Source: a virus
DNA length: 42,911 nucleotides
Strand: one strand, 5' to 3'
IMG/VR virus record: IMGVR_UViG_3300040801_002747
Location: 1 to 42,911 of that record
The translations under genes and the position numbers were made by a program. Below the pieces are notes generated by a model that was not told where the DNA came from, searched no databases, and was given only the letters and a program-made list of their open reading frames with translations. The number at the start of each line of letters is the position of its first letter. The first letter of the stretch is position 1. This document shows positions 1 through 42,911 of this stretch, one piece after another.

Positions 1-57
1 GATCCAGTTACAGATCCAGTTACAGATCCAGTTACAGATCCAGTTACAGATCCAGTT
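1..57 (+). repeat. 12-bp tandem repeat coding DPVT
   Basis: Four complete copies and one partial copy of GATCCAGTTACA, in frame with the downstream reading frame, so they encode a repeating Asp-Pro-Val-Thr linker. The array may extend upstream beyond the window edge. Such Pro/Thr repeats usually form stiff extended stalks and vary in copy number by slippage. Confidence 0.95.
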
Positions 58-1686
58 GACGAAACACCAGATGTAACACTGGCAGTGTTGTCATTTGAAG
101 CAGAAGACGGCATTGACGTGTCTGGGACAGGTTGGGTGACTGAATCAGCACTATCTGGAGCATCAGGTGGTGCTTACATCGTATGGCGTGGCAACAATGA
201 CTTTAGCAATAACCAATCACTCCCCAAGGGAATTAAAGGTTATGACTTTCTCATCACAACTCCTGGCATATACCGGTTTGCTGCCAGGGTCCAGAGCCGT
301 GTTGGGAACAGCAGTGGAGCAGGTGATGCGGACAACGATGCACAGGTGCGTTTCATGTCAGGTTCAGATGTATCAGGTGTCCGTGATGCTGATCAATGGA
401 CCAAATTCTATCAAGGAGGTGCACCACAAAGTTGGGGCAATTACACCAACGGTGAGCGGTACGATCCAAAAGAGTTCACAAGGATTGAACGTGAGCTCCA
501 ACCTGGCATACATCGGGTGGAAGTGGGTGGCCGTTCACAACGGTTTGCAATCGATAGTGTTAATCTAGTATTGCTTACCATCATTGAAGATACAACAACC
601 CAAACACCGCCAGTGACCACCGAAGAACCTGTGGTTGACACAGGTGACCAGGACGACCCAGTACTAAATGTGCCAACGTTATCGAACAATCTAAATGGTG
701 CTTTCGAAGAGGGTGGGTTGAAATACGCTCGTTCCGATACACTTGCTGGAAGCCGGGCTGCGTTTACTGCAGAGTTTGGTTCATCAGCGGCAGATTGTGA
801 TCCCGAGGGAACAAAGTGGGTGTGTTCAGAAGGTCAAATTGGTTCAGGTTCACCTACTGGAGGTAGTAATATTTCAACAGGCAATTCCGGTTCAGATTCA
901 TCAGGAACCACAACGGGGCGGATTCAACCAGGAAACGCTGCCAATACGATATCGTTTGAGACTGGTGACTGGATATCTCTACACTGGGATTCAAGTATGG
1001 ATCCTGATGATCTCCAGGCAATGATTGCTACACGTGAGATCCTCAATGAGACTGATCTTATTGAAGGTGTGGACTATATGGCAATCAACGGAACGAAAAA
1101 ACTGGACAATCCGGGAGTTGTTATTGGATCATATGAACACATGCTGACAATGTATCCACAGGGATTGAAGGCAGACAATGGTGTTGGAAAATTTGTCACC
1201 AGTGTTGTGGCAGATACAGCAACAGCATGGGAATTAACACTACTAGCTGGCGGACGTGTTCATGTAGCTGAAGGTGGACCTTCTGACTTTACTGCTGAGG
1301 TGTTGCGTAAAATAGCTTCAAACGGTAACGTTTCTAACTATAAAGATAAAATCAGAGTCGTCCAGCACAGCAACACATCAGCTGGTTGGAATGAACAGAA
1401 TACGTCAGCGAGTGGATTAGCTTACATGATAGCGAACGCTACATACATCCACATCAACAACGGCAATGCTGGTAACAACAACACTCCTGACTGGAATAGT
1501 GGAACTGGCGATAGTTCTTTCAGAACAAGAGCCACAAACAGTCAATATGGTTCACAGTGGTCGTTCGCTTTTGGAAAGATTAACAACAAAGTTGATTTTT
1601 CCGACGGGGTTGAGGTCTATGAAATTCTCGGTATCCCGGCGAGCACAGCTTGGACCACAACCAAATTTGCCGATAAATATTTTTAA
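1..1686 (+). CDS. C-terminal part of a virion or adhesion-like protein
   Basis: The frame is open from base 1, so the start lies outside the window; an internal GTG at 85 is not needed. Order: a DPVT-repeat linker; a domain that looks like a carbohydrate-binding jelly roll (begins SFEAEDG, residues about 30-185 of the visible part); a Thr/Pro-rich linker; a Gly/Ser-rich stretch; then a C-terminal domain from about residue 315 with MDPDDLQAMIATREIL and VVADTATAWELTLLAGG. The last domain recalls the Asp-rich N-terminal motif of nucleoside-hydrolase-like (DUF1593-type) proteins. The multidomain layout and the endolysin next door suggest a tail-fibre or surface-binding protein that contacts glycans. 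The function is inference; I recognise no specific homologue. Confidence 0.75.
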   Translation, partial: DPVTDPVTDPVTDPVTDPVDETPDVTLAVLSFEAEDGIDVSGTGWVTESALSGASGGAYIVWRGNNDFSNNQSLPKGIKGYDFLITTPGIYRFAARVQSRVGNSSGAGDADNDAQVRFMSGSDVSGVRDADQWTKFYQGGAPQSWGNYTNGERYDPKEFTRIERELQPGIHRVEVGGRSQRFAIDSVNLVLLTIIEDTTTQTPPVTTEEPVVDTGDQDDPVLNVPTLSNNLNGAFEEGGLKYARSDTLAGSRAAFTAEFGSSAADCDPEGTKWVCSEGQIGSGSPTGGSNISTGNSGSDSSGTTTGRIQPGNAANTISFETGDWISLHWDSSMDPDDLQAMIATREILNETDLIEGVDYMAINGTKKLDNPGVVIGSYEHMLTMYPQGLKADNGVGKFVTSVVADTATAWELTLLAGGRVHVAEGGPSDFTAEVLRKIASNGNVSNYKDKIRVVQHSNTSAGWNEQNTSASGLAYMIANATYIHINNGNAGNNNTPDWNSGTGDSSFRTRATNSQYGSQWSFAFGKINNKVDFSDGVEVYEILGIPASTAWTTTKFADKYF

Positions 1687-1724
1687 AGTTTCTCGTTCAG
1701 TCTATTTGTAACAGGTCCATCTTG

Positions 1725-1801
1725 TAGTCTCCTGGAGTTATCCATCCAGCTATTTATCCACCCTCTTATAAATAGTTGGGTGGATAACCCCTAGGAGACT
1801 A
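1725..1801 (+). promoter_or_regulatory. Late promoter inside a giant inverted repeat over the endolysin RBS
   Basis: The left arm 1725-1757 pairs with the right arm 1768-1801 around a 10-nt loop. Nearly all 33 positions pair in RNA, including two G-U pairs, with one small irregularity. TATAAATA (1767-1774) matches the T4 late promoter, and its start would fall near 1780, inside the right arm. The right arm also holds the Shine-Dalgarno AGGAG (1793-1797), eight bases before the ATG. A read-through transcript would therefore bury the ribosome site, while a late transcript lacks the left arm. This is the logic known for T4 lysozyme gene e. Confidence 0.85.
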
Positions 1802-1805
1802 TAAG

Positions 1806-2612
1806 ATGGACGGTAAACCTACACCCCAGATGGTGAAAATAGTACAACGGTCATTAAATGTACTGTATAATGTAGGACTCGCCGAAGATGGTCGTGTTGG
1901 TCCAGCCACGATGGCAGCGGCACTTCAAATCCCAACGGTATCAGCGAACTGGTCACTATCCAGGCGTTTCGTTGGTGCTCTTCAACACATCGCCACACAG
2001 GCAGGGCTCAACGCTGGACCAATTGATGGATACTGGGGTCCTCAAACCGAATCAGCGTTTGAACAACTAGCAGCAATTTCCGATAGTGGAGCAATTGACA
2101 ACTGGCGTGATAACGAACAACCACCAATACTAATCAATCCAACATCGAAATGGCCAGTTGGAACCACTGCAGCCATGACAGACTTTTTTGGACCTGTGGG
2201 CACAAATCAATCAAAAGTATCTGTTCCGTATACACTGAAGTTGGCATGGGATACGAGCAAGAAGTTGAATAGGTTTACCTGCCATAAGTTGGTTGTGGAG
2301 CCTATCCAAGCCGCCATGGAAGAAATTTTGGATGTGTATGGTTTGGATTTTATACAAGAACACAAGCTGGATTATTGGGGAGGATGTCTTAACGTCCGCG
2401 CTATACGCGGAGGAACACGCTATTCTACGCACAGTTGGGGGACATCCATCGACTGGAATCCTGTTCAAAATAAATTAAAATGGAGAGCTGACAAAGCACA
2501 ACTGGCACAACCCGTCTATGATGATTTTTGGTTGGCATGGGAACGACAAGGAGCCCAATCCCTAGGCAGGGCAAAGGGATATGATTACATGCATGTTGGC
2601 TTCAACCAATAG
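1806..2612 (+). CDS. Endolysin: two peptidoglycan-binding repeats and M15 peptidase
   Basis: 268 aa, no signal peptide. Residues about 6-40 and 56-90 look like two peptidoglycan-binding helical repeats (each with DGRVGPAT- or DGYWGPQT-like sequence). Residues about 150-268 form an M15-type D,D-carboxypeptidase/endopeptidase domain: zinc ligands H209 and D216 in STHSWGTSIDWN and H263 in MHVGF. It would cleave peptide cross-links of the host wall at lysis. The ATG is set by AGGAG at 1793-1797. Its expression appears gated by the inverted repeat upstream. I see no obvious holin beside it; being cytoplasmic, it would need one. Confidence 0.9.
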   Translation: MDGKPTPQMVKIVQRSLNVLYNVGLAEDGRVGPATMAAALQIPTVSANWSLSRRFVGALQHIATQAGLNAGPIDGYWGPQTESAFEQLAAISDSGAIDNWRDNEQPPILINPTSKWPVGTTAAMTDFFGPVGTNQSKVSVPYTLKLAWDTSKKLNRFTCHKLVVEPIQAAMEEILDVYGLDFIQEHKLDYWGGCLNVRAIRGGTRYSTHSWGTSIDWNPVQNKLKWRADKAQLAQPVYDDFWLAWERQGAQSLGRAKGYDYMHVGFNQ

Positions 2613-2635
2613 TTGGCTTTAACCAGTAAGTGTGG

Positions 2636-2649
2636 TATAATTTGGTTAT
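2636..2649 (+). promoter_or_regulatory. -10 box giving a near-leaderless mRNA
   Basis: TATAAT at 2636-2641 places the expected +1 at about 2648, two bases before the ATG at 2650. There is no Shine-Dalgarno. The same geometry occurs at 6819 and 28937. Confidence 0.55.
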
Positions 2650-4326
2650 ATGCCAAAGAAATTAACACAAGAAGAGTTTATCGAAAAAGCAAAAGCCATC
2701 CACGGCGAGCGATACGATTATTCAAACGTTGTATATGTTAATACATCAACGAAAGTGTTACTCGGTTGTCCAGTTCATGGGGATTTTTTAATAAAACCCA
2801 ATAGCCACCTGTCACAGGGCGCCGGTTGCGCCAAATGTGCTAGCACGCTGCGAGGAAATAACAACAAAACCACCACAACAGACAGCTTTATAGAGAAGGC
2901 ACGCTTGGTTCATGGTGATAAGTATGACTATTCCCGGATAGAATATGTGCGGCCGCATGCCAAAATGACAATTATCTGTCCAGTCCATGGGGCGTTTCAA
3001 CAAACAAGTGTGCAGCATACATCAGGTAAACACGGGTGCATGAAATGCGGAAGTGCACGAAGAGCTAATACCACAAGAAAAACGACGGAAATTGTTGTGG
3101 GTGAATTTATGAAACACCATGGCGATAAGTATGATTATTCATCCGTGGAGTATGTTTCAGGGAATGTTGTTGTTGATATCATTTGTCCAGAGCATGGGGT
3201 GTTTCAACAAAGACCTAATAAACATCGTACGGGGAATGGTTGTCCATTGTGTGGTCAAATCACATCAGGTTTAGCACAGCGACTAACACAAACAGAAGTT
3301 ATTGGCAGATCAAGCACCAAACATGGCGATAAGTATGATTATTCCAAGGTTGAGTATATAACCAGCGATAAAAAAATTACAATAATTTGCCCAAAGCACG
3401 GGGAATTTTCCCAACGACCCATAGATCACTACATGCATGGAAATGGTTGCCCAAAATGTTCACATGTTGTGTCGAAAGGTGAGCAAGAAGTTGCTGATTT
3501 TGTCGAATCACTTGGTGTTCACGTTGAACAATCCAACCGTACACTCATAACTCCTTATGAATTGGATATTATTATACCAACCCACAACATTGCCATAGAA
3601 TATTGTGGGTTGTATTGGCACAGCGAACAACAGGGCAAGGATAGAAACTATCACAAGAACAAACAACAAGCGTGTGCAAATAATAATGTCCAGTTGTTGA
3701 CCATATACGAAGATGAGTGGTTTAACACAGAACAACAAGTGAAAAATAAAATAAAACACCTTGTTGGGTTGAGTGATGGACCAAGAGTGTACGCAAGGAA
3801 TTGTGTAGTTGGGGAATTAACCAAACAACAGTCAGTTGACTTCTTAAACGACAACCATATCCAGGGGAGTGGACCTGGATCAATCAGATATGGATTATTT
3901 TTCAACCAAAAGTTAGTAGCGTGCATGACTTTTTCGAAAAAGACTAACAATGAGTGGTACCTAACGAGGTATGCTACCAGTTCTAATTGTATTGGTGGCT
4001 TCTCAAAACTACTAAAACACTTTCAACGACACCAAAAGTGGAGTAGATTAGTTTCTTTTGCTGACTTGAGGTGGAGTGATGGCAAATTATACTCTACAAC
4101 TGGTTGGGAGTTGGATAGTACCATACCTGCAGACTATTATTACTCCCCAGATGGGTGCACAAGGTCGCATAAATTTAATTATCGGAGGAAGAATCTATCT
4201 AAATTGCTAGATGTGTTCGATCCAGACATGAGTGAGTGGGAAAATTGTAAAGCTAATGGGATTTTACGTATTTGGGATTGTGGTAAATTGAGGTTTGTCA
4301 TAAATAACAATGAATGGGCACATTGA
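2650..4326 (+). CDS. Homing endonuclease, treble-clef repeats plus EDxHD/Vsr-like nuclease
   Basis: 558 aa. Four repeats of about 65 residues fill roughly residues 1-270. Each has a YDYS..EYV element, then CPxHG and a closing GCxxC pair: zinc-binding DNA-recognition units of the DUF723 kind. From about residue 275 follows a nuclease fold of the Vsr/EDxHD type (ELDIIIP, then IEYCGLYWHSE, then a Lys/His-rich segment). A second half (about residues 375-555) has RYGLFF and a GNAT-like feel but is not identified. Free-standing homing endonucleases of this architecture are common in T4-like phages. It is paralogous in design to the minus-strand gene ending at 36960. Confidence 0.8.
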   Translation: MPKKLTQEEFIEKAKAIHGERYDYSNVVYVNTSTKVLLGCPVHGDFLIKPNSHLSQGAGCAKCASTLRGNNNKTTTTDSFIEKARLVHGDKYDYSRIEYVRPHAKMTIICPVHGAFQQTSVQHTSGKHGCMKCGSARRANTTRKTTEIVVGEFMKHHGDKYDYSSVEYVSGNVVVDIICPEHGVFQQRPNKHRTGNGCPLCGQITSGLAQRLTQTEVIGRSSTKHGDKYDYSKVEYITSDKKITIICPKHGEFSQRPIDHYMHGNGCPKCSHVVSKGEQEVADFVESLGVHVEQSNRTLITPYELDIIIPTHNIAIEYCGLYWHSEQQGKDRNYHKNKQQACANNNVQLLTIYEDEWFNTEQQVKNKIKHLVGLSDGPRVYARNCVVGELTKQQSVDFLNDNHIQGSGPGSIRYGLFFNQKLVACMTFSKKTNNEWYLTRYATSSNCIGGFSKLLKHFQRHQKWSRLVSFADLRWSDGKLYSTTGWELDSTIPADYYYSPDGCTRSHKFNYRRKNLSKLLDVFDPDMSEWENCKANGILRIWDCGKLRFVINNNEWAH

Positions 4327-4327
4327 T

Positions 4328-4516
4328 ATGAAACTAACCGATTTACAATTACCCACGTTACGGGTTGGCGATGTTCTTAAAGTTGGTAAGTTCAAGAACA
4401 GAACGGCTACTATTAAGGGATTTACCACCGATAAGCATGGACAACCGGTCGCTAAAACGGATAAAGGTGACCAACAAATCTTTAAAGGGCGGGTTGACAA
4501 ACTCGATACGGAATAA
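4328..4516 (+). CDS. Small conserved phage protein with MKLTDL N-terminus
   Basis: 62 aa. I choose the ATG at 4328, directly after the upstream stop; an alternative ATG at 4310 overlaps the endonuclease gene. It is a small basic beta-rich protein (RVGDVLKVGKFKNR, then IKGF) ending DKLDTE. Its first six residues belong to the M(K/R)Lx(D/E)(L/I) group seen repeatedly in this window. Function unknown; the SH3/KOW-like look (GDxVxVGxFKNR) is only an impression. Confidence 0.75.
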   Translation: MKLTDLQLPTLRVGDVLKVGKFKNRTATIKGFTTDKHGQPVAKTDKGDQQIFKGRVDKLDTE

Positions 4517-4519
4517 ATT

Positions 4520-4666
4520 ATGAAAAGAGATACTAGCAGTCCTGTTAAGCCAAAGCTGGAAGAGTGTTCAATATGTAAGCATAAGTTTATTGTTGCCGAG
4601 TGGGTTGACGGCAAGGCAATTTGTCTGTCTTGTAAGGTGAAACGTGATTTAAGTGTTGCCAAATAA
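4520..4666 (+). CDS. 48-aa zinc-ribbon protein
   Basis: ATG at 4520, three bases after the preceding stop. The sequence carries two CxxC pairs (CSICKHKF and CLSCKV) about 15 residues apart, a compact zinc ribbon. Such miniature zinc proteins are frequent in large phages and may bind nucleic acid or a host protein. No function can be given. Confidence 0.65.
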   Translation: MKRDTSSPVKPKLEECSICKHKFIVAEWVDGKAICLSCKVKRDLSVAK

Positions 4667-4685
4667 AACTATAATTAGTTTTATT
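4662..4685 (+). promoter_or_regulatory. -10 box in the loop of a perfect 10-bp inverted repeat
   Basis: AATAAAACTA (4662-4671) and TAGTTTTATT (4676-4685) are perfect inverted copies around TAAT. TATAAT is at 4670-4675, giving +1 near 4682, seven bases before the ATG at 4689. Local transcripts lack the left arm; read-through transcripts could fold. Same design as upstream of 1806, 11549, 21516 and 34753. Confidence 0.6.
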
Positions 4686-4688
4686 GAT

Positions 4689-5138
4689 ATGAGATATCTT
4701 ATAATCATATCAGCACTACTTTTCGCACCAACAGCGCAACCTGGACAATTAGGACTATCACTCGGAAGTTTTCACATTACCGATAAGAAAGGTGATGGTG
4801 GAATTGCGCACAATGATAGAAACAGACCATATAATGAGTTCAATCCTGGGTTGACTTATTATACCGACGGCAACTTAATGTTTGGGGTGTTCATCAACAG
4901 TTATTCAGGTACTTCTGTATTCGGCGGTAAGCGTTTTGTGCATCCAATGAATAAGAACGTTGGACTTGACATTGGTGTTGTATCATACGGCAATTACAAA
5001 TTCACAGGCAAGGCTGTAACAATTCCAATGATACAAGTCACGTACAACATTGACAACTTTCGAATTGGGTACTCACCAACTATTGGCGAAAGGTCATATG
5101 GTGTGTTCACTTTACAATATATTATACCCGTGAATTGA
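4689..5138 (+). CDS. Exported, beta-barrel-like protein
   Basis: 149 aa. The start at 4689 gives a clean signal peptide (MRYLIIISALLFAPTAQ); an upstream TTG-type start at 4653 would overlap the zinc-ribbon gene. The mature part alternates aromatic and polar residues (GLSLGSFHI, NPGLTYYTD, LMFGVFINSYSG, VGLDIGVVSYG, IPMIQVTYNI, VFTLQYIIPVN), as in small outer-membrane barrels, and ends in a hydrophobic strand. It may remodel the host outer membrane, for example for superinfection exclusion; this is inference. Confidence 0.7.
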   Translation: MRYLIIISALLFAPTAQPGQLGLSLGSFHITDKKGDGGIAHNDRNRPYNEFNPGLTYYTDGNLMFGVFINSYSGTSVFGGKRFVHPMNKNVGLDIGVVSYGNYKFTGKAVTIPMIQVTYNIDNFRIGYSPTIGERSYGVFTLQYIIPVN

Positions 5139-5141
5139 TGG

Positions 5142-5171
5142 TTGACAACAATCTCAGTGTTGTTGTATAGT
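5142..5171 (+). promoter_or_regulatory. Sigma70-type promoter
   Basis: TTGACA (5142-5147), 18-bp spacer, TATAGT (5166-5171). It precedes the lipoprotein gene at 5205 and lies just after the previous stop, so it is probably an early, host-polymerase promoter. Confidence 0.75.
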
Positions 5172-5204
5172 AACAGGATCATATACAACACAGAGGTTAA
5201 AAAT

Positions 5205-6743
5205 ATGAAATTACATTCAGTTTTGTTTCTTGTCACAGTCACGCTTGGTGTCCTGGCAGGATGTTCGGGTAAGAAGGGAGATCCTGGTGAGACCGTCACC
5301 ATCGAGGTCCCGGTAGTCGTTGCGGATACGTTTCCGAACGGTTCATGGCAATTGACCTCAACCCAGAGTGGCCAATTCGTTGGGAGTGTGTTGAACATAT
5401 CTGATGACGGACGTGCGCTAAGTTTCTTCAACTATGAAACCGAAAGCGTTTACTTTGACCAGATGTGCTTTAATAACAATTTTATTGGTGGCGACAAAGA
5501 AGTTAACCCATACGCTCCATCAGTACTACCGATTACAGGTAGCGTTGTTGTAGATGGTGACAATGGTATTTTTGGTGATGTTGATAACGTGGAAGGTGCG
5601 TTGGGTGGTAATCTTCTGGCAGCTGTGCAACGCGACACTATCACCGTTGACGGCAGAGTCCTTCCACCTGTCACGGCTTACAGAATCGTATACCGTCAGT
5701 CAACAGGATCGGATGGTGACTTATTAGTTGACTTTTACGATGACCAAGGGAATGTTGAAACAACCATGTCAGCCCGTTTCGTTGGTGAAATTGGCTCAGC
5801 CGAAGCAGTAGCGACCGTCTTACCGGTTTGCAACGAACCAACGCTAGGTACATTCACAATTAGTACCGGTGGTGATAGTGCGACAGGAACCATTCTGGTT
5901 GATTTGCAGGCTGGTGATTCACTCAATGAAGGCATTGTTACCGTTCAACGGAAAGTGTATGTTGATTTCAACAACTTCTGTCGTATGATTGACGATGCTT
6001 CAACGTGGACAACAGATGGTGTAAACACAACACTCAACATCGGAACAGGTACATACACATTCAACGATACTCTAGTTAGCAATCCTCTGGGAGAGATGTC
6101 GGCTACAGATGGAGCTGTTGATATTAACAGGGCAACGAATACTGACATTGCTGAATTCAACGCTTTGCCGACCTGTGGCGATTCGGAGTTGGTCAGTCTG
6201 AACTTTTTGTTCTTGCCACCAACCCAATTTGGTACTGGATATGACTATGCAGTACCTGGACCTGTGGCATACACCGTGACCGTCAACGGAAACATCGTAA
6301 ACGGCAGTGAAGAACAAAGTGCGGATGCGGTTGCTCCAAATCTTACAGGAGCAACCACAATAACAAACGTATTGTTTGATGCTGATACCATCTACGAACT
6401 TGTTGTTGAGGTGCGACGGGCGGTTAGTGGTTCCGAAAATGGTGTATTACTGGCACGGAAGTCCCTGACGCCAGCGTATGGCAGCGACGCTCCGTTCACC
6501 CCACTACCCGACAACGTAACCACCGAAGAAGCTGAAGGTACTAATACGATCACGATCGGCGATGTTACCTATACGATCGTAGGTCTTGATGTGTACAATG
6601 TTGTTGATGGAACAGGATACGACATTCAATTCGATGGTGACATCGATGGCATCTGGGATTACCAGGATTGTGATCCACTATCTATAACACAAGAAGCGTG
6701 TCCAACAGCTATTATCATTGAAGATGCTGGTGACGCTAGCTAA
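5205..6743 (+). CDS. Large lipoprotein with collagen-like motif
   Basis: 512 aa. The ATG at 5205 with a preceding AGAGG gives a lipoprotein signal peptide ending in the lipobox LAGC (residues about 15-18), followed by CSGKKGDPGE, a short collagen-like triplet stretch. The mature protein is acidic and beta-rich with many Asp/Thr/Gly. Near the C-terminus (about residue 490) DGDIDGIWDYQDCDPLS looks like a calcium-binding loop. It would be anchored in the host envelope or be a lipidated surface protein. No homologue recognised. Its own sigma70 promoter and a strong terminator make it a single-gene unit. Confidence 0.75.
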   Translation: MKLHSVLFLVTVTLGVLAGCSGKKGDPGETVTIEVPVVVADTFPNGSWQLTSTQSGQFVGSVLNISDDGRALSFFNYETESVYFDQMCFNNNFIGGDKEVNPYAPSVLPITGSVVVDGDNGIFGDVDNVEGALGGNLLAAVQRDTITVDGRVLPPVTAYRIVYRQSTGSDGDLLVDFYDDQGNVETTMSARFVGEIGSAEAVATVLPVCNEPTLGTFTISTGGDSATGTILVDLQAGDSLNEGIVTVQRKVYVDFNNFCRMIDDASTWTTDGVNTTLNIGTGTYTFNDTLVSNPLGEMSATDGAVDINRATNTDIAEFNALPTCGDSELVSLNFLFLPPTQFGTGYDYAVPGPVAYTVTVNGNIVNGSEEQSADAVAPNLTGATTITNVLFDADTIYELVVEVRRAVSGSENGVLLARKSLTPAYGSDAPFTPLPDNVTTEEAEGTNTITIGDVTYTIVGLDVYNVVDGTGYDIQFDGDIDGIWDYQDCDPLSITQEACPTAIIIEDAGDAS

Positions 6744-6761
6744 GCACCTGGTTTAGTAATA

Positions 6762-6794
6762 ACAAAAAAGGGCGCTTGCTGCGCCCTTTTTTGT
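6762..6794 (+). terminator. Rho-independent, bidirectional terminator
   Basis: ACAAAAAAGGGCGC and GCGCCCTTTTTTGT pair perfectly (14 bp) around TTGCT, with A- and T-runs on either side. It ends the lipoprotein unit. Confidence 0.92.
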
Positions 6795-6803
6795 GTCTGG
6801 GTG

Positions 6804-6818
6804 TGTTATAATTATCAC
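6804..6818 (+). promoter_or_regulatory. Extended -10 promoter producing a leaderless mRNA
   Basis: TG-T-TATAAT at 6804-6812 is a perfect extended -10. The expected +1 is 6819, the A of the start codon. No Shine-Dalgarno is present. Confidence 0.6.
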
Positions 6819-7115
6819 ATGAAAACATTAACAACACTTTGTGCGGTATTGTGTCTAGTGGGGTGTGACAACTCTCACAACTATCAAGTCGTGAACATAT
6901 ACGATAGTGGTAACTGCCAGGAAGCCATTAGCCACGTTACGTCTAGGTACGGACCACCCGAAGACGTAGACGACACTGGCTTCACGAACAATGGTGCTCA
7001 CAAACTCACGTACTTCTACTACGCCAAGCATGACGATTTGTGGAGTGTTGATTTTGTGCACGGCTCACGTTGCACGGTCCAGTATCAATACTCACAACCC
7101 GTTTATCAATATTAG
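6819..7115 (+). CDS. Small lipoprotein
   Basis: 98 aa. MKTLTTLCAVLCLVGC is a lipoprotein signal peptide with lipobox LVGC (Cys16). The mature part has two cysteines and many Tyr. It follows the terminator of the first lipoprotein gene and has its own promoter. A possible envelope protein acting against superinfection; the function is unknown. An in-frame upstream ATG at 6801 lies in the promoter and is rejected. Confidence 0.75.
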   Translation: MKTLTTLCAVLCLVGCDNSHNYQVVNIYDSGNCQEAISHVTSRYGPPEDVDDTGFTNNGAHKLTYFYYAKHDDLWSVDFVHGSRCTVQYQYSQPVYQY

Positions 7116-7125
7116 AGGACGCACC

Positions 7126-7386
7126 ATGAGTGACACATACAAATTGGATATTAATGAGTACACACGAAACACTGCTGCTACAAAAGCAGATATCGTAGAG
7201 ATTCTTAGTGGTTATGTCGCGGATGACAACATTCTACGAACTCACCAATATGGGAACGTCACTCCTACTGAATTGGCCGAGCACCTGTGTGCACTTCCAT
7301 GTTACAGAGGCGGGAGAACCGTTGATGTATACAACGCGCCCATCTGTGCACTGGGTAAAACGTTTGGAACGGTTACCGTTTCTTAG
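7126..7386 (+). CDS. Hypothetical protein, 86 aa
   Basis: The ATG at 7126 is preceded by AGAGGA at 7114-7119. It contains a winged-helix-like stretch (ADIVEILSGYVADDN, then TPTELAEHLCALP) and a short basic C-terminal half. No family recognised. Its stop overlaps the first copy of the AGCACTARGG intergenic motif. Confidence 0.7.
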   Translation: MSDTYKLDINEYTRNTAATKADIVEILSGYVADDNILRTHQYGNVTPTELAEHLCALPCYRGGRTVDVYNAPICALGKTFGTVTVS

Positions 7387-7419
7387 CACTAAGATGTTCT
7401 TTGCTCTCGTGAATGAGAG

Positions 7420-7455
7420 TATACTGATCGCACCAATCAACAACAGGAGCTAAAC
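7420..7455 (+). promoter_or_regulatory. Promoter with CAACAACAGGAG leader
   Basis: TATACT at 7420-7425; the expected +1 is 7432, after which the leader reads ACCAATCAACAACAGGAG, a relative of the ATCAACTAACAACAGAG leader. Upstream, CTCTC and GAGAG form an inverted repeat between the -35 area and the -10 box. Confidence 0.65.
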
Positions 7456-7761
7456 ATGAAACTTACAAACTTCGATGAAGTAACCACTCTTATCAAAATC
7501 CGTACTAATGTAATTCGAGCACAGGGTGAGGTTGCCGGATTCATCGAAAAATCATCAGCGTGTGACAACAATACCAGCTCCGAGGACAAGGAAGGTTACG
7601 CTAGTTACCTCCACATGCACACGGACGGTAGCGGAGCTGGTATCAACATGAGTGGTTGTTATGTTGCTGTCGAGGCAGCGCGAGCATTGTTCCTGGTACT
7701 CAATCAGAAGCTCGTTCGGGTCGACGCCGCTCTTGAAAAACTAGGAGTTGATGTAAACTAG
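7456..7761 (+). CDS. Hypothetical protein, 101 aa
   Basis: The ATG at 7456 has a strong CAGGAG. Mostly helical; the middle holds a His/Gly-rich segment (HMHTDGSGAGINMSG) and the C-terminus a long helix. It begins MKLTNF, which only partly fits the MKLxDL group. Function unknown. Confidence 0.7.
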   Translation: MKLTNFDEVTTLIKIRTNVIRAQGEVAGFIEKSSACDNNTSSEDKEGYASYLHMHTDGSGAGINMSGCYVAVEAARALFLVLNQKLVRVDAALEKLGVDVN

Positions 7762-7793
7762 CACTAGGGTCTTACTCTATACACAAAGTGTTG

Positions 7794-7829
7794 TATAATA
7801 GTTCTATCAACTACTTACGGAACAATACA
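7794..7829 (+). promoter_or_regulatory. Conserved-leader promoter, copy 1
   Basis: TATAAT 7794-7799, N6 AGTTCT, then ATCAACTA from the predicted +1 at 7806. GTTC (before +1) and GAAC (7819-7822) can pair in read-through RNA. An upstream imperfect repeat TATACAC/GTGTTGTATA spans the -10 region. Confidence 0.7.
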
Positions 7830-8348
7830 ATGGATCTTCAAACGATAATTAATAATAACATCAATGGAGCAACATTCGTTTCTTTAGATGTCACAACCGT
7901 ACCAACAGTTCGGAAGACAGTAGACACCGAAGATGGTCGTGAGCCGAATGCTCACTTCGGTCGTGTGCGCAAACACACCCAGGGTATGACTGTGATGTTG
8001 TTTCAAAATAAAAAATCACATGGCTACATGAACATGGTTAAGCGCCGCCTTGAGAAGGAAGGCAAGGATCCATCAACATTTGAACTAAGTGAGCGTAAGT
8101 GGGGTGTTCGTTTGCAAGACCAACCATTTGTTGAGCATAAAGGCGAATTGTACCTCGAAGCAATCATGCTGAATGCTGGGACAACTCACTACACGATTGA
8201 TGGCGTAGAAGTTGATAAGGACGACATTGTTGGACTCAGCAAGCCACGTGAAGCTGAACAAGGTGGTTTGGATGATAAAGTTATCCTTCGTACTTTCAAA
8301 ACAGATTCTATCACTCAAATCACAATCGGAAAAGTAACTCACAAGTGA
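7830..8348 (+). CDS. Hypothetical phage protein, 172 aa
   Basis: The ATG at 7830 is chosen because it follows the conserved leader; the longer frame from 7788 runs through the promoter. Soluble alpha/beta protein, no membrane segments. The stretch FVSLDVTTVPTVRKT near the N-terminus and two Trp/Gln motifs are visible, but I recognise no family. It begins a four-gene unit with tight overlaps (8345, 8503, 8683). Confidence 0.7.
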   Translation: MDLQTIINNNINGATFVSLDVTTVPTVRKTVDTEDGREPNAHFGRVRKHTQGMTVMLFQNKKSHGYMNMVKRRLEKEGKDPSTFELSERKWGVRLQDQPFVEHKGELYLEAIMLNAGTTHYTIDGVEVDKDDIVGLSKPREAEQGGLDDKVILRTFKTDSITQITIGKVTHK

Positions 8349-8506
8349 TTTTATACACATTGCTAGCAGTAAACGTACTGCTCACATTCTTCTTGTATCG
8401 TCGCGTGAACGTTGTTGCGAAGCATCTAAGCGACAATCAAGTCAGGATCGCCGATGCTATCACGACTGTGGTCAATGAGCTCGAGAAAGTGGAGGTCAAA
8501 GGATGA
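8345..8506 (+). CDS. 53-aa single-pass membrane protein
   Basis: The GTG start overlaps the preceding stop (GTGA). Residues about 2-18 (ILYTLLAVNVLLTFFLY) form a membrane helix followed by RR and a charged amphipathic helix. The tight overlap with the prepilin-like gene suggests that the two act together. Holin/antiholin or inner-membrane anchor are possible; none can be proven. Confidence 0.65.
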   Translation: MILYTLLAVNVLLTFFLYRRVNVVAKHLSDNQVRIADAITTVVNELEKVEVKG

Positions 8507-8676
8507 ATAACAATAAACAAAACGGCTTTACTCTGATCGAACTGATCGTTGTCATTGCAGTCATTGTTGTACTGATTGCGGTAGTCGTTGCAGCATTCGC
8601 AGGCGGCTTTATGACAGTGTACAAGGTTCTTGGTGTTATCATCTTGATCCTGATCATCTTCAAACTTTTACGGTAA
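8503..8676 (+). CDS. Type IV prepilin-like 57-aa protein
   Basis: The ATG overlaps the previous stop (ATGA). Residues 8-26 read GFTLIELIVVIAVIVVLIA: the textbook prepilin peptidase site (cleavage after Gly8, Phe+1, Glu+5) followed by the pilin N-terminal helix. A second hydrophobic helix (about residues 38-54) ends FKLLR. There is no globular pilin head. It would enter the host inner membrane, possibly be processed by PilD, and might poison or cap type IV pilus or type II secretion assembly. Motif seen; role inferred. Confidence 0.8.
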   Translation: MNNNKQNGFTLIELIVVIAVIVVLIAVVVAAFAGGFMTVYKVLGVIILILIIFKLLR

Positions 8677-8682
8677 AATAAA

Positions 8683-9069
8683 ATGACCATTAATACAAGA
8701 CGACAAGAAATGTTCGACATGGCCCTGATTGGCGTTATCAATCAAGGGGTACACTCTGCAAGAAAGAGTCGCGATGGCAAGTATTTGCAAGGTTCGAATC
8801 CGTGTCAGTACCGTTTGGGCGACCAAGCAGACTCTCTCATTCGTTGTGGCATTGGCCATCTCATCCCTGACAATAGGTACGACCCTGATATGGAAGGCAT
8901 TGACGTTATTTCATTGAATGAGGACTACGAGTTGTTTATCGAGAGTGATATTAGTTTTCTCATCAGTATACAAACAGCTCATGATCTGTCTCTCGATGAA
9001 GGCATGGACGGTTATGTCAACAGAATGAAACGTGTTGCTGAAATATATAATCTGACATACCCAGAATAA
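8683..9069 (+). CDS. Hypothetical protein with CQYR and GIGHLIPDNRY motifs
   Basis: 128 aa, ATG six bases after the preceding stop. Contains NPCQYR and CGIGHLIPDNRY, a pairing I associate with an uncharacterised family of phage proteins, then a helical C-terminus. Its DNA also carries a T-loop-like GGTTCGAATCC, considered and rejected as tRNA. Function unknown. Confidence 0.7.
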   Translation: MTINTRRQEMFDMALIGVINQGVHSARKSRDGKYLQGSNPCQYRLGDQADSLIRCGIGHLIPDNRYDPDMEGIDVISLNEDYELFIESDISFLISIQTAHDLSLDEGMDGYVNRMKRVAEIYNLTYPE

Positions 9070-9102
9070 GCACTAGGGTATTGTCTCTGTTGTTGGATGT
9101 TG

Positions 9103-9140
9103 TATAATAGTTCTATCTTATAACAACACTGTATAATAAA
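9103..9140 (+). promoter_or_regulatory. Conserved-leader promoter, copy 2
   Basis: TATAAT 9103-9108, N6 AGTTCT, then ATC from +1 at 9115. A TTGTCT -35-like box is at 9081-9086. TGTTGTATAA around the -10 and TTATAACAACA downstream form a near-perfect inverted repeat. A second TATAAT (9132-9137) lies just before the ATG. Confidence 0.6.
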
Positions 9141-10028
9141 ATGATCACATTGAATGAAATGCCCCGAGACGGTTACCGTTGGTTGTATGTGTATACTACA
9201 CCATCCATGCGTGAAAAGCGTATTGTTAAAATAGGTGACACCAAGCGTGAAGTAATGACACGTGTCAAGGAACAGGACAGCACTTCAACATTCGAAGAAA
9301 TTATCGTCATTATGACGTTGGAAATTCCTTTCAGCTTGGATGGTAAAGAATTCCGTGACCATGCAATACACCATGCTCTTGAGATGGACGGTCGTCTTCG
9401 ACCACGAAGCAATCGTGAGTTCTTTGTTATTGATTCTGAAACAGAAGAAGAGCAGTGTGCCGTCATCCGTGACATCGTTCAGAAGACCTGTCAGGATATC
9501 AACTCCGGCCGTGTAGAACTCGAGTTGACACCGGATCAATATGAGTCCATGGAAGATGCACTTGATGCTTTTGAGAGTGGCGCTCAAACACAACTGATGG
9601 AGTTTGCACCACGCTTCGGTAAAACCATCTGGACTATGGCTCTGCACTGTTGTATTGACGAGCAGGTGATGGTTGTGGCTACTTATTGGTTGAGTGCATT
9701 GACCAGCTTCAAAACGGATATTACAAAGTTCACCAACTTTGTTGACATGGTGTACCTCGAGGCAAATGCTGATGATTTTGAAGATACGTTTGCTGCTGCA
9801 ATTGCTACTGGCAAAAAGGTTGTTGTGGGTGTTAGCTTGTACAAGAATGCTGGCGGCTTGGAAACCAAAGTAGAAGACTTGTCAACGTTGGTTGACTTTG
9901 AAGACAAGTGGATCTACGTTGATGAAGCAGACTTTGGTGCTCACAAAGAAGGACAGACCCAAATAATTGATGCTTTGTGCCCAGACCGTGCACTACGAGC
10001 TGCCCCTCTCACCCTATCAGTTGTATAA
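9141..10028 (+). CDS. Helicase N-terminal half with T5orf172-like domain (split gene)
   Basis: 295 aa. Residues about 12-100 resemble the T5orf172/GIY-YIG-like domain (LYVYTTP, then VKIGDTKREVMTRVKEQ). Residues about 130-290 are the first RecA-like lobe of a superfamily 2 helicase: a Q-like element, Walker A APRFGKT (156-162), and VDEAD (260-264). It stops at TAA (10026-10028) before motif III. The next ORF is in the same frame and supplies the second lobe. The two products probably associate; alternatively the split is recent and the enzyme is disabled. Confidence 0.75.
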   Translation: MITLNEMPRDGYRWLYVYTTPSMREKRIVKIGDTKREVMTRVKEQDSTSTFEEIIVIMTLEIPFSLDGKEFRDHAIHHALEMDGRLRPRSNREFFVIDSETEEEQCAVIRDIVQKTCQDINSGRVELELTPDQYESMEDALDAFESGAQTQLMEFAPRFGKTIWTMALHCCIDEQVMVVATYWLSALTSFKTDITKFTNFVDMVYLEANADDFEDTFAAAIATGKKVVVGVSLYKNAGGLETKVEDLSTLVDFEDKWIYVDEADFGAHKEGQTQIIDALCPDRALRAAPLTLSVV

Positions 10029-10061
10029 TTGTTCTATCAACTAACAACAGAGCAATAACAA
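10024..10061 (+). promoter_or_regulatory. Conserved-leader promoter, copy 3, inside the split helicase
   Basis: TATAAT 10024-10029, N6 TGTTCT, ATCAACTAACAACAGAG from +1 at 10036. AATTGTTCT (left) can pair with AGAGCAAT (right, over the ribosome site) in read-through RNA. It contains both in-frame stops that separate the helicase halves. Confidence 0.75.
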
Positions 10062-11483
10062 ATGACTAAAATTATACTTGGAACCGGAACAAATGCAGCA
10101 CGAGCTGGCAGCTTGTATGACGTTGACCACTACCGTGCTGTAACATACTTCGACATGCTGATGACCAAAGGTCGATTGGCAAACGGTGAAACGGTATACA
10201 CACCACGTCGTGAGCTGCCTTTCAAGATGGCAACCAACCTCACTCGTATTCCTGATGTTGAATTCTATCAAGCGTACTTCCCGTTGGTTCAGTGGGATGA
10301 GGCTAACCCATCTTGGAACAAAGCGATTGAGAATGTAACCAAAGCAAAAGGTTTCATCTCTTCCATATTCGGTGCTTTGTTGAACGGTGAAGGTGAGCGT
10401 GAATACATGCACCTGGAGCAGATGTTTGGTTCAGCTCCAACAGGTATCATGATCTGGTTGCCTGAAACAGGTTCAAAGAAGAAAGTTGATGCATTTGTTA
10501 AGTTGTTGAAGCCTATAGCCAATGAGTGGGATGTTATGGCTCTCCACGGTGGTGTCTCAAACAACCGTGATGCTGAAGAAAAGGTAAAGAAGGCTCATGC
10601 ACTTGCCATCCGTAACGGGAAGCGTGGTGTAATTGTTTGTGCAATGAAGATGGGAGCACGTTCTTTCAGCATCCCTACAATTGACACAGTCATCCTGGCT
10701 TATGACAACGGTTCTGCTGCAGGTACTGCTCAAAAGATGTCACGATGCTTGACACCATACTCAAATGGACTGATCAAAGTAGGCCGCGTGTTGAGTATTG
10801 CTGTTGACCCTTCACGTGAAGACAAGATCGACGCTCCTATACTGGAAACTGCGGCTAAGTTAGCTGAAAAGAATGACATTGACATTACTGAAGCGTTACA
10901 ACAGGTCATGCGTACTCTGAACGTGTACACCATGGATCACGAGACCGGTGAGCGTATTCACGTCAACGTTGATGAGTACCTCGAAAAAGTATTGAGTGTC
11001 AACAGCCTAAGTCGTGTTATTGCAAAGACAGCTAACTTGACCACAATTCTGAGTGATGAAGCTTTGCTTGCAGGTATCCTGGGAATTACTGCTGAATCGG
11101 ATGGATTAGGCGATCATGCAGATGCTCGTGAGAAAGGTGAGAAGTTCTTGGACAAGAAGGGTAAAGTGAAGAAAGATGCTGTACCACGTGATGAAAGCGA
11201 GAAGAACTTGTTGGACACGATGAGAAAGATTGAAGCTGCTATTGAAGCTTTGACGAACAACACATCTTTCATTGTTGGCATGACAACCGAAAGCACCGTG
11301 GGGGCTGCATTGATATACATAACAGACAACTACGCTATTGAGTTTGAGCGGGAGTTTGGTGTTGATGCTATGTTTGTGCAGACATTAATTGAACGTCAGG
11401 TCATCAGTGGTCATTTGTTGGATGTGAAGGTAGCAGTTGAATTTAAGCAAATCGATACAACAAATGCTAGTTTTTGGAACTAG
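10062..11483 (+). CDS. Helicase C-terminal half (split gene)
   Basis: 473 aa, same frame as the gene before, with a new ATG after the conserved leader. It begins IILGTGTNAARA, which fits helicase motif III plus its flank (S/G-T-G). Residues about 120-260 form the second RecA lobe, with MIWLPETGSKKKVD, VMALHGG, GVIVCAMKMGARSFSIPTIDTVIL (motif V region) and QKMSRCL (motif VI-like, Gln and Arg). The C-terminal 200 residues are helical. Expected role: the ATP-dependent motor half of a nuclease-helicase or DNA-processing enzyme. Confidence 0.75.
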   Translation: MTKIILGTGTNAARAGSLYDVDHYRAVTYFDMLMTKGRLANGETVYTPRRELPFKMATNLTRIPDVEFYQAYFPLVQWDEANPSWNKAIENVTKAKGFISSIFGALLNGEGEREYMHLEQMFGSAPTGIMIWLPETGSKKKVDAFVKLLKPIANEWDVMALHGGVSNNRDAEEKVKKAHALAIRNGKRGVIVCAMKMGARSFSIPTIDTVILAYDNGSAAGTAQKMSRCLTPYSNGLIKVGRVLSIAVDPSREDKIDAPILETAAKLAEKNDIDITEALQQVMRTLNVYTMDHETGERIHVNVDEYLEKVLSVNSLSRVIAKTANLTTILSDEALLAGILGITAESDGLGDHADAREKGEKFLDKKGKVKKDAVPRDESEKNLLDTMRKIEAAIEALTNNTSFIVGMTTESTVGAALIYITDNYAIEFEREFGVDAMFVQTLIERQVISGHLLDVKVAVEFKQIDTTNASFWN

Positions 11484-11495
11484 GGAGTAGTATTG

Positions 11496-11548
11496 TGGGG
11501 TGATTGATTGTATAATTACCCCATCAACCAACTATAGGTATATATTAA
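11496..11548 (+). promoter_or_regulatory. Conserved-leader promoter, copy 4, inside an inverted repeat
   Basis: TGGGGTGATT (11496-11505) pairs with AATTACCCCA (11514-11523), with one G-U, around an 8-nt loop. TATAAT is at 11511-11516 and ATCAAC starts at +1 (11523). Local RNA lacks almost the whole hairpin. Confidence 0.65.
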
Positions 11549-12751
11549 ATGTCAATGCTCTTCCGAATGAACCAACCCGAAGCACTCGTAACTGAAATCG
11601 TTGATGCTTTACCGGAACGGTTGTTCGTCAGTAACTCAACTACATTCTGTGACCCAGCAATGGGCAAAGGTGACTACTTAGTTGGTGTAGCAAAACGGTT
11701 GACAAAATACGGCCATACGAGGGATAATATAATATCACGGTTGTATGGGTATGAGGATCAAGAAATATATCTTCAGAACTGCCTCCGTAAAACTCCTCTA
11801 AAGGGAGCTCATTTACAGGTCATGTCGTATGATGAAATATTATCAGGTGGTATTGTGAAAACATTTAGTTGCATCGTGGGCAATCCCCCATTCCAGAAGT
11901 CATCTGATCCCGACAGTAAGAACCCCAAATACCTGTGGCCGTTATTTGTGCAATTAGGTTTGGACTTACTCGAAGACGGTGGAACGTTGGCATTAATCCA
12001 TCCCAAAGGATGGACCACTAACGAAAAGATGTATACAAAGATTACATCACTTTCAATATCTCAAATTAACATCGACGAGTGCGCTCGACACTTTAAAGGC
12101 ATAGGGTCAACGTTTAGTTATTACGTTGGCACCAAAGATGATATTGTTCGGCCATGCTCTATAACAACACCATCCGGAACGGTAGTAGTGAACAACTTAC
12201 CAACGTATGGGTTGGGTGTTGTTGATCCAGTAGCGTTTGGTATCATTGATAAGATGCTAAACAAACCATGTTTCCAGATGATTACATCGAGTGGATTTAA
12301 TTCTAGTAAATTCAGCACTGGATGCTCAACAGTGTCCAAAGTCAAAACACCGAACCACCCCACCAAAGTATTACATTCAATAAACAACAAAGGTCCGGTA
12401 TATTTCTATTCATCACACATCGATGCTAACATGAAACAACCACGTGTTGTAGCGTCAGTTTGGGCTTCGAAGTGGAATGACATGTTTATTGACAACGAGA
12501 ATGCTACAAGCCAAGACTTTAGACATTTTGTTGCACCATCGCTGGCACAAGCAGAGGTTCTACGCTCTGTGTTAACATCAAAATTATACACTTTCATGGT
12601 TGGGTTTTTTGTAACTTCTAACCGTCTCACCAATTATGCTGTTACTAACTGCCCGGAAGTTGACTTAACCCGGACTTGGACTGGAGATGAATTATACGCT
12701 CATTTCGGTCTCACACAAGAAGAGATTGACTTCATCGAAGCAACAGTGTAG
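11549..12751 (+). CDS. N6-adenine DNA methyltransferase
   Basis: 400 aa. SAM-binding motif I FCDPAMGKGDYL (residues about 33-44) and catalytic motif IV GNPPF (111-115), the D/N-PP-Y/F signature of N6-adenine amino-methyltransferases of the gamma-like order (SAM motif first). The C-terminal 200 residues would be the target-recognition part. It would methylate adenine in phage or host DNA, most likely to protect against restriction. It directly follows the T5orf172-helicase pair, as in nuclease-helicase-methyltransferase modules. Next comes a truncated relative. Confidence 0.85.
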   Translation: MSMLFRMNQPEALVTEIVDALPERLFVSNSTTFCDPAMGKGDYLVGVAKRLTKYGHTRDNIISRLYGYEDQEIYLQNCLRKTPLKGAHLQVMSYDEILSGGIVKTFSCIVGNPPFQKSSDPDSKNPKYLWPLFVQLGLDLLEDGGTLALIHPKGWTTNEKMYTKITSLSISQINIDECARHFKGIGSTFSYYVGTKDDIVRPCSITTPSGTVVVNNLPTYGLGVVDPVAFGIIDKMLNKPCFQMITSSGFNSSKFSTGCSTVSKVKTPNHPTKVLHSINNKGPVYFYSSHIDANMKQPRVVASVWASKWNDMFIDNENATSQDFRHFVAPSLAQAEVLRSVLTSKLYTFMVGFFVTSNRLTNYAVTNCPEVDLTRTWTGDELYAHFGLTQEEIDFIEATV

Positions 12752-12761
12752 TATTCTTTAT

Positions 12762-13223
12762 ATGGCTAAAACAACAGACACAAGAACCAAAGAACGCATT
12801 AAAGCTAATGGTGAAGTGTTTACTCCACCAGAGTTGGTAAATGAAATCATTGAATGTATAGCGGATGTTGATGTGTCTTTGTTTACTGACGTCAATAAAA
12901 CATTCCTCGATCCAGCAGCTGGCGAGGGGGCGTTCCTCATCGGTGTTCTCGAAACGAAGTTGTTTCTATCAATGAATATGGAATTTGGGGCAAGAAAAAC
13001 CGCAGAAGCTACGAAAGCGCTAAAATCAATACACGGTGTTGAATTGGAACAGGAAAACGTGGATGAGTGTAAACGACTAATGACCGAAGTAGTTCTCAAC
13101 CACACAGGTAGGAAGAAGCTAACAGCAACTCAACAACAGGCGTTAGATGATAACATCATATGTTCAGACGCTTTCGACTGGGATTTTGAAAATTGGTGTA
13201 AGAAAACAAGCACTGAGACATAA
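12762..13223 (+). CDS. Truncated N6-methyltransferase-like protein
   Basis: 153 aa from the ATG at 12762, 11 bases after the previous stop (no clear Shine-Dalgarno). It has the leader motif GEVFTPPELV and SAM motif I FLDPAAGEGAFL, and an acidic motif after a GVELEQENVDECKR helix. It ends at CSDAFDWDFENW, exactly where motif IV (NPPY) would follow. It therefore can bind SAM at most; catalysis is not expected. It may be a broken copy, or a regulatory subunit for the neighbour. Confidence 0.75.
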   Translation: MAKTTDTRTKERIKANGEVFTPPELVNEIIECIADVDVSLFTDVNKTFLDPAAGEGAFLIGVLETKLFLSMNMEFGARKTAEATKALKSIHGVELEQENVDECKRLMTEVVLNHTGRKKLTATQQQALDDNIICSDAFDWDFENWCKKTSTET

Positions 13224-13242
13224 CCCCATTACATTTTCATTG

Positions 13243-13277
13243 TATAATAGGCTCATCAACTAACAACAGAGCCTATT
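13243..13277 (+). promoter_or_regulatory. Conserved-leader promoter, copy 5
   Basis: TATAAT 13243-13248, N6 AGGCTC, ATCAACTAACAACAGAG from +1 at 13255. AATAGGCTC (13246-13254) and GAGCCTATT (13269-13277) are perfect 9-bp inverted copies; the left arm ends one base before +1, so only read-through RNA can fold over the start. Confidence 0.8.
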
Positions 13278-14000
13278 ATGTCAATTACATTCGATCACAA
13301 ATTTGCCACACGTAACGATACTGAAGTATCTTGTGTCAAGATGATAGAAAATGCAGGAACCATTCTTGCTGATCTTCTCAACGTCACCGTTTCACTTCGG
13401 ATGGAACGCATGGCGGGCTGGGGTGGTTCGGATGCTTTTCATGCTGGTTCATACAACCGTAGAACCAAACTGGTTAAAGTCAACTACCGGAACCTGCAAG
13501 GACAAACATTTGACCGGATACTGGAAGTACTCTCTCATGAGTTCCGTCATGCTGTACAAGATCAACACGGTACCGTTGACACAATTCCTGATACTGACTT
13601 CTCCATGTCTCCACGACGGTTGTCTACCTCATTCATCAAATACCTGAACAAGGCCAACGAGAAAGATGCACGTGCATATCAAGAAGTGTATGCTAAGATG
13701 GTACGAGCCGACTCACGTTGGACACACGAAGATACAATGTCGTCACGGGTTGAAGGCGAATTGTGGACTGATGACTACCAAGCCACATACGAAGCTCTTG
13801 GTCTAAATGGTGACGACATTCAGATATTTGCAGATCGGGAAGGCAACAAATACTGGTTCAGCATCAACGATGTACCAAAAGCTAAGAAGTTCACTAAAGC
13901 TGTTGGACAACGTGTGTGGAAAGATCACCGTGAGCAATTAGAGTCACAACCATTCATCCCGTTGCAACGGCGGGTTGACATGTTGGATATCATTTCCTAG
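13278..14000 (+). CDS. Zinc-metallopeptidase-like protein (HEFRH)
   Basis: 240 aa. LSHEFRHAVQD (HExxH at 87-91) is the zincin signature; the third ligand could be Glu/Asp in the downstream KDARAYQE helix. It lacks a signal peptide, so it would act in the cytoplasm. Phage-encoded small zincins are known but poorly understood; a host-protein protease or a SprT-like DNA-associated protease are candidates. The ATG is fixed by the conserved leader. Confidence 0.7.
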   Translation: MSITFDHKFATRNDTEVSCVKMIENAGTILADLLNVTVSLRMERMAGWGGSDAFHAGSYNRRTKLVKVNYRNLQGQTFDRILEVLSHEFRHAVQDQHGTVDTIPDTDFSMSPRRLSTSFIKYLNKANEKDARAYQEVYAKMVRADSRWTHEDTMSSRVEGELWTDDYQATYEALGLNGDDIQIFADREGNKYWFSINDVPKAKKFTKAVGQRVWKDHREQLESQPFIPLQRRVDMLDIIS

Positions 14001-14015
14001 CACTAAGGTATTGTC

Positions 14016-14071
14016 TATCCCCTCATGTGAGGGGATAATAGTCTCATCAACTAACAACAGAGAGTATTAAA
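14016..14071 (+). promoter_or_regulatory. Conserved-leader promoter, copy 6, with upstream palindrome
   Basis: TATCCCCTCA and TGAGGGGATA (about 14016-14037) form a perfect 10-bp palindrome between a TTGTCT box (14011-14016) and GATAAT (14034-14039). N6 AGTCTC is followed by ATCAACTAACAACAGAG from +1 at 14046. AATAGTCTC and GAGAGTATT pair with one mismatch across the leader. The palindrome may be an operator. Confidence 0.7.
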
Positions 14072-14758
14072 GTGGAAGATCGCAACAAAATTCTTGACCG
14101 CATCCGCAAGCTGTTCGCTATGTCTCAACAACAGGAAGAGTCTGCCAATGAAGCTGCTATCGCTCTTCGTCGTTGTCGTGCTCTGATGGACAAGCATGGC
14201 GTTACTGAAGCTGACTTGATCACTTCCGAGTTCCTCTCACTAGACGTCAGCAAATACAAAAAGCGTCCCAAGTGGCATTCAGTTCTTGTTCTGGGTATTG
14301 CAGTAGCAAATGATTGCATCGTAGAGTCCGTCCGGGAATGTAGAGGCGGTGAGTTAACCACAAGTTTCAAAGGCTTTGAGCAGGATGTACTCCTGGCTCA
14401 GTTGATGTTTGAATACCTGACAGGTGCTATGGACCGCTTGTACAAAGAATTTTCCAAAGAGAACGCTGTGTCAGGTAAAGCGTACCGAATGTCCTTCAAT
14501 TATGGTTTCGCTAGTACAATGCAAAAGCGGCTATTCGATCTTGCCAAAGAACGTACGCAAGTTGTAAGCGAAGAAACAGGTACTAGCTTGGTTGTCGTGA
14601 AGAACCAACTGGTTGCAGAAGAATTTGGCAAACAGTGCACATCTCGTCGCTCACATTCGGTATCGGATAGTGGAGCTCTCAACAGCGGCAAGGCTGCTGC
14701 AAAAACAGTAGGACTCAACACACAAGTAGCTGGCTCTGGCCAACGACTCCTCGGATAA
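14072..14758 (+). CDS. DUF2786-family protein
   Basis: 228 aa, GTG start after the conserved leader. The N-terminal 45 residues (ILDRIRKLFAMSQQQEESANEAAIAL, then HGVTEADL) match the DUF2786 helical domain found in many phages. Residues about 65-170 form a second conserved region (KWHSVLVLGIAVAND). The C-terminus is Ser/Gly-rich. Role unknown; early phage takeover is a guess. Confidence 0.8.
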   Translation: MEDRNKILDRIRKLFAMSQQQEESANEAAIALRRCRALMDKHGVTEADLITSEFLSLDVSKYKKRPKWHSVLVLGIAVANDCIVESVRECRGGELTTSFKGFEQDVLLAQLMFEYLTGAMDRLYKEFSKENAVSGKAYRMSFNYGFASTMQKRLFDLAKERTQVVSEETGTSLVVVKNQLVAEEFGKQCTSRRSHSVSDSGALNSGKAAAKTVGLNTQVAGSGQRLLG

Positions 14759-14773
14759 TAGGAAACAAATACT

Positions 14774-15112
14774 ATGGCACTTATACATCAACTGAATACA
14801 ATCGTTGCACAAATCGTTGACATTGATCTTGAAGTACTTACCAATACAGTAGCAGTCAGGGAACTGATCAACCGTACAAAAGACTACGTTGGACATGATG
14901 AAGCCGCTCTGTTTGTAACATCAATGGAGATCAAGTTGGTTGACGGGTTGCACACCGAGCACCCCGAAGCGTTCGATGAGCTGATGGATATGTACGCAAC
15001 AATGATCTGCAAGGTGTACGATATTGCAACAACGCTTGGTACGGGTGGTGACAGGACAGCGGATATATTCATCAACATGGCAGGTTCAGCCTCGTTGACC
15101 TGCAACGACTAA
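14774..15112 (+). CDS. Hypothetical protein, 112 aa
   Basis: The ATG at 14774 is preceded by ATAGGA. All-helical protein, acidic, no membrane segment or metal motif. Its stop codon (TAA) shares bases with the TAG stop of the convergent HNH gene. Confidence 0.65.
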   Translation: MALIHQLNTIVAQIVDIDLEVLTNTVAVRELINRTKDYVGHDEAALFVTSMEIKLVDGLHTEHPEAFDELMDMYATMICKVYDIATTLGTGGDRTADIFINMAGSASLTCND

Positions 15113-15894
15113 AGTATCCAACAATCATCTCTATTTTTAATCCATCCCGAGATGCAAGGTCTCGATTTACCAAAATGAACTGCAGCTTCTGACGCGGTGG
15201 TGAATTCAAGACCTTGTATATGGACAGCTTTGGCGTTTGAATTGTTCGCTCCGGTAGTGTCGCGCTCGGCCATAGCGTTAGTTTGTGAGATTCGTCGCTT
15301 TTGTATCAAATCAGCAGCAAGTTCTTTGCCATGACGGTCTTCATATGACATTCCCTTGTATCTACCTGCTGTTTTTTCTTGCATTAGTTTTATAGATTCT
15401 GGTGAATGTTTCTTACCATACATACCGTTAGCCTCACCATGATGTGTCTTCGCAGCTACCACTTTGGGGGTGTTCGCTGCAGCACGACGGACTTCACATG
15501 TGACTGTGTATTCTTCCGGTGTTAAATTGTCCCAGTACTCTCTGGAACGCTTTGACGCTGCCTTGGACCATTGAATTTTTAAATTTTCATATATTCGAGA
15601 ATTTATTTTCTTGTATCTGGGTTGGTGACGGTTGCCGCCATGTAACATCAGTTGCATGGCGTGTATCATCGATCGGTGGTGACGTTCGTCCGTTACCATA
15701 CGAACCAGCAACAAGTGGCATAGTAGATGTTCACGAGCTGTTAGGGGTACTAAATTACTTGCCTTGTTGTCACCACCAATACTTCGTGGTATAATATGGT
15801 GTCTTTCATAGTAATCCTTTGGTGAAATTTCCCGATTTTGTGCACGATCAACAATCTGAAAGTAAATTTTAGTATATTTGTTATTTTTAAACAT
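15109..15894 (-). CDS. HNH homing endonuclease
   Basis: 261 aa on the minus strand. HHIIPRSIGGDNKASNLVPLT (residues about 31-51) followed by HLLCHLL is the HNH metal-finger fold, with a final His-rich helix. The middle (YGKKHSPESIKLM) matches NUMOD3-type DNA-binding repeats and the C-terminus (FTTASEAAVHFGKSRPCISGWI) a NUMOD1-type helix-turn-helix. It is a free-standing mobile gene wedged between unrelated plus-strand genes and overlaps the upstream stop. CATAAATA lies four bases before its ATG, with no Shine-Dalgarno. Confidence 0.88.
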   Translation of the reverse strand: MFKNNKYTKIYFQIVDRAQNREISPKDYYERHHIIPRSIGGDNKASNLVPLTAREHLLCHLLLVRMVTDERHHRSMIHAMQLMLHGGNRHQPRYKKINSRIYENLKIQWSKAASKRSREYWDNLTPEEYTVTCEVRRAAANTPKVVAAKTHHGEANGMYGKKHSPESIKLMQEKTAGRYKGMSYEDRHGKELAADLIQKRRISQTNAMAERDTTGANNSNAKAVHIQGLEFTTASEAAVHFGKSRPCISGWIKNRDDCWIL

Positions 15895-15898
15895 GAGG

Positions 15899-15906
15899 TA
15901 TTTATG
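15899..15906 (-). promoter_or_regulatory. Late-type box CATAAATA, 4 nt before the start
   Basis: On the minus strand CATAAATA, CCTC, ATG. The predicted transcript would begin at or next to the start codon. It overlaps the start of the divergent phosphoesterase gene. Confidence 0.55.
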
Positions 15907-16731
15907 GTTGCAATTCGTTGTTTGAGTGATTTACATTGTGAGTTCACCAACGGTAACTATCAACTCCCCGTTATGGATGACGAGGAGAACACCGTTCTTT
16001 GTTATGCTGGTGATCTTGGTGTTGCCGATCAGCCGACAACATATTGTGAACTCATGGAAGAGTGGTGTGGTCGGTTCAAAGCAGTTATGTATATACCTGG
16101 AAATCATGAGCACTACAAGAGTTCCATCTGGCGTACTACCGAAAAGATCAACAGGAATCTTGAGTTCTACATCAAAGGCGGTAAGCCGGACAACCTTCAC
16201 TTCGATGACTTCTTCTCGGTTGTTGTTGATGACGTAGCATTCATTTGTGCCACTATGTGGGCAAATTTTGATAACGGTAATCCGGTAGCGATGGCCAACG
16301 CTGGTTTGATGATGAACGATTATCGCGTCATCCGCAATGGACCATCCAAAATGGATCCATACAAGTGGAAGCTTCAACCAGTTCACACATACGAGTTGTA
16401 CAAACAACAATCAGCGTACGTTCATCGGAAACTGAATGAGTACCGTGAAAGGGGTATGAAAACAGTTGTGATGACACACCACGCTCCATCGTTCCAATCA
16501 ATATCGCCTCACTATGCTGGTAGCGATTTGAACGCAGCATATGCATCAGAATTATACAATGCATACAGCGACGATGCCATGCCTATATTACACATACACG
16601 GCCATGTCCACGATAGCTTTGACTACATGCTTGGAGATACACGTGTCGTTTGTAACCCCAGGGGATATTTGAATATGGGACCGGGTGATTTAAACTCAAA
16701 GTTTAATCCGAATCTTGTAATTGATGTTTGA
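15904..16731 (+). CDS. Calcineurin-like metallophosphoesterase
   Basis: 275 aa, ATG at 15904. All metal motifs are present: SDLH (residues 8-11), GDLG, GNHEHY, THHAPS and HGHVH. Closest in look to MPP-superfamily phosphoesterases of phages and bacteria that hydrolyse phosphodiesters or phosphomonoesters. The substrate cannot be told from sequence. Its 3' end overlaps the convergent GIY-YIG gene by 29 bp. Confidence 0.88.
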   Translation: MVAIRCLSDLHCEFTNGNYQLPVMDDEENTVLCYAGDLGVADQPTTYCELMEEWCGRFKAVMYIPGNHEHYKSSIWRTTEKINRNLEFYIKGGKPDNLHFDDFFSVVVDDVAFICATMWANFDNGNPVAMANAGLMMNDYRVIRNGPSKMDPYKWKLQPVHTYELYKQQSAYVHRKLNEYRERGMKTVVMTHHAPSFQSISPHYAGSDLNAAYASELYNAYSDDAMPILHIHGHVHDSFDYMLGDTRVVCNPRGYLNMGPGDLNSKFNPNLVIDV

Positions 16732-17311
16732 GTATAGTGCGTAGTGTGTCATAAGTTAAGTTTAACTCTCGGCACGCTTCGGCTTTTGATTCGTATTTTT
16801 TACCATCAATAACAACTGGTTGTTTTCTGGTATGCGCCGCGCTCATTTTATTTTTGGTAGCCGTAGAGTGTTTACGCCCCAACATCGTACCTGGTTTACC
16901 GTAGCTTGGATTATCTCTACCAGACTTACCGGGGTGATAGGATTTGCCTTTATGCATCTCGCTCATGCGGCGACGTCGCTCTTCGGACCATTTAACCTTT
17001 TTTGTGTATCCATATGATTCGCCACCGGCTGATGAGTTGTATCCAGATTTGTATGTATCCATTTCATCTATCAACACCTTCTCGCGTTCGGTAGCCTGGC
17101 GTAGTGTTAACCCTTCTTCTAAAGGAACCATGTTCCAAACGTCAACACCATACTTGCGTATAGCGTTTGGCAACTTGTGGTTGTGTTTTGTATTTTTTGC
17201 TGAACTCTTATGTGAAGTCCACCGACGGTTCAATGACGTCCTTGTAATTCCAACATATTTCTTCTGTGTGACAGTATTCATCAACAGGTAAACAGTGTAT
17301 AATGGTTTCAT
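16703..17311 (-). CDS. GIY-YIG homing endonuclease, copy A
   Basis: 202 aa. The start is the ATG at 17311; the longer frame begins beyond the promoter. TVYLLMNTVTQKKYVGITR (about residues 5-23) is the GIY-YIG signature and is followed by RRWTSHK. Central NUMOD3-like repeats (HKGKSYHPGKSGRDNPSYGK) and a C-terminal NUMOD1-like helix pair (YESKAEACRELNLTYDTLR) bind DNA. It is clearly paralogous to the gene at 17828. TATAAATA precedes the ATG by 5 nt. Confidence 0.9.
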   Translation of the reverse strand: MKPLYTVYLLMNTVTQKKYVGITRTSLNRRWTSHKSSAKNTKHNHKLPNAIRKYGVDVWNMVPLEEGLTLRQATEREKVLIDEMDTYKSGYNSSAGGESYGYTKKVKWSEERRRRMSEMHKGKSYHPGKSGRDNPSYGKPGTMLGRKHSTATKNKMSAAHTRKQPVVIDGKKYESKAEACRELNLTYDTLRTILKHQLQDSD

Positions 17312-17316
17312 GTGCT

Positions 17317-17324
17317 TATTTATA
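17317..17324 (-). promoter_or_regulatory. T4-type late promoter, 5 nt before the start
   Basis: Perfect TATAAATA on the minus strand, then AGCAC and ATG. No Shine-Dalgarno; the predicted mRNA is leaderless. Confidence 0.65.
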
Positions 17325-17367
17325 AACTTATCCACGTGGTTAAGTTGGCACAACGGGTAATAGAAGT

Positions 17368-17547
17368 ATGAAATACACAACAGTAGAATATATCGTACAA
17401 CGATTCAGCAGCAATAACGGAGTTGAGGAGGTGGTACTTTGTCACACCGAGATTGCTGTGCTAGCAGCTCGTGATCAACTTAAACTGAACCACCCTGAAT
17501 GGGACTTGGAAGCAATAAAACGAACGACCATAGAGGAACTGGTATGA
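17368..17547 (+). CDS. Hypothetical protein, 59 aa
   Basis: ATG at 17368. A small alpha/beta protein ending HPEWDLEAIKRTTIEELV. It overlaps the next gene by four bases (ATGA). Together with the next two ORFs it forms a small operon trapped between the two GIY-YIG genes. Confidence 0.6.
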   Translation: MKYTTVEYIVQRFSSNNGVEEVVLCHTEIAVLAARDQLKLNHPEWDLEAIKRTTIEELV

Positions 17548-17774
17548 GTGCATTTGCGTTGTTCGTATATTGGTTGGCTACCATTGCCGTAACACTTATT
17601 ATGGTGTATCCTATATTCAAACTCACTCTGGTTATAGGACACAAGTATGATTTCGGTCCATGTGATCAGAGTGAAATGCAGGGATGTCATCGCATTGACT
17701 ACAACACCGAGAAAGAAATGTTGTGTTGTGTTTATTGTGGTCAAGGATTTTTAGACTTCGGAGTAGGAACATGA
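17544..17774 (+). CDS. Membrane protein with cysteine-rich tail, 76 aa
   Basis: The ATG overlaps the previous stop. Residues about 3-31 form a long membrane helix (ALFVYWLATIAVTLIMVYPI). The tail has Cys pairs (GPCDQ, QGCHR, LCCVYCGQG), a likely small zinc site on the cytoplasmic or periplasmic side. Function unknown. Confidence 0.65.
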   Translation: MSAFALFVYWLATIAVTLIMVYPIFKLTLVIGHKYDFGPCDQSEMQGCHRIDYNTEKEMLCCVYCGQGFLDFGVGT

Positions 17775-17824
17775 GTACGCCAGAAATAGTAACATCACCA
17801 ACAATGTATGTTGGCGTTTCGTGA
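17771..17824 (+). CDS. 17-aa ORF, possibly a truncated gene
   Basis: ATGA overlap with the gene before, stop at 17824, four bases before the 3' end of the second GIY-YIG gene. The overlapping start suggests a real translation start. The short length suggests that the rest of the gene was lost when the endonuclease gene inserted. Low certainty. Confidence 0.3.
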   Translation: MSTPEIVTSPTMYVGVS

Positions 17825-17827
17825 AGG

Positions 17828-18424
17828 TCAGCTGTCTTGAAGATATTTGTTAAGACGCGTTAATCCCCAGTGGAGATCTTTACACGCTTCGGTTTTTGAT
17901 CGATAGTGGGTTCCCTCCACAACAACAGGTGTTCGTTTGTGTTGATGATCACTCATTTTATTTCTTGCGCTGGTTGAGTGTGTCTTGCCTAACATTGTAC
18001 CGGGTTTACCGTATCTGGGGTTTTCCTTTCCAGGCATGCCTGGATGGTAAGATTTGCCCTTGTGTAGATCGCTCATTTTCTTTTTCTTTTCTTCTGTCCA
18101 TCGTGGCTTTGGCGTATAACCGTAAGCCTCTCCACCTAAAGAAGAATTGTAGCCTTCAAGCAAAGAGTTGTGTTGCTGAATCATTTCTTTTTCAACTTCA
18201 ACAGCGCGCTCCAAGGTTAAACCACCAACAAGTTCTTCGATAGACCAACAGTCAGTTCCGTATTTTCTGATAGCGTTTAATAGCTTCCGGCTCTTCTTTA
18301 CGTGCTTGGCGTTAGATTTGTGGTATGTCCATCGTCGAGTAAGGCCGATTCCAGTCATCCCAATATAAACTTTATTGGTGATTGAATTAGTTAATTTATA
18401 TACTTGATATTTTCTCGTTTCCAC
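17828..18424 (-). CDS. GIY-YIG homing endonuclease, copy B
   Basis: 198 aa, GTG start at 18424. QVYKLTNSITNKVYIGMTG (residues 7-25) is the GIY-YIG motif, then RRWTYHK; NUMOD3-like repeats with HKGKSYHPGMPGKENPRYGK and a C-terminal NUMOD1-like module follow. It shares nearly its whole design and many identical blocks with the gene at 16703. TATAAATA, CTAAT, GTG at its start: the same leaderless geometry as copy A. Confidence 0.9.
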   Translation of the reverse strand: METRKYQVYKLTNSITNKVYIGMTGIGLTRRWTYHKSNAKHVKKSRKLLNAIRKYGTDCWSIEELVGGLTLERAVEVEKEMIQQHNSLLEGYNSSLGGEAYGYTPKPRWTEEKKKKMSDLHKGKSYHPGMPGKENPRYGKPGTMLGKTHSTSARNKMSDHQHKRTPVVVEGTHYRSKTEACKDLHWGLTRLNKYLQDS

Positions 18425-18429
18425 ATTAG

Positions 18430-18437
18430 TATTTATA
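18430..18437 (-). promoter_or_regulatory. T4-type late promoter, 5 nt before a GTG start
   Basis: Perfect TATAAATA on the minus strand followed by CTAAT and GTG. No Shine-Dalgarno. Confidence 0.65.
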
Positions 18438-18487
18438 TCTTGTACCTTGAGGGTTCAAAGTTCTTCCATTGCTGGGTATGTATATCT

Positions 18488-18500
18488 AGTAAATAGATGT
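18488..18500 (+). promoter_or_regulatory. Late-type box AGTAAATA, 5 nt before the start
   Basis: AGTAAATA (18488-18495), GATGT, ATG at 18501. Same spacing as the minus-strand endonuclease genes and as 42551. Confidence 0.5.
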
Positions 18501-18770
18501 ATGAAACTATGCGACTTGTTTGAAGAAGAAGGATACAACATTGACGACGCTATGACATGCGATGGCAATAGTGGTGCAAACGAAATAGGTAACCTGGCCC
18601 GCCGTGATTCGAAGGAAAATCTTTCGACTACGGGCCGTGGAACCAACTACGAGAAAGCGAAACGCATTATTGGTGGAGCTAAACTAGCAAAAAAAGACTC
18701 GATTATTGTTCGGGACGATACGACCGAGCAGCATGGGCAGAACTTCACAACGTCAAACGCTAGGAGATAA
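18501..18770 (+). CDS. MKLCDL protein, candidate capsid-targeted protein
   Basis: 89 aa from the ATG at 18501. It begins MKLCDLFEEEGYNIDD. The body is Asn/Asp/Gly-rich, then basic (RRDSKEN, YEKAKRIIGGAKLAKKD). The N-terminal signature is shared with at least eight proteins in this window. It may be an internal head protein; inferred from T4 biology. The next gene starts two bases after its stop. Confidence 0.6.
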   Translation: MKLCDLFEEEGYNIDDAMTCDGNSGANEIGNLARRDSKENLSTTGRGTNYEKAKRIIGGAKLAKKDSIIVRDDTTEQHGQNFTTSNARR

Positions 18771-18771
18771 C

Positions 18772-18963
18772 ATGTTAATCGAAGAAATAATCAATACAGG
18801 GCGCGAGAAAGCGGAACGAATCGCTGCCCGAACCAAGTTGAAAGCCAAGAGAATGAACCCCAAGATAACGAAGCACAGTAATATCCCGGGGGCTGGTTCG
18901 AGACCTGAAGACTCTACGAGTAACATGGGTGGAGAAGATTCTGGAACTGGTCTAATGAGTTGA
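18772..18963 (+). CDS. Small basic protein with Gly/Asp tail
   Basis: 63 aa. A short amphipathic start (MLIEEIINTG), a Lys/Arg-rich middle (TKLKAKRMNPKITK) and an acidic Gly tail (NMGGEDSGTGLMS). The layout parallels the proteins at 23351 and 25217, which look like distant paralogues. The start codon is two bases after the previous stop, GGAG in front. Confidence 0.6.
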   Translation: MLIEEIINTGREKAERIAARTKLKAKRMNPKITKHSNIPGAGSRPEDSTSNMGGEDSGTGLMS

Positions 18964-18988
18964 TCGTGGGGTAGTAAACCTGTATACT
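18959..18988 (+). promoter_or_regulatory. Sigma70-type promoter of clpX
   Basis: TTGATC (18960-18965), about 17-bp spacer, TATACT (18983-18988), expected +1 18995. A 38-nt leader follows. Confidence 0.65.
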
Positions 18989-19032
18989 TGTCATCAGTAG
19001 CCAACCGTTACACAACCAACGAAGATAACCAT

Positions 19033-20313
19033 ATGACGAAGAAAGATGTTACAACCTCGGGCGTTACTTGTTCTTTTTGTGGCAAGAATCAAGACGAAGT
19101 TAATAAACTAATTGCAGGTCCATCCGTTCACATTTGTGATGAGTGTATCACATTATGTGAAGACATAATGTCGAAGGACATGGCAGAAGATGCTGCCTCG
19201 TCATCTGACAGCAAACCCCTCCCCACCCCCAGTGAAATTCACACCTTCCTCAACCAATATATCATTGGACAGGATAGCGCAAAGCGGATCCTCTCAGTGG
19301 CAGTGTACAATCACTACAAGCGCATTGAATGTGCATCCACCCACAAAGACGGTGACGTTGAGTTGACCAAGAGTAATGTTCTGATAGCGGGCCCAACCGG
19401 TTGTGGTAAAACACTATTGGCTGAGACTTTAGCTCGGGTAATTGATGTACCGTTTGCAATTGCTGATGCAACATCACTAACTGAAGCAGGGTATGTTGGC
19501 GAAGATGTTGAAAACGTTCTCGTCAAACTACTGGCTAATTGCGATGGTGATATTGAAAAAGCAGCACACGGCATCATATATATCGATGAAATCGACAAAA
19601 TTGGACGCAAATCTGAGAACACCTCAATCACTCGTGATGTATCTGGTGAGGGTGTGCAACAAGCTCTTTTGAAAATGATCGAAGGTACTGTGGTGAATGT
19701 ACCGACAAAAGGTGGACGTAAGCACCCAGGCGGTGAGACAGTTACACTCGATACGAAAAACATCCTATTCATTGTTGGTGGTGCTTTCTCGGGTCTGGAA
19801 GCTGTGCTACGAGCCAAAAATGAAAAGAAGTCCGGTATAGGCTTTGCTGCTTCAGTCTCTTCTAAAGATGATGAAGCCGACAAGAAGAATACCGGTGAGC
19901 TGTTGCGTGATGTGCAATCCAGTGACTTTGTTCAGTTTGGACTGATCCCCGAATTTGTTGGCCGCTTGCCAATTGTTGCAACTCTCGAGAATCTGGACGA
20001 AGACGCGTTGGTCCAGATATTGACAGAACCCAAGAATGCCATCACAAAACAGTTCAGCAAGTTGTTGGGTATGGATGGTGTTGAAGTTGAATTCACTGAT
20101 GAAGCGTTGCGGGCTATCGCGAAGAAAGCTATCGAGCGTGAAACGGGAGCGCGTGGACTGCGAACGATTTTGGAGACGGCATTGCTGTCAACCATGTATG
20201 ATCTGCCTGACCGCAAGAACGTTGTTCGAGTAATCATCAACGATGATGTGATTAGTGGTGTGGCACTTCCGGAACTGGTTGAAGAAACCAAAGATCTGGT
20301 AGTTATCAGCTAG
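19033..20313 (+). CDS. clpX: ClpX-like unfoldase ATPase
   Basis: 426 aa, close to the length of bacterial ClpX (about 424). The N-terminal zinc-binding domain has four Cys (13, 16, 35, 38: CSFC, then CDEC). Walker A GPTGCGKT (about 120-127), pore loop GYVGED, Walker [12 protein letters not shown], then [19 protein letters not shown] and a sensor arginine region. The ClpP-docking IGF loop is present (KSGIGFAA, about residue 269), so it could pair with host ClpP. A full-length ClpX is unusual in a phage. It may redirect host proteolysis or remodel phage complexes. Start at ATG 19033; the longer frame from 18988 begins inside the promoter. Confidence 0.93.
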
Positions 20314-20318
20314 AGTTC

Positions 20319-20341
20319 AGGGGTGGTTTTCAGCCACCCTT
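20319..20341 (+). terminator. Hairpin after clpX
   Basis: AGGGGTGG and CCACCCTT pair around a 7-nt loop, directly after the clpX stop. There is no T-run, so it may be an mRNA 3' hairpin rather than a full terminator. Confidence 0.5.
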
Positions 20342-20396
20342 GACGTTAATGTCATAAGTAAGTATAGTAGTACACAGGGACGATAGACGTCCCTGT
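20340..20396 (+). promoter_or_regulatory. Sigma70 promoter and 5' hairpin of natV
   Basis: TTGACG (20340-20345), 17-bp spacer, TATAGT (20363-20368). The transcript would begin at about 20375 with a 9-bp hairpin, ACAGGGACG against CGTCCCTGT (20374-20396), which would protect the 5' end. Confidence 0.75.
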
Positions 20397-20406
20397 TAAC
20401 ATTTAA

Positions 20407-20421
20407 TCAGAGGAGCTCTGA
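20407..20421 (+). promoter_or_regulatory. Hairpin presenting the Shine-Dalgarno of natV
   Basis: TCAGAG, GAG, CTCTGA: a 6-bp stem with AGGAG at the tip, two bases before the ATG. The nadV gene has a matching device at 25559-25579. Confidence 0.5.
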
Positions 20422-20422
20422 C

Positions 20423-21457
20423 ATGAAGAAATATGACACAGTAGTGTACATTGGTCGATTCCGACCACCCCACCTTGCTCACATTGAAACAATGAAGCGA
20501 GCATTGGAAGCAGGCAACCAGTTGTTGGTTATCGTTGGTTCTGCGAATCAGCCCAGGACTGTAAAAAATCCTTGGACTGTAAGTGAAGTTGAAGTGATGA
20601 TCAAGTCTTCGCTTCCCGAAGATGTACGGGAGCGTGTAATGGTATTACCTCTGCGGGATACAGCATACAACGACCAAGCGTGGGTTCAACAAGTTCAAGA
20701 CAAAGTACGAGCCGTCACAGAACCATCAGATGTAGTTGGTCTCATTGGCCACTCAAAGGATGAATCATCCTACTACCTGAAGATGTTCCCACAATGGGAT
20801 CACATCGAGATGGAAAACATCAACGACATCCATGCTACAGACATTCGCAATGCTTACTTCGAAGCGAATGGCGACATGACGAACTTTGATTTTAAGATTG
20901 GTCGTAACCTTCCACCAGCCATTCATGACTTCATGAAAGCATTTGCTCATACCAGCGACTACGAAACCCTGGTCAATGAGTACAAGTTTCTGGTTGCTCA
21001 TGCAAAGATGTGGGAAGATGCACCATACCCACCCATGTTCATCACGACAGATGCTGTTGTTGTTCAGTCTGGCCATGTACTTTTGGTAAAGCGTCGCGCT
21101 GAACCTGGTAAGAATTTGTGGGCGATTCCTGGAGGTTATCTGAATCAAAAAGAGTACATCATTGATGGTTTGATTCGAGAGCTGCGTGAAGAAACAATGC
21201 TGAAGGTGCCGGGTCCTGTCCTTCGTGGTTCTATCAAATACACCGGCGTGTATGATGCTCCAGATAGAAGTCCCCGTGGTCGTATTGTTACTCATGCTTC
21301 ACTGATTGAATTGCCAGCTGGCCCGTTACCACCCGTCAAAGGATCAGATGATGCTGAGAAGGCCAAATGGATTCCACTGAGTGTGTTCGAGCGAATGGAA
21401 GAACAGATGTTCGAAGATCATTTCCACATCATACGAGACCTTTTGGGTAAGATGTAA
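20423..21457 (+). CDS. natV: NMN adenylyltransferase/Nudix bifunctional protein (NatV-like)
   Basis: 344 aa. N-terminal nucleotidyltransferase: GRFRPPHLAH (residues 11-20, GxFxPxHxxH) and the IHATDIRN motif near residue 135. C-terminal Nudix hydrolase, box near residues 236-258: GGYLNQKEYIIDGLIRELRE then ETML, where the usual Gly of REUXEEXGU is Met. It joins ATP to NMN to make NAD; the Nudix half likely hydrolyses ADP-ribose or NAD derivatives. KVP40 NatV has the same two-domain order. With NadV (25578) it gives a two-step route from nicotinamide to NAD. Confidence 0.92.
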   Translation: MKKYDTVVYIGRFRPPHLAHIETMKRALEAGNQLLVIVGSANQPRTVKNPWTVSEVEVMIKSSLPEDVRERVMVLPLRDTAYNDQAWVQQVQDKVRAVTEPSDVVGLIGHSKDESSYYLKMFPQWDHIEMENINDIHATDIRNAYFEANGDMTNFDFKIGRNLPPAIHDFMKAFAHTSDYETLVNEYKFLVAHAKMWEDAPYPPMFITTDAVVVQSGHVLLVKRRAEPGKNLWAIPGGYLNQKEYIIDGLIRELREETMLKVPGPVLRGSIKYTGVYDAPDRSPRGRIVTHASLIELPAGPLPPVKGSDDAEKAKWIPLSVFERMEEQMFEDHFHIIRDLLGKM

Positions 21458-21459
21458 CG

Positions 21460-21518
21460 TTGACATCAAGAGTGGTTCCTGTATAATAGTTTAAAACCAC
21501 AGAGAACCACTCTTGATG
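21460..21518 (+). promoter_or_regulatory. Promoter inside a perfect 15-bp inverted repeat
   Basis: TTGACA (21460-21465), 16-bp spacer, TATAAT (21482-21487), +1 at 21494. CATCAAGAGTGGTTC (21464-21478) and GAACCACTCTTGATG (21504-21518) are perfect inverted copies; the right arm covers the ribosome site and the ATG at 21516. Only read-through RNA contains both arms. Confidence 0.8.
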
Positions 21519-21800
21519 CTTGAAGATTTACTATCCCGCTTGAACGCAACGATGCAGGAATTTGCTGACAGTCGTGCTCTCCCTGAAACAGAAGAAGAAA
21601 TCCGTACAGCGGTAAATTCTTTAGGGCTTGATTTTATAGACGAGAACGCAATTGTTGAATTTCATCCTCCAACGATCGCATTGGTATCACGTGGTTCAGA
21701 ACTTGGCTACGTCGCTGATCTTCCTGTGTTGTTGGACGGTTGGAGTGATTCAATTCCCCTTTCATCTTTGGTTATACTGACACGTACAACAAACTTATGA
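21516..21800 (+). CDS. Hypothetical protein, 94 aa
   Basis: I start at the ATG 21516; a TTG at 21513 is possible. Mostly helical, acidic, beginning MLEDLLSRL. Function unknown. The 3' end overlaps the next gene by four bases, and that gene has a promoter of its own (TATACT at 21773-21778). Confidence 0.65.
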   Translation: MLEDLLSRLNATMQEFADSRALPETEEEIRTAVNSLGLDFIDENAIVEFHPPTIALVSRGSELGYVADLPVLLDGWSDSIPLSSLVILTRTTNL

Positions 21801-22612
21801 GACATTTACTTCTGGCTGCTTTGCTCGTAACTGTTCCAGCATCAGCTCAACAATATGGTGGTGAAGAGTCAGTGTTCCGACGAGCTGCTGAAGCAGCAAA
21901 GACTCATACCACAACTCTCCCATCGGCAACCCGAACACCAACACAGCGTTCCAGCAATCAGTATATTGGACCACTGACGTATAATGGGGTGCGAGGTGCT
22001 ATCATCAACAATGAAGGTGATTCGAGAGCTGCCAGAGCACGAATGCAACAGAAGAAGATTCTGATCGAAGCTGAACGTGCAGCCGGACTATACAACCCAC
22101 CCGAAGAGTACACACTACACGGACAACCCGTTGCTACCACAGCTGAGCGAAATGGTGAGTGGTATAGTGATTCATTCTACAACAAGCACGAAGATGCCAA
22201 CCGAGTTCGGTTGGATGCTTGGACTTTCCAGCGAGGATTTCGACACAACGCTTTTGTGTTGTCTTGTGTGTATGACAGAGAATCTCAGACAGGTGGTAAT
22301 CTGAAGTTCTTTATCAAGGGATTAGATCCTGTTGGCTTCTTGGGTGCTGACACAACGGTCGTTGTTAAGATTGCTGGCTCAACCAAGGAAACATTTCGTC
22401 TTGATGGTAGAGTTAGCCACGTCCGTTCCACAAATGTTCACATTGACATTTCTGATCAATACTTGATAGACCGTATGCGTGATGCTCGTACTTTTTCGGT
22501 AATGGTGCAATCGATTACCAACCCGCGGCCAGTAACGATGGATTTCAGTTTAATGGGATTCGCATCAGCAGCGGCTAACACAATCACTAATTGTATGGAA
22601 GGTGTTCAATGA
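21797..22612 (+). CDS. Exported protein of unknown function
   Basis: 271 aa with a clean signal peptide (MRHLLLAALLVTVPASA, cleavage before QQYGG). A helical Ala/Arg-rich region (residues about 30-110) leads to a beta-rich C-terminal domain (about 145-265) with one Cys pair (SCVYDRES, ITNCMEG), which may form a periplasmic disulfide. The pattern of that domain (RVRLDAWTFQR, DTTVVVKIAGSTKETF) resembles small periplasmic beta-sandwich proteins. No phage function recognised; likely acts on the host periplasm or is packaged. Confidence 0.7.
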   Translation: MRHLLLAALLVTVPASAQQYGGEESVFRRAAEAAKTHTTTLPSATRTPTQRSSNQYIGPLTYNGVRGAIINNEGDSRAARARMQQKKILIEAERAAGLYNPPEEYTLHGQPVATTAERNGEWYSDSFYNKHEDANRVRLDAWTFQRGFRHNAFVLSCVYDRESQTGGNLKFFIKGLDPVGFLGADTTVVVKIAGSTKETFRLDGRVSHVRSTNVHIDISDQYLIDRMRDARTFSVMVQSITNPRPVTMDFSLMGFASAAANTITNCMEGVQ

Positions 22613-22821
22613 ACGAACGATCACACTACCTCGCGACAACGCCTGTTCGACAAAATCTACTAACGGAAAAGGGATACTCGCCATATTGTTGCCAAGACAA
22701 TTGCAACCAAGGCCTGACACGAACGAAGTGGACTGGTAGTCAGTTCAAGTGTGGATGTGGTTGGGTGTCATCGTTTCCCGAGGAGTTCATTGCTGAATAT
22801 AAAAGGATATGGAATAAATGA
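22609..22821 (+). CDS. 70-aa zinc-ribbon protein
   Basis: The ATG at 22609 overlaps the previous stop. CC...C and CGCGW motifs (YCCQDNCNQ, then FKCGCGW) give four to five Cys for a zinc ribbon. It is part of an overlapping gene chain that runs into the P-loop gene (ATGA at 22818). Confidence 0.6.
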   Translation: MNERSHYLATTPVRQNLLTEKGYSPYCCQDNCNQGLTRTKWTGSQFKCGCGWVSSFPEEFIAEYKRIWNK

Positions 22822-23342
22822 AAATTATAAATTTGTTTGGAGGCGCAGGATCAGGAAAAAGTACGGTTGCAGCAGGTTTGTTCTACCGTATGAAGGTTGC
22901 CGGCACCAACGCGGAACTTGTTACAGAGTTCGCTAAGGACCTCAACTACGGCGGGCAGATTGCCTCAATGATGGATCAACAAGAGTACATCTTCGCTGAG
23001 CAGAACTACCGTCAACATCGCCTACGGCCTCACGTGGATTACGCAATTACCGATAGCCCATTAATGTTGAGCACCATATACGCACCACAGGATTATCCGA
23101 TCCGGACAAAGTTCTGTGAGTTTGTATTGGCGACCAATGGGTTGTATGACAATATTAACATTTTCCTGTTGAGACCTGAAATATTCCAAGAAACGGGGCG
23201 CTACCACACCCTTGAGGAGGCGATAAGTGTTGACAACGAGATTTTAACAATGCTGTATACCTACAACATTCCGTTCAATTCCGTGCAGACTGGTGATGGT
23301 GTTCTGGATCAGATAATGGAAATCGTTGATCATTTCGCCTAA
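22818..23342 (+). CDS. P-loop NTPase, possibly NadR/nucleotide-kinase-like
   Basis: 174 aa. GGAGSGKST (residues 8-16) is Walker A; YAITDSPLML (about residues 75-84) could be the Walker B/lid region; RQHRLRP is a basic patch. The size and the AELVTEFAKDL element after the P-loop recall AAA_28/NadR-type ribosylnicotinamide kinases. In an NAD-salvage phage, a nicotinamide riboside kinase would fit, but a nucleotide kinase is equally possible from this sequence alone. Confidence 0.6.
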   Translation: MKIINLFGGAGSGKSTVAAGLFYRMKVAGTNAELVTEFAKDLNYGGQIASMMDQQEYIFAEQNYRQHRLRPHVDYAITDSPLMLSTIYAPQDYPIRTKFCEFVLATNGLYDNINIFLLRPEIFQETGRYHTLEEAISVDNEILTMLYTYNIPFNSVQTGDGVLDQIMEIVDHFA

Positions 23343-23350
23343 ATAGGCGA
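23334..23350 (+). promoter_or_regulatory. Late-type box CTAAATA in a palindrome
   Basis: TTCGCC TAAATA GGCGAA is a perfect hairpin with TAAATA as its loop. The start codon at 23351 follows CTAAATA by 5 nt (GGCGA). It may be a late promoter for the small-protein cluster that follows. Confidence 0.5.
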
Positions 23351-23554
23351 ATGAGACTAGAAGACATAGCAAATGTGACGCCTGCCGTCACTGTAGATAC
23401 CAAAAATCCGATACGTGATGCGATCAGATCGCGTAAGACTGCGGGCATCAAGGCTGCATTGCTTCAGAATCAACGAAACAAGGATGGTGTCGACAATGCC
23501 CCAATTATGACGGGTGGTGGTGATATTAAGGACTGTGGGGAGCACAACCCGTGA
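23351..23554 (+). CDS. MRLEDI protein, small basic with Gly/Asp tail
   Basis: 67 aa. N-terminal MRLEDIANVTP signature, basic middle (RDAIRSRKTAGIKAALLQNQRNKDG), then NAPIMTGGGDIKDCG. It is a clear paralogue in layout of the protein at 25217 (same order AI..KK..IxA..D..N..I..G.GD). Predicted internal head or packaged protein. Confidence 0.65.
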   Translation: MRLEDIANVTPAVTVDTKNPIRDAIRSRKTAGIKAALLQNQRNKDGVDNAPIMTGGGDIKDCGEHNP

Positions 23555-24315
23555 AGCTAGTGGATCTGAAGGAAGCAGCGGTTGTTAAGATGATTCTCGG
23601 CAACATTCCATTCATTAAACGAAAGGACACCACAACACCTGTTGATTTCCGAAAACTCAAGTATCTTGGGTCAGGTGTTGAAGCTGACGTATATGGAGCT
23701 ACGAAAGCTGGCAAGGTGGTTAAAATATTGAGATTCCCTCAAGGGTTTGATTATAACGGAGTTCAGAATAATCCTTTCCTACATTATGTGTCGATGTGTT
23801 TGCATAATGTTAGTAACCCATACTTCCCAAAGTTCATGAGCGCGAAGGTGTATGAGATTCCATTCAAATCAGATAAACAATCTGACAACAACACCATGCG
23901 TGACGAGATGGATCGTGACATGACTGTTGACCACCCCGATCGACCATCAGACTTCATGTTGATTGTTATAATGGAACACTTACTCGAGCTTGATGAAATC
24001 GACTTGGATGATGGCGAGCGCGTGTTCAATGAACATGGAATGACGCTTGATGCCACTGATGCTGAAATAGATACCAACAAACGTGGTGATAAAGGATACA
24101 TATCACTCCGATCATTGGGCATGGACAATAAGAATCTGAAACGTGTACTCAATAATACAAACAATCCTGAGTTCCACGACGCTCTCAAGAAACTGGCTCC
24201 ACTGTTCAAACGATTTGGTGGTGATACGCACTCTGGAAATTTGATGTTCCGTAGTGTTGGTGATGGTTATCAACTTGTATTCACTGACCCACTATACCCC
24301 GAGGAGTTGCACTAA
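23551..24315 (+). CDS. Kinase-fold protein A with MKLVDL N-terminus
   Basis: 254 aa, GTG start overlapping the previous stop (GTGA). After the MKLVDLKEAA signature comes a nucleotide-binding loop (LGSGVEADVYGA) and the Lys of KVVKILR (VAIK-like). The catalytic-type motif GGDTHSGNLMF (HxDxxxxN-like) is followed by FTDPL in place of DFG. This is the protein/aminoglycoside kinase fold in reduced form; a pseudokinase is possible because the His-Arg-Asp is degenerate. The paralogue at 24506 has the same motifs. If the signature is a capsid-targeting peptide, it would be injected with the genome. Confidence 0.7.
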   Translation: MKLVDLKEAAVVKMILGNIPFIKRKDTTTPVDFRKLKYLGSGVEADVYGATKAGKVVKILRFPQGFDYNGVQNNPFLHYVSMCLHNVSNPYFPKFMSAKVYEIPFKSDKQSDNNTMRDEMDRDMTVDHPDRPSDFMLIVIMEHLLELDEIDLDDGERVFNEHGMTLDATDAEIDTNKRGDKGYISLRSLGMDNKNLKRVLNNTNNPEFHDALKKLAPLFKRFGGDTHSGNLMFRSVGDGYQLVFTDPLYPEELH

Positions 24316-24509
24316 TGAAACTAAAAGACATTATGCTGGAGGCTGGAGTTCAAGGCGTCAAGAGCAACAAGAAAAAGAAGAAAAGGAAAAAGCCAACCAC
24401 GATTGTCGGTTATGGTGGCCTTGGTGGTTATGGTGCTTACACAAGTGGTATCACCGATGGTACAAATGGTGATTTCAGTTCTGGTGGTGATGGCGGAGGC
24501 GGTGAGTGA
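24315..24509 (+). CDS. MKLKDI protein, basic with Gly-rich tail
   Basis: 64 aa. MKLKDIMLEAG at the N-terminus, a poly-Lys stretch (SNKKKKKRKK), then Gly/Tyr-rich sequence ending GDGGGGE. It lies exactly between the two kinase-fold genes with one-base and four-base overlaps. IMLE followed by AG fits a T4 gp21-like protease site (Leu/Ile-X-Glu before a small residue). Probably a packaged, DNA-binding peptide; inferred. Confidence 0.65.
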   Translation: MKLKDIMLEAGVQGVKSNKKKKKRKKPTTIVGYGGLGGYGAYTSGITDGTNGDFSSGGDGGGGE

Positions 24510-25213
24510 AACTCGTTGACCTAATGGAAGCCAGGACCGTTGAACGCATTCATGGCATTCCTGTTATTGAATCTGACCCTGATGGCGTTATTAATCTTTC
24601 CAAGATGAAGCACGCTGGTTCTGGTATTGAAGGTGATGTATACTTCACAAACGATGGCAACAAAGTCATTAAGGCCGTGCGCCTCAGATATCAGGGTGGT
24701 ATTGAACATAGCCCATTTGTTGAGTTTGTTGGCCTGTGTCTTGAAAATAAGAACAACCCATACTTCCCGAAGATCCACAACGCCAAGATATACAAGATTA
24801 AGGAAAGAAATGAGAAGCACGTGACGAGTAAGAAGATGGGTCCTGTCAATGCTGCTCGTCGTCGACAGCGTGGTGAATTATCTGCGGCCAGTCCATACCT
24901 ATTGGTCGTTACAATGGAAACGTTGGCCCCCATCGCCCGTAAAGATAAAGATAAGATAGAGCCAATATTCAACAGCGTTGGATTGAGCCTAGAAGCTGGT
25001 AGCCACGACCACGAACACACTTCCACGATTGGCAAGGATCATTTGTCAACGGAACGTGTGATTAACAATACTTCGGATAGCAATCTGCGGGCGGCTCTAC
25101 AGCTACTGGAACCACTTTTCAAGAAGCACGGTGGTGACCTTCACATAGACAACTGGATGATGCGTGGTGACCAGATTGTTATCGTTGATCCACTACAACC
25201 ATTTTTGGGATAA
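24506..25213 (+). CDS. Kinase-fold protein B with MKLVDL N-terminus
   Basis: 235 aa, GTG start overlapping the previous stop. It repeats the plan of kinase A: MKLVDLMEAR, GSGIEGDVYFT, KVIKAVR, then ENKNNPYFPKIHNAKIYKI, LLVVTMETL, and GGDLHIDNWMM with VDPL. Two adjacent diverged paralogues suggest duplication followed by specialisation. The role could be phosphorylation of a host target or, if inactive, binding one. Confidence 0.7.
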   Translation: MKLVDLMEARTVERIHGIPVIESDPDGVINLSKMKHAGSGIEGDVYFTNDGNKVIKAVRLRYQGGIEHSPFVEFVGLCLENKNNPYFPKIHNAKIYKIKERNEKHVTSKKMGPVNAARRRQRGELSAASPYLLVVTMETLAPIARKDKDKIEPIFNSVGLSLEAGSHDHEHTSTIGKDHLSTERVINNTSDSNLRAALQLLEPLFKKHGGDLHIDNWMMRGDQIVIVDPLQPFLG

Positions 25214-25216
25214 TAC

Positions 25217-25435
25217 ATGAAACTGGATGACATAGTGGATACACAGCCAAAGACGCGCAAGATGCGAAATGCGATCAAGCACAAGAAGTTAGCATCCGCC
25301 ATTGACGCGTTATCAAAGGACAAGCAAAACTCTGACAAACATCGCGCCAACAATACACAGATTGGTACAGGCGTTGGTGACTATAATGACGAGGGTGAGT
25401 TTGATAGTGGTGATACCAACATGGGTGAGTTGTAA
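25217..25435 (+). CDS. MKLDDI protein, small basic with Gly/Asp tail
   Basis: 72 aa. MKLDDIVDTQ, basic helical middle (KMRNAIKHKKLASAIDAL), then ANNTQIGTGVGDYNDEGEF and an acidic tail. It mirrors 23351 residue pattern by residue pattern and is the last gene of the cluster. Confidence 0.65.
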   Translation: MKLDDIVDTQPKTRKMRNAIKHKKLASAIDALSKDKQNSDKHRANNTQIGTGVGDYNDEGEFDSGDTNMGEL

Positions 25436-25453
25436 ATGACCCTCAGTTTTTTG

Positions 25454-25577
25454 TTGCTCAGCACGACGTAGTTCATATATAATTATATCCAAGGTCGGAA
25501 AGGCCTTGGATAGTTCTACCCAACCGAATAGAGAAAGACTCTTGACGGATAACTTTTAATGATGAAGGAGCTTTATC
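25454..25577 (+). promoter_or_regulatory. nadV promoter and structured leader
   Basis: TTGCTC (25454-25459), 18-bp spacer, TATAAT (25478-25483), +1 near 25490. TATCCAAGG (25486-25494) and CCTTGGATA (25504-25512) form a 9-bp stem around the start of the transcript. Further down, ATGATGAAG, GAG, CTTTATCAT (25559-25579) holds AGGAG in its tip and reaches into the start codon. The Shine-Dalgarno hairpin resembles that of natV. Confidence 0.65.
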
Positions 25578-26960
25578 ATGCAAAAAAATATTATTTTAAA
25601 CACCGATTCATACAAAGCCAGCCAATGGGTACAATACCCACCAAACACAACAAGTGTTTCCTCTTACATAGAGGCACGAGGCGGCGAATTCGAAGAGACA
25701 GTTTTCTTCGGCCTTCAGATGTTCATCAAAGAATATCTCACTACCCCTATCACCACTGAAATGATTGACGAAGCCGAATGGTTTCTGAAAGCTCATGGCG
25801 AGCCGTTCAACCGCTCTGGATGGGAATATATTGTCAATCAACACAAAGGTCGTCTTCCGATCCGCATATCTGCTGTTCCAGAAGGCACCGTTGTACCGAC
25901 AAGCAATGTCCTGTGTCAAGTAGAGAATACTGACCCATTGTGCTTCTGGCTGACTTCTTATATCGAAACTGCCCTGTTGCGTGGTATTTGGTATGCAACC
26001 ACTGTCGCTACCAAGAGCCGTGAAACCAAGAAAGTAATTCAACAATATCTGGTTGATACAGCGGACGAAGATGCACTGGGTGGACTTCCGTTCAAACTGC
26101 ACGATTTCGGTGCTAGAGGGGTTAGTTCGTACGAATCTGCTGGCATTGGTGGTGCTGCACATCTTGTGAATTTCATGGGAACTGACACGATGACGGGAGC
26201 TCTGTTCGCGATGAAGTATTACAACGAAACTGAAGTACCTGGTTTTAGTGTTCCAGCTTCTGAACACAGCACAATTACTTCATGGATGAAGGAAGGTGAA
26301 TTAGACGCTTACAGAAATATGTTCAAGCAATTCGGCGGTGAATATCCGATCGTGTCAGTTGTCTCTGACAGCTACGATATCTACAACGCTGTTGAAAATA
26401 TGTGGGGCGGAGAATTAAAGGACATGGTAGAACAGTCCGGATCAATGTTGGTTGTCAGACCCGATTCTGGCGAGCCAGCTGAAGTTGTGGTGAAGGTAGC
26501 TCTCTTGTTGGATGCGACATTCGGTAGTACTGTCAATTCGAAAGGATACAAGGTGCTGAACAATGTTAGAATTTTACAGGGTGATGGACTAAACAACATT
26601 GGAGACTTTGTTAAAATTCTAGCTAAACTGAAAGGTTATAATTTTTCTACCGACAATGTCGTTTTTGGTCAAGGTGGTGGGCTTCTACAACAGGTGAACA
26701 GAGACACATGTAAATTTGCAATGAAGTGTTCTTCAATTACCGTCGATGGTGAACAGCGTGACGTGTACAAAGATCCTATTACCGATTCGGGTAAGCGTTC
26801 CAAGAAAGGACGCCTGGCACTCGTGGACATCAACGGTGTGTTGACTACGGTTGCTGAAGCTGAAGCTTGTGAGAATAACCTACTCGAGGTGGTTTTCGAG
26901 AACGGGAAGCTCATCAAGGATGAGACATTCGCTGACATTCGAGACCGTGCTAGCGTTTAA
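25578..26960 (+). CDS. nadV: Nicotinamide phosphoribosyltransferase (NadV)
   Basis: 460 aa, the usual length of NAMPT-type enzymes. Motifs: NTDSYKASQWVQYPPNTT (N-terminal), FHDFGARG-like HDFGARGVSS (about residue 172), GTDTMTG, VPASEHSTI, SVVSDSYD, VVRPDSGEP and GQGGGLLQ. These match the nicotinate/nicotinamide phosphoribosyltransferase fold, NadV branch. It converts nicotinamide and PRPP to NMN; NatV then makes NAD. The gene is monocistronic with a structured leader. The minus-strand membrane gene overlaps its last 81 bases. Confidence 0.93.
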   Translation: MQKNIILNTDSYKASQWVQYPPNTTSVSSYIEARGGEFEETVFFGLQMFIKEYLTTPITTEMIDEAEWFLKAHGEPFNRSGWEYIVNQHKGRLPIRISAVPEGTVVPTSNVLCQVENTDPLCFWLTSYIETALLRGIWYATTVATKSRETKKVIQQYLVDTADEDALGGLPFKLHDFGARGVSSYESAGIGGAAHLVNFMGTDTMTGALFAMKYYNETEVPGFSVPASEHSTITSWMKEGELDAYRNMFKQFGGEYPIVSVVSDSYDIYNAVENMWGGELKDMVEQSGSMLVVRPDSGEPAEVVVKVALLLDATFGSTVNSKGYKVLNNVRILQGDGLNNIGDFVKILAKLKGYNFSTDNVVFGQGGGLLQQVNRDTCKFAMKCSSITVDGEQRDVYKDPITDSGKRSKKGRLALVDINGVLTTVAEAEACENNLLEVVFENGKLIKDETFADIRDRASV

Positions 26961-27191
26961 TGTTGGTTGATTGGTCCACCCAGTACCTGGGTGAACAGCA
27001 ACGATGACGAGGCAGGATGTGGCTAGTACACATCCTGTCCCTATTCCGAATACATGAAATATGGACATGGCCAGTAAGCGACAATATTCATCACCAAACA
27101 CAAACATCAATGAACCAATTCCAAGAAACCCCGCAACAATTGCGGAACACATAGCAACTGGTATCATTAACAGGGTGATTAGAATGTCCAT
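26880..27191 (-). CDS. Small membrane protein on the minus strand
   Basis: 103 aa from the ATG at 27191. Two membrane segments (about residues 3-28, ILITLLMIPVAMCSAIVAG, and 40-66, LLAMSIFHVFGIGTG then CVLATSCLVIVAV). AGTAAATA lies four bases before the ATG. The C-terminal 27 residues are antisense to nadV, so the real end is uncertain. It may be a holin-like or immunity protein; function not identified. Confidence 0.5.
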   Translation of the reverse strand: MDILITLLMIPVAMCSAIVAGFLGIGSLMFVFGDEYCRLLAMSIFHVFGIGTGCVLATSCLVIVAVHPGTGWTNQPTLNASTVSNVSECLILDELPVLENHLE

Positions 27192-27195
27192 GTGA

Positions 27196-27203
27196 TATTT
27201 ACT
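27196..27203 (-). promoter_or_regulatory. Late-type box AGTAAATA, 4 nt before the start
   Basis: Minus-strand AGTAAATA, TCAC, ATG. No Shine-Dalgarno. Confidence 0.45.
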
Positions 27204-27257
27204 TGAACATGTGGTATACTTGGTAAAATAATCACAAATTGATAAAGGGTGGTGCCA

Positions 27258-27725
27258 ATGGAAACAATTGACGAAAAGGTACAGAAAATACGAGAATTGT
27301 GGGTTGATATAGATCACTGGGAAGCTTTGTGCATGCAGTGGAACATTGACAACCCATATGACAAAATGCCTGAAATGGGTTTGTTCAAAGCAACCCATCT
27401 TGACGTGATGCACGTGTTTGATTTGGTGATAAACAGCCCAAATGATGTATTCGGTGTATCGATGTTCGGGATGACGGTGCAAATGGCCGAGGCGTTGAAT
27501 TACCTATGTGGTGCCATCAGAGTACTTGATCATGTCTTCACTTTGCATGATGGTGGTATACAATACGACCTGTCGCTCCGAGATGTGAGTGACGCGTATA
27601 GTGGTGAACTCATACACCCCGAAACGGGTAAACCTGTCGAGGACTGGAAGAACCACGTGACCGTCAATTATAAACTAACAGATGAAATGAAGAGGTTAAA
27701 GGATGATTACAAAAGTAGGATTTGA
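27258..27725 (+). CDS. Hypothetical protein, 155 aa
   Basis: ATG at 27258 with AAAGGGTGG upstream; a GTG at 27249 is the alternative. Helical, with conserved-looking WVDIDHWEALCMQW and YDLSLRDVSDAYSG. No family recognised. It overlaps the HAD-like gene by 23 bases, which suggests cotranslation. Confidence 0.7.
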   Translation: METIDEKVQKIRELWVDIDHWEALCMQWNIDNPYDKMPEMGLFKATHLDVMHVFDLVINSPNDVFGVSMFGMTVQMAEALNYLCGAIRVLDHVFTLHDGGIQYDLSLRDVSDAYSGELIHPETGKPVEDWKNHVTVNYKLTDEMKRLKDDYKSRI

Positions 27726-28116
27726 TGTACATGGTGTTATTGACACCTTTCCAGCGTTTGTGAATTTGATGAACGCATTGATCGCTGACCCAAACTTTGA
27801 AGTTCACATCATAACAGGATTGTCACGTAAGCACGCTCCCGATGAGATTGGACACATTGTTGACCTTGATAAAGTTGTGTACATGTCAATCGTAGACTAT
27901 TTGATTGAACGTGGCGATCCTATTGTTTGGGAAGATGGTTTGCCGCATGCTGACAAAGAATCATGGGACAAAGCAAAATCTGAATATTGTACTGAGCATG
28001 GAATAGACATTCTGTTCGATGACAGTCCAACATACGGGCAATATTTTCACACCATCGACACAACGTACTGCCAAGTACACAACGTAAATAGAACGGTTCA
28101 CAAAACCAGAAAATAA
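27703..28116 (+). CDS. HAD-like phosphatase
   Basis: 137 aa. FDVHGVIDTFP at the N-terminus occupies the place of the HAD DxDG(T/V) motif, with His for the second acid; HIITGLSRKH could be motif II (T) and FDDSPTYGQYF motif IV (DD). Short HAD-like phosphatases of phages act on nucleotides or nucleic acid ends. The changed second Asp may reduce activity. Substrate unknown. Confidence 0.6.
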   Translation: MITKVGFDVHGVIDTFPAFVNLMNALIADPNFEVHIITGLSRKHAPDEIGHIVDLDKVVYMSIVDYLIERGDPIVWEDGLPHADKESWDKAKSEYCTEHGIDILFDDSPTYGQYFHTIDTTYCQVHNVNRTVHKTRK

Positions 28117-28118
28117 AG

Positions 28119-28146
28119 TTGACTTATTGTCAATTTAAAGTATACT
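28119..28146 (+). promoter_or_regulatory. Sigma70 promoter of the exported barrel gene
   Basis: TTGACT (28119-28124), 16-bp spacer, TATACT (28141-28146). TTGAC and GTCAA form a small inverted repeat over the -35 box. Confidence 0.75.
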
Positions 28147-28196
28147 AGTTTAATCAAGACACACACAAACCTTTCATAACCTATAGGAAAATATAT

Positions 28197-28844
28197 ATGA
28201 AAAACACTCTGATCACTGCTGCTGTTGCTCTTGCAATTGCTTCTACTACTGCCGTTGCTGCTCCTTCCATTGAAGTTCAAGTACTCGGTGGACAAATCAC
28301 AGCACCTTCACATTTCCGTGTTGACAACGACAACGTCACTGGCGCTACGAATGTCGTCGATCGTGTTGAACGTGAACTAGGCGCTAACAGCAAGAACGTT
28401 TCAGCCGACTTTGCTCCTGGACTGCGTCTTGGTGTACGCCTTGGTGATTCTCCTGTAATCGTTCAAGTCGGTGCTCGCCAATCTGACCACCTGGACCTGT
28501 CTTACGATGCTGGTGTTCGTTACAGTGCAATCGGTTCCAAGCTCGGTGCTGAAGCTCGCGTAGTTCGTTTTGACGAAACTGTTGTTCGTGATGCTTTCGG
28601 TGGAAGCATTGAAGGCGAAGCTCTGGTAACATACGATGTTGCTAAGTACCTTCGTTTGGGTGCCGGCGTATCCACAGCTACTCTGAGTTCTTCAGACGTA
28701 ACTGGCCTGGTAACTGCTGACTTGGTATTCAAGTTCGGTAGCCAGAGTGTAGATGCTGCCATCGCGCCAATCGTTGACTTTGTGAAGCCAACTACTGCTC
28801 CGGTCGTAGCACCAATCGAAGAAGTCACTGGCGAGCGTGGTTAA
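28197..28844 (+). CDS. Exported outer-membrane-like protein
   Basis: 215 aa. Signal peptide MKNTLITAAVALAIASTTAVA, cleaved before APSIE. The mature part alternates short amphipathic strands (VSADFAPGLRLGVRLG, VIVQVGARQSDHLDLSYDAGVRYSAIGS, KLGAEARVVRFDETVV, LGAGVSTATLSSS), as in opacity- or OmpA-type barrels. The C-terminal PVVAPIEEVTGERG is a non-barrel tail. It is a single-gene unit with promoter and terminator, so it may be made early and inserted in the host outer membrane. Its benefit, such as blocking superinfection, is inferred. Confidence 0.75.
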   Translation: MKNTLITAAVALAIASTTAVAAPSIEVQVLGGQITAPSHFRVDNDNVTGATNVVDRVERELGANSKNVSADFAPGLRLGVRLGDSPVIVQVGARQSDHLDLSYDAGVRYSAIGSKLGAEARVVRFDETVVRDAFGGSIEGEALVTYDVAKYLRLGAGVSTATLSSSDVTGLVTADLVFKFGSQSVDAAIAPIVDFVKPTTAPVVAPIEEVTGERG

Positions 28845-28869
28845 TACCACCTCTCGGTAATTAGTATTG

Positions 28870-28899
28870 AAAAAAAGCTGGCATAAGCCAGCTTTTTTT
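28870..28899 (+). terminator. Rho-independent, bidirectional terminator
   Basis: AAAAAAAGCTGGC and GCCAGCTTTTTTT pair perfectly around ATAA. Confidence 0.93.
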
Positions 28900-28923
28900 G
28901 TTTTAAAATTTAATAAACTATAG

Positions 28924-28936
28924 TATAATAAGCCTC
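28924..28936 (+). promoter_or_regulatory. -10 box giving a leaderless mRNA
   Basis: TATAAT (28924-28929) gives +1 near 28936, one base before the ATG at 28937. No Shine-Dalgarno. Confidence 0.55.
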
Positions 28937-29704
28937 ATGACACACCTCGAAGACAATTACAAAAAGCTGGATCTCGACACGACGCAACGACATTTTGTGT
29001 TCGGTGACATTCATGGACACTTTGGCACCTTTCTTGACCTGTTAAATCTTATCAACTATGACGAGGAACGGGATGTTATATACTCTGTTGGAGACTTGAT
29101 TGACCGTGGACCACAGTCAACAGAGGTTGTTGAGTTCTGGGAGAATCACCCGAAGCGTCACGTCACACGCGGCAATCACGAACAGATGCTCGTCGCATTT
29201 GGTAAGTGGGAAAGCTGCTGGATGTATGCACCTAATGGTGGTCCAGCAACACTTGCATCACTTGCTGATAGAGACAGGAGCATTGAGTGGTTGAAGGATT
29301 TTTGTCGTTCACTGCCTATCGTCATCGATGTAGGTGACAATGATGACCCAAATGCTTTTCGAATCGTACACGCCGAGCACCCTGCTATAATGTCCAATGA
29401 AGACATTATGCGTATTTTGGAACACACCTCTACCGAAGACCTTGGTGAAAGTGATTTGTTGTGGAGTCGCAATGATATCACAACAGCACTGCAAAACGTA
29501 TCCAGAATGTTGCCAACCACACACAACGTGCAAATCAATCCAAACTGGGGCAGTCGAAAGACTTATTCTGGACATACGCCAGTTAAGAATAGTGTGGTGA
29601 AGATGGGACACCAGCACTGGATCGATACTTCATGGGGTGATACTATGACTTGTGTTGAAGTATTGACAGATAAGGCTTACAGCACTAAGCTGCTTCGACA
29701 ATGA
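28937..29704 (+). CDS. Lambda-type serine/threonine protein phosphatase
   Basis: 255 aa. GDIHG (residues 23-27), GDLIDRG (52-58), GNHE (79-82) and a C-terminal SGHTPV give the full bacteriophage-lambda-phosphatase (PP1/calcineurin) metal and phosphate set. It would remove phosphates from Ser/Thr, and possibly other residues. In the company of two kinase-like proteins it may reverse host or phage kinase activity, or defuse phosphorylation-based defence. Overlaps the next start by four bases. Confidence 0.9.
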   Translation: MTHLEDNYKKLDLDTTQRHFVFGDIHGHFGTFLDLLNLINYDEERDVIYSVGDLIDRGPQSTEVVEFWENHPKRHVTRGNHEQMLVAFGKWESCWMYAPNGGPATLASLADRDRSIEWLKDFCRSLPIVIDVGDNDDPNAFRIVHAEHPAIMSNEDIMRILEHTSTEDLGESDLLWSRNDITTALQNVSRMLPTTHNVQINPNWGSRKTYSGHTPVKNSVVKMGHQHWIDTSWGDTMTCVEVLTDKAYSTKLLRQ

Positions 29705-30249
29705 TCTCATACTCTGGTGTGGGCTCTCGAATAGTACCACCTCCAATTGAATCACAACTCGTTGCTGTTGGTTGCTATCTGGCACAACTGGGAATCAATT
29801 TGCGATCAGGTGCTGCTGATGGGGCCGACAAGGCCTTCGAGCGTGGTTGTGATATGTTAAAGGGTCCGAAGGAAATCTTTCTTCCATGGTGCAAATTTAA
29901 CAACCATCGCTCCGAGTTGTGGGTTATACCTGACGTGGCCTATACAGTGGCGAAGCAATACTACCCATATGATTGGAACCGAGCCAAAGATACAACGAAA
30001 CGTTTCATGGCTCGAGATTGTATGCAGGTGTCAGGATTAACACTTAACGACTTTGTGGAGTTTGTTGTATGCTATACAAGATGCGGATGCGAACACGATG
30101 ATGATCGAACACCGACGGCTGGTGGTACTGGTCAGGCGATATCGTACGCTTCACTAAATGACATACCTGTGTTCAATTTACACAACGAAGGCCGCTACGA
30201 AGAGCTGCTGGATTTCATCAACTCAAGATATGATACACATGACCACTGA
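29701..30249 (+). CDS. SLOG/DprA-like Rossmann protein
   Basis: 182 aa. SGVGSRIVPPPI at the start, RSGAADGADKAFERGCD (phosphate-binding GADxxFE, residues about 36-52), and a C-terminal TAGGTGQAISYA. This pattern (GSR then SGxAxGAD then GGTxQA) marks the SLOG/LOG superfamily as in DprA and in domains that bind nucleotides or NAD-derived ligands. It is smaller than DprA. In defence systems SLOG proteins sense ligands; here it could bind such signals. Overlaps the next gene. Confidence 0.7.
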   Translation: MISYSGVGSRIVPPPIESQLVAVGCYLAQLGINLRSGAADGADKAFERGCDMLKGPKEIFLPWCKFNNHRSELWVIPDVAYTVAKQYYPYDWNRAKDTTKRFMARDCMQVSGLTLNDFVEFVVCYTRCGCEHDDDRTPTAGGTGQAISYASLNDIPVFNLHNEGRYEELLDFINSRYDTHDH

Positions 30250-30466
30250 ATACAAACTTGTAGAAGGACTACCGTCCACGGTTGAACGAGAAGTAAACAA
30301 CTTACTCGAAGAAGGTTGGGAAGTGTTGGGCGCTCCATTCTCACGAGAGTCTAATAGTGTGGTTCTCGTTGTACAACCAATGTTGTTTCAAGAGAACGTC
30401 ATAGACGAACATGACGTTTTGGGCAATTTAATTAAACAACACAAAACAAAAAGGAATACTATATAA
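30239..30466 (+). CDS. DUF1737-like small protein
   Basis: 75 aa, ATG inside the end of the previous gene. EYKLVEGLPSTVEREVNNLLEEGWEVLGAPF has the spacing of DUF1737-type proteins (VNxxLxEGW then G-G/A-P). Common in phages; function unknown. Its stop abuts the convergent minus ORF. Confidence 0.65.
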   Translation: MTTEYKLVEGLPSTVEREVNNLLEEGWEVLGAPFSRESNSVVLVVQPMLFQENVIDEHDVLGNLIKQHKTKRNTI

Positions 30467-30622
30467 TCAGGTAACTTCTTTGATTGTCCAACCAACCATG
30501 CAACCTCTATTGACACACGTTCGTCCTGCAATTTCATACACTCCTGGTTTTCTGGGATCGAGTAGAGCATACACGTAGTGTTTTGATCTTGTTTTCGAAT
30601 CTAAAATGTTGTATGATATCAT
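30467..30622 (-). pseudogene. Remnant of a GIY-YIG-type endonuclease
   Basis: 51 aa on the minus strand from the ATG at 30622. The segment KHYVYALLDPRKPGVYE matches the start of a GIY-YIG/T5orf172-type endonuclease (YVYxLxDPRkPG), but the sequence then departs, without the catalytic Arg/Glu part. AGTAAATA lies five bases before the ATG. Either a degraded homing endonuclease or a small protein that reused its N-terminus. Confidence 0.5.
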
Positions 30623-30627
30623 TATAA

Positions 30628-30635
30628 TATTTACT
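30628..30635 (-). promoter_or_regulatory. Late-type box AGTAAATA, 5 nt before the start
   Basis: Minus-strand AGTAAATA, TTATA, ATG. Confidence 0.45.
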
Positions 30636-30660
30636 AACCAATAACAGGAGTATACCACCC

Positions 30661-31266
30661 TTGCCTTACATACCACAAGAACAACGAGCTCAGCTCAATC
30701 AAGCAGTTGATACCCTGACGGACGTATTCGTAAATTCAGTACTCGATGACGAAACAGCGAACTACGAGGGCATGATTAATTATGCTTTCACCCGGCTGAT
30801 GATGAATGTATATGGTGAGGCTGACAGTACTCGCTACTCAAACATCAACAACGCTATTGGAGTTCTGGAATGTTGTAAGATGGAGCTCTATCGCAAAGTA
30901 GCAGGTCCGTACGAGGATCGGAAGCAACACGAAAATGGTGCTGTGGTAGCTCGTGATGATAGCGAATTGTTGGATACGATCACCATCAACGTTCAACAGA
31001 ATGGTGGTGAAAGCGGTGCTCCATCAATGGAAGACATGCCAGAAGATGTCAAAGAAGCTATGGGCATTCCGAAGGAAGATGTTGTGGTTTCAAAAGAACA
31101 CGGTCGTGAATTTGAAGGTGTTGCTGATCCACGACTGTCCCTGAAAGAACGAACAGAAGCTGAAAGTGAAGCTCTGTTCAACCCACCAGTAATCAAAGTT
31201 GCTCCAAACCCTAGCACCAATGCTGGATACGGTGAAGGCGAGTTTGGTGATGGCGAAGACCTCTAA
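30661..31266 (+). CDS. DUF6899-like phage protein
   Basis: 201 aa, TTG start with AGGAG at 30646-30650. It opens MPYIPQEQR and later has GMINYAFTRLM, NNAIGVLECCKMELYRKVAGPYED. I associate this N-terminus with a widespread, uncharacterised phage domain (DUF6899). The C-terminal half is acidic and disordered-looking, ending GYGEGEFGDGEDL. Convergent with the HNH gene; the stops overlap. Confidence 0.65.
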   Translation: MPYIPQEQRAQLNQAVDTLTDVFVNSVLDDETANYEGMINYAFTRLMMNVYGEADSTRYSNINNAIGVLECCKMELYRKVAGPYEDRKQHENGAVVARDDSELLDTITINVQQNGGESGAPSMEDMPEDVKEAMGIPKEDVVVSKEHGREFEGVADPRLSLKERTEAESEALFNPPVIKVAPNPSTNAGYGEGEFGDGEDL

Positions 31267-32135
31267 GAGTTGAAAGTTGTTTTGAAGGTTTCGAATTGTT
31301 CTTTTGTTGTATTCTTGCCATAGGTTTTGTGAAATTCTTTGTGACAAGAACGACACAAAGTAACCCCATTTGACACTTCATAACGCTGTTTCGGGTTTGC
31401 CATATAAGAATTCAAGTGGTGGGCGACACATTGATGGTTGTGTGAGCACAAAACACATGACCAACAATCTCTTGTTCGTACTTGCTTTGACCATGTTTTG
31501 TTTTTGTGGGATCGTCTATCTTCAACACGTTGTGTTTCAGTGATATTTGTATTAAAATTCGGGTGTTTGTTACCAGATCGTGCTTCGCCCTCACAACAAC
31601 GCAACATACCACCATCACGTAAGATTCGAGCTCTTGTGTTCCTGTACTGGTTGTGTTTATTGCAGTATATGGTTATTTTGCTGTGCCAATCTTTAAATTC
31701 ACCAACCAGTACATAATCGTGTGTTTGTAATATAGGCGACAATACTAGTTGCTTTGAGTGCTGGACACAACATTCAAATTTAAAATTAGTATGTCGTAAT
31801 GTGTGCCAACAAGTGTTGCGTTCGCCACCGTGTTTGGTGCAACGCCAGGTTTGTTTAGATTGTGATCCTCTGTATTCAGAATCGTCAAAATCTAAATCAT
31901 TTGATGTGGCGAACTTCCTGGCTTGCTTCAAAGTCTGTTGTTGTTTTAATTCAACACTACAACACTTTAACCGTTTGGATGTGCGTAATTTGTCATAGGA
32001 CATTTCGTGCGTGGAGTTGTGTAATCGACACGTCCACCTGTGTTTAAATTTGGAATTTACATACACATCATCTTCAAACACGCAGTTGATATTCCTGCAC
32101 AACTCATCTATAATATCTGTATTGATTTTAGACAT
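31263..32135 (-). CDS. HNH homing endonuclease with repeated zinc-like N-terminus
   Basis: 290 aa on the minus strand from the ATG at 32135 (GGGGAG in front). Residues about 15-180 carry Cys/His-rich repeats (RWTCRLHNSTHEMSYDKLRT, TWRCTKHGGERNTCW, ITIYCNKHNQYRN), DNA-binding units. The C-terminal HNH domain reads CWSCVLCSHNHQCVAHHLNSY then NGVTLCRSCHKEFHKTYG: two CxxC pairs and the HH/N/H residues. CATAAATA at 32159-32166 is a candidate late promoter with a 23-nt gap. Inserted convergently beside 31266. Confidence 0.88.
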   Translation of the reverse strand: MSKINTDIIDELCRNINCVFEDDVYVNSKFKHRWTCRLHNSTHEMSYDKLRTSKRLKCCSVELKQQQTLKQARKFATSNDLDFDDSEYRGSQSKQTWRCTKHGGERNTCWHTLRHTNFKFECCVQHSKQLVLSPILQTHDYVLVGEFKDWHSKITIYCNKHNQYRNTRARILRDGGMLRCCEGEARSGNKHPNFNTNITETQRVEDRRSHKNKTWSKQVRTRDCWSCVLCSHNHQCVAHHLNSYMANPKQRYEVSNGVTLCRSCHKEFHKTYGKNTTKEQFETFKTTFNS

Positions 32136-32158
32136 CACCACTCCCCATACTTTAATGG

Positions 32159-32166
32159 TATTTATG
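32159..32166 (-). promoter_or_regulatory. Late-type box CATAAATA for the HNH gene
   Basis: Minus-strand CATAAATA, 23 nt before the ATG at 32135. Unlike the leaderless group, the leader here is long enough to hold GGGGAG. Confidence 0.45.
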
Positions 32167-32616
32167 ACAAACATACAACTGGTAACACAAAACATTGTAA
32201 ACATTCCGTGTGGTATGATAGCACATGGGTGCAACACTTCTGGTGGATTTGGCTCGGGAGTTGCTGGAGCTATACGCAAGAAGTTCCCCCAAGCTGCAAT
32301 CGCACATCAACGTAAAGGCACAGGTGCTCATCTGTTGGGTACTGTTGACTTTGTTAACGTGGCAGAAAACATCATCGTTGCAAACTGCTACACCCAAGAA
32401 TTTTTTGGAGCGGATGGTAAAGTTTATGCGGACGTATCGCACATAGAAAAAGCTTTGGGTATTTGTTTTGCCGAAGCGGAGCGGCTTGATGTTCCACTAT
32501 ACGTGCCCCAAATCGGGTGCGGCCTGGGTGGATTGGTGTGGGACGCTGATGTTGAACCCATCATCGCAAAACACATTGATAATTTCAACGTTGATGTAAC
32601 AGTTTGCGTTTTGTAG
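32164..32616 (+). CDS. Macro-domain ADP-ribose-binding protein
   Basis: 150 aa. NIQLVTQNIVNIPCGMIAHGCNTSGGFGSGVAGAIRKKFP holds the conserved N-terminal macrodomain elements (AHGCN, GxGxGxxxAI), and VPQIGCGLGGL is the second ligand loop. Macro domains bind ADP-ribose and often hydrolyse ADP-ribose 1''-phosphate or remove ADP-ribose from targets. In this NAD-focused phage it could neutralise ADP-ribosylation or NAD-derived signals. The start overlaps the divergent HNH promoter; no clear Shine-Dalgarno. Confidence 0.88.
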   Translation: MTNIQLVTQNIVNIPCGMIAHGCNTSGGFGSGVAGAIRKKFPQAAIAHQRKGTGAHLLGTVDFVNVAENIIVANCYTQEFFGADGKVYADVSHIEKALGICFAEAERLDVPLYVPQIGCGLGGLVWDADVEPIIAKHIDNFNVDVTVCVL

Positions 32617-32683
32617 TGGGATTGGGTTCACCGCCGTTATGTTTCATATATACAGTTAAGAACAATTTGCCTTTGGGGATAAT

Positions 32684-32875
32684 ATGAACAACAATATTTT
32701 GACAGACAACACAGTAGTTTGGTATGTGGTGATGGTTGATGGCCGTGAGGTATCACAACGCACTGAATCCAAAATGATTGCTGAACAAGCACTCGCTCAA
32801 CTTCCAGAAGGTACTCGGGCGGTCGCATCTGTTGTTCCCGTAACTGCTTCTGGACAACAAGTACTGTTGGGTTAA
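32684..32875 (+). CDS. Hypothetical protein, 63 aa
   Basis: ATG at 32684 with TTGGGGA upstream. It looks like a small mixed alpha/beta protein (VVWYVVMVDGREVSQRTES, then a helix, then VASVVPV). No family recognised. Confidence 0.6.
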   Translation: MNNNILTDNTVVWYVVMVDGREVSQRTESKMIAEQALAQLPEGTRAVASVVPVTASGQQVLLG

Positions 32876-32878
32876 GTC

Positions 32879-33040
32879 ATGATCGGTAGAGCTAAATTTA
32901 TTGCCGAACTTCAAGAAACGCTGCACGTATTGTGTACAAACATCGAAGAACGCGAAACAATTGACCCCGATCTGGCAATAATCAGAGAGCTTGCCGAACA
33001 GATGATGGAAGAGGTAGAATCCCTAAGCGACGACTTGTAA
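32879..33040 (+). CDS. Hypothetical protein, 53 aa
   Basis: ATG three bases after the previous stop. Entirely helical and acidic (RETIDPDLAIIRELAEQ, then EEVESLSDDL). Too short for the usual gene cutoff but with a sensible start position. Function unknown. Confidence 0.55.
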   Translation: MIGRAKFIAELQETLHVLCTNIEERETIDPDLAIIRELAEQMMEEVESLSDDL

Positions 33041-33043
33041 ATA

Positions 33044-33060
33044 TACAAATAGGGGTTATT
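33044..33060 (+). promoter_or_regulatory. Late-like box TACAAATA with GGGG
   Basis: TACAAATA (33044-33051) followed by GGGGTTATT and the ATG at 33061. A possible late promoter for the two MKLxE genes that follow. Confidence 0.4.
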
Positions 33061-33945
33061 ATGAAACTAACAGAGTTGACAGAAAACAAGAAAGCACTTG
33101 GCGAAATCGGTGCTGGACGGATTAAACAGAATGATATTACTCCAACTCTGTCATATTTCGCGAAACTGTCGGGTGTACCAATCAGACATCTGCACAAGAT
33201 TGGATCGACGGGAAAACTAGCATCTAGTGGTGATATCGATATTGCCATCGACACAACCATTCACAAACACGAAAAAGTTCACACTACCCTGGTGTCAGCA
33301 CTTGGTGCTGACAAAGTTACTAGTAACCACGGGACAGGTGTCACGTCATATGCTATTCCAATCAAAGGCGACGAAAAGAACGGCTTGGTACAAGTTGATG
33401 TGATGTATGTTGCCAACGTTGAATGGGCTAAGTTCTCATACCATTCGGCTGGGGATCGATCACGCTACAAGGGTGCTGTGCGAACTATACTGATATCCGC
33501 AGTCGCTGCAGCTCTCAATACAAAAGGCACAGATTATTTCGAGTACACAGATGATGGATCTTTGTCCATTAGAGCAGGGCGTTCGCTGGATCTGAATCAA
33601 GGTCTGCGCCGTATCTTCCAATATCTGCCCGACCGCAAAGATGGTAAAGGCAAGATGAAGAATATGAAATCTATACCGATTGACGATTTTAAAGAGATGT
33701 TTCCGGAAGTTGAAGTAAATAATGGACAGGTGATAATCGATGAACCAGAAAGGGTTGTTAAAATGCTGTTCGGTGGATCCGTAACACCATCTGATGTAGA
33801 ATCAGCGGAACAGGTGCTTTCGTTGATTAAACGTAAATTTAGCGATGAAGAACAAACGAAGATTTTTGACATTGCCCGGAAACGTGCAAAGGGCTTATCG
33901 GCCAAAATGAGACTACCGGCGGAAATATCTGATGAAACTGAATGA
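33061..33945 (+). CDS. Nucleotidyltransferase with MKLTEL N-terminus
   Basis: 294 aa. IGSTGKLASSGDIDIAID (about residues 43-60) is the Pol-beta superfamily GS...DxD motif and VQVDVMYV (about residue 105) supplies the third acid. So it could transfer nucleotides to RNA, DNA, small molecules or protein side chains. The N-terminus MKLTELTEN belongs to the shared signature family. Together these suggest a packaged effector that modifies a host target early in infection. Overlaps the next gene by 14 bases. Confidence 0.75.
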   Translation: MKLTELTENKKALGEIGAGRIKQNDITPTLSYFAKLSGVPIRHLHKIGSTGKLASSGDIDIAIDTTIHKHEKVHTTLVSALGADKVTSNHGTGVTSYAIPIKGDEKNGLVQVDVMYVANVEWAKFSYHSAGDRSRYKGAVRTILISAVAAALNTKGTDYFEYTDDGSLSIRAGRSLDLNQGLRRIFQYLPDRKDGKGKMKNMKSIPIDDFKEMFPEVEVNNGQVIIDEPERVVKMLFGGSVTPSDVESAEQVLSLIKRKFSDEEQTKIFDIARKRAKGLSAKMRLPAEISDETE

Positions 33946-34315
33946 AATCCTGAACGAATCAACAACTGAGACATATCTTGTAAATTTGAAAGACGGAGCT
34001 GGGTTCAATGTAACCGCTTCTTCTTCACAAGAAGCCCGTGAAAAAGCGAAAGGTAAGCTACGTGCCGGTCAGGTAATCAAGAACGTCATTAAGGATGTTC
34101 AGGGTTCGAGTGACCTCGAATCCAAGAAGTCCAAACTGAAAAAGTTCGTTGAGAACAGCCGCAACCTGCAAAAGGAACCTTCTCAACAGAAGAAGTTCAT
34201 CCGTCAAATAGACAACGCTACCACTGCTGGCAAGCTTCAAACAATATCAGATGCAATAAGTGCGTACGGCGATAAGTCAGACACGAAGAAAGAGCAGAGA
34301 GACGACAAAGACTAG
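33932..34315 (+). CDS. MKLNEI protein, candidate internal head protein
   Basis: 127 aa, ATG inside the previous gene. MKLNEILNEST has Ile-Leu-Asn-Glu before Ser, which fits the T4 gp21 cleavage rule well (Leu/Ile-X-Glu). The rest is highly charged and basic (KKSKLKKFVENSRN, QQKKFIRQ), low in hydrophobics, like a DNA-associated head protein. Confidence 0.65.
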   Translation: MKLNEILNESTTETYLVNLKDGAGFNVTASSSQEAREKAKGKLRAGQVIKNVIKDVQGSSDLESKKSKLKKFVENSRNLQKEPSQQKKFIRQIDNATTAGKLQTISDAISAYGDKSDTKKEQRDDKD

Positions 34316-34383
34316 TCCGTTGGGTGTGTTGTACAGGGATCAATTCCAGTATAATTATCGCTTAATAACGGAGTTCTGACAAA

Positions 34384-34701
34384 ATGTGCTACAATGCGCT
34401 CTGGATCGATGACACAAGGCCCCAGCCAGAAGATGATGAAGAGTTTGTGTGGGCTAATGCCAGGAGCTTCCACGAAGCGATCGTTAAGCTGGAGTTGCTG
34501 GATTTTGATCACGTAAGCTTTGCAGACGACCTGAAGACACTATACGGTGAACAGGAATTATCAGGTTATGACGTGGCGTTGTGGTTGGTCATACAACTAG
34601 AGCATGGTGAAACAATACCAACGTCGTTCGATGTACACAACCACAAGTGTCCTGAAATTGCAGACCTAATTCAAGGTGTGATTGACAATCAATTAACTTG
34701 A
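34384..34701 (+). CDS. Cyclic-phosphate-processing receiver-like protein
   Basis: 105 aa. LWIDDTRPQPEDDE, then VSFADDL, SGYDVALWLV and FDVHNHKCPEIADLI reproduce the elements of the receiver-like domain proposed to act on cyclic phosphates in RNA-repair or defence-related contexts. The acidic residues DD and the late His motif could bind metal. A TATAAT at 34350-34355 and CGGAG before the ATG drive it. Role in phage: RNA-end repair or defence signal degradation, inferred. Confidence 0.65.
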   Translation: MCYNALWIDDTRPQPEDDEEFVWANARSFHEAIVKLELLDFDHVSFADDLKTLYGEQELSGYDVALWLVIQLEHGETIPTSFDVHNHKCPEIADLIQGVIDNQLT

Positions 34702-34707
34702 CCTAAG

Positions 34708-34751
34708 TCAATTTCTCCTATATTGTATTGTTATAATATAGGAGAAATTGA
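34708..34751 (+). promoter_or_regulatory. Extended -10 promoter inside a perfect 16-bp inverted repeat
   Basis: TCAATTTCTCCTATAT (34708-34723) and ATATAGGAGAAATTGA (34736-34751) are perfect inverted copies. TG-T-TATAAT at 34729-34737; +1 near 34744, inside the right arm. GGAG (34741-34744) is the Shine-Dalgarno, so a local transcript would barely contain it while read-through RNA would hide it. A DNA operator is the alternative explanation. Confidence 0.7.
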
Positions 34752-34752
34752 C

Positions 34753-35649
34753 ATGGAATTAAACTGGGCGCCAACTTACCCCGACGGGAAATCAATAATT
34801 GTCAGAGATGATAACTACCGTGACGAGTGGTTGATGGATCGTTTCAGTGCTGAGCAGTTGTTGGAAAACCCATACCTAATCAGAAAGATGTCAGCAAGGA
34901 TGTGTGAGTTATTCTTAGCACACTATAGAGGCAAGCGAATTCTCAACAAAACGAACAAAAAGGATTCATCCATCTCTATTACTGACACTAAAAATGCTGT
35001 ACAAGAGCGATTAAGGGAAGTCAATAGAGCTAGTTCCGAATATGACTTCACCAAGAACAAGCAAACGTTGTTGGAACAATACAACGATGAGATAAACACA
35101 CTAGCTGATAGAGTCGCCTTACGTCCTGGTACCAGGGAGCGCGAACTTCGTGTGCATGGCCAAAAGAATAGAAGCACGTTATTTGACTTTCCGGCAACAC
35201 TGACTGGGTTGATTTCGGAAGCAGCATACGAATCTCGTGAAAAAAACCCAAAGGCGTTGCTGATCAAAGAGCACTTCTTCCCGCGCACAGCTCTTGCTAC
35301 TTATCTAGCCGAAGTAGTTATTAACAATAAGTTAAATGACCCCACATACCAATCCACACCGGCCTGCATACTACCAACTGTATATGTGGCATCTTTCTGC
35401 AGCATCACCACACCGAGCGAGAATCAGGATTTGATCAAATACCAAGGTACGAACGTATTCGAGTCCCCTGCTGACGCTTACCGAAAAGCTGGTATACGGA
35501 TGGTTATCACGGACGATGTCAAAGTCCACTATTCGTGGGCAAATCTGGCTACCATATTCAACAAGCCCCTACCATTACCCAAAGTCAGTGATTTTGATAC
35601 AGATGGTACTGGTTTGTTTGTAGAAGTTAGCCAGGTGAGAGACTCCTAG
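34753..35649 (+). CDS. Hypothetical protein, 298 aa
   Basis: ATG two bases after the inverted repeat. Soluble protein; the N-terminal half is helical and charged (EQLLENPYLIRKM, KNKQTLLEQYNDEINTLADRVA), the C-terminal half has a conserved-looking block (KEHFFPRTALATYLAEVV, ACILPTVYVASFCSIT). No domain recognised. Its promoter repeat suggests dosage-sensitive expression. Confidence 0.65.
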   Translation: MELNWAPTYPDGKSIIVRDDNYRDEWLMDRFSAEQLLENPYLIRKMSARMCELFLAHYRGKRILNKTNKKDSSISITDTKNAVQERLREVNRASSEYDFTKNKQTLLEQYNDEINTLADRVALRPGTRERELRVHGQKNRSTLFDFPATLTGLISEAAYESREKNPKALLIKEHFFPRTALATYLAEVVINNKLNDPTYQSTPACILPTVYVASFCSITTPSENQDLIKYQGTNVFESPADAYRKAGIRMVITDDVKVHYSWANLATIFNKPLPLPKVSDFDTDGTGLFVEVSQVRDS

Positions 35650-35662
35650 CTATCTATTAATG

Positions 35663-35697
35663 TATAATGGGTTCATCAACTAACAACAGAGAAGAAA
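35663..35697 (+). promoter_or_regulatory. Conserved-leader promoter, copy 7
   Basis: TATAAT 35663-35668, N6 GGGTTC, ATCAACTAACAACAGAG from +1 at 35675. The arms here pair poorly, unlike copies 3, 5 and 6. Confidence 0.75.
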
Positions 35698-36432
35698 ATG
35701 ACATACGAAGTGAACCTAACTGATGAACAGACTGCCAAAATCGAAACAATATTCAAATGCAAAACTGATCAAGAAATTGTAGACATTTTTGGTAGTTATG
35801 TTGGAAATCTTGTTGGCAAAATCAGCAAGAAGGGGACGGTTGATCCGAAAGTGGATAAGTTGTTTGGTGGGTACATTCGTTATATGTTGAATGTTAAACC
35901 TGACCTGAATAGGACGCCTCACTTCATAAAGTTGGCAGTGGCTCTGCCGAAACGATTCCAACCTGATATTGATGAGCCAATATCAGAACCGGTGCCAAAA
36001 CCAAAACCTGTCAAGGTTCAACACTCAACGTCGAAGGTGCCTGGTGTTGCAACAGCAATCACAAACCCCGAACGAGATGAAGACGGAACGTTCACTGATA
36101 TGCCACACGAGCTCCAGATTGCTATCAAATACCAATCTCTGTACAATAGCGCTACCAAGCGTGACCTTGCTTTTGATCTGTCCCTGGCGGATGTTGGCAA
36201 ACTACTTACCCGAAAGACTTGCTACTACACCGGAGCACGTTTGAAGGGTTCGGGTGTTTCACGGCGTACAATTGATCGTCTGGATGCTGACTTGGGTTAT
36301 GTGAAAGGTAATGTGGTAGCGTGCACACATACAGCAAACCAACTCAAGAACTATCTATTCGAAAGTGAGTTCTCTGAAATTCGGACAACGAAGAAGATGC
36401 TTCAGAATTTGCTGAAGAAGATGCCTGATTAG
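35698..36432 (+). CDS. HNH-like nuclease
   Basis: 244 aa. The C-terminal part reads RKTCYYTGARLKG, SRRTIDRLDADLGYVKGNVVACTHTANQLKNYL: the C-x-x-TG, DRLD...GYVxGNVVxC...N order of HNH-type endonucleases that lack a second zinc pair. The N-terminal half is helical with a Pro-rich hinge (EPVPKPKPVKVQ). The gene sits in the phage's normal leader-driven operon set rather than being inserted on the opposite strand, so it may be a core nuclease, such as a recombination or host-DNA-degradation enzyme. Confidence 0.75.
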   Translation: MTYEVNLTDEQTAKIETIFKCKTDQEIVDIFGSYVGNLVGKISKKGTVDPKVDKLFGGYIRYMLNVKPDLNRTPHFIKLAVALPKRFQPDIDEPISEPVPKPKPVKVQHSTSKVPGVATAITNPERDEDGTFTDMPHELQIAIKYQSLYNSATKRDLAFDLSLADVGKLLTRKTCYYTGARLKGSGVSRRTIDRLDADLGYVKGNVVACTHTANQLKNYLFESEFSEIRTTKKMLQNLLKKMPD

Positions 36433-36460
36433 TGGTGTTTTGTTTATAGCAGTTTTTACA

Positions 36461-36539
36461 TATAATCAGGTGATCTTTGGGGGCACTTGCGGTTAAATAG
36501 ACACACTAACACTTAACCACTAACCCCTCGGGAACAAAA
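36461..36539 (+). promoter_or_regulatory. Leader of the DUF1127 genes with nested inverted repeats
   Basis: TATAAT at 36461-36466. GGGG (36479-36483) and CCCC (36524-36527), then GGTTAA (36491-36496) and TTAACC (36513-36518) nest around TTAAATAG, a late-promoter-like box. No gene fits in this 107-bp gap. Confidence 0.45.
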
Positions 36540-36671
36540 ATGAAAGCACTAAAGAAGTACCTTGCACGTCGTAACGCAATTGCGAATCTGTATCGCCTAA
36601 CTGACCGTCAGCTGGAAGATATCGGCATTGCTCGTAAGGATATCAAGCGTGTCGTTACCACAGGACGATAA
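36540..36671 (+). CDS. DUF1127 protein 1
   Basis: 43 aa. Residues about 17-37 YRLTDRQLEDIGIARKDIKR are the DUF1127 hallmark (L-x-x-L-x-D-x-x-L-x-D-I-G-I/V-x-R-x-D/E-I). In proteobacteria DUF1127 proteins are tiny, Arg-rich, RNA-associated regulators of stress and phosphate responses. Phage-encoded copies are unusual. ATG preceded by GGGAAC; next gene starts two bases after the stop. Confidence 0.85.
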   Translation: MKALKKYLARRNAIANLYRLTDRQLEDIGIARKDIKRVVTTGR

Positions 36672-36672
36672 T

Positions 36673-36858
36673 ATGAAATTCATCGAACGTTGGCTACACA
36701 AATTGCTTGGTATATATTACGTACCAGATGAGTCATCAGCTGCTCGTAAGCGAGCAATTCGTGAACTACAGAACATGACCGATAAGGAATTGGATGACAT
36801 TGGTGTACGCCGTTGTGATATCCGATCTCGCGTCATGGGTATGGGCGGTGATCTGTAA
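36673..36858 (+). CDS. DUF1127 protein 2
   Basis: 61 aa. An amphipathic N-terminal helix (FIERWLHKLLGIYY), then LQNMTDKELDDIGVRRCDIRSRV, a second DUF1127 domain. It has the fuller two-part organisation typical of the family. Overlaps the next ORF by one base. Confidence 0.85.
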   Translation: MKFIERWLHKLLGIYYVPDESSAARKRAIRELQNMTDKELDDIGVRRCDIRSRVMGMGGDL

Positions 36859-36983
36859 TGGGTGACCAAATTCGACAGCCAACACCATCAGAAATTAACG
36901 ATGCCGTAACAAAGGCACATGCACTACGAGCAGAGATGTTCGCAAAGATGTTTCGCAAATTATTTCGTAGAAACAAGAAGTAA
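36858..36983 (+). CDS. DUF1127-associated helix-only protein
   Basis: 41 aa. It ends AHALRAEMFAKMFRKLFRRNKK, which resembles the N-terminal helix of longer DUF1127 proteins (ALRAEAxxxLFR). It may be the separated first half of such a protein. It overlaps the minus-strand endonuclease gene by 24 bp. Confidence 0.6.
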   Translation: MGDQIRQPTPSEINDAVTKAHALRAEMFAKMFRKLFRRNKK

Positions 36984-37886
36984 TTCACGCAAAATATCAT
37001 CAACATCGTACAGTTTCGTATAGGGGATTCGTATTAACTGAATCCCTTGTTCACTGGCGTATGTGTTTTTGATCTTGTCGTTTTCTTGTAATTGTTCCAA
37101 GTAACTGTCCCCGCCAAAAATGGGTACGGGTTTGTAGTGCTGTATGCCATCATATTCAATTACCACTCTACGATCCGGTAAGAAAAAGTCATATGGAAGA
37201 GGGTATTTGTTTCGACAATCGGGGAACCTATACTCTTCTAAAAAGGAAATTTCATGTTTCTTTAGAAATAATCTAACCGCTAATTGACCTTTGGAGCTTG
37301 TGCACGAAGGGCAACCCGTTCGTTGAATGTGTAGTGCTGGGGATACCAAATACGGTCCATGTGTGGTACATACCACTTGAACTTTCGTGTGTATATTTGT
37401 ATATTCAACCAACGAATACTCATATAACTCACCATGTGTCTGCTCACTCCGCTCTACAAATTGTTCCCGCGTTAGTGTTCTTAATTTCTTGGCACATTCC
37501 GTGCACTTTCTACCAACCATGTGTCTTCCAGCTTGTTGGGTAAACGCCCCATGCTCGGGGCAGGTTATCTGTACCATGTCCGTTACAGCTGTTACAATGA
37601 TATCGCCATATAAGTAATAACCGTCATGTGTTTTGTTACTTCTTGATATAAACTGGTCGGTAGTAATTCTTCGTTTATCCGTAGCACATTCCTTACACCC
37701 CATACCTTTTCGGTGCACCTTGGGGGATTGTTTAAACTTTCCATGCACGTTGCAAACGATTGTTACAGGTGTTTTGGTGTTCATATATTCAACAAATGAA
37801 TAGTCATATAAATCGCCATGCACTTTTTTTGCATCTTCTATAAATTGTTTATATCTACGATCAAGGTTGTAGTTTGTTGATTTCAT
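36960..37886 (-). CDS. Homing endonuclease, treble-clef repeats plus Vsr/EDxHD-like nuclease
   Basis: 308 aa from the ATG at 37886 (AGGAAA in front; a TTG at 37919 is the alternative). Three zinc repeats (YDYSFVEYM, CNVHGKFKQSP, GCKEC; and relatives) fill residues about 1-190. The nuclease follows: LPYDFFLPDRRVVIEYDGIQHYKP, then IQLIRIPYTKLYDVD, with the E/D and H-Y-containing Vsr-like core. It shares architecture with the gene at 2650 but is shorter. TATAAATA at 37920-37927 is its late promoter. Confidence 0.85.
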   Translation of the reverse strand: MKSTNYNLDRRYKQFIEDAKKVHGDLYDYSFVEYMNTKTPVTIVCNVHGKFKQSPKVHRKGMGCKECATDKRRITTDQFISRSNKTHDGYYLYGDIIVTAVTDMVQITCPEHGAFTQQAGRHMVGRKCTECAKKLRTLTREQFVERSEQTHGELYEYSLVEYTNIHTKVQVVCTTHGPYLVSPALHIQRTGCPSCTSSKGQLAVRLFLKKHEISFLEEYRFPDCRNKYPLPYDFFLPDRRVVIEYDGIQHYKPVPIFGGDSYLEQLQENDKIKNTYASEQGIQLIRIPYTKLYDVDDILRELLLVSTK

Positions 37887-37919
37887 GCACTTTCCTGCTC
37901 GGGTGTTTAGTGTTGCCAA

Positions 37920-37927
37920 TATTTATA
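37920..37927 (-). promoter_or_regulatory. T4-type late promoter of the endonuclease
   Basis: Perfect TATAAATA on the minus strand, with a leader of about 27 nt before the ATG at 37886. Confidence 0.6.
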
Positions 37928-37966
37928 CCAGGTGGTATAGTGGTTAAAATTACAGGAATAGGTACC

Positions 37967-39124
37967 ATGGATTTAGATGTTGATCGTTTGCTATCACTAG
38001 AAGTGTATATTGTTGGAGGTTTTGTCAGAGACAGGTTGCTCAATAGACCTGTGTCCGATCACGATTTTGTGGTTGTTGGTTCTTCTCCAACAGAGATGTT
38101 GGAGATTGGATTTCTACCAATAGAAGCTTCGTCGTTTCCAATATTCATACATCCAAATACACGTGATGAATTTGCATTAGCACGAACGGAGCGCAAAGTG
38201 GGATCTGGATATCATGGGTTCGAAGTTAATCACAATAAATTGATTAGTATAGAGCATGATTTAGCAAGACGTGATTTGACTATCAACTCGATGTGTCGTC
38301 GAGTGGTGGGGTGGAATGCACTAGGACATGCTAAATTATCAGACGATATTATTGATCCTTTCAACGGCTTGGCAGACTTATCAAATGGTATTCTTAGACA
38401 CACAACAGATGCATTTGTTGAGGATCCGTTACGGATTTTACGTGTTGCAAGATTCGCCTCAAGGTATAATAACTTCAGTGTTGATGCGGTCACGCGGATG
38501 ATGATGCAGGATGTTGTTAAGGCTAATGAGATGGAAAACCTGACTGCTGAGCGAGTTTGGGTTGAAACCGAAAAAGCAATGACTGAAAAATTCCCTCATC
38601 GGTTTTGGGAAGAGTTGAGAGAATGTGGTGCTATGGACAGATTGTTTCCAGCAATGAAGGCAGTTGGTCCATCTCGGTGGGACAAACTGAGCAGCTTTTC
38701 ACCTGAACTGCGTCTGCCATCTTTGACCAGCCGGTGCGATCGAATGGAGTTGATTGGTATGTTGGACAAACTGAAAGCCCCAACGGATGTGACCAAGGCT
38801 TGCTTGCATACAAATAAAGTTACTGGTTGGTTGGGTGTTGGTGAAATGGTCAACCTGGGTCAGAGCGACGCTGCTGACTTGATCGACCTGTTTCACAATA
38901 TTGATGCTTTCAGAAACCCGAACACATTGCTGAACGTTATCATCCCAATTCTCACCGTTGATGGTTTTCGTATTATTGGTTCAAGAATTGATGATGCTTT
39001 CAAGTTGGCTGCTTCTATCACATTCACAGACATACCGAAGGATGAGCAGAAAACACTGAAAGGTCCTGAAATTTCAAAGCGCATACGACAGCTGCGCATC
39101 AATGCTGTCGAAAAAGTACTATAA
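37967..39124 (+). CDS. cca: CCA-adding tRNA nucleotidyltransferase
   Basis: 385 aa. VYIVGGFVRDRLLNRPVSDHDFVVVG (GGxVRD and DxD) opens the class II nucleotidyltransferase head; ARRDLTINSM and DPFNGLADLSNGILRHTTDAF with EDPLRILRVARFASR are the neck motifs of Cca/poly(A) polymerase type. It repairs or adds CCA to tRNA 3' ends. That counters tRNA-cleaving defence or restores host tRNA during infection. The start is the ATG after CAGGA; a TATAGT -10 box lies at 37936-37941. A much longer upstream frame is rejected. Confidence 0.9.
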   Translation: MDLDVDRLLSLEVYIVGGFVRDRLLNRPVSDHDFVVVGSSPTEMLEIGFLPIEASSFPIFIHPNTRDEFALARTERKVGSGYHGFEVNHNKLISIEHDLARRDLTINSMCRRVVGWNALGHAKLSDDIIDPFNGLADLSNGILRHTTDAFVEDPLRILRVARFASRYNNFSVDAVTRMMMQDVVKANEMENLTAERVWVETEKAMTEKFPHRFWEELRECGAMDRLFPAMKAVGPSRWDKLSSFSPELRLPSLTSRCDRMELIGMLDKLKAPTDVTKACLHTNKVTGWLGVGEMVNLGQSDAADLIDLFHNIDAFRNPNTLLNVIIPILTVDGFRIIGSRIDDAFKLAASITFTDIPKDEQKTLKGPEISKRIRQLRINAVEKVL

Positions 39125-39127
39125 ATA
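39120..39127 (+). promoter_or_regulatory. T4-type late promoter
   Basis: TATAAATA overlapping the cca stop codon, 19 nt before the ATG at 39147. Confidence 0.55.
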
Positions 39128-39146
39128 AATCAAACAGGAAATTATT

Positions 39147-39395
39147 ATGAGTGGATTGACACATACTGTCCGTGTAGTATCTGTAACCGACGTTGGAAAC
39201 GCCACGCAGTATTGTGGCACAATCACATATCCGATGAGCGTAGTTGTGGATTTCGTAGCGGTAAATGCTGTTATGAGTCTGGATAGCAACGAAGACTATT
39301 GGTGTGTAGTTGACGGTGAAGGTGAAGCTGTAAACGGTTCAACCGAAGCTAACATCATTCGTCACATTCGTCACATAAACACACGTGCCGCGTGA
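39147..39395 (+). CDS. Hypothetical protein, 82 aa
   Basis: ATG with CAGGAAA. Beta-rich small protein (HTVRVVSVTDVG, YWCVVDGEGEAV) ending in a His-rich helix (IIRHIRHINTRAA). It overlaps the next gene by four bases (GTGA). Unknown function. Confidence 0.65.
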   Translation: MSGLTHTVRVVSVTDVGNATQYCGTITYPMSVVVDFVAVNAVMSLDSNEDYWCVVDGEGEAVNGSTEANIIRHIRHINTRAA

Positions 39396-39547
39396 GTAAG
39401 AAGGACGCTGCTGTAAACAAAGCACTAGCTGAACTGGGTCTCGTTGACGACCCTGTTCTTACACCCGAACAAGAAGAACAGTTGCAGTTAGCATTAGACC
39501 CCGAACTGCAACACTTAAAGAATATCGAAGATTTATACAAAGATTAG
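39392..39547 (+). CDS. Hypothetical acidic protein, 51 aa
   Basis: GTG start overlapping the previous stop. Helical, Glu/Gln-rich (TPEQEEQLQLALDPELQHL). Translation-coupled partner of the gene before it. Confidence 0.55.
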   Translation: MSKKDAAVNKALAELGLVDDPVLTPEQEEQLQLALDPELQHLKNIEDLYKD

Positions 39548-39634
39548 TTGAAACACATTCAATGTTGATGTAAAGTATCAGTATTGAGCAAATCGCCTCA
39601 GCATACTATTACATTAACTTGGAGTTTTAATTAT

Positions 39635-41104
39635 ATGTACTACTTTGTAGCATTCCTGTTCATCCTGGCATTGATTGGCCTTGGTGTATTCAAAAACATG
39701 TTCAATCAGAAGATGGAAAAAGCCCGCATTCGCGGCCGCCAACGTGGTGACATGTCCGAAGCTGACCTGGGCGCGATGCTTTCAGCTGAAAAGTTTCCAG
39801 TGCCGAAGTTCGTTAACATGGTGTTGGTAGCTGGTATGCTGGTCTCGGGTGGTTGGGGTTTGTTCAACGATATGTTCTTCTACGCGGAATCTGGCTTCGT
39901 GTATCACGTTCGGACAATCACTGGGGAAGAAAAGATGGTCAATGAAGTTGGCTACAATATGCACTTGTTTGGCCGTGTCAATCCTTGGAAGAAAGCTCTG
40001 TCCGTTGTTGCTGAACAGAACATGGGCCAGGTTGAAGCTTCAGCCGTACTTCCACAAATTCGTGTAACGTTCCTCGACCAAGTTGATGCTTTGATTTCTG
40101 CTTCGGCTCGTTTCCGTTTGCCATCTGATCAAGAGAACTTCCTCCGAATGGCTCGTGAGTATCGTTCAGAAGAAAACCTGTTGCGAACGACACTGATTCC
40201 TGCGTTCCAGGAAACTGTCCGCGGCAACGCTGCTTTGATGGGTGCTGACGATTACTTCTCAGGCAGTCAGACACAGTTCAACATTGACTTTGAAAATCAA
40301 CTGAATGATGGTTTGTTCATCATCAAGCGAAACGAAGTCAAGACGAATCGGAGTGGCTCCTCACGAAGCACAGCAAACGCCACCAAAGGTACCAACCAAG
40401 AAGATTTTGACGATGACGAAAAGGTTGTCTTCGAGGTGGACAAGGTTCTTGATTCCCAGGGGGTTGCTCTTCGTAAAGGTCAATCCTTTTCGCGATTCGG
40501 TATTACGATTGCCGAAGCTCGTATCACCGATGTTCTACCGAATGAGAAGTTCGTAGAACGTATGGGACTCAAACAGAAGGCGTCAGCAGACCGTGCTATC
40601 GCGCGTGAGCAACGAATCCAAGAGGAAGAGCAGAAAGGTCTGGCTGAAGCAAAAGGTGAGCGTCAAGTGGCTGAGAAGAAAGCTGAAGCACTCGTCGACC
40701 AGATCGAACGAACAACGAAAGCTGAAACCGAAAAGCAACTAGCTCTGACTGATGCTTCACGCGAAATGGAGAAAGCTGAGATCCAACGCGTTCAGGCTGA
40801 AATACTTTTCCAAAAAGCTGAGATCGATGCAAAGTCGGTGAAAGTCGCAGCCGATGCAGAAGCATACAAGAAACGTGAAGTGTTGTTGGCGGATAATGCT
40901 CTAGCGCAGAAACTCCAGACACTGGAGAACATCAATAAGGCGTGGGCTGAAGCGTTTGCGGTACGAAATGTTCCAACTACTGTGTTTGGTGGCGGACAGG
41001 AAGGCGTATCGTCTGACTCAAATGCCCAAAACTTCATGGACATTCTGACAATGAAGGCTGCGAAGGACCTGTCAGTTGATCTTGAGATCGGCAACAATAA
41101 GTAA
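39635..41104 (+). CDS. SPFH/band-7 (stomatin-like) membrane protein
   Basis: 489 aa from the ATG at 39635 (GGAG nine bases upstream); a TTG at 39584 is rejected. Two membrane segments (about residues 1-20 and 55-75) precede the SPFH-type region (about 100-280) and a long Lys/Glu/Ala coiled coil (about 310-440) typical of flotillin/prohibitin relatives. Such proteins form membrane rings or vaults. In a phage it may protect the host membrane, organise a membrane patch or exclude rivals. The Gly/Ser segment in the middle (SSRSTANATKGTN) is unusual. Confidence 0.75.
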   Translation: MYYFVAFLFILALIGLGVFKNMFNQKMEKARIRGRQRGDMSEADLGAMLSAEKFPVPKFVNMVLVAGMLVSGGWGLFNDMFFYAESGFVYHVRTITGEEKMVNEVGYNMHLFGRVNPWKKALSVVAEQNMGQVEASAVLPQIRVTFLDQVDALISASARFRLPSDQENFLRMAREYRSEENLLRTTLIPAFQETVRGNAALMGADDYFSGSQTQFNIDFENQLNDGLFIIKRNEVKTNRSGSSRSTANATKGTNQEDFDDDEKVVFEVDKVLDSQGVALRKGQSFSRFGITIAEARITDVLPNEKFVERMGLKQKASADRAIAREQRIQEEEQKGLAEAKGERQVAEKKAEALVDQIERTTKAETEKQLALTDASREMEKAEIQRVQAEILFQKAEIDAKSVKVAADAEAYKKREVLLADNALAQKLQTLENINKAWAEAFAVRNVPTTVFGGGQEGVSSDSNAQNFMDILTMKAAKDLSVDLEIGNNK

Positions 41105-41115
41105 GTGGTGGTGCG

Positions 41116-41140
41116 AAGGGGGCCTATAATAGGCCCCCTT
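41116..41140 (+). terminator. GC-rich hairpin with TATAAT in the loop
   Basis: AAGGGGGCCTA and TAGGCCCCCTT are perfect 11-bp arms around TAA. It follows the SPFH gene and looks like a terminator but has no T-run. TATAAT (41125-41130) sits at the top, so promoter-in-hairpin is the alternative. Confidence 0.55.
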
Positions 41141-41151
41141 TGCGCGGGGCT

Positions 41152-41159
41152 CATAAATA
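41152..41159 (+). promoter_or_regulatory. Late-type box CATAAATA
   Basis: CATAAATA with a 22-nt leader containing GGAG before the ATG at 41182. Confidence 0.5.
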
Positions 41160-41181
41160 GACACAAATGGAGAAATAGCAT

Positions 41182-41448
41182 ATGGCCACGATTACCACAA
41201 CATATGACGTTGGGAGCAATGTGCACGTGATTGCAGATTGCATAGACCCAATCAACAAAACACAAACAGTGCCAGTTGTTCGCGCCGGTAAAATAATTCG
41301 AATTCGAATTGAGATACTATTATCAGCAATGACACTAGAATACGATGTTCAATTGGATGGACAGTCAGGTACTTCTGAATTCGTGGAGACAGATGTATTC
41401 CCTACTCTTGTGGACGCTATTGCTGAATACCAGCAACGTCTGTCATAA
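41182..41448 (+). CDS. Hypothetical beta-rich protein, 88 aa
   Basis: ATG at 41182. Alternating hydrophobic strands (NVHVIADCID, IIRIRIEILLSAMTLEYDVQLDG) and a C-terminal helix. Small barrel or OB-like fold possible. Probably late-expressed, judging by CATAAATA upstream. Confidence 0.65.
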   Translation: MATITTTYDVGSNVHVIADCIDPINKTQTVPVVRAGKIIRIRIEILLSAMTLEYDVQLDGQSGTSEFVETDVFPTLVDAIAEYQQRLS

Positions 41449-41463
41449 AACGAAGGTATTATA

Positions 41464-41769
41464 ATGAATGACGACCAGTATGAAGCTGAAGTTACGCGTG
41501 TTAGGCGCTTAACACGCGAGCAGCTGGAAGTATTGCACAAATATGGTTCCATGACCGATGAAGACTTTGATCGACACAAGCGCTTGCTTGAGAACGAACC
41601 TGACATTACAGAGTTTTTCGGTAAACGAAAAGCATTTGCGTTAGTGCGTGAAAGTTTACAAAAGGGGATTACGTGGGTCGTTGCGATTGTAGGAGGCATA
41701 TTGTTAGGTTTGGATAAGATTAAAGCTGTGTTTGCATTTTTTATCGATATTTTTCAGCAAGTGCCATAA
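41464..41769 (+). CDS. Single-pass membrane protein, 101 aa
   Basis: Soluble charged N-terminus (EVTRVRRLTREQLEVLHKYG) and a C-terminal membrane helix (about residues 69-96, TWVVAIVGGILLGLDKIKAVF then FFIDIF). C-terminally anchored. Possible holin-like or regulator; next gene, also membrane-bound, starts one base after its stop. Confidence 0.65.
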   Translation: MNDDQYEAEVTRVRRLTREQLEVLHKYGSMTDEDFDRHKRLLENEPDITEFFGKRKAFALVRESLQKGITWVVAIVGGILLGLDKIKAVFAFFIDIFQQVP

Positions 41770-41770
41770 C

Positions 41771-42421
41771 ATGAAAACAGAATCAATTGTTAATAAAATA
41801 ACCCATGTTCATGCAACTCTTGTGAAGAAGAAGTCTTTCCGGTTGGTTGGACTGATACACTCTATTGTGGCGTATTTGTGCTTGGTTGTTGTTTTGTTAA
41901 CAGGTGGTCTATTCATGTATGAAACCCAACTATCCAATGACGAACGTGTGAATCTCCTGTCTGTTGTTTCAAGTAAAGCCGAGTACGCAGATGGTGAATT
42001 CATCAAATTCCTGGTTGTTGCTGACATCAATCAGACAGAACCCATTACACTGAATACGGTGATCAGGTGTGATTCACACGATGGTGGTGGCATATCATAC
42101 GTTGGTGTTGATAAGTATGTCATGAAAGCTAACTTCCACTCGTCATCACGTAAAGTTTTAACGAACACATCTGTGTTCCTATCCTCCGTCGGCGAGTCTG
42201 CTAACTTCAAAGTGCGTGCAGCTGGTGTCAGGGATATCATTGGTGATGAACAACTACCTGTACCATATCATGGTGCTTTACCAACAGCATTGGTTAGTAC
42301 ATGCTATGGCGAACACACATTTAGCACAACTTCACCCATTTTTGGGTTATCAAACGAACAGACGATCAACAGTTACCCTTTTGAATACGTGTGGTACAAT
42401 TACTTTGGGGACAACAAATGA
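41771..42421 (+). CDS. Membrane protein with exported domain, 216 aa
   Basis: N-terminal cytoplasmic tail, one membrane segment (about residues 25-52, LIHSIVAYLCLVVVLLTGGLFMYE), then a 165-residue beta-rich periplasmic domain with a Cys pair (IRCDSHDG, STCYGEH) that could form a disulfide. Single-pass type II layout. Function unknown; superinfection immunity and spanin-like roles are possible but no spanin motif is seen. Confidence 0.65.
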   Translation: MKTESIVNKITHVHATLVKKKSFRLVGLIHSIVAYLCLVVVLLTGGLFMYETQLSNDERVNLLSVVSSKAEYADGEFIKFLVVADINQTEPITLNTVIRCDSHDGGGISYVGVDKYVMKANFHSSSRKVLTNTSVFLSSVGESANFKVRAAGVRDIIGDEQLPVPYHGALPTALVSTCYGEHTFSTTSPIFGLSNEQTINSYPFEYVWYNYFGDNK

Positions 42422-42465
42422 GTGCATCAAAAGGATCGACTGACGGAAATAAAATTGCTAGATAG
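42418..42465 (+). CDS. 15-aa ORF with ATGA overlap
   Basis: MSASKGSTDGNKIAR, start overlapping the previous stop. It may be a translated micropeptide or chance. Listed because the overlap follows the pattern of real genes here. Confidence 0.25.
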   Translation: MSASKGSTDGNKIAR

Positions 42466-42467
42466 TG

Positions 42468-42496
42468 TTGACTTATGTCGAAACAATCTGTACAAT
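42468..42496 (+). promoter_or_regulatory. Strong sigma70-type promoter
   Basis: TTGACT (42468-42473), 17-bp spacer, TACAAT (42491-42496). It drives the small ORF and hairpins that follow. Confidence 0.8.
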
Positions 42497-42537
42497 AGTA
42501 CACTTAGAAACAAAAAATTAACTTTTTAGAGAATACT

Positions 42538-42550
42538 AGTAAATAGAATT
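42538..42550 (+). promoter_or_regulatory. Late-type box AGTAAATA, 5 nt before the start
   Basis: AGTAAATA (42538-42545), GAATT, ATG at 42551. Identical geometry to 18501. Confidence 0.5.
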
Positions 42551-42634
42551 ATGAAAATGCTTAACAAAACAATTAATACAAAAACCAATGCGGTGGCGAA
42601 TATTGCCACGAAGCACGGGAGCCTTGTATTCTAA
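42551..42634 (+). CDS. 27-aa leader-peptide-like ORF
   Basis: ATG at 42551; Asn/Thr/Lys-rich peptide ending GSLVF. Its stop codon falls inside the left arm (ATTCTAA, 42628-42634) of a hairpin that competes with the terminator just downstream. This is the layout of a leader peptide in an attenuator, although no plus-strand target gene is visible in the next 230 bases. Confidence 0.45.
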   Translation: MKMLNKTINTKTNAVANIATKHGSLVF

Positions 42635-42671
42635 GTTGAGATGTTTTCAAAAGTTAGAATTTAGAGGCTCC
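42618..42671 (+). ncRNA. Hairpin mutually exclusive with the terminator
   Basis: GGAGCC (42618-42623) pairs with GGCTCC (42666-42671), ATTCTAA (42628-42634) with TTAGAAT (42654-42660), and TTGA with TCAA inside. Bases 42667-42671 are also the left arm of the terminator, so only one can form. Confidence 0.55.
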
Positions 42672-42688
42672 TATAAGGAGCTTTTTTT
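42666..42688 (+). terminator. Rho-independent terminator
   Basis: GCTCC, TATAA, GGAGC followed by seven T. Confidence 0.85.
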
Positions 42689-42778
42689 ATGCTTGTAATA
42701 AAGTGGATGCGCAACGAGGGTGTTGGCCACTATAAAAACCTAAACGGGCGGAACCCCTGATGGAGCTTCTTTTGTGAA

Positions 42779-42805
42779 GTTAAAAACGGGTTATTTATTT
42801 TTAAC
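42779..42805 (-). terminator. A/T-rich hairpin at the end of the minus-strand gene
   Basis: GTTAAAAA and TTTTTAAC are perfect 8-bp arms. Just downstream, on the plus strand, the preceding bases (AACCC with GGGTT, GCTTC with GAAGT) can also pair. It may terminate the convergent minus gene. Confidence 0.35.
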
Positions 42806-42911
42806 GGCTTTGTATTTTCTACCACAATACCACCCTTGACTGGTGTATTCTGGTAGTTTGATTTTCTCAACAAACATAGAAATTTTCCGGATGTCGTGAG
42901 ATATCCATTTA
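42791..42911 (-). CDS. C-terminal end of a minus-strand protein, endonuclease-like tail
   Basis: The frame is open to the window edge (39 visible residues). It ends QGWYCGRKYKAVKNK, and GWxxGRK tails are frequent in phage HNH/NUMOD homing endonucleases. The nearest plus-strand transcript converges on it, as with the other endonuclease genes here. Too little sequence for certainty. Confidence 0.5.
   Translation of the reverse strand, partial: KWISHDIRKISMFVEKIKLPEYTSQGWYCGRKYKAVKNK

Follow-up and report, generated by a model that had tools for sequence, protein, structure and literature searches.

Type IV pilins are cut by the prepilin peptidase PilD on the cytoplasmic side of the membrane, after which the platform protein PilC takes them up. 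In the filament, Glu5 of one subunit is paired with the N-terminus of its neighbour, a contact that may drive docking, and tip-capping subunits lack Glu5 (PMC10191384). Tiny phage proteins that stop the pili of their host exist. PfsE (PA0721), the smallest protein of Pf4, lies with its N-terminus inside and binds PilC, and it leaves the host without pili and resistant to pilus-dependent phages (PMC8764522); D3112 Gp05 (Tip) and DMS3 Aqs1 target PilB (PMC11436027). On the bacterial side truncated pilins are described for the Desulfuromonadales (PMC5174107). A prepilin signal as the means by which a phage stops pili would be new. Here we examine a 57-codon gene in a 42,911 nucleotide stretch of viral DNA, which we call the window and which is the whole of its record, and we find that the gene carries a genuine type IVa prepilin signal without a head, set in a compact phage operon.

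A prepilin signal without a head

The translation of the gene is MNNNKQNGFTLIELIVVIAVIVVLIAVVVAAFAGGFMTVYKVLGVIILILIIFKLLR, made up of the leader MNNNKQNG followed by FTLIELIVVIAVIVVLIAVVVAAFAGGFMTVYKVLGVIILILIIFKLLR, with G8 at -1, F9 at +1 and E13 at +5 of the cleavage site. The predicted mature form, FTLIELIVVIAV...FKLLR, would have 49 aa. The protein matches Pfam N_methyl PF07963 with an E-value of 2.3e-8 and 33.7 bits (cut-off 21.2), which is the only such match in the whole record, and the NCBIfam prepilin domain TIGR02532 with 27.3 bits (cut-off 16.3). A custom HMM made from 159 other prepilin N-termini gave this ORF 39.8 bits, while the runner-up among the 945 frames of the window reached 4.7 bits and 60 dinucleotide-preserving shuffles gave at best 9.9 bits; a chance origin of the motif is ruled out by these shuffle scores. 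The signals of a working gene are also in place. A Shine-Dalgarno sequence sits 8 nt upstream of the ATG, and the codon usage of the phage fits this frame only (+0.219), with every other frame negative.

In type IV pilins and pseudopilins a globular head stands C-terminal to the long helix. No such head is present here, as the ORF stops at residue 57 and an unrelated gene begins 6 nt past the stop. What is found in its place is a second hydrophobic segment, with a hydropathy of 2.4-3.2 for the 15-mers beginning at residues 36-43, and its C-terminal end is KLLR. The positive charges at both ends of the protein suggest a hairpin with both termini inside (N-in/C-in). AlphaFold, run on the single sequence with no alignment, and thus blind to membranes and given no relatives as input, drew one continuous helix over residues 11-56 (pLDDT 87, pTM 0.43). 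A sequence-only reading of this DNA had already claimed the prepilin signal (Gly-1, Phe+1 and Glu+5), the lack of a pilin head and the translational coupling to the 53-aa gene upstream; the first is borne out by the two family models and by an HMM score far above the shuffles, the second by the stop and the unrelated gene behind it, and the third by the ATGA junction that we see between the two genes. It had also claimed a second hydrophobic helix, which holds as a hydrophobic segment by hydropathy and is less certain as a second transmembrane helix, given the single helix in the AlphaFold model.

The gene is the third in a tight cluster of four (Table 1). The 53-aa protein encoded before it has no match in Pfam, PHROG or NCBIfam, and the phrog_17693 protein encoded after it has weak relatives in the large myoviruses Cr30, phiM7/phiN3 and BcepSauron. 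Two exact copies of a repeat border the cluster, and the repeat is found again at 10022; there are 5 copies in the window at up to 3 mismatches, compared to 0.57 expected. This repeat looks like a promoter used by the phage of this record.

Table 1. Features of the prepilin-like gene and of the cluster that holds it (window coordinates).
Feature	Position	Strand	Evidence or remark
Promoter-like repeat TGTATAATAGTTCTAT, upstream of the cluster	7792..7807	+	Repeat search
First cluster gene	7830..8348	+	172 aa, no known family; overlaps the next gene by 4 nt
53-aa protein with N-terminal hydrophobic segment	8345..8506	+	GTG start; ATGA overlap with the next gene
Shine-Dalgarno GGAGGT of the prepilin-like gene	8489..8494	+	Sequence
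Headless prepilin-like gene	8503..8676	+	57 aa; PF07963, TIGR02532, shuffle control, codon fit
Prepilin signal and first hydrophobic helix, G8 to about A33	8524..8601	+	Glu at +5 retained
Second hydrophobic segment MTVYKVLGVIILILIIFKLLR, residues 37-57, where a pilin head would be	8611..8673	+	Hydropathy
Last cluster gene	8683..9069	+	128 aa, phrog_17693
Identical promoter-like repeat TGTATAATAGTTCTAT, upstream of the next gene and bounding the cluster	9101..9116	+	Repeat search

The record and its relatives

The 42.9-kb virus record is probably a fragment. Among named phages, the SPFH gene of the record is best matched in the Pseudomonas phages Milchi and Astolliot, the Alishewanella phages Slickus01 and Slicko01 and the Sinorhizobium phage phiN3. 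The prepilin gene is absent from all five of these phages, as judged by profile search, and from each of the eight relatives to which the SPFH gene led in IMG/VR. It is thus a sporadic accessory gene. IMG/VR searches that used the neighbouring proteins as single sequences, and required exact 8-residue matches, returned no relatives. For the NadM-Nudix gene we found a single genome match, 42% in a Pseudomonas, which is too weak for naming a host. No tRNA genes were found in the window.

Some other genes of the window can be described alongside. The window pairs a protease unfoldase, a phage ClpX (18988-20313), with a NAD salvage set of two enzymes, a bifunctional NMN adenylyltransferase/Nudix protein (20423-21457) and a nicotinate phosphoribosyltransferase (25578-26960). 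The gene at 23551-24315 weakly matches phrog_15752, a phage protein kinase family described as a host transcription inhibitor, and the next large gene (24506-25213) resembles a paralogue of it when judged by eye. Beyond the prepilin cluster lies a gene (9141-10028) whose T5orf172-domain protein contains RFGKT, a helicase-like motif, and the ORF after it (10062-11483) weakly matches a helicase C-terminus; from their sequences the two are possibly one split helicase gene.

Headless prepilins in other phages

Searching for the 57-mer and its N-terminus by tblastn against phage records gave no match, but low-complexity filtering is likely to act on such a sequence, so we did not take this blank as absence and relied on profile searches instead. 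Three tblastn relatives of the 57-mer were set aside as full-length pilin-like proteins that share the motif only. Bare prepilins of 27-29 aa are encoded by Aeromonas Straboviridae of three genera (Chrysonvirus, Cinqassovirus and Angelvirus), in the phages phiAS5, phiWae14, Aeh1, Ah1, avDM12-TAAL, AsFcp_2, AsFcp_4 and PX29 (n=8), where the gene is placed between nrdB and nrdD. GFTLIEL is invariant across the eight peptides. Between diverged pairs pS rises to as much as 0.82, which is near saturation, with pN at about 0.2, and pN/pS is mostly 0.13-0.45, for the greater part 0.2-0.3, with a highest value of 0.62. These headless prepilins are demonstrably under purifying selection, since the motif is invariant while the synonymous sites are near saturation and the coding sequence is therefore being kept. 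Among phages related to the window, profile search turned up a 30-aa gene in Vibrio phage D479, VPHD479_0163, MNQKGFTLIELIIVIVILGIIAVGVIPALF. A 152-kb virus encodes a 44-aa prepilin that is the nearest in kind to that of the window, with its helix simply extended.

The sequence-only reading, which knew of no described phage protein of this form, is not borne out on this point as it stands, since Aeh1 ORF040c and PX29p038 are already annotated as similar to a pilin N-terminus. In the other six of the eight Aeromonas records the gene is left out, and most copies escape annotation because they are under 30 aa. In the literature that we searched, no phage prepilin peptide of this sort has been studied for its function.

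How common short forms are can be gauged from a DNA-pattern survey of IMG/VR, which gave a sample of 74 ORFs that carry the motif and end in a stop codon. As the pattern demanded Glu5, conservation of this residue counts as evidence in the Aeromonas set only. Six of the 74 stop no more than 60 residues from the glycine, and phiAS5 and Ah1 are two of the shortest forms to come from the survey. In 27 gammaproteobacterial genomes about 1 of 153 is so short, among the matches listed and off contig edges, and this single case resembles a split Geobacter-type pilin by sequence. The difference (Fisher p = 0.005) compares sets found by different methods, the viral one being a sample, and enrichment of short prepilins in viruses is to be read as an indication, not a measured rate. 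When the protein of the window was compared with 22 other short prepilins, from a pooled list that was enriched for short forms by design and holds several near-identical Aeromonas copies, it was the only one among them with a strongly hydrophobic second segment. Similarity to the peptides of D479 and the Aeromonas phages does not extend beyond the universal prepilin motif, so that shared descent and separate capture of host pilin N-termini are indistinguishable. The neighbouring genes differ.

Longer pilin-like genes were also seen in phages. A mini-pilin of roughly 75-95 aa recurs (L030, L032, L044, L047, L049, L083 and L104), with a small conserved domain around RCI.GYKFV.G..GQARQ..D..GKG..C, and it is found in different phage types; by eye its neighbours include an apparent T4-like UvsW-type helicase (L083) and an apparent Dam methylase (L104). 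Vibrio phage vB_VhaS_R31B encodes a full-length 136-aa pilin-like protein annotated as hypothetical (L265:2173-2583), and over 71 bases the N-terminal DNA of this gene shares 77.5% identity with the bare prepilin gene of D479. Cyanophages hold full-length pilin genes too, as in Synechococcus phage S-CAM7 (L024:3068-3499) and the ACG-2014f records, and some of them are annotated as pilin.

Discussion

A role tied to the host type IV filament machinery is the most economical reading of this gene, because independent phage lineages carry headless prepilins and one group of these is under purifying selection. More specifically, the 57-aa protein could well be a pilin mimic that is matured by PilD and jams the assembly platform of the host type IV pilus or type II secretion system, a proposal that we hold tentatively. 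The protein would insert with its N-terminus inside, as pilins do, and would be matured by the host prepilin peptidase. Through Glu5 and its pilin-like helix the mature form might then dock as a false subunit, either on the PilC or GspF platform or at the base of the filament, and being headless and tethered to the membrane it would stall extension. During infection the phage could gain by keeping out pilus-dependent phages or DNA, or by shutting down type II secretion or motility. Glu5 lies buried within a transmembrane helix and is nonetheless kept, which speaks for an interaction with pilins rather than a simple anchor in the membrane. Capping of the filament, by analogy with known tip subunits, is doubtful, as those are without Glu5 yet the 57-aa protein keeps it; a subunit that has Glu5 and no head may therefore be better suited to binding the platform, or to posing as an internal subunit, than to capping the tip.

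Looking at the other possible roles can help to see where this proposal is strong. One could be that the peptide is a decoy for the prepilin peptidase, which as an abundant substrate or a slowly released product would keep PilD occupied and leave host prepilins and pseudopilins unmatured. Such a decoy need not meet the assembly machine, the 27-29 aa forms consist almost entirely of the first helix and the site that PilD recognises, and a block of PilD would strike pili and type II secretion together. We still think it unlikely. The Glu5 of pilins is largely dispensable for cleavage and is needed for assembly, so that a pure decoy would not be expected to keep it; a decoy would also require high expression. 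A generic small phage membrane protein, such as a holin-like hairpin or an envelope-stress or lysis-timing factor that captured a prepilin N-terminus as its anchor, is not a likely account either. Two hydrophobic segments and a basic C-terminus would suit an N-in/C-in hairpin, and the overlapping neighbour at 8345-8506 is likewise a small membrane protein. However, an anchor needs no Gly-1, Phe+1 and Glu+5 all kept, and in the Aeromonas phages the exact motif is kept under selection. A two-helix holin in particular we set low, given the prepilin motif and the lack of an adjoining endolysin or lysis cassette, the phrog_17001 endolysin (1806-2612) being 6 kb distant.

It may also be asked whether the peptide joins host filaments as a functional subunit and alters or aids them rather than blocking them. 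This has precedents in the truncated pilins described for the Desulfuromonadales (PMC5174107) and in the full-length pilins that occur in cyanophages and a Vibrio phage, but no partner head protein is encoded alongside, and the second segment is hydrophobic where the second half of a pilin helix is amphipathic; we consider such a role very unlikely. That the gene is what remains of a captured host pilin gene in decay is hardly credible. Its sporadic distribution and short length would fit decay, but no remnant of a head lies downstream, where a gene of a phage family follows at once, the ribosome-binding site is strong, the codon usage is that of the phage, and the headless forms of the Aeromonas phages are under purifying selection. 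We rejected a pseudogene on the missing head remnant and the good gene signals.

If the pilin mimic proposal is extended to the other phages, it is conceivable, though we would lean against it, that headless pilins are a distinct class of counter-host effectors, evolved independently in several large-phage lineages, which as false subunits would exploit the prepilin peptidase and the platform of the host and so jam its type IV filament machines, the form in the window being a membrane-tethered one. If true, this would be a small and overlooked effector class acting by subunit mimicry, it could provide genetic tools that act at the platform step to halt type IV pili and type II secretion, and the prediction could be tested in isolated Aeromonas and Vibrio phages.

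Comparison with known systems

With type IVa pilins and type II pseudopilins (PF07963, TIGR02532) the protein shares the class III signal peptide, Phe+1, Glu+5 and a hydrophobic first helix, and it differs from them in having no head, a mature length of 49 aa and a hydrophobic second half. The truncated pilin of the Geobacter type (PilA-N) also has a prepilin signal with little or no head; it is bacterial, its second half is not hydrophobic and it has a partner protein, whereas beside the 57-aa ORF there is no gene for the missing head and the neighbours match no pilin family. PfsE, of the Pseudomonas filamentous phage Pf4, is likewise a tiny phage protein of the inner membrane, it lies N-in as the 57-aa protein would, and the proposed target class, the type IV pilus platform, is the same. 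It comes from a filamentous temperate phage and is not homologous, and the conserved aromatic cluster YAWGW of PfsE-type PilC inhibitors is absent from the 57-aa protein. PfsE, though the closest precedent by function, can be called a functional analogue only, as it has no prepilin signal. D479 VPHD479_0163 is, like the gene in the window, a bare prepilin in a large phage, but it has no second hydrophobic segment, and its place is on the opposite strand, with tail-fibre genes to one side and head genes to the other. The Aeromonas kind, of which Aeh1 ORF040c is an example, is defined by a phage gene with a prepilin signal, Glu5 and no head, and all of these are found in the 57-aa gene, as are the bare prepilin signal with its helix, the small size and the dense operon of a large myovirus. 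The Aeromonas peptides differ in ending right after the first helix, at 27-29 aa with no second hydrophobic segment, and in their place between nrdB and nrdD.

Follow-up and report, generated by a model that had tools for sequence, protein, structure and literature searches.

A phage NARP2 locus with a candidate ADP-ribose-releasing macro domain accessory

Introduction

The NARP2 route of phage NAD+ reconstitution, which Osterman and colleagues are said to have described in 2024, reportedly pairs a nicotinamide phosphoribosyltransferase (Nampt) with an NMN adenylyltransferase (NMNAT), as in KVP40-type NadV/NatV. NARP1, made up of Adps and Namat, shares the same purpose.

Accessory genes that would supply ADP-ribose (ADPR) have been reported at NARP1 loci. 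In phage DyoEdafos, RyDEP lies inside the NARP1 operon and yields ADPR for NAD+ synthesis (PMC13232231). In the Pseudomonas phage Adele, the macro gene PaAdele_020, located downstream of NARP1, has been suggested to release ADPR for NAD+ rebuilding (PMC12846349). The macro gene described here resembles RyDEP as an accessory of an NAD+-rebuilding operon, and its product would likewise release ADPR. However, RyDEP has a RyR fold, is a proven cADPR hydrolase and belongs to NARP1, whereas here the fold is macro, the activity is predicted and the gene lies beside NARP2. The idea of a macro protein freeing ADPR for NAD+ rebuilding is shared with PaAdele_020, but the latter concerns a single phage, NARP1 and a Poa1p-type argument.

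Phage NadV, NadM, Macro, SLOG and Nudix proteins have also been predicted to act as one counter-defence network, a viral NAD+-ADPr network that covers the same kinds of gene as this locus; in the text of that work it is NADAR, not Macro, that is placed in NadM-NadV neighbourhoods, and no test of macro linkage was found there (Iyer et al., 2022; PMC9503650). What is apparently new here is the measured recurrence of the macro gene, the extension to NARP2 and a dedicated macro clade.

The locus and its genes

The window analysed is a 42.9-kb viral fragment (IMG/VR record IMGVR_UViG_3300040801_002747, positions 1 to 42,911). Five genes, encoding NatV, NadV, a P-loop protein, a SLOG protein and a macro domain, had been proposed in the initial annotation as a scattered counter-defence set, and all five are present at the positions given in Table 1, on the same strand. 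Their order is kept in record L010, and in record L020 without the P-loop gene. No DNA similarity to cultured phages was found over the region searched.

Table 1. Positions of the NAD+- and ADP-ribose-related genes and a neighbouring gene in the window
Feature	Position	Strand	Remarks
NatV	20423..21457	+	344 aa; bifunctional NMN adenylyltransferase / Nudix (ADP-ribose pyrophosphatase)
P-loop nucleoside/nucleotide-kinase-like protein	22818..23342	+	174 aa; AAA_28, phrog_2107
NadV, nicotinamide phosphoribosyltransferase (Nampt type)	25578..26960	+	460 aa
NinI-like metallophosphatase	28937..29704	+	
SLOG-fold protein, DprA / Moco-carrier-like	29701..30249	+	182 aa; phrog_768
Macro domain protein, Gln-type ALC1-like ADP-ribosyl-hydrolase family (predicted)	32164..32616	+	alternative ATG at 32155

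NadV and NatV

Profile matches to CTP_transf_like (E 3e-10) and NUDIX (E 1.5e-16) cover the two domains of NatV, which scores over the cut-off of the bifunctional-enzyme model in NCBIfam (E 3.5e-126) and matches the Slr0787 structure 2qjo (E 3e-103). It carries the nucleotidyltransferase motif GRFRPPHLAH, the motif ATDIR and a Nudix box (G237..E244..REL.EE). NadV has an NCBIfam match (E 1e-190), its best PDB match is a Xanthomonas Nampt structure (E 2e-157), and both the catalytic His230 and the RPDSG loop are found in it.

A Nampt-type NadV and a bifunctional NatV on one strand, with NatV upstream, are features shared with NARP2, and across phage records NatV lies within 10 kb of NadV in 50 of 52, nearly always just upstream. 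The locus differs in that 4.1 kb and several genes part NatV from NadV, and in the macro and SLOG genes downstream. Macro and SLOG genes recur beside NARP1 too, but the aromatic clamp of Namat is absent from NadV, which has GGGLLQQVNRD where Namat has GSYTYQYMTRD, the clamp residues F392 and Y396 becoming Gly and Gln, and no match to an Adps homologue (PRPP-synthetase-like; PF13793) was found in the 42.9-kb fragment. These two results rule out NadV as a Namat of the NARP1 type. The identities of NadV and NatV are supported at the sequence level, and with them the earlier proposal that the two form the NAD-rebuilding half of the set: they appear to be a NARP2 pair, of a kind already known.

The macro domain protein

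The macro protein matches phrog_335 (E 7e-31) and lies barely above the cut-off of the Pfam Macro model. Its predicted fold is confident (pLDDT 95) and ALC1-like, with Z scores of 18-23 against BT1257, SCO6735, TARG1, DarG and Poa1p. The closest characterised relative by sequence, which is also among the nearest by fold, is SCO6735 of Streptomyces coelicolor (structure 5e3b; Z 20.2, 137 aligned, rmsd 2.1).

Numbered on the translation of window positions 32158-32613, the active site includes His23, Asn26 and Gln80. Gln80 is conserved in 155 of 156 macros and Asn26 in all 156, and the two are the counterparts of the essential Gln85 and Asn27 of SCO6735; a macro fold with a Gln/Asn site is thus the supported prediction. 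Val25 (or Ile), Lys34 and Lys89 of SCO6735 are not kept and align with Gly24, Ser33 and Gly84, and mutation of the two lysines in SCO6735 lowered activity on DNA or protein (PMC9411070). Poa1p-type ADPR-1''-phosphatases are marked by His23, Asn26, Ser30 and Gly33 (PMC12846349), of which the first two are kept in the macro protein, with Gly30 and Ser33 at the other two positions of the motif alignment.

Recurrent linkage of macro genes to NAD+ reconstitution genes

Linkage was assessed in 28 NadV records carrying a macro gene, with shuffled positions as the null. The macro gene lies within 10 kb of NadV in 23 of these (5.8 expected; 0/5000 shuffles as high) and within 1 kb in 12 (null 0.6), counts that are not independent because the linked genomes are partly akin. 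The two genes share a strand in 26/28. The control genes PhoH (6/27) and RNR (4/26) were found at chance distance from NadV, which rules out general early-gene clustering as the cause; single-protein scans gave four loci for PhoH and none for tRNA nucleotidyltransferase, too few for a control set.

Some of the signal comes from a dedicated macro clade (28 members; SH-aLRT 99), in which 23 members have the order NatV-macro-NadV. This single clade can be ruled out as the source of all the linkage, since the signal persists outside it (12/17; null 3.1, 0/20000). When each lineage was represented by a single record, linkage is seen in 7 of 12 (null 1.9, 4/20000). NatV, NadV and a macro gene also occur together in two cultured phages, Rhizobium phage RHph_I1_18 and Sinorhizobium phage phiM7. 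Across the wider family of the macro protein, NadV is nearby at only 13 of 80 macro loci. The macro gene of the window falls outside the dedicated clade and is separated from NadV by 5.2 kb and other genes, so that co-transcription of the two is at most putative.

Similar linkage is found with NARP1. A macro gene is present at 42 of 73 Adps+Namat loci, and in NARP1 records it lies within 10 kb in 30/33 (null 7.7, 0/20000) and on the same strand in 31/33. Several of these loci are ordered Adps-Namat-macro-SLOG, and some relatives Adps-macro-Namat.

The SLOG protein

The SLOG protein matches phrog_768 (E 4e-40) and is predicted to have a SLOG (Rossmann-like) fold (pLDDT 96); a PDB search by sequence gave only one meaningless match. 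Its closest folds are a molybdenum-cofactor carrier (Z 15.3) and DprA (Z 14.5), with the SLOG domain of ThsA less similar than either (Z about 11). LOG phosphoribohydrolases carry the motif PGGxGTxxE; this is absent, with AGGTGQAIS in its place, which rules out a LOG enzyme. The stop of the NinI-like metallophosphatase gene overlaps the SLOG start codon, so the two are likely co-translated.

SLOG genes in other phages have been found downstream of NadV or Namat. The SLOG gene is near NadV in six of ten records, and a reverse survey starting from SLOG found 10 of 80 loci linked; with few records behind these figures, the SLOG-NadV linkage is more weakly indicated than that of macro and NadV. 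The view that the scattered genes form one set thus stands in part: recurrent linkage in diverse phages retains the macro gene and, less firmly, the SLOG gene, both of which probably belong to the NadV/NatV counter-defence toolkit, and leaves out the P-loop gene.

Proposed role and alternatives

On balance we favour the view that the window holds a phage NARP2 locus with an ADPR-releasing accessory that feeds NAD+ rebuilding. NadV would convert nicotinamide and PRPP to NMN, and the first domain of NatV would convert NMN to NAD+. We infer that the macro protein is used in this phage against NAD+-using defences, stripping ADPR from the conjugates or signals that they produce. The initial annotation had both the macro and the SLOG protein destroying or binding NAD-derived signals; of the two, it is for the macro protein that homology and context make ADPR release plausible, and candidate targets are ADP-ribosylated DNA or protein, or 1''-linked ADPR metabolites. 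This would both reverse the attack and recycle its product, as the Nudix domain of NatV could cleave the ADPR handed over to it to AMP and ribose-5-phosphate, the latter being converted back to PRPP by the host. The feed from the Nudix domain would be indirect, because NARP2 uses PRPP and not ADPR itself. The SLOG protein, which accompanies such loci, probably has a related nucleotide as its ligand or substrate.

If the macro protein is the ADPR-releasing arm, phages would join the disarming of immune signals and the refuelling of the cell in one operon, and many phage macro genes labelled 'phosphatase' or 'Appr-1-p processing' would gain a testable role. The NatV-macro-NadV clade and the Adps-Namat-macro-SLOG loci offer ready experimental systems.

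More tentatively, macro and SLOG may be standing parts of both NARP1 and NARP2 operons, dismantling NAD+-derived immune signals or ADP-ribosyl adducts, with the freed ADPR going to NAD+. It would return directly through Adps-Namat in NARP1, and in NARP2 by way of ribose-5-phosphate, formed by the Nudix domain of NatV, and then PRPP.

It is rather unlikely that the macro protein is an independent de-ADP-ribosylase, reversing DarT-type modification of phage DNA (or proteins) with no metabolic tie to NadV-NatV and lying next to them only since both are counter-defence genes. SCO6735 protects against DarT and, in DNA, takes ADPR off thymidine (PMC9411070), which is in keeping with such a role, as are weak matches of the macro protein to the DarG models of NCBIfam (32.8 of 250 bits) and PADLOC. 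However, the macro protein lacks Lys84/Asp125 of TARG1 as well as the SCO6735 lysines, and in relatives the macro gene sits within the operon itself, as NatV-macro-NadV or as Adps-macro-Namat, an arrangement that speaks for a link with the pathway. It is not DarG proper: the catalytic Lys80 of DarG is replaced by Gln, and no partner DarT-like gene was recognised near it among the ORFs of the window scanned.

Ordinary metabolic provisioning is a still less probable explanation. To support its own replication, the phage would then raise the pools of NAD+ and nucleotides, with macro and SLOG as unrelated passengers of an early-gene island; large phages, in which NadV, macro and SLOG genes are all frequent, do carry many auxiliary metabolic genes. 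But PhoH and RNR are placed randomly with respect to NadV in the same records, unlike macro genes, whose clustering is seen again with NARP1.

We consider it highly improbable that the set is complete as first proposed, with the P-loop protein, called NadR-like in the initial annotation, phosphorylating nicotinamide riboside and thereby opening a third way to NAD+, since this protein matches neither TIGR01526 nor NF005988 (a phage NadR matches both), did not align by BLAST with a phage NadR, lacks an adenylyltransferase domain, has EFAK in place of the NadR motif EYGR, and is encoded no nearer to NadV than chance (within 10 kb in 1/11 records). It had no PDB match by sequence search, and its membership of the NAD+ set is doubtful. 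The features that recall NadR are its matches to AAA_28 (E 3e-11) and phrog_2107 (E 5e-17), the latter of which also matches the kinase domain of a genuine NadR from phage RHph_I1_18, and a phage homologue annotated as NadR. The P-loop gene also follows NatV in records L010 and L055, the only ones in which the two adjoin.

Gene content and pathway

The window is a 42.9-kb fragment from an uncultivated virus, and in the region that was searched no cultured phage came close to it at the DNA level. The five genes singled out in the initial annotation are real and share the + strand (see table). NatV matches both Pfam domains, scores above the cut-off of the curated bifunctional model, and aligns with Slr0787 (2qjo) over nearly the full length.

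Features of the window
Feature	Position	Strand	Evidence
PagP-like protein	4653-5138		phrog_3600, lipid A acylation family, E 2e-10
Overlapping frames	11549-12751; 12687-13223		Each matches DNA-methyltransferase families
Homing-endonuclease-like	15109-15894	-	phrog_655
Homing-endonuclease-like	16703-17380	-	phrog_314
Homing-endonuclease-like	17828-18424	-	GIY-YIG-like by eye
ClpX-like ATPase	19030-20313		phrog_4339, E 3e-107
NatV	20423-21457	+	NMN adenylyltransferase/Nudix protein, complete
P-loop protein	22818-23342	+	AAA_28/phrog_2107
NadV	25578-26960	+	Xanthomonas Nampt match, E 2e-157
NinI-like metallophosphatase	28937-29704		
SLOG protein	29701-30249	+	PHROGs match, confident predicted fold
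Homing-endonuclease-like	31263-32279	-	HNH type
Macro protein	32164-32616	+	PHROGs match, confident predicted fold

Phages can rebuild NAD+ by NARP1 (Adps and Namat) or NARP2 (NadV and an NMN adenylyltransferase, here NatV). Namat is a Nampt homologue bearing an aromatic adenine clamp (PMC12774641). The reference for alignment was the NadV-annotated protein of Felix O1, which adjoins a PRPP-synthetase-like gene and was assumed to be Namat. Its clamp region reads GSYTYQYMTRD against GGGLLQQVNRD in the window NadV, which carries Gly and Gln where clamp residues F392 and Y396 would stand and is devoid of the long Namat insertions. As clamp residues and insertions are both missing and no Adps-like gene was found in the window, sequence firmly predicts that the pair is NARP2; its use in counter-defence would be a putative role. 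The reactions ascribed to NadV and NatV are predicted from what is known of their enzyme families.

The P-loop protein had been called NadR-like, a label that we withdraw. It matches neither of two NadR models, both of which recognise the true NadR of phage RHph_I1_18, and BLAST detects no resemblance to that NadR; nor does its gene lie near NadV (within 10 kb in 1/11 records, 1.8 expected), although it directly follows NatV in 2/10. We class it as a small, unassigned kinase, and its membership of the set is not supported. In RHph_I1_18 (locus L003) NadR is paired with a PnuC transporter at 2906-4583, separate from NatV-NadV-macro, as a second NAD+ route.

Linkage to NAD+-rebuilding genes

Eighty viral loci were gathered by NadV, and 54 whole records were searched for the macro, SLOG, NatV and P-loop families. 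NatV and NadV are at most 10 kb apart in 50/52 records, always on the same strand, and with few exceptions NatV immediately precedes NadV. A macro gene is present in 28 records: in 23 of these it falls within 10 kb of NadV (5.8 expected; 0/5000 random placements), in 12 within 1 kb (0.6 expected) and in 26 on the NadV strand. PhoH (6/27) and ribonucleotide reductase (4/26), as controls in the same records, stand at chance relative to NadV. The NatV, NadV and macro genes of RHph_I1_18 overlap, the end of one on the start of the next.

In a tree of 118 macro domains, a single clade of 28 (SH-aLRT 99) is NARP2-linked in every member, with the order NatV-macro-NadV in 23. Other linked lineages, one including the window macro, stand apart from this dedicated clade. 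Outside it 12/17 macro genes are within 10 kb (3.1 expected), or 7/12 with one record per lineage (1.9 expected; 4/20000). The number of macro recruitments is uncertain: the tree was a quick build with many weak forks, and if only its starred branches are counted, few independent origins are required.

NARP1 was also examined because divergent NadV-like genes adjoin Adps. Adps is within reach in 73/80 Namat loci, and among these 73 a macro gene is present in 42 and a SLOG gene in 8. The order is Adps-Namat-macro-SLOG in several loci (L257, L258, L259, L261, L262, L267 and L242), the tightest form of the toolkit observed; in others macro lies between Adps and Namat. Among 33 macro-bearing records, a few of them near-copies, Namat has the macro gene no more than 10 kb away in 30 (7.7 expected; 0/20000) and on its own strand in 31.

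The reverse searches gave a weaker signal. A NadV-like gene lies within 10 kb in 13/80 loci gathered by macro and in 10/80 gathered by SLOG, in the latter always upstream and on the same strand. It follows that macro and SLOG genes are tools of phages at large, repeatedly set beside NAD+-rebuilding genes as non-exclusive partners. The proposal that both belong with NadV and NatV is supported for macro, whose linkage recurs in NARP2 and NARP1, and more weakly, by fewer cases, for SLOG; macro is a probable functional partner of NAD+ rebuilding and SLOG a possible one.

Of the window's own block, viral locus L010 keeps the order NatV, P-loop, NadV, SLOG, macro (63%, 53%, 67%, 49% and 41% identity to the window, respectively), and L020 keeps it minus the P-loop gene.

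Folds and predicted activity

The nearest folds to the macro model are BT1257 (Z 23), SCO6735 (Z 20, 31% identity), TARG1, DarG and Poa1p. SCO6735 acts on ADP-ribosylated thymidine in DNA and on ADP-ribosylated protein, cutting off the ADP-ribose, and needs Gln85 and Asn27 to do so (PMC9411070). Their window counterparts, Gln80 and Asn26, are kept in 155/156 and 156/156 macro homologues, whether NARP1-linked, NARP2-linked or unlinked. By alignment, the window macro lacks the lysine used in catalysis by DarG and by TARG1, and also Lys34 and Lys89 of SCO6735. We infer a hydrolase that would release ADP-ribose, whatever the leaving group.

The predicted SLOG fold most resembles the molybdenum-cofactor carrier and DprA; LOG comes next, and the ThsA cADPR sensor and YpsA rank below it. 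This ranking points to no particular function.

Relation to earlier work

A counter-defence network made up of phage NadV, NadM, Macro, SLOG and Nudix, which co-occur above chance, was described by Iyer and co-workers; where their text deals with NadM-NadV neighbourhoods, NADAR is named and Macro is not (PMC9503650). The macro gene downstream of NARP1 in phage Adele was suggested to free ADP-ribose for NARP1 (PMC12846349). RyDEP, within a NARP1 operon, hydrolyses cADPR and feeds NAD+ synthesis (PMC13232231), whereas the window macro lies beside NARP2 and its activity is predicted. In open-access text we found neither the statistical macro linkage nor its NARP2 extension and dedicated NatV-macro-NadV clade.

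Other features

In Xanthomonas phage X1 (L006) two annotated genes lie upstream of NatV: an NAD(+) synthase (10687-11517) at a distance of some 2 kb and an ADP-ribosyltransferase at some 10 kb. In the window, the ClpX-like ATPase directly upstream of NatV has an N-terminal zinc-binding-type segment. The NinI-like stop overlaps the SLOG start (ATGA), which suggests that the two may be co-translated. The methyltransferase frames are possibly a split or frameshifted gene.

Three homing-endonuclease-like genes are interspersed, antisense, among + strand genes; the HNH-type gene, also antisense, is just upstream of macro, and L020 has a 37% identical gene at the matching place (15941-16816).

Seven window proteins (starts 23351, 23551, 24315, 24506, 25217, 33061 and 33932) share an N-terminal leader, M[KR]L-x-(D/E)-(I/L), as in MKLVDLKEA, MKLKDIMLEA and MKLTELTEN. 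It recalls the T4-type leaders that target internal head proteins to the capsid. The two long proteins, which start at 23551 and 24506, are apparent paralogues, and the former weakly matches a T7 gp0.7-type kinase family (phrog_15752, E 6e-8).

Follow-up and report, generated by a model that had tools for sequence, protein, structure and literature searches.

Tandem T7 gp0.7-type protein kinases carrying a putative capsid-targeting sequence in a viral genome fragment

Two kinase paralogues in a row of tagged genes

The window analyzed here is a 42.9-kb IMG/VR virus fragment (IMGVR_UViG_3300040801_002747, positions 1 to 42,911). Its plus strand carries two genes, K1 (23551–24315, 254 aa) and K2 (24506–25213, 235 aa), both with a GTG start. 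The sequence-only reading had described them as adjacent kinase-fold paralogues flanking a poly-Lys protein in a chain of overlapping genes, and this description holds. K1 and K2 are open reading frames that align end to end with 36% identity (145 bits, E = 1e-47), and the ORF between them (24315–24509) encodes a 64-residue Lys-rich mini-protein of pI 9.6 (MKLKDIMLEA...KKKKKRKK). The chain extends further, to tagged mini-proteins of 67 residues (MRLEDIANVT..., 23351–23554) and 72 residues (MKLDDIVDT..., 25217–25435) at the two outer ends, giving five tagged ORFs in a row on one strand. The first four overlap by 1–4 bases, and the last starts 3 bases after K2. GTGA junctions at the starts of K1 (23551) and K2 (24506) each overlap the upstream stop codon, while the junction at 24315 reads TAATG; Shine-Dalgarno-like sites precede K1 (GGGGAG), the Lys-rich mini-protein (GGAG), and K2 (GGAGG). 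The overlaps suggest that the kinases and the tagged mini-proteins are translated as a coupled set.

Each kinase begins with the candidate tag MKLVDLxEA, read as a putative capsid-targeting sequence under the motif rule described for T4 (PMC9026906): MKLVDLKE↓A in K1 (23551–23577, motif LKE) and, by comparison, MKLVDLME↓A in K2 (24506–24532), where the arrow marks the predicted cut. The nine tag codons of K1 (GTG AAG CTA GTG GAT CTG AAG GAA GCA) and K2 (GTG AAA CTC GTT GAC CTA ATG GAA GCC) differ by six synonymous changes and one replacement, so the peptide itself is probably under selection. The two outer mini-proteins are paralogues of each other, and have Asn or Asp in the tag where the cleavage Glu is expected; such an Asp stops the processing of T4 IPIII and leaves its targeting intact (PMC9026906). 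Similar tags occur elsewhere on the plus strand, in an 89-residue protein (MKLCDLFEEEG..., 18501–18770) and at a second site of the tag, where a 294-residue protein (MKLTELTEN...GSTGKLASSGDIDIAID, 33061–33945), nucleotidyltransferase-like by eye and lacking a Pfam or PHROG match, is followed by a basic protein of 127 residues and pI 9.5 (MKLNEILNES..., 33932–34315).

The kinase cassette is flanked by genes for a bifunctional NadM-like cytidylyltransferase-Nudix protein (20423–21457) and a NAMPT (25578–26960), likely a pair for NAD+ salvage, a type of function proposed to act against NAD-depleting defenses. A NinI-like Ser/Thr protein phosphatase (28937–29704; phrog_246, 7e-45) is encoded 3.7 kb downstream of the kinases. 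The window also encodes a ClpX-like AAA+ unfoldase with an N-terminal zinc finger (18988–20313) and, on the minus strand, two similar ORFs that resemble GIY-YIG-type endonucleases by eye (16703–17380 and 17828–18424).

Kinase family and predicted fold

K1 matched the T7 kinase family phrog_15752 (5.9e-8), K2 alone gave a non-significant 0.09 against it, and neither protein matched Pfam up to E = 10. A PDB sequence search returned nothing significant, tblastn in phage records found none for K1 and two weak matches for K2, and IMG/VR scans with K1 or K2 as single proteins found nothing. An alignment of the two paralogues, used instead for the IMG/VR search, reached relatives in contigs of 28 to 372 kb; a scan of genome contigs with the pattern used found no cellular relative. 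Among the aligned family members, 10 of 14 matched phrog_15752. By profile-profile comparison (hhalign), the K1/K2 family aligned with T7-type kinases at E = 1.7e-13 (prob 98; ∼16% identity in the alignment) and with a set from Rhizobium, Pseudomonas, Stenotrophomonas, Vibrio, and DSS3 phages at 2.5e-22.

The motifs picked out by the sequence-only reading are present in K1 and K2, respectively, as the loops GSGVEADVY and GSGIEGDVY, the lysine motifs VVK and VIK, and the catalytic stretches GGDTHSGN...TDPL and GGDLHIDN...VDPL. The catalytic Asp is D225 in K1 and D211 in K2; it is conserved across the family together with the β3 Lys, the Asn, and the metal-binding Asp. T7 gp0.7 reads FDMHSGNIM...ITDP where K1 reads GDTHSGNLM...FTDP, and K1 and K2 share with T7 gp0.7 and JSS1_004 (phrog_15752) the kinase core, the LGxG loop, the V-I-K lysine, the D-x-H-x-x-N-x-M ... 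DP signature, and a core ending soon after DP. Unlike these proteins, K1 and K2 are two tandem copies, bear a capsid-type N-terminal tag, and have no C-terminal shutoff domain. The basic host-transcription shutoff domain of full-length gp0.7 is absent from both, which end within ∼10 residues of DP; they are thus kinase-domain members of the family rather than full gp0.7 orthologues. Several T7-like homologues likewise match in the kinase part only.

Structure prediction points the same way. The K2 model is good (pLDDT 81.4, pTM 0.80) and shows a protein-kinase core ending at the DFG-equivalent; the K1 model is of moderate quality (pLDDT 63.6). Both retrieved protein kinases in PDB structure searches. 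For K2, the best Foldseek match was haspin (4.1e-4), and the best VIA-align scores were modest for both models (K1, Z 8.8, rmsd 3.5, 143 aligned; K2, Z 9.8, rmsd 3.5, 138 aligned), with most aligned ranges stopping around the target's DFG region. Matches of the K1 model in BFVD include annotated T7-like kinases. The sequence-only reading had named protein kinases, HipA, and aminoglycoside kinases as structures for comparison. Both models retrieved the first, HipA was not among the fold matches shown, and a few K2 matches to APH(2'')-Ia and FN3K were mixed in with the protein kinases. Residues 1–7 of K2 were modeled with low confidence, as for a propeptide, so its tag is likely flexible. Profile relationship, catalytic signature (Lys, D-x-H-x-x-N, DP), and predicted protein-kinase fold all place K1 and K2 in the gp0.7-type family.

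The suggestion of a pseudokinase arose from the apparent degeneracy of the catalytic motifs; K1 and K2 would then act as inactive kinase-fold decoys or binding scaffolds. HRD and DFG are indeed absent in canonical spelling, the αC Glu is not conserved, and the core stops near the DFG-equivalent, leaving no activation segment. However, T7 gp0.7 is an active kinase and itself carries D-x-H-x-x-N ... DP, which makes this the normal signature of the family rather than a degenerate one. Family members also retain all four of these positions: the Lys, the catalytic Asp, the Asn, and the metal-binding Asp. We therefore regard inactive proteins as very improbable. The sequences of K1 and K2 point to a tandem pair of paralogous gp0.7-type kinases and do not suggest pseudokinases.

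The N-terminal tag compared with T4 capsid targeting

The tag resembles a capsid-targeting sequence (CTS) of T4 type. In T4, gp21 cleaves at an L/I-X-E motif, and foreign proteins need only the CTS to be packaged and delivered (PMC9026906). The putative propeptides of K1 and K2 end in [L/I]xE and, at eight residues, are shorter than those of the T4 internal proteins (10–19) and longer than the six-residue propeptide of Alt, an injected ADP-ribosyltransferase cut after ITE-6 (PMC5694885). The tag pattern was found in 8 of 61 window ORFs, where 200 shuffles averaged 0.9 and never exceeded 3, and in 19 ORFs of the G001 contig (shuffle mean 5.1, maximum 11); the strict MK-Φ-x-[DE]-Φ pattern showed no excess in G004 or W01. 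For a generic T4-like CTS regular expression, the counts in most genomes did not clearly exceed those after shuffling (W01, 8 against a mean of 3.3 and maximum of 8; others within range), and we therefore based the tag statistics on the stricter pattern.

ORFs with the MK-Φ-x-[DE]-Φ pattern carried [L/I]xE in the N-terminal region far more often than other ORFs, both in the window (5/7, p = 2e-5) and in the pooled genomes (30/38, p = 8e-29). Because the targeting and cleavage patterns have one hydrophobic position in common, the test was repeated on ORFs with Leu or Ile at that position, and the coupling persisted (p = 0.001 in the window, 5.6e-20 pooled). These p-values are indicative, since the ORFs were called mechanically and the tagged genes of one genome may be related.

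Peptidase_S77, the T4-type prohead protease, is encoded in eight of the nine family-bearing records of at least 168 kb (G001, G002, G004, G005, G007, RHph_I1_18, Milchi, and DLP6). It was found neither in the window fragment, which has no head genes either, nor in the 171.6-kb G003 or the tested contigs under 135 kb. A search via the ClpX and NAMPT genes for a larger, closer relative of the window yielded nothing beyond an identical piece of 5.9 kb and some distant contigs. In five S77-bearing genomes, the pre-sequence of the major capsid protein (MCP) has LxE, resembling the tag ends, at the would-be mature start (LNE, LTE, LME, LNE, LQE; sites read by eye). In Rhizobium phage RHph_I1_18, a kinase relative, EVB91_002, bears the T4-like tag MKSFSEHIAES and adjoins a tagged gene that, with its tagged neighbors, looks ADP-ribosyltransferase-like by eye (in Pfam, just PARP at 0.028 for one); the same genome holds MAKTYKEFIAEAR, a near-match to the start of T4 IPII, MKTYQEFIAEAR.

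Virion delivery, which the sequence-only reading had likened to that of T4 Alt, is thus supported by inference from the tag statistics, the coupling to the cleavage motif, S77 in nearly all large relatives, and the T4-like tags of RHph_I1_18; Alt does not stand as the best analogue. K1 and K2 share with Alt the idea of a capsid-carried enzyme modifying host proteins, but the enzyme class differs, no sequence relation is seen, and Alt additionally undergoes C-terminal processing. The internal proteins IPI, IPII, and IPIII of T4 offer a better comparison. Like K1 and K2, they begin with a short tag that has hydrophobic positions and an [L/I]xE cleavage motif, and several unrelated tagged proteins, small basic ones among them, occur per genome. 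They differ in the letters of the tag (MKLxDL/I.. here, MKTYQEFIAE in T4) and in their cargo, an enzyme here and inhibitors of GmrSD restriction enzymes in T4 (PMC12373910).

Several observations count against capsid loading: the cleavage Glu is absent from two tagged neighbors (23351 and 25217), some relatives are untagged, and neither the window fragment nor G003 gave an S77 match. The tag is absent from family members in Milchi, DLP6, Vibrio 1.170.O, and DSS3 phages, and in Milchi and DLP6 this is so although both genomes encode S77. Known gp0.7-type kinases are early-expressed proteins. K1 and K2 could likewise be ordinary early kinases whose tag serves another purpose, such as localization, degradation, or translation-initiation context. 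The untagged relatives just named would fit, as would the NAD-salvage and nucleotide genes around the cassette and the lack of a late promoter (TATAAATA) close upstream of it. Five T4-late-promoter-like TATAAATA sites lie elsewhere in the window (1767, 17317, 18430, 37920, and 39120), against 1.25 expected; 2 of 100 shuffles reach five, and none of the sites is near the kinases. Against such a role, the tag is coupled to [L/I]xE and occurs on many unrelated proteins, an S77 protease accompanies it in large relatives, and one relative bears a T4-like tag in a genome holding a near-perfect T4 CTS. We consider the early-expression explanation unlikely.

Relatives, proposed role, and implications

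The kinase family has from one to about five copies per genome. In contig G005 (L122:5036–8652), three kinase paralogues are clustered, and two of them flank a tagged Lys-rich mini-protein, the arrangement also seen in the window; a frameshift at about 8416–8441 splits the third. The Lys-rich mini-proteins of the two loci have the tag, the position, and the Lys run in common, a likeness for which we do not claim homology. NAD-salvage and phosphoesterase genes lie nearby in the window, DLP6, and Milchi alike, the phosphoesterase genes of the latter two being close to the kinases. The 372-kb phage contig G001 encodes two further proteins with similar tags, one HicA toxin-like (L100:6143–6385, 1.9e-8) and one GNAT-like (L100:632–1021, 5.1e-5, under Pfam's cut-off).

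We think it fairly probable that K1 and K2 are gp0.7-type kinases loaded into the capsid and co-injected to phosphorylate host proteins, probably those of defense systems. In this mechanism, the MKLVDL peptide would bind the prohead core and bring the kinases into the prohead, where the S77 prohead protease of the phage would cut after LKE or LME, motifs present in the two proteins, and free the mature kinases in the head. These would enter the next host along with the DNA and use ATP to phosphorylate host proteins, likeliest those of defense and gene expression as judged from the family, before phage gene expression. With two diverged copies, the pair would probably cover more targets or divide them between its members. 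The T7-like, gp0.7-type kinase JSS1_004 provides a precedent, as it phosphorylates DndFGH, CasD, HerA, and QatABCD and so disables these defenses (PMC12345140), and the T4 internal proteins are likewise injected anti-defense proteins that block GmrSD restriction (PMC12373910).

Packaged kinases might instead act on the phage itself as particles assemble or eject their DNA, phosphorylating the prohead core, the capsid, or the tagged mini-proteins packaged with them. A common tag would bring the kinases and these putative substrates into one compartment, and a family member in G004 lies ∼4 kb from the MCP gene. We judge this improbable, as the known targets of the family are host proteins (PMC12345140) and the variable copy number would fit accessory host-interaction genes better than assembly genes.

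Host-directed, capsid-borne kinases may also belong to something larger. More tentatively, we propose that large T4-related phages could carry a virion-borne effector set, marked by an MK[LIV]x[DE][LI]..E tag and comprising gp0.7-type kinases together with nucleotidyltransferase-like, ART-like, GNAT-like, and HicA-like proteins, preloaded and injected so that host proteins would be phosphorylated before any phage gene is read. The Lys-rich mini-protein of the window may stand in for the basic domain of gp0.7 that K1 and K2 lack.

Searches of the open literature yielded no description of a phage kinase with a capsid tag; coverage of the kinase-family literature was incomplete, and novelty is provisional. 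If the proposal is correct, a capsid-borne kinase would act at time zero, ahead of a restriction or abortive-infection response, and the known capsid cargo of T4, inhibitors and an ADP-ribosyltransferase, would be extended to protein kinases. The tag would also offer an easy way to pick out candidate injected effectors in large phages that have not been cultured.
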